This document shows, piece by piece, positions 1-21,425 of a stretch of 21,425 nt of DNA. The DNA lies in the NCBI GenBank assembly GCA_023400335.1, contig JAEXFF010000386.1, forward strand, positions 1-21,425, read 5' to 3'. Numbering within the stretch: position 1 is the first letter of the stretch; each line of letters begins with the position of its first letter. The DNA is from Bacteroidota bacterium. GTDB taxonomy: Bacteria > Bacteroidota > Bacteroidia > Bacteroidales > Marinifilaceae. A program made the position numbers and the translations under genes. Below the pieces are notes generated by a model. The model saw only the letters and a list, made by a program, of their open reading frames with translations. It was not told the origin of the DNA and ran no database searches.

Positions 1-929
1 CAACCGGATGGAGTTACCCCGCCCTTAGTCAATCCGTAAATGGCATCTAAATAAAACTTTTTCAATTCCGCTCTCTCAGGATCTCCCGATATCTCTTTGA
101 TACGCATAGGGAAAGATACAAAATCAAATAATAATTCTCCGTCGGCAACAATACCTCCGCCAGGCATATGTCCATCACATATAACAGTTCCCCGGCGAGC
201 TTTTGTCCCGGCAGCTTCCCTCACTTTAGTCAGCAAATCTTTCCAGGCGGCATAATGATTCTCTTTATCTCCCATAGCGATCAATTCAACCTGCCCGAAA
301 TGAATGGCTTCTATACCAATCTCCATATAACGCACAGCCATATAATAGAAAAACATACGGGTTTCTTCCTGGGTAATATCCGGTACACTTCCATTCCCCC
401 ATTGATTTACACCACTACCTCCCGGATTTTTCATGGCATCGTAATTAAAATTCCGGTTTTCCACAGCCTTTCCAAAAGCTGTAAATACCCAATCCGGAAC
501 AGCCAACTGATTCACTTTATCCGTTACGATTTCAAAAATACCCGCCTGAAAAATCAGATCCGGGTCGGAAGCGTGCATCCGTTCCAGTTTAGCTTTAGCA
601 TTCCCTAACCATTCCGGATTATTAAAATGATCTTCAAAGCCCCAGGAATATAAAGCTCTTCCAATAAATTTTGCACCGATATTCAACAACATACGCTCGT
701 CATCCTCAGGACACTCATAAACGCCATCGTTATAAAAACCTTCACTCGCTAAAAATTCGGATTGCGTAATGGCTCTCGATAAATAACTTTCCAAAACATT
801 CCGGGCGATCCTTCCACCGGAAAACGTATAATCCCGCTGAATGACCCGGACCGGTATCTCTGTGTGATCTTCTTCTGAACAAGAACAAATCGCCCACAGC
901 AGTAACAGTAATATTCCTAACTTTTTCAT
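1..929 (-). CDS. Lipoprotein of unrecognised family, possible TIM-barrel hydrolase (3' part outside window)
   Basis: This is an open frame read from an ATG at 929 down to the left edge, so the C-terminus is missing; at least 309 residues are visible. The protein starts with a lipoprotein signal (MKKLGILLLLLWAICSC) followed by SEED, an acidic stretch of the kind that sends Bacteroidota lipoproteins to the cell surface. The body has Trp/Tyr-rich segments and strand-like stretches such as VPDWVFTAF, IEAIHFGQVELIAMGD and RRGTVICDGHMPGGG, each with acidic or His residues near its end. That pattern fits a (beta/alpha)8 glycosidase-like fold, but I do not recognise the family. It is the last visible gene of the susCD operon, separated from the upstream lipoprotein gene by about 105 bp holding a long inverted repeat. 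A carbohydrate-active role is inferred from context only. Confidence 0.8.
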   Translation of the reverse strand, partial: MKKLGILLLLLWAICSCSEEDHTEIPVRVIQRDYTFSGGRIARNVLESYLSRAITQSEFLASEGFYNDGVYECPEDDERMLLNIGAKFIGRALYSWGFEDHFNNPEWLGNAKAKLERMHASDPDLIFQAGIFEIVTDKVNQLAVPDWVFTAFGKAVENRNFNYDAMKNPGGSGVNQWGNGSVPDITQEETRMFFYYMAVRYMEIGIEAIHFGQVELIAMGDKENHYAAWKDLLTKVREAAGTKARRGTVICDGHMPGGGIVADGELLFDFVSFPMRIKEISGDPERAELKKFYLDAIYGLTKGGVTPSG

Positions 930-945
930 ATTCTATTTTTTATCC

Positions 946-1014
946 GAAAAGAATAAAAGCCTTACGCCTATTCCATTTCCCATCGTTTCCACATTTCCGG
1001 CTTTTATTCTTTTC
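946..1014. repeat. Perfect 16-bp inverted repeat in the operon gap
   Basis: The arms are GAAAAGAATAAAAGCC (946-961) and its exact reverse complement (999-1014), separated by 37 nt. The element fills most of the gap between the repeat-module lipoprotein and the downstream lipoprotein gene. On the minus-strand transcript it would form a long hairpin just after one stop codon and about 17 nt before the next ATG. No clean U-tract follows, so it may be an attenuator, an mRNA processing or stability element, or a leaky terminator rather than a full terminator. Confidence 0.6.
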
Positions 1015-1034
1015 TCCGTTTATACTTTGTTCTC

Positions 1035-3272
1035 TCAATTACAATTTTGTAAAGTATTAATATCAATCCAGGGGGAATCAGGAGATTGCCTTAATTGAAT
1101 CTGCGGTTCACTCTTTTTCAGAACACCCTTTGTCAGAAAATCTTTAATCAGGCAAAATCCAACCTGATTTTCCGTACTCTGCAAAGGAATATATCCATCC
1201 GGTCCTCCATTGTCCATAATCGTCACGTCTCCACCGATATATTCAATATTCTGAAAACCTCCCAAACCATTTACTTTATAATGATTCTTTACGGTAAAAT
1301 TTCCTCCAACATGTTTCAGCCCTCCTCCTGTTACCCTCCAGGAATCCCAATTCCAAATACTCCCCTGTGTCCGGTCGCCATTTAACTCAAAATCTCCTCC
1401 GACCCACGCAAGCGAAGCCAATCCGATACCTCCGTCTGACATCGTTACAGCCGGGTCGATCTTGAAATTACCTTCTACTTTGGAAATTTTACAAAACCCG
1501 GCACCATTGGTCATATCAGACCAATACGTCATTTTCGGGCAATTTTCAATAATCAGGTCTCCGCCTATTTCCGTATATCCCTTAAAGCCGTTACAATTGA
1601 ATAATTCAGGATTATTCCGGAGTACAATTCCCCCTTTACACTCGATGGCTTCAAAGAAATTTTCAGTAGTGGTCAAAGCCGTATTTTCTATTGTCACTGT
1701 CCCTAAAATAGTCGTTACTTTTGTTTTAATAAAGGAGACAGCATGGTCTGTTACATCCGCACCCCGTATCGTCAAATCACCGATCACAGAAGAAGAAGGA
1801 TTAAAATTGTTTACTTCTTCTAATCCGTTCAATACATAATCAGGTACAGAAACCCCACAGGCGGACAAGGAATTGACATCGATAATTTCCCCTGAAGTAT
1901 TCACCAAGGTAATCGTAGCCGTCGGAGAGACAATTCCGAAATCTAAAAAGCCTTTGATCAGACAGTAACCGACCTGATTATCCGTAGACTCCCTGGGGAT
2001 ATCCCCCACGCCTTCTCCGCCTCCGTTATTCATAATCGTCACATTGCCTCCGATATGCAGTATATTCTGGAAACCGCCCAAGCCGTTTACCTTTAAGTGA
2101 TTCATATAAATAAAATCACCTCCGACATATTTTAAACCGCCTCCCCTCACCAGCCATGTATCACAATTCCACAAATCACCTCTGTTGTTAGCCCGGTCTC
2201 CATTCAGTTCAAAATTTCCACCGACACGACTCAAAGCAGCAAAACCAGCCCCTCCTTCGGTCAGCGTAGAAGCAGGATCTACTTTAAAATTTCCTTTCAC
2301 TTCTGTAATAAAACTAAAGCCGGCTCCCGACCAGAAAGTCATTTCCGGACAGTTTTCAATAATCAGATCTCCTCCAATTACAGTATATCCTTTAAACCCA
2401 TTACAGTTATACAAAGCTGCATTATCTTTTAACACAATACTCCCCAGACATTCCACTTTATCGAAAAATCCTTCCGTATTCGTTACTCCGGTATTTTCCA
2501 ATAACATTTTTCCCTTCACGACTTTGATCTTACTGGCAACTCCCGCCAAAACGGCATCATTGATATCACTTCCCCGTACGGTGAGATCCATTACAGTATC
2601 GTTCGCCGGCAAAAATTTCTCAGCATCTCCACGGGATCCGATAATATAGCTCAGAATATCCCCCGCTCCCATTTGTCCGATACGGCTGGGATCGGTCGCT
2701 GCCCCGGGATGATTATTTGCCAAGGTCACCGTACCTTCTATGATACTGTTGTCCAAAAGATATTTCACGACCATTAAACCATACTCATCGGGGGCTCCGG
2801 CTTTATCTTCCCCGAAAATAATATTACCGCTCACGGTCAAACTCCCCCGGAAAGTTTTTAAATGCAATAAACCTGCAATACTTTCTAAAGCAATATTATC
2901 TTCAATTCTCAAACTACCATTCATAAATTTAAACCCTTCCAGGCCCGTTATCGCCTGCAGCTTTTCATTTTCCTGAATGACAAAAGCCACTGTGACAGCA
3001 TTCAGATGAGGCAATGAAAGTTCCGTAATCCCGGTATTGCGAATAATCAAAGATTTTACACTTTGAAAAGTTAAAGTAGACAAATCAGTAATATCTTCTC
3101 CTTCTATCGTCAAGGTACGTATATCCTCCTTTATAGTAAAAGCTTCTACATCTGCCTGAGAGGATAAAGTGTAGTCTTTTCCTTTTTCCAGTTCCATCTT
3201 ATCGTCATCACACGCCCAAGCGAGCAAAGCCAATAAGCCTAATCCTATTAAATTCTGTTTTAAACGTATCAT
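1035..3272 (-). CDS. Surface lipoprotein with three receptor-L-domain-like modules (putative glycan-binding protein)
   Basis: The 745-residue protein has a lipoprotein signal peptide (lipobox LAWAC, Cys21) followed at once by DDD, an export signal typical of surface lipoproteins. The rest is built from three related modules, roughly residues 50-215, 226-484 and 497-745. Each opens with a strand like DLTVRGSDI, continues with beta-helix turns of the form VGGNFEL / IGGDLIIEN, and closes with a block like NQVGYCLIKGFL. Modules 2 and 3 are close copies; module 1 is shorter and diverged. The turns resemble leucine-rich or receptor L-domain solenoids. The gene lies 19 bp after susD, the position normally held by a SusE-like surface glycan-binding protein, so that role is inferred. 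No catalytic motif was recognised. An adhesin-like or scaffolding role is the alternative. Confidence 0.85.
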   Translation of the reverse strand: MIRLKQNLIGLGLLALLAWACDDDKMELEKGKDYTLSSQADVEAFTIKEDIRTLTIEGEDITDLSTLTFQSVKSLIIRNTGITELSLPHLNAVTVAFVIQENEKLQAITGLEGFKFMNGSLRIEDNIALESIAGLLHLKTFRGSLTVSGNIIFGEDKAGAPDEYGLMVVKYLLDNSIIEGTVTLANNHPGAATDPSRIGQMGAGDILSYIIGSRGDAEKFLPANDTVMDLTVRGSDINDAVLAGVASKIKVVKGKMLLENTGVTNTEGFFDKVECLGSIVLKDNAALYNCNGFKGYTVIGGDLIIENCPEMTFWSGAGFSFITEVKGNFKVDPASTLTEGGAGFAALSRVGGNFELNGDRANNRGDLWNCDTWLVRGGGLKYVGGDFIYMNHLKVNGLGGFQNILHIGGNVTIMNNGGGEGVGDIPRESTDNQVGYCLIKGFLDFGIVSPTATITLVNTSGEIIDVNSLSACGVSVPDYVLNGLEEVNNFNPSSSVIGDLTIRGADVTDHAVSFIKTKVTTILGTVTIENTALTTTENFFEAIECKGGIVLRNNPELFNCNGFKGYTEIGGDLIIENCPKMTYWSDMTNGAGFCKISKVEGNFKIDPAVTMSDGGIGLASLAWVGGDFELNGDRTQGSIWNWDSWRVTGGGLKHVGGNFTVKNHYKVNGLGGFQNIEYIGGDVTIMDNGGPDGYIPLQSTENQVGFCLIKDFLTKGVLKKSEPQIQLRQSPDSPWIDINTLQNCN
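1038..1784 (-). repeat. Internal repeat module 3 of the lipoprotein gene
   Basis: This covers residues 497-745 and parallels the module at 1821-2597. Shared landmarks are ECKGGIVLRNNPEL versus ECLGSIVLKDNAAL, NCNGFKGYT, GGDLIIENCP, FELNGDR, KVNGLGGFQNI and NQVGFCLIK. Similarity is also evident in the DNA, for example 1531-1630 against 2340-2440, which points to a fairly recent tandem duplication. Boundaries are approximate. Confidence 0.8.
1821..2597 (-). repeat. Internal repeat module 2 of the lipoprotein gene
   Basis: This covers residues about 226-484. It is the closest relative of module 3 and aligns over its whole length, with small insertions such as the extra glycines in NNGGGEGVGDIP. 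Boundaries are approximate. Confidence 0.8.
2628..3125 (-). repeat. Diverged internal repeat module 1 of the lipoprotein gene
   Basis: This covers residues about 50-215. It shares the opening strand (IRTLTIEGEDITD against VMDLTVRGSDIND) and the closing block (EYGLMVVKYLLDNSIIEG against NQVGYCLIKGFLDFGIVS) with the other two modules but lacks most of the central turns. It reads as an older, shortened copy. Confidence 0.55.
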
Positions 3273-3291
3273 AAATATCAGATTAATCCTG

Positions 3292-4821
3292 TTATTGTTT
3301 ATTCAAATCCTGTTCTCGCTGGGGAATAGGGAAAAAATAAGCATATTCTTCCTTAACTTGCTTATTGGTAATTTCCTGCATCACCCGATTGATTCGTCTG
3401 AGTTCAAACAACCCGTGCCCTTCAAAGGCTAATTCGAAAGTCAATTCTTTCCATATCGCTTCCCGAAAGGCTGTCTTATCCAAACCGGGAGTCAATTCTC
3501 CTAAACCAGCCCGTTCCCGTACAGCATTCACCCATTTATAGCCCTCCTGTGTAGGACCGGCAGCTTCTGCATAAGTCAAAGCAACTTCTGCAAAACGGAT
3601 TAAATATATATTCGCACTCGTGCGGTTTGACAAAGAAGCGGGGTCCGTATATTTACGGCAGAACGGATGATAAAAAGCATTCTCCGTCGGGTTGGAACTA
3701 TTAATATTATCCCGGCTCCAGGTAGCCAAAACCGTTCCATTCTCATTATAAATAGTAGAAACCATAAGCTTTTTCCGCAAATCCAGATCGTCAAATGTAT
3801 CGTAAAAATCAGCATCCACCCGGAAAACACTCCAGCAAGACTGATTCCCGTCTATCACTTTCTGAACTCCCGCTCCACCTGTCAGTGAAGAAGAAATCCA
3901 AATCACCGGCAGACTGATCCCAAACATTTGAGGAGTCTGTGAGTAGCTTCCTTCCATACCACTTGCCTCCCGGTTCATCGAAGTGATAAAAATATGTTCG
4001 CTGCCATCTACAAAATGATTTACATCATATACCCGTAACAGATCGGGATCCAGTGAATAAGTGGTTTGTCCATTTACAACTTCCCCTGCATATTGGGCAG
4101 CTTTCGCATACATGGCCTCTCCGTCTTCCACCCATTCATAACCCGGAGCCCCTGTCATCTTCGAAGAAGCTAATGTCAGATACACTTTTGACAGTAAAGC
4201 CTGAGCCCCGACTTTATCCGCCCTTCCCTGATGCTTGGATATCCCGCACAAAGAAATAGAGGCCTCCAAATCTTCTATAATTAAAGTATAAATCGTCTCT
4301 ATGGAAGCCAAAGGAGCATTCGTCTCATTGGAACCCTGAACAGACTTTACCCGCAACGGCACTTTTCCATAAGTCCGTACCAGCATAAAATAATTAAAAG
4401 CCCTTAAAAAATAAGCTTCCCCTAAGATCTGGTTCTTATTTTTAAGATCAATATTATTCATCTTTACCACATTTTCGAGCACGGAATTAGCGCGGTTTAT
4501 ACTGAGATAAGCATATTTGAAAAAATAAAGGAATTCATCTGTATTCGGATTACAATCCCAGATATAAAGGTTGGTTTCATTCACTCTTCCATAGTTTTTA
4601 TACTGATTAGTGGTCACATCTGTCAGATAAAAGAGGAAACGGGCACCGTATTCAATATAATTTATCGGTGAATAAGCATACAATAAAGCAGATAAAGCAT
4701 CAGCTTCTGTATTATAATAATTTTGGTTGGAATAGACTCCATAAGGCTTTTCTTCCAGAAAATCCGAACAGGCAGTTAATCCAATCCAAAACAATGAAAT
4801 ATAAATACAAATCTTTTTCAT
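3292..4821 (-). CDS. SusD/RagB-family nutrient-binding outer-membrane lipoprotein
   Basis: SusD proteins form the lid of the SusC transporter and bind glycan at the cell surface. The 509-residue product has a lipoprotein signal (lipobox LTAC, Cys18) followed by SDFLEEKP, the usual SusD start. The helical TPR-like segment that packs on SusC is visible around residues 132-158 (LGEAYFLRAFNYFMLVRTYG). The conserved C-terminal features are RFAEVALTYAEAA (409-421), VNAVRERAGL (431-440), ELAFEGHGLFELRR (463-476) and a terminal FFPIPQREQDLN. The length is normal for the family. The gene starts 46 bp after susC and ends 19 bp before the repeat-module lipoprotein gene, so all three are likely co-transcribed. 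The bound glycan cannot be read from the sequence. Confidence 0.96.
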   Translation of the reverse strand: MKKICIYISLFWIGLTACSDFLEEKPYGVYSNQNYYNTEADALSALLYAYSPINYIEYGARFLFYLTDVTTNQYKNYGRVNETNLYIWDCNPNTDEFLYFFKYAYLSINRANSVLENVVKMNNIDLKNKNQILGEAYFLRAFNYFMLVRTYGKVPLRVKSVQGSNETNAPLASIETIYTLIIEDLEASISLCGISKHQGRADKVGAQALLSKVYLTLASSKMTGAPGYEWVEDGEAMYAKAAQYAGEVVNGQTTYSLDPDLLRVYDVNHFVDGSEHIFITSMNREASGMEGSYSQTPQMFGISLPVIWISSSLTGGAGVQKVIDGNQSCWSVFRVDADFYDTFDDLDLRKKLMVSTIYNENGTVLATWSRDNINSSNPTENAFYHPFCRKYTDPASLSNRTSANIYLIRFAEVALTYAEAAGPTQEGYKWVNAVRERAGLGELTPGLDKTAFREAIWKELTFELAFEGHGLFELRRINRVMQEITNKQVKEEYAYFFPIPQREQDLNKQ

Positions 4822-4867
4822 CTCTTTTTCGATATTATTTAACAGTTTTTATTTCCAAGGATCTGTA

Positions 4868-7800
4868 TCAAAATTTTAATTCCAGTCCGGTAGTAAACGT
4901 ACAAGTCCTCGGGAATGCCACAGGTCCGCGACCATTTTCCCCGACTTCCGGGTCATATTCACTCACATGAGAAAAAGTAACAGGATTGCTTACATTCAGA
5001 TATACCCGCAGATTTTTTACCCACTTCAGATAACTCGAAGGTAAAGTATAACCCAGCGTTATATTCTGGATACGTAAGAAAGAACCATCTTCCACAAACC
5101 AGGAAGAAGCATAATAAGAACGGTCAGCACGTAAACTGGGCCGGTTGTTGTTAGGTGCCTCCGGTGTCCAGCGTTTTTCCCGTAAAGAAGGCGCATCCAG
5201 TTTCCGGGGTGAAAAAATATCATTTCCGTAAACAGCATAGAATAAAACGGATAAATCCAATCCGGATTTATGAGATAGTTGTAAACTTAAACTGGAGGTA
5301 AATTTAGGATTCGGATCTCCGATAATACAACGTGCGTCCGGATCCAAAGAACCATCCTCACGCAATCCCGCATAATTGAATTCTCCGGGACGGGTCATTT
5401 TTGTCGGATTAGCCGGCATATTCTGTATGATTCCGTCTACCGGATATCCGTAAAACACATTGATCGGCTTCCCGATAGCCAAAATATTCAAATAAGCATC
5501 GTTAAATACACTTCCCCCGTAAGGTTGGTAACGAAGCCCGTTCGCATCTTCAATATAACCGGAATCTTCCTGTGTACCAATGTTGATTACCTTATTGCGA
5601 TTGGCACTGAAAATTAATCCGGCATTTAAACGGAAGGCCCCTTCCGTAATAATCCGTCCATTTACCGTCAACTCAAAACCCCGGTTCCGGATTTCCCCGT
5701 CGTTTACCCATACTTTATCATAACTGCTACTGGGTGGCATTAATTTTTCACGTAATAAATCAGTCGTAACCTTTTTATAATAATCAAAAGTTACATCCAA
5801 ACGATTATTAAACAGCGAAAAATCTACCCCAATATCAAACTGAGAAGTTTTTTCCCATCCTAACTCGGCATTCGGCATACCTCCCCACAATACATAACGA
5901 TCTCCGATACCTTCCCTTCCGACTTCTTTCCCGACGCCATAAATTACATACTCTTCCCCATCCACATAATAATAATTACTCCCGAATTGTTCAAATGTCT
6001 GGTAAGGGGAAATTCCCTGATTTCCGGAAACACCATAACTCGCCCGGATTTTCAGGTTATCGAATAATTCCAGATTTTTAATAAATTCTTCTTCCGACAG
6101 CCTCCAGCTCACAGCACCCGAGGGGAAAAATCCCCATTTATTATTTTTCCCGAACTTGGAAGAACCATCAGCTCTGCCCGTAAACGTAAACATATAACGA
6201 TTCTTATAAGTATAGTTAATCCGGCTAAAAGCGGAGGCTAGCTCGGTTTCACTCCGGTAATTCCCGACCAGTTTAATCTCTGCCCCAGCTAAATTCTCTT
6301 CCTCTAAAACGTGGTTCTGAAATCCGCGACCCGTAATACTAGATCCCTTATTGACATTATCTTCATAGCTTATCCCCGCCATAACCGAGAAATTATGATC
6401 TTTCCCAAATAATTTATTATAAGTAAGGTAGGCATCTATACTATAATTCAGGTAATTCCCGTTTGTAATTCCTCCTTCTCCCTCAAACCGATCTCCCGCA
6501 TCTGTATATTGGGGAGGATTGTAAAAAGAAGTATTGCTATTTCCGGTCCGTACATTTCCCTGAAGAGCAAAATTCAAATCAGATATGATCTCCCAATCCA
6601 TTTTTACCAAAGCATAAGCATCTACATTGTCGGCAATGTTTTTCCGCTGTTCAGTCATCATTACCGGGTTGCCGTAATCTTTATCATACGCTTTAAAATA
6701 AGTGCCATCCCCGTTATAAACCGGAAATAAAGGATTACGGGAATAATCCATTCCATAATTGTAATTCCGTTTTCCTTTAAAAATACCGGCTTTGGTTTTT
6801 ATGGACAAATTCTGTGTCACATCATTGTCATAAGACATATCCAGGGACAATTTATCGTAATCATCCCCGATTTGCATCCCTTCCGCCTTATAATATCCTA
6901 AACTGATATAGTAACGGCTTTTCTCTGAACTTCCTTCCACACCTAAATTATAATCCTGTGTAACTGCCGTACGGAAAATATAATCAGTCCAGTCTGTATA
7001 ATAAGGCCATTCTCCTTCCCTGATTTCCGCTATAGAAGGATAATACGCACCGTTTACATCTTTTTTACCAATATAAAGGGCTTCCAATCCAGCATTTTCA
7101 TAAGCTTCATTTTCCAACATTGCCATTTTTAAGGGGTCTTTCCAATAATCGAGCTTCTTACTGAAAATACTGACTCCTACCTTACCATTCACCCAAACGT
7201 TTGCTTTTCCCCCTTTTCCATTTTTGGTGGTGATCATGATCACTCCGTTGGCTCCCCTCGAACCGTAAATAGCCGTAGCCGAAGCATCCTTTAAAACTTC
7301 AATGGAAGAAATAATATTGGGATTTATAGAATTTAAATTCCCGGCATCTCCCATAGGAACACCGTCCACAACGACAAGAGGAGCATTCGAACCATTGATA
7401 GAACTAACGCCCCGGATCCGGACCGTTGCTCCCCCCTGAGGATTATCCTCCGAATTGTTGATGATCTGCAGACCCGCAATCCGTCCTTGCAATAATTTCT
7501 CAACAGAACCCGAAGACACTTTTGTTACCTCAGCTGCTTTTACAGAAGCAACACTTCCTGTCAAATCACTTTTTTTCATCGTTCCGTACCCTACTACAAC
7601 CACATCCTCCAACAACTGGGATTCTTCTGCCAATAAGACATCAATTTTCGACCGGCCTGCGACCTTTATTTCCTGAGTGGAATATCCCACAAAACGAAAT
7701 TCTAACGTACTTTGAGCATCCGTCTTAATTGTATAAATTCCATTAATATCTGTCGTTACCCCCGAATAGGTTCCTTTCACTATGATTGTAACCCCCGGCA

Positions 7801-7918
7801 GAGGTTGTCCGTCTCCTTTGCTTTTTACTACACCGCTTACCGATATATCCTGAGCACACAACGTATGAATACCGATAAACAGCGAAACCAGACCAAAGAA
7901 TAATTTCCGTTTCATCAT
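4868..7918 (-). CDS. SusC/RagA-family TonB-linked outer-membrane transporter
   Basis: SusC proteins are 22-stranded outer-membrane barrels that import oligosaccharides with energy from TonB. The 1016-residue product has a Sec signal peptide ending near TLCAQ (residue 23), a carboxypeptidase-regulatory-like domain (about 26-97, with PLPGVTIIVKG and TDINGIY), a TonB-box-like EDVVVVGYG (104-112), the SusC signature KKSDLTGSV, a plug domain (about 115-235, including VRIRGVSSINGSNAPLVVVD and ATAIYGSRGANGVI) and a long beta-barrel ending in a terminal aromatic residue (FTTGLELKF). No N-terminal STN extension is seen, so signalling to an anti-sigma factor is not expected. It heads the minus-strand operon. 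The start could be the first Met or the second, one codon later. Confidence 0.97.
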   Translation of the reverse strand: MMKRKLFFGLVSLFIGIHTLCAQDISVSGVVKSKGDGQPLPGVTIIVKGTYSGVTTDINGIYTIKTDAQSTLEFRFVGYSTQEIKVAGRSKIDVLLAEESQLLEDVVVVGYGTMKKSDLTGSVASVKAAEVTKVSSGSVEKLLQGRIAGLQIINNSEDNPQGGATVRIRGVSSINGSNAPLVVVDGVPMGDAGNLNSINPNIISSIEVLKDASATAIYGSRGANGVIMITTKNGKGGKANVWVNGKVGVSIFSKKLDYWKDPLKMAMLENEAYENAGLEALYIGKKDVNGAYYPSIAEIREGEWPYYTDWTDYIFRTAVTQDYNLGVEGSSEKSRYYISLGYYKAEGMQIGDDYDKLSLDMSYDNDVTQNLSIKTKAGIFKGKRNYNYGMDYSRNPLFPVYNGDGTYFKAYDKDYGNPVMMTEQRKNIADNVDAYALVKMDWEIISDLNFALQGNVRTGNSNTSFYNPPQYTDAGDRFEGEGGITNGNYLNYSIDAYLTYNKLFGKDHNFSVMAGISYEDNVNKGSSITGRGFQNHVLEEENLAGAEIKLVGNYRSETELASAFSRINYTYKNRYMFTFTGRADGSSKFGKNNKWGFFPSGAVSWRLSEEEFIKNLELFDNLKIRASYGVSGNQGISPYQTFEQFGSNYYYVDGEEYVIYGVGKEVGREGIGDRYVLWGGMPNAELGWEKTSQFDIGVDFSLFNNRLDVTFDYYKKVTTDLLREKLMPPSSSYDKVWVNDGEIRNRGFELTVNGRIITEGAFRLNAGLIFSANRNKVINIGTQEDSGYIEDANGLRYQPYGGSVFNDAYLNILAIGKPINVFYGYPVDGIIQNMPANPTKMTRPGEFNYAGLREDGSLDPDARCIIGDPNPKFTSSLSLQLSHKSGLDLSVLFYAVYGNDIFSPRKLDAPSLREKRWTPEAPNNNRPSLRADRSYYASSWFVEDGSFLRIQNITLGYTLPSSYLKWVKNLRVYLNVSNPVTFSHVSEYDPEVGENGRGPVAFPRTCTFTTGLELKF

Positions 7919-7963
7919 GTTAATTTTATTATTTTTCGTTAGTAATCACGCAACACCTTCATT

Positions 7964-7985
7964 TTTAAAACGTTTTCGTCGAAAA
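7964..7985. promoter_or_regulatory. Candidate operator, copy 1
   Basis: AAAACGTTTT (7967-7976), a palindrome like those bound by LacI-family regulators, overlaps a second palindrome TTTTCGTCGAAAA (7973-7985). The 11-bp word TTTAAAACGTT recurs at 8123-8133. The site lies about 50-60 bp upstream of the susC start, downstream of the candidate susC -7 element. Confidence 0.4.
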
Positions 7986-8040
7986 AAACAATGAAAATTC
8001 TACATTTACAACAATTTTCAAAAATGAATCAGCGCACATA

Positions 8041-8048
8041 CAAATGTA
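8041..8048 (-). promoter_or_regulatory. Candidate -7 element for the susC operon
   Basis: Read on the minus strand this is TACATTTG, a full match to the Bacteroidota -7 consensus TAnnTTTG, about 120 bp upstream of susC. No good -33 TTTG is found at the expected distance, which would fit a promoter that depends on an activator. This is only a candidate. Confidence 0.35.
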
Positions 8049-8122
8049 AACGAGCTGAGGATATCTTACTTATACTATATTGACTAAGAATATGCATTTT
8101 TATACATTAACATTGTAAATAA

Positions 8123-8133
8123 TTTAAAACGTT
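8123..8133. promoter_or_regulatory. Candidate operator, copy 2 (TTTAAAACGTT)
   Basis: This is an exact 11-bp repeat of 7964-7974, 159 bp away, and sits inside a loose palindrome with AATT at each end (8121-8141) centred on AACGTT. Two copies bracketing the candidate susC promoter would suit a DNA-looping repressor. Confidence 0.35.
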
Positions 8134-8168
8134 AAATAATTGATAACCAAAATATAAAACAGATCACA

Positions 8169-8201
8169 TTTCGTCGGTATCGCACAATAATGTTAAATTT
8201 G
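8169..8201 (+). promoter_or_regulatory. Candidate promoter of the aldolase operon
   Basis: TAAATTTG (8194-8201) matches the Bacteroidota -7 consensus TAnnTTTG. A near -33 element, TTTC (8169-8172), lies 21 nt upstream and is part of the repeated word TTTCGTCG. The implied leader is about 115 nt and includes the inverted repeat at 8267-8295. Confidence 0.45.
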
Positions 8202-8266
8202 CAGGAAATAAGGATTAAGTATAAATTCTATCACTCTTGGTCAATATTGTACTATTTGCCTATCAA

Positions 8267-8295
8267 CTTTCGATCTACATTTGACATGTCGAAAG
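8267..8295. promoter_or_regulatory. Inverted repeat in the aldolase leader
   Basis: CTTTCGA (8267-8273) and TCGAAAG (8289-8295) are separated by 15 nt, and a smaller nested pair ACAT...ATGT lies inside. It ends 29 bp before the aldolase ATG. It could be an operator or a leader hairpin. Confidence 0.4.
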
Positions 8296-8324
8296 AAAGC
8301 AATGAGTTATTTTAATCCAAAAAG

Positions 8325-9167
8325 ATGTTTGTACCTTTCAAAGAAATTTTAAAAGATGCTTATTTAAACAAATATGCCGTAGGAGCTTTCAATTGTTTAA
8401 GCCTGGAAAATGCAATGGGGGCTATTCAAGCCGCAGAAGAATTACGTTCCCCTATTATTATCCAGTTAGCCGAAGTACAATTTCCCTATTCTCCAATAGA
8501 AAAAATGGCTCCCGTATTTATTGAAAGCGCAGAAAAAGCAAGCGTACCGGTATGCGTGCATTTGGATCACGGTCAAAGTTTAGAGACTTGTGTAAGGGCA
8601 ATGAAACTGGGTTTTCAATCGGTAATGTATGACGGAGCCAATCTTCCTTTGGAAGAAAATATACGGAATACGAAAGAAATCGTGCGAATTGCCCGGGCTT
8701 TGAATATTGAGGTGGAAGCTGAATTGGGAAAAGTCGGAGAGGCCTCCCAAAAAAGAGACGAATCAACCGACATATTTACCGATGTGGACGAATCTGAATA
8801 TTTTATCCGCCGGACCGGAATTGATGCACTAGCTATCGCTATCGGGAACCTGCACGGAAAATATATCGCTACGCCCTGCTTAAATATTAAACGTTTATCT
8901 GAAATTAATGAACGGAATCATTTGCCTTTGGTCCTTCACGGTGGAAGCGGCACCAGCGTAGAAGACTTTAAATCCTGTATACATAATGGTATCTGCAAAA
9001 TTAATGTGGCGACAGCAATCCAGATTGCCGTCACCCGTAAATTAGAGGAGTATTTTAAAACTGCAACCCACCCCAATTATATTGACATGAAATATCAAAT
9101 GGTGGAAGCTTCAAAAGAAACGGTAAAAGAACACATGCTTTTATTTGAAAGTAACGGAAAAGTCTAA
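8325..9167 (+). CDS. Class II (zinc-dependent) ketose-phosphate aldolase
   Basis: The enzyme should cleave a ketose 1-phosphate or 1,6-bisphosphate into DHAP and an aldehyde in the cytoplasm. The 280-residue length matches the KbaY/GatY (tagatose-bisphosphate aldolase) branch of class II aldolases rather than the longer E. coli FbaA type. Visible residues are HLDHG (79-83; catalytic Asp81, zinc ligand His82), EAELG (131-135), zinc ligand His177 in NLHGKY, His205 in HGGSG, and the DHAP-phosphate loop INVAT (226-230). It is the first gene of the plus-strand operon and is followed after 4 bp by a PfkB kinase. Substrate choice cannot be read from the motifs; the neighbouring kinase and isomerase suggest it handles their product rather than acting in housekeeping glycolysis. 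Confidence 0.93.
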   Translation: MFVPFKEILKDAYLNKYAVGAFNCLSLENAMGAIQAAEELRSPIIIQLAEVQFPYSPIEKMAPVFIESAEKASVPVCVHLDHGQSLETCVRAMKLGFQSVMYDGANLPLEENIRNTKEIVRIARALNIEVEAELGKVGEASQKRDESTDIFTDVDESEYFIRRTGIDALAIAIGNLHGKYIATPCLNIKRLSEINERNHLPLVLHGGSGTSVEDFKSCIHNGICKINVATAIQIAVTRKLEEYFKTATHPNYIDMKYQMVEASKETVKEHMLLFESNGKV

Positions 9168-9171
9168 AAAG

Positions 9172-10194
9172 ATGAGAAATGGAATCATAGCCGCCGGCTC
9201 ATGGCTGGTGGACACTGTAAAGTTTATAGAAAAATATCCTTCTTCCGGTAATTTAGTTACGATCGAAAAAATTGAAAAGGGATTAGGGGGATGCGCTCAT
9301 AACGTCCTGGTCGACTTAGCCCGCTTATCCGCCAATATACCCCTTTACGCCGGAGGATGTATAGGAACAGACGCTAACGGGGATTTTGTCATGAGTGAAA
9401 TTCACCGTTATGGAATCGATGACCGGTATATGTATCGTCTGGAAGATATACCGACTTCTTACACAGATGTTATGTCTGAAATTCATGGAAATTCAAGCCG
9501 GACATTTTTTCATTTCAGAGGCGCAAACGCTTGTTTTTCCAGGAATCACATTCTTCCTATAAATGTGCCTGCCCGTATTTTCCATTTGGGTTATTTACTT
9601 TTACTGGATGAACTGGACAAAGCCGACGAACAGTATGGCATCAAAGCAGCCCGGGTTTTAAAAGAGCTTCAGGAAAAAGGATACCGTACCTCAGTAGATG
9701 TCGTCTCAGAAGAAAGCGACCGTTTCCGGAAAATACTTCTTCCTTGTCTTCCTTATATCGATTACCTGATTATAAATGAAGTAGAAGCCGGCGCCTGTTG
9801 TGGTTTACCGCTCAGGGATTCCCAAGGAATGCTCTTGCCTGATAACGTAAAGGCAGCTTCAGCGTCTCTCCTGCAGGAAGGAGTGAACCAAGTGTGCGCT
9901 ATTCATTTCCCGGCAGGGGGCTATGCCCGTAATAAGCAAGGAGAAGCCTATCTCATCCCTTCTATCCCTGTGGAAAAAAATGAAATCGTTTCTACAGTAG
10001 GAGCCGGGGACGCTTTTTGTGCAGGAATGCTCTACGCTCTACACGAAAATCTGCCTCTTCAGGAAGCTCTAATATTGGCAAACACTGCTGCCCGTTTTAA
10101 CTTATATCATGCAACAAGTACAGGCGGAGCACCCGGCATTGATAAATTAAAAAATTTTATAACCTTAAATTATTCCTCTTATGAAAAGAAGTGA
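9172..10194 (+). CDS. PfkB-family carbohydrate kinase
   Basis: PfkB kinases phosphorylate sugars such as fructose, tagatose or ribose with ATP. The 340-residue product shows the N-terminal Gly-Gly motif (GLGGCAHNVLVDLARL, residues 37-52) and the C-terminal signature STVGAGDAFCAG (274-285) with the catalytic base Asp280. I take the ATG at 9172, 4 bp after the aldolase stop. A longer reading from TTG at 9145 would overlap the aldolase and adds no family-like sequence. The end overlaps the next gene by 14 bp (ATGAAAAGAAGTGA), indicating translational coupling. Its place between an aldolase and a sugar isomerase suggests it phosphorylates the ketose made by that isomerase, probably at C1. The actual substrate is unknown. 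Confidence 0.92.
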   Translation: MRNGIIAAGSWLVDTVKFIEKYPSSGNLVTIEKIEKGLGGCAHNVLVDLARLSANIPLYAGGCIGTDANGDFVMSEIHRYGIDDRYMYRLEDIPTSYTDVMSEIHGNSSRTFFHFRGANACFSRNHILPINVPARIFHLGYLLLLDELDKADEQYGIKAARVLKELQEKGYRTSVDVVSEESDRFRKILLPCLPYIDYLIINEVEAGACCGLPLRDSQGMLLPDNVKAASASLLQEGVNQVCAIHFPAGGYARNKQGEAYLIPSIPVEKNEIVSTVGAGDAFCAGMLYALHENLPLQEALILANTAARFNLYHATSTGGAPGIDKLKNFITLNYSSYEKK

Positions 10195-10843
10195 AATTAA
10201 CCAATATATCCAGGAAGCAATCCGCTTTTTTGAATCCAATTGCTTTTATCTTCCCTTATGGGCCGGATGGACTCCTGCCGACTGGCAAAGCAAAGGCAAA
10301 GAATGTGAAGAAATACGCCTTAACAATCTGGGCTGGGATATTACCGACTTCGGGAAAGGCCATTTTTTACAAGAAGGCCTGACTTTAGTGACCATCCGTA
10401 ACGGGAACCTAAAATACGACCATAAACCCTATTGCGAAAAAATCATGATGGTTCGGGAAAAACAAATTACCCCCATCCATTTCCACTGGAAAAAAATGGA
10501 AGATATCATTAACCGGGGAGGAGGTACACTTTGTATTCAATTGTGGAAAGCCAGTAAAGAAGAAAAACGTACCACAGAAAACTGCATTGTCAAAATAGAC
10601 GGAATCAAGACGGAAATAAAAAGCGGAGGAATGGTCTACCTGGAAAAAGGACAGAGCATTTGTTTTGAACCTTATATGTATCATACGTTCTGGGCAGAAA
10701 ATGGAAATTGTATGGTAGGAGAAGTATCAACCGTCAATGACGATGCCAACGATAACCGGTTTTTTGAACCCATAGGCAGATTTCCGGAGATAGAAGAAGA
10801 CGCCCCGGCAAAATATCTGCTTTGTACAGAGTATCCGCAATAA
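10181..10843 (+). CDS. D-lyxose ketol-isomerase family cupin (likely D-lyxose/D-mannose isomerase)
   Basis: This family interconverts D-lyxose and D-xylulose, and members also convert D-mannose to D-fructose, using a divalent metal such as Mn. The 220-residue product carries the cupin signature HFHWKKMEDIINRGG (100-114): His100, His102 and Glu107 with normal HxH-X4-E-X6-G spacing. The fourth ligand is His168 in YMYHTFW. The N-terminal half has the family's Trp/Pro-rich stretch (LPLWAGWTPADW) and the segment GWDITDFGKG. Its start overlaps the kinase end by 14 bp. With a beta-mannosidase-like gene next downstream, conversion of mannose to fructose is the likeliest job, with lyxose or a modified sugar as alternatives. 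The family call is firm and the substrate is inferred. Confidence 0.9.
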   Translation: MKRSEINQYIQEAIRFFESNCFYLPLWAGWTPADWQSKGKECEEIRLNNLGWDITDFGKGHFLQEGLTLVTIRNGNLKYDHKPYCEKIMMVREKQITPIHFHWKKMEDIINRGGGTLCIQLWKASKEEKRTTENCIVKIDGIKTEIKSGGMVYLEKGQSICFEPYMYHTFWAENGNCMVGEVSTVNDDANDNRFFEPIGRFPEIEEDAPAKYLLCTEYPQ

Positions 10844-10871
10844 AGAAAGTTGAACCGTGAAGAATGATGTA

Positions 10872-13097
10872 ATGAAAACAGTACAATTCCTGGAGTGGAC
10901 GGTAGGTTATACTCCAGTCAAAGAAAACGAACCGGAAGAATTTATTTCGGCAACAGTACCCGGTGCCGTCCAGTTAGATATTGCAAATGCCAAAAACTAT
11001 CCTTCCCTCTATTTCAGTGATAATTATAAAAAACTGAACTGGACAGAAGATATGTATTATATCTATCAAACCGAATTTAAAAAACCGGAATTATCCATAG
11101 GAAAATCTTTATTTTTTATTTCAAAAGGAATTGATTATCAATTTGAAATTTATCTCAACGACCAATTTTTAGCAGCACAGGAAGGAATGTTCACTCCTGT
11201 AGAAATTCCCCTGACAACAGGTCTGAAAGAAGAAAACAAATTGAAGATAATCGTCTTCCCCGCTCCCAAAAAGCATGCTTCCCCTGCCGACCGCACTCAG
11301 GCATCTCAGGTCGTGAAACCCGCTGTCAGTTACCTTTGGGATTGGCATCCCCGTCTGATCCCCCTTGGAATATGGGATGATACTTATCTTGAAATCCGGC
11401 CTTTATCTTACATTCAGGAAGTATATCTGGATTATGAATTAACAGCAGATTTCAAAAAAGTATGTATTCAACCCCGCATAAAAGGACAGGAACTAAACGG
11501 ATGCGATTACCACTGGCAATTAAAAGATCAGCAAGGAAAGGTTGTATTACAACTGACAGGCTGTTTCACTGCAACCCCAATTTTACCGGAGATAATAGTG
11601 GAAAACCCGCGATTATGGTGGCCTCACGACCATGGTACCCCTTATCTCTATTCTTCAGAATTTACGCTGCTCAATTCATCGGGACAAGAATTGCAGTCTG
11701 TTACTCAAAAGCTAGGATTCAGAAGAATTAAATTAGTGATGAACGAAGGGGCCTGGCAGGAACCCGCAGGATTTCCTAAAACCAGAAGTGTTCCTCCCGC
11801 TCAGTTTGAAATAAACGGGAAACGCATTTTTGCCAAAGGTTCTAACTGGGTAAATCCTGAAATATTTCCGGGAAGTATTACAAAAGCCCGCTATTCCACA
11901 CTCCTGGATATGGCTGTAGAAGCTAACTTTAATATTTTAAGAGTATGGGGAGGAGGAATTGTCAATAAAGAAATTTTTTATGATTTATGCGACGAAAAAG
12001 GGATCATGGTATGGCAAGAATTTCCGCTAGCCTGCAATAATTATCCGGATGACGCCCATTATTTGTCGGTCCTAAAACAAGAAGCAGTCTCTATTTTAAA
12101 ACGCCTGCGGAATCATCCCTCCCTCTGCTTATGGTGCGGTGGAAATGAACTCTTCAATAACTGGTCGGGAATGACGGATCAATCGCTCCCACTCCGTTTA
12201 CTGAATAGCCTTTGCCTGGAATATACCCCTCAGATTCCTTTTAATCCTACTTCCCCCGTTATGGGAATGGCACACGGCCATTATGTCTTTTACGATCAGG
12301 GCAAGGAAGTCTTCCAAACGATGAATAAAAGTCATAATACAGCCTATACGGAGTTTGGCATGCCGGGCATTTCTCCCCGGGAAGTATTGGAAAGCATTAT
12401 CCCTCCATCCGAATTATGGCCACCCCGTCCGGGCACAGCCTGGGAAGCTCATCACGCTTTCGGAGCCTGGCACGGACAAACCTGGCTCTGTGAAGATATT
12501 TTGGAAATGTATTTCGGCAAAGCCCAAACATTAAACGAACTTATTGCTCAAAGCCAATTATTACAATGCGAAGGTTATAAGGCTATCTTCGAAGAAGCCC
12601 GGCGCCAAAAACCTTATTGCGCCATGGCACTCAACTGGTGTTATAACGAACCCTGGCCCTCTGCTGCCAATAATTCTCTCCTTGTTTACCCGGCTATTCC
12701 CAAGCCTGCCTTTTATGCCGTCGGGCAATCCTGCCGTCCCGTTTGTGCCAGCGCACGCCTCAGTAAATTCGTATGGCAGGAAGGGGAATGTTTTTCTGCT
12801 GAAATTTGGATACTGAATGATTTATTCCAGGATTTATCCGATAAGAAAGTGACCGTCTCACTGGATACCGGAGAAAAAAAGATTACTATTTTAAAATGGC
12901 ATACCGAAATCATCAAAAGTAACACGAATTTAGCCGGCCCGACCGCCCGATATAAACTGCCACATTTACAATCAGACCGTTTCAGGCTCCTACTGGAAGT
13001 TGAAAATCATCCGGAATTGAATGCTGAATATACGCTTCTCTATCGCCCGTCGAAAACAAAGGCAAATGGAACAGCTATGCTGAATATCACAGAATAA
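10872..13097 (+). CDS. GH2 beta-mannosidase-like glycosidase, cytoplasmic
   Basis: GH2 enzymes remove non-reducing beta-linked sugars with retention. The N-terminal jelly-roll (WTEDMYYIYQTEF), the Ig-like part and the TIM barrel (FEINGKRIFAKGSNWV, ILRVWGGGI, IMVWQEFPLAC) follow the beta-mannosidase layout. With the ATG at 10872 taken as residue 1, the acid/base is Glu426 in WCGGNE and the nucleophile is Glu494 in AYTEFG. The length, 741 residues, is short for bacterial beta-mannosidases, which are often above 800, so C-terminal domains are reduced. No signal peptide is present, so it should act on imported oligosaccharides. An in-frame GTG at 10857 is an alternative start. Related GH2 activities, such as exo-glucosaminidase, cannot be excluded. 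It sits 28 bp after the isomerase gene. Confidence 0.88.
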   Translation: MKTVQFLEWTVGYTPVKENEPEEFISATVPGAVQLDIANAKNYPSLYFSDNYKKLNWTEDMYYIYQTEFKKPELSIGKSLFFISKGIDYQFEIYLNDQFLAAQEGMFTPVEIPLTTGLKEENKLKIIVFPAPKKHASPADRTQASQVVKPAVSYLWDWHPRLIPLGIWDDTYLEIRPLSYIQEVYLDYELTADFKKVCIQPRIKGQELNGCDYHWQLKDQQGKVVLQLTGCFTATPILPEIIVENPRLWWPHDHGTPYLYSSEFTLLNSSGQELQSVTQKLGFRRIKLVMNEGAWQEPAGFPKTRSVPPAQFEINGKRIFAKGSNWVNPEIFPGSITKARYSTLLDMAVEANFNILRVWGGGIVNKEIFYDLCDEKGIMVWQEFPLACNNYPDDAHYLSVLKQEAVSILKRLRNHPSLCLWCGGNELFNNWSGMTDQSLPLRLLNSLCLEYTPQIPFNPTSPVMGMAHGHYVFYDQGKEVFQTMNKSHNTAYTEFGMPGISPREVLESIIPPSELWPPRPGTAWEAHHAFGAWHGQTWLCEDILEMYFGKAQTLNELIAQSQLLQCEGYKAIFEEARRQKPYCAMALNWCYNEPWPSAANNSLLVYPAIPKPAFYAVGQSCRPVCASARLSKFVWQEGECFSAEIWILNDLFQDLSDKKVTVSLDTGEKKITILKWHTEIIKSNTNLAGPTARYKLPHLQSDRFRLLLEVENHPELNAEYTLLYRPSKTKANGTAMLNITE

Positions 13098-13107
13098 AAT
13101 CTCGGTT

Positions 13108-14541
13108 ATGAAAATTTCATTCATTATCAGTATATTTTTGCTACTCTATAGCGGAATACAGGCAGAAGTAAAACTTCCTGCCATACTGGGAGATCATATG
13201 GTTCTTCAGCAAAATAGCCTGATAAACTTATGGGGAAAAACAGATCCTGGCCTGCAGGTCAGGATCACCCCTTCCTGGAATGATTCCTGCTATATAACGA
13301 AAGCTGACACAAAAGGCAAATGGAAGGTAAAGGTACCAACTCCTGCAGCGGGCGGCCCTTATTCCCTCACCTTCGACGACGGCGACATACTAAAACTTCA
13401 ACACATCCGGATAGGCGAAGTCTGGATTTGCTCCGGGCAATCCAATATGCAGATGCCATTAAAAGGTTTCCCTTCACAACCTGTTTTCCGGTCTACAGAA
13501 ACCTTATTGGAAGCAAATCGCTACCCGGATTTAAGTTTGTTTACAGTCAGCCGTCAACCCCATTCTTCCCCACAAGAAGATTGTTGTGGACAATGGTCTC
13601 CCTCTTCCATGGAAAGTGCAGCCAACTTCAGTGCCGTAGGTTATTATTTCGCTAAATACTTATCCGATGTATTGAATATTCCTATCGGTATAATCGAAAG
13701 TGACTGGGGAGCTACCCGGATCGAAACCTGGATGCCCCTCGAATCTGCCTTGAAGATAGATGCCGCAATTTTGCAATCAGACGCTACCGCAACTTATTTC
13801 GATAAAACGGCAGTCCTCTACAACGGAATGATCGCTCCAATCACGCCTTATACCGCCAGGGGTTTTATCTGGTATCAGGGAGAATCCAACAAAGGGCATC
13901 ACGACAAATATGCTGCCAATATGGCCGAAATGGTACATTCCTGGCGTCAGCTTTGGGGAAATCCGGAAATGCCTTTTTTCTATGTGGAAATTGCCCCCTT
14001 TGATTACGATATTCCGGAACATCAGTTTGAAAAGCAACCCAATCCCATTCTCCGTCCTTTGCTTGTAGAAGCCCAGCTTCAGGCTTTAAATCTCATACCC
14101 TATTCCGGTATAGCCGCTACATCAGACATCGGAGATTCCTGTTTTATTCACCCTTCCCGTAAGGATTTGGTCGGCCAACGACTGGCTTTGCTGGCCCTCC
14201 ATCAAACTTATTCCCAAAAAGGTCACGACACTTATGGTCCACGGTTCGAATCCGTAACTTATGAAAACGAAAAAGCAATCGTAAAATTTACATCAGAATC
14301 CGAATTAACCCCCTTATACCGTCCTGTCTGCGGTTTTGAACTCGCAGGTGACGACCGCATATTTTATCCGGCACAAGCTCAAATCAAAAACGGCTCCGAA
14401 GTTGAAATTGTATGTACAAAAGTCAAATGCCCGAAAGCCGTCCGGTATGGCTTCAAAAATTTTATACGGGTAAACCTTTATAATACGATGGGACTACCGG
14501 CTTTCCCTTTCCGGACAGACCGCTGGAATACTTCCCGTTAA
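13108..14541 (+). CDS. Secreted SASA-family acetylesterase (sialate O-acetylesterase-like)
   Basis: Members of this SGNH-type family remove O-acetyl groups from sialic acid or, in many PULs, from xylans and mannans. The 477-residue product has a Sec signal peptide (cleavage near IQAEV, residues 17-21) and the usual N-terminal beta domain (LGDHMVLQQ...LWGKTDPG). The catalytic Ser112 lies in CSGQSNMQMPL, the oxyanion-region block is IWYQGESN (254-261), and His348 lies in GDSCFIHPSRK. The residue two before this His, often Asp (DIHP), is Phe here. The gene follows the GH2 gene by 10 bp. In this locus it probably deacetylates the incoming glycan in the periplasm; sialic acid is unlikely because no sialidase or sialate catabolic gene is visible. 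Confidence 0.9.
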   Translation: MKISFIISIFLLLYSGIQAEVKLPAILGDHMVLQQNSLINLWGKTDPGLQVRITPSWNDSCYITKADTKGKWKVKVPTPAAGGPYSLTFDDGDILKLQHIRIGEVWICSGQSNMQMPLKGFPSQPVFRSTETLLEANRYPDLSLFTVSRQPHSSPQEDCCGQWSPSSMESAANFSAVGYYFAKYLSDVLNIPIGIIESDWGATRIETWMPLESALKIDAAILQSDATATYFDKTAVLYNGMIAPITPYTARGFIWYQGESNKGHHDKYAANMAEMVHSWRQLWGNPEMPFFYVEIAPFDYDIPEHQFEKQPNPILRPLLVEAQLQALNLIPYSGIAATSDIGDSCFIHPSRKDLVGQRLALLALHQTYSQKGHDTYGPRFESVTYENEKAIVKFTSESELTPLYRPVCGFELAGDDRIFYPAQAQIKNGSEVEIVCTKVKCPKAVRYGFKNFIRVNLYNTMGLPAFPFRTDRWNTSR

Positions 14542-14587
14542 TATAAAAAATGGTAAACCGCTAATCGATAAGAATAATAAACAATTT

Positions 14588-15988
14588 ATGAAAAATAATA
14601 CACATGTTTCTTTTCGGGAAAAAGTAGGATATGGCCTGGGAGACGCCGCCTCTTCTATGTTCTGGAAACTCTTCGGGATGTATCTCTTATTTTTCTATAC
14701 TGATATTTTCGGTTTAAACGCCGCAATTGTCGGTACAATGTTTCTGGTAACCCGGATTTGGGATTCTTTAATCGATCCGTTAGTAGGAATACTGGCCGAC
14801 CGTACGTCTACCCGCATGGGGAAATTCCGCCCTTACATTTTATGGACAGCCCTTCCTTTCGGGATCCTCGGTATCCTGACATTCAGTTCCCCCGATTTCA
14901 GCCCTACAGGAAAAATTATATATGCCTACATCACTTACGGCGCAATGATGATGGTATACTCCTTAATCAATGTACCTTATGCCTCTCTGCTGGGAGTCAT
15001 TTCAAATTCTCCCCAAACCCGTACAGCATTGTCTTCTTACCGGATGATTTTCGCTTTCGGAGGAAGTCTGCTCGCCCTCTTACTGATCGAGCCTTTAGTA
15101 CAATTCTTCGGGCAAACAGATACCGGAACCGTCGATGCCACAAGAGGATGGACTGCAGCTGTCAGCGTATTTGCCATTCTTGCCATACTGTTTTTCCTTT
15201 GTACTTTTTTCTGGACCCGTGAAAGAGTACAACCCCTGAAAGAAGAAAAAAACAGCCTACGGGAAGATTTCTGCGACCTGCTACGCAATAAACCCTGGTG
15301 GATATTACTGGCATCCGGCATATCTGCTTTAATTTTCAACTCGATACGGGACGGAGGGGCCGTCTATTATTTCAAATATTACGTAGCCTCGGATACGACC
15401 ACTTCTTTCGGTCATCTGTCACTGACTACTCTTTTTTTCGTTCTCGGTCAGGCAGCCAATATCGCGGGCATTCTTCTGGTAACCCCTATCTCTAATCGCA
15501 TCGGTAAAAAGAAAACTTATTTATATGCTATGCTCTTGGCAACTGTCCTGAGTATCGCATTTTATTTTGCCGGTAAACAAGATATCTTTCTGATCATGAC
15601 ATTACAAGTTCTTATCAGTATGTGTGCCGGAAGTATTTTTCCTCTATTATGGAGTATGTATGCTGACATTACGGACTATTCGGAAATACGTACCGGCCGA
15701 CGGGCAACCGGACTAATATTTTCCTCCTCTTCTATGTCCCAAAAATTCGGATGGACACTGGGAGGGGCAGTTACAGGCTGGCTATTAGCAGCCTTCGGCT
15801 TCCAGGCAAACGTAGCACAAAATACAGAAGTCCTTACGGGCCTGAAATTAATGCTCAGTTTCCTGCCAGCAGTCGGGACCCTCTGCTCTGTTATCTTTAT
15901 TTTCTTTTATCCTTTAAATGAAGAAAAAATGAAACAAATTGAACAACAATTGTCCGAACAACGTCAAAAAAAAGCACAAGACCGATAA
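14588..15988 (+). CDS. GPH-family sugar/cation symporter (MelB-like MFS transporter)
   Basis: The glycoside-pentoside-hexuronide family carries glycosides or sugars across the inner membrane with Na+ or H+. The 466-residue product is strongly hydrophobic with about 12 expected membrane segments. The N-terminal signature GYGLGDAASSMFWK is present, followed by RIWDSLIDPLVGILADR (56-72), where Asp59 and Asp63 correspond to the cation-site aspartates of E. coli MelB, and MGKFRPYILW (77-86). The Lys/Gln-rich C-terminal tail is cytoplasmic. As the last gene of the plus operon, 46 bp after the esterase gene, it probably delivers periplasmic mono- or oligosaccharides to the cytoplasmic GH2 enzyme and sugar-phosphate trio. 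Confidence 0.93.
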   Translation: MKNNTHVSFREKVGYGLGDAASSMFWKLFGMYLLFFYTDIFGLNAAIVGTMFLVTRIWDSLIDPLVGILADRTSTRMGKFRPYILWTALPFGILGILTFSSPDFSPTGKIIYAYITYGAMMMVYSLINVPYASLLGVISNSPQTRTALSSYRMIFAFGGSLLALLLIEPLVQFFGQTDTGTVDATRGWTAAVSVFAILAILFFLCTFFWTRERVQPLKEEKNSLREDFCDLLRNKPWWILLASGISALIFNSIRDGGAVYYFKYYVASDTTTSFGHLSLTTLFFVLGQAANIAGILLVTPISNRIGKKKTYLYAMLLATVLSIAFYFAGKQDIFLIMTLQVLISMCAGSIFPLLWSMYADITDYSEIRTGRRATGLIFSSSSMSQKFGWTLGGAVTGWLLAAFGFQANVAQNTEVLTGLKLMLSFLPAVGTLCSVIFIFFYPLNEEKMKQIEQQLSEQRQKKAQDR

Positions 15989-16045
15989 ATTCCGGAAATT
16001 TTATGTTTTCAATTCAGGATATGAGAGGTGTATTTATTAAAAAAC

Positions 16046-16112
16046 TTCACTGATTAAAGAACTTTAGAAGCCGAAAGGATGATCAGATTCTCCAGTTTCT
16101 TTAATCAGCGAA
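16046..16112. terminator. Long inverted repeat between convergent genes, possible bidirectional terminator
   Basis: CTGATTAAAGAA (16050-16061) and its exact reverse complement (16097-16108) enclose 35 nt, and the stem extends by three pairs (CTT/AAG-type, 16046-16048 with 16110-16112) across one mismatch. It lies in the 198-bp gap between the 3' ends of the symporter and GH63-like genes. There is no strong T-tract, so termination is a guess; the stem itself is real. The rest of this gap (15989-16186) holds nothing recognisable beyond a weak ACCCT/AGGGT stem near 16172-16186. Confidence 0.45.
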
Positions 16113-16186
16113 ACCTGAATGAGGGGCAGAAGGAGATTTTCCGTTATAAACCGAAAAATAATATTTCAGAAAACCCTTTTTTAGGG

Positions 16187-17491
16187 TCATTCTATTTCCA
16201 ATAACATCCACTTATCATACAAGACACCCTCCAAAACATTCTGCATACAAAGATTCCAACTGATAAATCCTACGAATTTGCCATTTTTATCGACATGGTT
16301 CTGATCCGGCGCCAAGGGAGCCCCCGTCTCGGCATGATAATTCTCATGCATGGTTCCATATTTCCGGATATCCTCTGTCAATAATTTACCTAAAGTTCCT
16401 CCTAACCAGGCAATTTCATTTTCAAATCCGTAGTGTTTTAATCCAATTGAGTAAATGTAATTGGCAATCGGCCAAACCGGTCCCTGCCAGTTAGAAAAAG
16501 GAACAATGATGTTTTTATTATTATAATCGCAATCCTTTTTCGACAGACTCCTGAAACCATAGGCCGATTTCATCTCTTCCGGATTTAATAAATGCTTCTC
16601 AATCATCACTTTCCCTTTCTCTTCAGGAGCCATTTTGTACATTAAGGGCACAAAAGAAGAATAACTGATTCGCTTATACTGATCTCCCGTAACACGATCT
16701 ACATTGTAGTATACCTGATCCTCTTCGTTCCAAAGCCACTTGTTTACACTTGCCTTTAAATCATCCGCCTCCTTTTTATAATAAGCTGCATCCTCTGTTT
16801 TACCCAATTTCGCTGCGATTACCGACATAGCCCTCAATTCTCCGTATTGAAAAGCACAGGCATCTGCACAATCATACGAACGTGTATCCTCTTTAAAATA
16901 ATTCATAGCCGGATTATTATCCGCCCCGCTCTGCATGGCAATTTCCCAATAGTATAACCCCCGGAGAGAATCCAATTGCGTCTCTTTCCGGTATTTAAAA
17001 ATCCGGCCCAAACGTTCATAATACGGTTCAATCCATTCGAAATTGTCAACGTAACGGGAATACTGATAAGCCCCCTGTGCCAAAAAAGGCTTCATCGCAA
17101 ATTTCCCGAAAATTTTACGCTGTCCCTCTTTCGTCATCCCACCGGCCACATACCCTTCCTCATCTATTCCTTCCAAATAAGTCATAGCCCAATATTTCAT
17201 ATATTCCGGTTTGTCCTGACTGATAAAATGATTCGCCATAAAAAAAGCATCCCAATCCCACAATTGAGAATAAAATCCGGCCGGAATTAAATACGGATAT
17301 TTTAAATAACCTGCAGGTTCCCGGATAACTTGAAGACGCAATGAATCATACTGAGCAGACAATTCCTGATAAATCAACTCTAATTTTTTCCGCTCCTCAG
17401 CATTATCTTCCTTCGCTTCCTTTGTCTCTTTACATCCAAAACTTCCTATCACTAATAGGATAATACCTGCAAATTTTAATTCACGTTTCAT
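16187..17491 (-). CDS. GH63-like (alpha/alpha)6-barrel glycosidase lipoprotein
   Basis: The family includes inverting alpha-glycosidases such as mannosylglycerate and glucosylglycerate hydrolases, whose size (about 420-450 residues) matches the 434 residues here. I chose the ATG at 17491 because it gives a proper lipoprotein signal (MKRELKFAGIILLVIGSFGC, Cys20); a reading ten codons longer would spoil it. Family blocks are YLIPAGFYSQLWDWDAFF (67-84), MQSGADNNP (186-194) with candidate general acid Asp191, FSNWQGPVWPIANY (332-345), and MHENYHAETG (381-390) with candidate base Glu383. GH37 trehalase shares this layout, so the family assignment is not absolute. The lipid anchor places it outside the cytoplasm, probably trimming alpha-linked units before uptake. 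It stands alone, convergent with the symporter gene. Confidence 0.8.
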   Translation of the reverse strand: MKRELKFAGIILLVIGSFGCKETKEAKEDNAEERKKLELIYQELSAQYDSLRLQVIREPAGYLKYPYLIPAGFYSQLWDWDAFFMANHFISQDKPEYMKYWAMTYLEGIDEEGYVAGGMTKEGQRKIFGKFAMKPFLAQGAYQYSRYVDNFEWIEPYYERLGRIFKYRKETQLDSLRGLYYWEIAMQSGADNNPAMNYFKEDTRSYDCADACAFQYGELRAMSVIAAKLGKTEDAAYYKKEADDLKASVNKWLWNEEDQVYYNVDRVTGDQYKRISYSSFVPLMYKMAPEEKGKVMIEKHLLNPEEMKSAYGFRSLSKKDCDYNNKNIIVPFSNWQGPVWPIANYIYSIGLKHYGFENEIAWLGGTLGKLLTEDIRKYGTMHENYHAETGAPLAPDQNHVDKNGKFVGFISWNLCMQNVLEGVLYDKWMLLEIE

Positions 17492-17588
17492 AAGTTTAAC
17501 TGTTTGTTTTGTACACCACATTGATTTAAGAAAATATTAACGGTTTAAAAATATTAATAATTACTCGTTTCTAAAAATTATTCTATAC

Positions 17589-17724
17589 ATAAATGAATAT
17601 TTATCCAAAATTTATAATTCTTCATAATTTTACCTTTACATTAGCATCCGCATATCTAAAGTTGATTTTTAAGCCAGTTAAGCAGTAAGTTCTTTTAAAA
17701 GATTTCTATAAAATGAATATTTAT
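17589..17724. repeat. Direct repeat AAATGAATATTTAT, two copies 120 bp apart
   Basis: AAATGAATATTTAT occurs at 17591-17604 and 17711-17724, with similar flanks (TTCTATA before, CAAA shortly after). The first copy is also an inverted repeat, ATAAAT-GAAT-ATTTAT (17589-17604). The location upstream of the GH63-like gene suggests regulator binding sites, but in such AT-rich DNA chance cannot be excluded. Confidence 0.4.
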
Positions 17725-17937
17725 ACAAATAAAGCAGAAAGTTCTGTTTTTGAATAAATATCACTTAATCCGCTTCGGAATAAAAAGCAATAAAATTCAT
17801 TCCAATATGCTGACCCACAGTTTTTCATCAGATAAATCTGTCATAAAATCTGCTTCTCTTTAATTTTTATTCATTTCTTTATCAGAACGGCCTTTAATTA
17901 ATCCCTCAATAAAAGTATACATTGGTAATAATTTTAT

Positions 17938-17945
17938 TAGGTTTG
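17938..17945 (+). promoter_or_regulatory. Candidate -7 element of the PepSY-like gene
   Basis: TAGGTTTG matches TAnnTTTG and lies about 80 bp before the ATG. It overlaps a short palindrome GGTTTGTAACC (17940-17950). The -33 element is not convincing. Confidence 0.35.
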
Positions 17946-18027
17946 TAACCTGAAATTTTGACTGAATTTCATAAAAACGGGAAAATCGATTCCATCTGAA
18001 TTAAAAAACAACTAATTGTATTATTTT

Positions 18028-18870
18028 ATGAAAACAAAGATTTTATTTGAAACGTTCCTTTTGTCTCTCTCTTTATTTTGTATCTCCTCTTGCAGTGATG
18101 ATACAAAAAACGATGAAATGAGAATTCCGGAAAATATCGACAAAGCTTTTTCCAATAAATATTCTTCTGCACAACCCCGGACCTGGAGCAGATACGGTAC
18201 TTATTATATTGCTACCTTTACAGATGCCGGCAATTTCAATGAAACCGCCTGGTTTGATTCAAACGGTATATGGCAAATGTCAAAAACAGATCTGCCTAAA
18301 ACACAAACATTACCCTCTGCTGTCGAATATGCTTTTAGCAATTCAGAATACGCTGGTCAGAAAATAACAACAATAACCCGGATAGAACGTTTGATGATGG
18401 AGGGAACTCTTTACCGGATTAGCGTAGCCAAAGGGGAAATAAAACAGGATATATATATACAGGAAAATGGAACACTGCTCCAGTCTTTATATGGAAACCA
18501 AAACCAATTCTGGTTGATCGAAGTACCCCAGGAAATTAATCAGTATATGACTGATAATTATAAAGGAATCCCCATTCTTGGTATTTTGCTAAATGATAAC
18601 GGGAAAATTGAATTATATGTTTTGCATGACAGTTATTTAAAAAGAATTATACTCGATTGGGACGCCTATTGGTTATCTACTTCCCGGCCTTTAGATGATA
18701 CAGAACAATTACCAAACTGGGTCATGAATTATATTTCCGGACATTATGCAGGGTATACTATTGTAGAACGGAGATATGAAGAATCAAGCCACGGAAATTA
18801 TTATTGTATCAGGTTGAAAACAAGCGATGACGATACAATCTTATCCCTTAGAGACGATTTGAAGGAATAA
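18028..18870 (+). CDS. PepSY-like (DUF2874-type) lipoprotein, duplicated
   Basis: The 280-residue product starts at the ATG at 18028 (an upstream TTG at 18016 only adds four residues) and has a lipoprotein signal with lipobox ISSC (Cys22) followed by SDDTKND, suggesting surface exposure. The mature part contains repeating units that begin with an amphipathic helix (IPENIDKAFSNKYS, LPSAVEYAFSNSEYAG, VPQEINQYMTDNYKG, LPNWVMNYISGHYAG) and continue with beta strands around YIATFTD / YRISVAKG / ELYVLHD / YCIRLKTSD. This is the layout of Bacteroidota PepSY-like or BLIP-like proteins. Four such helices suggest two double-unit domains, about residues 34-155 and 165-280. Function is unknown; peptide or protease-inhibitor binding is only a family-level suggestion. 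A strong terminator follows. Confidence 0.82.
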   Translation: MKTKILFETFLLSLSLFCISSCSDDTKNDEMRIPENIDKAFSNKYSSAQPRTWSRYGTYYIATFTDAGNFNETAWFDSNGIWQMSKTDLPKTQTLPSAVEYAFSNSEYAGQKITTITRIERLMMEGTLYRISVAKGEIKQDIYIQENGTLLQSLYGNQNQFWLIEVPQEINQYMTDNYKGIPILGILLNDNGKIELYVLHDSYLKRIILDWDAYWLSTSRPLDDTEQLPNWVMNYISGHYAGYTIVERRYEESSHGNYYCIRLKTSDDDTILSLRDDLKE

Positions 18871-18924
18871 AATAAAGGTCTTCAATAGCACCCAAAGAAG
18901 AGGGACCGACAGTCCCGGTTATTT

Positions 18925-18966
18925 AAAAAGGCTTTATCATAGAAATGCAAATGATAAAGCCTTTTT
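18925..18966 (+). terminator. Rho-independent terminator after the PepSY-like gene
   Basis: A perfect 16-bp stem, AAAAAGGCTTTATCAT (18925-18940) with its reverse complement (18951-18966), encloses a 10-nt loop and ends in a T-run. The A-run on the other side would also let it work on the opposite strand. A small extra hairpin GGGAC/GTCCC (18903-18916) precedes it. Confidence 0.85.
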
Positions 18967-19053
18967 GTTTGTGGTAAATAGTTTGTTAGTTTTACTTCAG
19001 TAAAGGTATAAACAGTATAAACCGCTTACTGCCTGCTCTTTATTCCCTAAAAG

Positions 19054-19081
19054 AAAAACCGCCTGAATAATTTCAAGCGGT
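19054..19081 (-). terminator. Terminator of tRNA-His
   Basis: On the minus strand ACCGCTTGAA and TTCAGGCGGT form a 10-bp stem (one G-U pair) around a 4-nt loop, followed by TTTTT. It begins 7 nt beyond the tRNA 3' end. Confidence 0.85.
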
Positions 19082-19088
19082 CTCTAAG

Positions 19089-19163
19089 GGTAGAAGATCG
19101 GGCTCGAACCGACGACCTTCGGAACCACAATCCGACGCTCTAACCGACTGAGCTACATCTACC
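19089..19163 (-). tRNA. tRNA-His (GTG anticodon)
   Basis: On the minus strand a full cloverleaf is visible: acceptor GTAGATG with CTTCTAC, D-arm GCTCAGTCGGTTAGAGC, anticodon stem TCGGA/TCCGA around loop TTGTGGT with anticodon GTG, and T-arm GTCGG-TTCGAGC-CCGAT. An extra 5' G (G-1) opposite C73 is the hallmark of tRNA-His. The acceptor stem appears to contain a U6:U67 mismatch. The 3' CCA is not encoded. Confidence 0.96.
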
Positions 19164-19180
19164 ATTCTGCTTTCGCGCTG

Positions 19181-19211
19181 CAAATATAGGGAGTATTTCT
19201 CTTTTTACAAA
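19181..19211 (-). promoter_or_regulatory. Promoter of tRNA-His
   Basis: Read on the minus strand, TTTG (19208-19211) and TATATTTG (19181-19188) are 19 nt apart, an ideal match to the Bacteroidota primary sigma-factor promoter. The expected start point lies about 10 nt before the mature tRNA. Confidence 0.85.
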
Positions 19212-19422
19212 CTTTTTTTAAAAAAATCGGAGCCAGATTCTGATTACAAAACCCTTTTTTAAGTTTCAAAGGAATAAAAACAGCCTTTACAGAGAGAAAC
19301 AGAAAGGGAACAGGGATTTTTTACAGCGAATTTTCGTATGCTCTACCTGCTCCGTTTAAATCCGAAAGATGAGAGCAGAAATAACAATAATTCAGGGAAA
19401 AATTACACAAAAGGGCACGTCC

Positions 19423-20007
19423 CTAATGTGTAATAAGACGACCGGCTTCGTATTCCCGGGCAGCATATTCCAGTTCTGCATACCATTCTTCCCCGTATTT
19501 TAAAATCAAAGCTTCCCTGAGGAAACGGTACAGCGGAATTCCTTGCATTTCTCCTTTCACACGGGCTTCCCGGCAAACACTCCATTTATGATAGTTCAAG
19601 GCTTCAAACCCGACATATTTAGCAATTCGTATAGGATATAAATGACAAGAAACCGGTTTCCGAAAGTTACTTTTCCCTTCAGCCCAGGCCTTTTCAATAG
19701 CACACCAGCAACATCCGTTTTCTTCGATGGCAAAAGCACATTCCCGCCCATTTATCAAAGGCGTCGTCCATTCATTATCACAATCTTTCACGGCCCATCC
19801 TTGTTTCTCCACAGCCATTATCCCTTCCGGTTTCATAAAAACCTTTATTCCCTCATAATTCTCTTTTATACTTCTTATTTCTTTTTTGTCCAGAGGAGCT
19901 CCGTAATCTCCCTCAATACAACAGATGCCTTTGCAGTAACTCAAATCACAACAAAATTTTTTTTCGAAAATATCAAAACTGACCAAAACATTCCCAATCT
20001 GTACCAT
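19423..20007 (-). CDS. DUF3109 family cysteine-rich protein
   Basis: The 194-residue product has no signal peptide and carries 12 cysteines: Cys19, 20, 25, 29 and 30 in the N-terminal cluster (FCCDLSYCKGICCIEGDYGAPL), then Cys76, 90, 99, 100, 102, 121 and 145. The second set includes GCCWCAIE and the family block KPVSCHLYPIR (117-127). This pattern is typical of DUF3109, related to YkgJ-type proteins thought to bind zinc or an iron-sulfur cluster. The biochemical role is unknown. It lies between tRNA-His and the phosphoglycerate mutase gene on the same strand and is separated from the latter by a terminator, so it is probably transcribed alone. A short AGGG/CCCT stem (19412-19424) overlapping the stop codon may help end its transcript. 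Confidence 0.9.
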   Translation of the reverse strand: MVQIGNVLVSFDIFEKKFCCDLSYCKGICCIEGDYGAPLDKKEIRSIKENYEGIKVFMKPEGIMAVEKQGWAVKDCDNEWTTPLINGRECAFAIEENGCCWCAIEKAWAEGKSNFRKPVSCHLYPIRIAKYVGFEALNYHKWSVCREARVKGEMQGIPLYRFLREALILKYGEEWYAELEYAAREYEAGRLITH

Positions 20008-20049
20008 ATAGTCCGACTCAACTCAATCAACCGTATTTTAACAAAAACA

Positions 20050-20081
20050 AACAGCGGCAATTTCAACAGCCGCTGTTTTTT
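20050..20081. terminator. Terminator after gpmI, likely bidirectional
   Basis: AACAGCGGC (20050-20058) pairs perfectly with GCCGCTGTT (20069-20077) around a 10-nt loop. T-rich runs flank it on both strands. On the minus strand it ends the phosphoglycerate mutase transcript before the DUF3109 gene. Confidence 0.85.
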
Positions 20082-20115
20082 ATTAGCTCTCCGGCTTATG
20101 TCCTCCGGCAAAATT

Positions 20116-21425
20116 TCACTCGATAAGCGTTTTCCCGCTCATCTCTGCCGGCTGAGGTATTCCCATAATCTGTAAAATAGTAGGAGCTACGTCTGCCAGC
20201 ACTCCGTCTCTCAATTTTTTTCCTTTTTCGGTTGTCACCCAAATGCAAGGTACCGGATTTAAGGAATGTGCCGTATTCGGTGTCCCGTCTTCATTTACAG
20301 CATGGTCTGCATTTCCGTGGTCCGCAATGATCAATACATCATATCCGTTGGCCTCAGCAGCCGTAACAACTTTATTTACACAGGCATCTACCGTTTCCAC
20401 GGCTTTTTGTATGGCTTTGTAAACTCCTGTATGGCCTACCATATCTCCATTAGCAAAATTCAGACAGACAAAATCTGCCGATTTCAGATTCAATTGTTCA
20501 ACCAATCTCTCAGCTACCTCCGGAGCCGACATTTCCGGCTGTAAATCATAGGTCGCTACCTTCGGAGAGGGAACTAAAATCCGGTTTTCTCCTTCAAACT
20601 GAGCTTCCCTTCCTCCATTAAAAAAGAAGGTGACATGAGCGTACTTTTCCGTTTCTGCAATACGTAATTGTTTCATCCCGGCCTTGCTCACGACTTCTCC
20701 CAAAGTATTCTCTACATTTTCCTTGTTGAATAAAATATGCAGCCCTTCAAATTTTGCATCATAAGGGGTCATACAGCAATAATACAAAGGCATAGTTTTC
20801 ATACCGAATTCCGGCATGTCTTTTTGAGTCAAGGCTATCGTCAATTCTTTCGCCCGGTCGTTCCGATAATTGAAAAAAACGACCATATCGCCCGGCTGAA
20901 TAAGCCCCACAGGCCTCCCATCACTGGTTACATGTACAATCGGTTTGATAAACTCATCTGTAATGCCTTCCTGATAAGATTTTTTTATAGCCGTTTCTAC
21001 GTGCTGAGTTTCAAAACCGGTTCCATATACCAACAGGTCATATGCCTCCCGTATCCGCTCCCAGCGATTATCCCGGTCCATAGCATAATACCGGCCGATT
21101 ACAGACGCAATACGACCGGCAGAATGAGACATATATTCTTTTAAATCCTGAATGAAACCAAGTCCACTGTGCGGGTCCGTATCCCGCCCATCCATAAAAC
21201 AATGGACAAAAGTTTTCGCAATACCATATTCTTTAGCAATATCGCATAATTTTTTAACATGCTCCAAAGAACTGTGTACTCCTCCGTCAGATACCAACCC
21301 CATAAAATGTACCTGCTTATGATTATCACGCGCATAAGTAAAAGCTTTTACAATTTCCGGATTCTGCATAATAGAATTATCCTGACAAGCTTTGTTGATA
21401 CGTACCAAGTCCTGGAGTACAACTC
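20116..21425 (-). CDS. gpmI: 2,3-bisphosphoglycerate-independent phosphoglycerate mutase (5' end outside window)
   Basis: The enzyme interconverts 3- and 2-phosphoglycerate in glycolysis using two manganese ions and a phosphoserine intermediate. About 436 residues are visible of a usual length near 510; the frame stays open to the right edge ([12 protein letters not shown], typical of the family), so the true start and the N-terminal metal site with the phosphorylated Ser are not seen. Visible family blocks are [66 protein letters not shown] and the C-terminal metal site [10 protein letters not shown], ending [11 protein letters not shown]. It is a housekeeping gene unrelated to the PUL. The window edge is the only reason for the truncation. 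Confidence 0.97.

Follow-up and report, generated by a model that had tools for sequence, protein, structure and literature searches.

The nearest described counterpart of the locus reported here is the lmuKAIZYX operon of E. coli, carried on the OI167 island of EHEC and published in 2023 as a lyxose/mannose utilisation system (PMC10128022). An isomerase-kinase-aldolase scheme is put forward there for lmu as hypothetical; LmuI acts on mannose, producing fructose, and on lyxose, and LmuK shows fructose kinase activity in an assay that measured ADP and did not fix the position of the phosphate. The paper also describes a delta-manA strain that grows on mannose when the regulator LmvR is overexpressed, in dependence on lmuKAIZYX, and a wild type whose growth on mannose is unaffected by deletion of lmuKAIZYX. 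There, the operon is induced by lyxose, a sugar rare in nature, and both lmuK and lmuA are dispensable for growth of EHEC on it (PMC10128022).

We analyzed a window of 21,425 nucleotides from a Bacteroidota bacterium with relatives among gut species (contig JAEXFF010000386.1), the whole stretch of DNA considered here, whose features are collected in Table 1. The initial annotation had described three tightly coupled genes, separated by a 4-bp gap and a 14-bp overlap, for a class II aldolase (ALD), a PfkB kinase (KIN) and a lyxose/mannose isomerase (ISO), followed by a beta-mannosidase-like GH2 gene. Both points were borne out: the open reading frames lie head to tail with gaps of +4 and -14 bp when the kinase starts at ATG 9172, and a Pfam scan of the 15 window ORFs, together with PDB matches, gave the same families. 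Gaps of +13 bp before GH2, +10 bp before the esterase and +46 bp before the GPH symporter follow, and the operon ALD-KIN-ISO-GH2-esterase-GPH is divergent from SusCD. The window thus holds a susC/susD pair and a glycoside hydrolase, as in a SusCD polysaccharide utilisation locus; a megablast search for plasmid copies of 8325-13100 gave no match. From its sequence, we consider it likely that this operon encodes an Lmu-type fructose-1-phosphate route and forms the inner end of a SusCD locus that harvests mannosides.

Table 1. Features of the trio locus, with positions in the window.
Feature	Position	Strand	Remarks
ALD, PF01116 class II aldolase	8325..9167	+	280 aa; putative ketose-1-phosphate (monophosphate) aldolase, LmuA/YdjI-like
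KIN, PfkB-family kinase	9172..10194 (ATG); alternative TTG start 9145	+	putative fructose 1-kinase, LmuK clade
ISO, D-lyxose/D-mannose isomerase, cupin	10181..10843	+	220 aa; PF07385
GH2, beta-mannosidase-like	10857..13097	+	GH2 Pfam domains; best PDB relatives beta-mannosidases
SASA-type carbohydrate esterase	13108..14541	+	PF03629 60.6 bits; signal-like N-terminus by eye
GPH-family sugar:cation symporter	14588..15988	+	PF13347 352 bits; TIGR00792 above its cut-off
SusC-like TonB-dependent transporter	4868..7918	-	Plug, CarbopepD_reg_2, beta-barrel domains; divergent from operon
SusD-like lipoprotein	3292..4821	-	SusD-like_3 and SusD_RagB
Surface lipoprotein, weak Receptor-L match	1035..3272	-	PF01030 29.1 bits vs cut-off 21.8; no single stretch passes
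Intergenic region between susC and operon, divergent	7919..8324		no ORF of 80 aa; both promoters presumed here

In our model, an oligosaccharide would cross the outer membrane through SusCD, acetyl groups may be removed by the exported esterase, and the GPH symporter would carry a short mannoside into the cytosol, where the leaderless GH2 enzyme would release mannose. The isomerase would then convert D-mannose to D-fructose, the kinase would presumably phosphorylate fructose at C1, and the aldolase, in which the DHAP-phosphate site is kept and the C6-phosphate site is absent, would cleave fructose 1-phosphate to DHAP and D-glyceraldehyde. The initial annotation had drawn the same path from mannose through fructose 1-phosphate to the two trioses, and this is probably right: the arginine is absent from the aldolase, the kinase falls in the LmuK clade, the trio recurs and the neighbours are mannosidase-like.

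The isomerase matches Lyx_isomer (PF07385) with 318.5 bits, does not reach its NCBIfam equivalog cut-off, and is 47% identical to LmuI, which itself matches 3KMH/3MPB. Its residues H100, H102, E107 and H168, which we take to be the metal ligands, are invariant among six sequences, as in an LmuI-related PF07385 isomerase.

The aldolase matches F_bP_aldolase (PF01116) with 312.9 bits and is 39% identical to LmuA, 38% to YdjI, 35% to both KbaY and GatY, and 23% to FbaA; it groups with LmuA on the aldolase tree at a support of only 81/44, and both have an AEV motif and lack the C6-phosphate arginine. By alignment, ALD conserves His110, His226, His264, Gly265, Ser267, Asn286 and Thr289, presumably the metal ligands and the DHAP-phosphate (C1-phosphate) site of the class II (PF01116) superfamily. 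At the position of FbaA Arg331 (the DPR arginine), which we take to be the C6-phosphate arginine characteristic of class II FBP and tagatose-bisphosphate aldolases, ALD has Ile, while the arginine is kept in FbaA, GatY, KbaY and six of seven other aldolases from the carriers' genomes. The ALD pocket reads AEVQF where FbaA has a Ser that is presumably phosphate-binding. Every one of the 22 full-length aldolases of the Lmu kind that are linked to an isomerase is without the Arg331 equivalent and carries Ala at Ser61; in 20 of them a residue other than Glu aligns with FbaA Glu182, within a loop that aligns poorly. This residue table left out L037 and L075 (partial, more distant, <230 aa), neither of which shows DPR, and the 23 aldolase loci also include one, L020, with an FBA-type aldolase that has the arginine. 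Residue 109 is Tyr in L076, the sole case among the isomerase-linked rows. YdjI, whose RefSeq name is of the ketose-1-phosphate type, likewise lacks the Arg331 equivalent. The DPR arginine is also missing from PDB 8Q58, an entry deposited under the name of a ketose-bisphosphate aldolase, and may thus be an unsure sign.

With phmmer, the top PDB scores of ALD are with enzymes named FBP aldolase (7NCC, 193 bits), with YdjI sixth (170 bits). ALD passes the NCBIfam subfamily TIGR00167 (ketose-bisphosphate aldolase; 247 vs 215.6 bits) and reaches none of the listed NCBIfam equivalog cut-offs; its relative in Pasteurellaceae scores above the cut-off of the equivalog 'ketose 1,6-bisphosphate aldolase'. 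Because the metal and C1-phosphate residues are kept and the C6-phosphate arginine is absent, we read ALD as most probably an aldolase for fructose 1-phosphate.

The kinase matches PfkB (PF00294) with 128.8 bits and is 40% identical to LmuK, 25% to RbsK and 24% to YdjH. On the kinase tree, drawn with a midpoint root, KIN and LmuK lie in a set of 21 rows (support 100/96), the clade expected of an Lmu-type module, and RbsK, YihV, FruK, PfkB, PsuK and YdjH all fall outside it. The structure model of KIN (pLDDT 92) has the ribokinase fold. When PDB matches are ranked by Z, ribokinases head the list (rank 1, 36.8), and by Foldseek E-value the SF kinase YihV comes first in a near tie with ribokinases, so that the fold is uninformative about which hydroxyl is phosphorylated. 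PfkB kinases of both regiochemistries exist, and we infer that KIN is a fructose 1-kinase acting at C1.

Substrate clues come from the neighbouring genes. The nearest PDB relatives of the GH2 protein are beta-mannosidases (5N6U, 236 bits; BtMan2A, 205 bits), followed by 9NFE, named just 'GH family 2' (198 bits), and entries named for other activities score below 46 bits among the best 60 of 80 rows. No signal peptide was seen in its N-terminus by eye, and beta-mannosides are its predicted substrates. The esterase matches 9H4U (256.6 bits) and 7KMM (239 bits), and the gene behind SusD for the lipoprotein with the weak Receptor-L match is retained at the same place in locus L002 (40%). Of the 23 aldolase loci, 12 have a GH92 gene on the same strand no further than 4 kb away, as do 19 of the 80 isomerase loci, which are the best 80 of 495 relatives. 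The neighbours are thus mannosidase-like, which speaks for mannose rather than for lyxose or sulfo-sugars. We also observed an MGH1-like hydrolase near the trio, besides the SASA esterase, and two sulfatases flanking the trio of L112.

Conservation of the trio as a unit, on which the initial annotation had made its proposal depend, was found in related genomes. The same aldolase-kinase-isomerase order occurs in 8 of 80 loci (best 80 of 495 relatives). We also surveyed 295 genomes from the order to which the nearest relative belongs (cut-offs: aldolase E <= 1e-55, isomerase E <= 1e-20, kinase E <= 1e-55), and detected the window-type aldolase in 3, the isomerase in 9 and the kinase in 4. In 3/3 aldolase genomes, isomerase and kinase shared the contig of the aldolase and lay no more than about 5 kb apart (P about 2e-5), or in 2/2 without the centre genome, which had been picked for having the trio. 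The linkage is more than chance, and the idea that the trio is not conserved was rejected.

We then considered how these genomes could handle the products. A 1-phosphofructokinase above the curated equivalog cut-off was found in 0/12 genomes with isomerase and kinase (9 with aldolase) vs 4/14 controls, although all 12 have weaker PfkB-type matches and a divergent 1-phosphofructokinase could escape this cut-off. With no gene above that cut-off in the 12 genomes, fructose 1-phosphate would need another exit. No glyceraldehyde-handling gene was recognised in the operon. Glycerate kinase, tried as an exit for glyceraldehyde, was present in 6 of the 12 genomes, with no pattern across them; among the 9 examined that are of the aldolase type, 5 have it. 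Loss of ManA in carriers was not seen either: a phosphomannose isomerase (PMI domain) is present in 11/12, and the mannose bypass is for this reason not the sole possible route.

The final gene of the module is, by gene content, swappable, being either the aldolase or an MtlD-like dehydrogenase. Within 4 kb of the isomerase, a PF01116 aldolase occurs in 23/80 loci, an MtlD-like dehydrogenase in 17/80 and both in 0/80 (best 80 of 495), as scored with HMMs for KIN, KIN2, MDH, ALD and others built largely from these same loci. The Fisher value for the swap is 1.6e-6 among 49 kinase loci, with kinship ignored. At least four switches between the two partners are needed on a kinase tree of 40 labelled kinases, with 15 rows left out and the long-branch L042 and L075 included; the KIN rows alone give 4 changes, 3 of them forced, and 31/500 shuffles are equally low. 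The L016 dehydrogenase, on the other strand and about 7 kb off, was not counted, and in 30 loci all three partners are missing from the vicinity, with a contig end close by on one side in some (e.g. L041, L061). L013 is a related locus with SusCD, GH2 and GPH in which the swap is seen, and P0141 looks like a fusion of dehydrogenase and kinase. Dehydrogenases of two loci, L011 and L042, were run against families, that of L042 being distant (99 bits). Known substrates of MtlD are mannitol 1-phosphate and fructose 6-phosphate. Since mannitol is two-fold symmetric, an MtlD-like enzyme could act at both ends of mannitol 1-phosphate. One can therefore imagine two interchangeable exits from fructose 1-phosphate, namely aldolase cleavage, or reduction at C2 to mannitol 1-phosphate with re-oxidation at C5 to fructose 6-phosphate, a proposal that we regard as quite improbable. 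If true, the dehydrogenase exit would be a redox-neutral move of the phosphate across the ends of fructose, with no mutase.

The same dehydrogenases bear on a different reading, in which KIN makes fructose 6-phosphate, which would pass straight into glycolysis, and ALD serves the pathway as an additional FBP aldolase. The replacement of the aldolase by MtlD-like genes in 17/80 loci (best 80 of 495), the two regiochemistries of PfkB kinases, and the top PDB scores and one subfamily cut-off that place ALD with bisphosphate aldolases are all in its favour. However, ALD lacks both the C6-phosphate Arg and the Ser, and the residue alignment thus disfavours an extra FBP aldolase; the four trio genomes examined already have another PF01116 aldolase with both residues; and direct production of fructose 6-phosphate would leave the operon's aldolase or dehydrogenase unneeded. 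We judge this reading unlikely.

Other substrates fare worse. A modified sugar from the glycan (deoxy, or otherwise manno-configured), yielding a different aldehyde, would suit the SASA esterase and MGH1-like hydrolase, the L112 sulfatases, and the AEVQF segment at what we take to be the phosphate-binding Ser of FbaA, but the 15 window ORFs scanned with Pfam include no family for deoxy-sugars or sulfo-sugars, YihV, the kinase of sulfo-EMP, falls outside the kinase set, and the E. coli relatives act on mannose (PMC10128022); we find it very unlikely. The sulfo-sugar pathway offered by the initial annotation was rejected on the first two of these grounds. Its D-lyxose option, in which ISO would give D-xylulose, KIN xylulose 1-phosphate and ALD DHAP and glycolaldehyde, is chemically possible. 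The isomerase family takes its name from lyxose, the E. coli enzyme is a lyxose/mannose isomerase in a lyxose-induced operon, and aldolase chemistry of the same kind would serve. The option finds no support from the neighbours, which are mannosidase-like (GH2 here; GH92 in 19/80 loci, best 80 of 495), and the rarity of lyxose and the dispensable lmuK and lmuA also speak against it (PMC10128022). We give it little credence.

If the fructose-1-phosphate route is right, some gut-type Bacteroidales process glycan-derived mannose while bypassing mannose 6-phosphate and phosphofructokinase, by a route resembling the liver's fructose pathway. The chemistry of the E. coli LmuA and LmuK steps would then be defined, with the phosphate at C1 and a monophosphate aldolase, and the database labels 'fructose-/ketose-bisphosphate aldolase' on such aldolases would be wrong. 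The aldolase/dehydrogenase swap poses a concrete, cheaply testable question of enzymology.

Among known systems, the GatY/KbaY tagatose-1,6-bisphosphate aldolases have about 35% identity and an NVAT motif in common with ALD, but keep the DPR arginine that ALD lacks. Sulfo-EMP (YihS, YihV, YihT) follows the same logic of isomerase, ketose 1-kinase and aldolase, with the same kinase fold; however, YihV is in another kinase branch, no sulfo-route gene was recognised in the window, and YihS and YihT presumably belong to families other than those of the window isomerase and aldolase. In E. coli YdjH/YdjI (RefSeq names: octuluronate kinase / octuluronate-1-phosphate aldolase), a PfkB kinase adjoins a PF01116 aldolase without the C6-phosphate Arg, as in the window, but no PF07385 isomerase is annotated alongside and YdjH is outside the kinase set, at 24% identity. 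The trio is kin to LmuI, LmuK and, weakly, LmuA: lmuKAIZYX has the same three enzyme kinds, and no other E. coli protein in the comparison comes as near as those of Lmu. The lmu operon proper differs in its order I-A-K, ABC transporter and LmvKR two-component system, neither of which Pfam finds beside the trio among the 15 window ORFs, where the order is A-K-I with SusCD, GH2, esterase and GPH. The initial annotation knew of no account of this set in a SusCD locus, and we found none in the open-licence literature, but the trio had been published in 2023 as lmuKAI (PMC10128022). The trio itself is thus already known from E. coli lmu; what looks new is its placement in a SusCD locus and the exchangeability of its last step.

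The locus in the window is divergent, with SusC, SusD and lipoprotein genes on the minus strand and six close genes on the plus strand, spaced by +4, -14, +13, +10 and +46 bp from the class II aldolase (ALD, PF01116) to the GPH symporter. The coordinates and spacings of the initial annotation are correct, provided that the PfkB-family kinase (KIN) starts at the ATG at 9172; an alternative in-frame TTG start at 9145 would overlap ALD. In the 15 window ORFs searched with Pfam, no regulator and no ABC transporter was recognised. For the hydrolase just beyond the operon, tblastn and clustering found no equivalent at the corresponding site of L002, the most similar locus.

Features of the window (signal peptides of GH2 and esterase judged by eye)
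Feature	Position	Strand	Remark
Lipoprotein	1035-3272	minus	weak Receptor-L match
SusD	3292-4821	minus	
SusC	4868-7918	minus	
ALD, class II aldolase	8325-9167	plus	
KIN, PfkB kinase	9172-10194	plus	
ISO, isomerase (PF07385)	10181-10843	plus	
GH2	10857-13097	plus	signal peptide absent from N-terminus
SASA-type esterase	13108-14541	plus	N-terminus signal-like
GPH symporter	14588-15988	plus	
Lipoprotein-like hydrolase	16187-17521	minus	MGH1/GH63/trehalase clan
PepSY-like protein	18016-18870	plus	N-terminus signal-like; no pathway link seen

To collect isomerase loci, a genome collection was scanned with an alignment of 30 isomerases, and the best 80 of 495 relatives were kept; all counts out of 80 below refer to this set. 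ALD, KIN and ISO recur in the order of the window in 8/80 loci (L001-L006, L018 and L019), while ALD and ISO occur with KIN2, a second, distant PfkB kinase, in 11/80. Among 295 genomes from the order of L002's genome, a draw centred on G001 because this genome carries the trio, the isomerase was found in nine, the window-type aldolase in three and the kinase in four. In all three aldolase genomes (G001, G172 and G278) the trio lies on one contig within ~5 kb; the fourth kinase genome, G028, gave no isomerase match. The operon is real and conserved. The entire locus (trio, SusCD, lipoprotein, GH2, esterase and GPH) recurs in one of the best 80 of 495, L002, at 40-66% identity. In G172 (L112, G172:C6:56500-64500), two LamG-type genes separate ALD from KIN and two sulfatases flank the trio; the substrate there is perhaps a sulfated mannoside.

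KIN or KIN2 lies less than 4 kb from the isomerase in 49/80 loci. Within the same distance we observed a PF01116 aldolase in 23/80, an MtlD-like dehydrogenase in 17/80, and both in 0/80. The dehydrogenase stands beside isomerase and kinase in the aldolase's place (L011, L012, L013, L043, L049, L055 and 11 more), and the best PDB relative of the L011 protein is the mannitol-1-phosphate 5-dehydrogenase 3H2Z. Each kinase occurs with each partner: KIN with the aldolase in 11 of the best 80 loci and with the dehydrogenase in 7, KIN2 in 11 and 10, respectively; the remaining loci have KIN alone (5), KIN2 alone (5), an aldolase without kinase (1) or none of these (30). On a tree of 40 labelled kinases, well-supported branches require at least four partner switches (five on the best tree), and for the KIN rows alone at least three (four on the best tree). 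Locus L013 resembles the window in SusCD (52-54% identity), GH2 (50%), GPH (46%), KIN (57%) and ISO (59%); it carries the dehydrogenase and has no aldolase in the 20 kb covered. One protein, P0141, joins a dehydrogenase C-terminal domain to a KIN-like kinase, which may be an assembly fault because its contig has only 1737 bases. The simplest interpretation is that the kinase product is used by either of two alternative enzymes, the aldolase or the dehydrogenase. If this product is fructose 1-phosphate, a dehydrogenase able to act on both ends of mannitol 1-phosphate might convert it to fructose 6-phosphate, a route that we consider improbable.

An alignment of the isomerase-linked aldolases included E. 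coli FbaA, GatY, KbaY and YdjI as well as seven other PF01116 aldolases encoded elsewhere in six of the locus genomes. The positions of FbaA His110, His226, His264, Gly265, Ser267, Asn286 and Thr289, which we take to be metal ligands and C1-phosphate residues, are kept. The arginine at FbaA position 331, presumably the C6-phosphate ligand contributed by the adjacent subunit, is present in FbaA, GatY, KbaY and six of the seven other aldolases (L105-L109 and L111). The same position is Ile, Val, Leu or Ala in all 22 full-length isomerase-linked aldolases of the Lmu kind, including E. coli LmuA, and the Ser61 position of these 22 is Ala, inside a common AEV(Q/H) segment; FbaA and the same six aldolases have Ser here, and GatY and KbaY have Thr. 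YdjI, named octuluronate-1-phosphate aldolase in RefSeq, also lacks the arginine at position 331. Of five aligned PDB enzymes, the four named FBP aldolase have the DPR segment; it is absent from 8Q58, deposited as a ketose-bisphosphate aldolase. In L020, the isomerase-linked aldolase belongs to the FBA type and has the arginine. At the position of FbaA Glu182, in a loop that aligns poorly, only LmuA and L070 of the 22 have Glu. The seventh other aldolase, L110 (G005:C42:283692-284498), lacks the DPR arginine; it lies apart from the isomerase locus, next to another PfkB-type match.

Similarity searches gave bisphosphate names: phmmer against the PDB placed 7NCC first for ALD (193 bits), followed by others named FBP or ketose-bisphosphate aldolase, with YdjI (6OFU) sixth at 170 bits. 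ALD scores above the subfamily model TIGR00167 (ketose-bisphosphate aldolase) and below the listed NCBIfam equivalog cut-offs; its L070 relative exceeds the equivalog cut-off for 'ketose 1,6-bisphosphate aldolase'. In a 35-aldolase tree, a branch with support of only 81/44 sets off the 22 Lmu-kind aldolases, LmuA among them, and YdjI joins them at 92/85. On balance, the sequence evidence favours a C1-monophosphate as the probable substrate of ALD, which would imply a kinase acting at C1. In a 55-kinase tree, KIN and LmuK share a 21-row set (support 100/96), with RbsK, YihV, FruK, PfkB, PsuK and YdjH outside it; the own placing of these six is unsure because of long branches.

Fructose 1-phosphate would need another exit than 1-phosphofructokinase, since this enzyme was not found over its curated cut-off in any of the 12 genomes that have both isomerase and kinase (9 also have the aldolase), versus 4/14 controls. 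A phosphomannose isomerase domain occurs in 11/12, which leaves the usual mannose route in place. Glycerate kinase, a possible exit for glyceraldehyde, occurs in 6/12 genomes and 5/9 of the aldolase type. Each of the trio genomes G001, G002, G004 and G006 has a second PF01116 aldolase elsewhere, and the dehydrogenase-type genomes G003 and G005 have one and two PF01116 aldolases, respectively.

Regarding the sugar, GH92, which we take to be an exo-alpha-mannosidase family and which was assigned by Pfam on one member, lies on the isomerase's strand and less than 4 kb from it in 19/80 loci (12/23 aldolase and 3/17 dehydrogenase loci); GH38 occurs in 6/80. The nearest relatives of the window GH2 are beta-mannosidases. 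Together, these neighbours point to mannose as the probable sugar. In six loci (L007, L009, L014, L017, L027 and L056), the isomerase (~10001-10670) comes directly after a sialidase-like gene, as part of a nan-like set that includes SusCD, and none of the kinases, aldolases or dehydrogenases studied here lies near it; in L014, the set further contains an SSF symporter, a DHDPS-family lyase and YhcH. N-acetylmannosamine is not an expected substrate of a ketol isomerase.

At E <= 0.001, 3KMH/3MPB is the only relative of ISO with a solved structure. In E. coli S51, an ABC transporter is followed by a protein nearly identical to 3KMH/3MPB, an aldolase and a PfkB kinase, a gene order shared by O157:H7 Sakai. 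A blastn query spanning the three genes of a Pasteurellaceae relative matched 400/5426 complete E. coli genomes; the ten listed matches cover 17% of the query and lie in the aldolase gene. In NZ_CP015995.1 (L083) and the other listed matches, RefSeq calls the LmuA product 'ketose 1,6-bisphosphate aldolase', whereas our alignment shows no C6-phosphate arginine. Yang and co-workers named these genes lmuX, Y, Z, I, A and K; they refer to LmuI as a mannose/lyxose isomerase, measured fructose kinase activity of LmuK in an ADP-coupled assay, draw isomerase, kinase and aldolase as a hypothetical pathway, and show that mannose growth of a manA mutant under overexpression of the regulator LmvR requires lmuKAIZYX (PMC10128022). 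The window proteins are 47% (ISO/LmuI), 40% (KIN/LmuK) and 39% (ALD/LmuA) identical to these. The initially proposed conversion of mannose via fructose and fructose 1-phosphate to DHAP and glyceraldehyde is the most likely reading, and given this kinship it has a precedent in the published, hypothetical E. coli scheme (PMC10128022). Full-text search of the open-licence literature found the E. coli work; none of the papers listed dealt with this trio beside SusCD or with the aldolase/dehydrogenase swap, which is weak evidence of absence. Compared with the E. coli system, what appears to be new is the setting in a glycan locus, the absence of the C6-phosphate site and the exchange of the final enzyme between loci.
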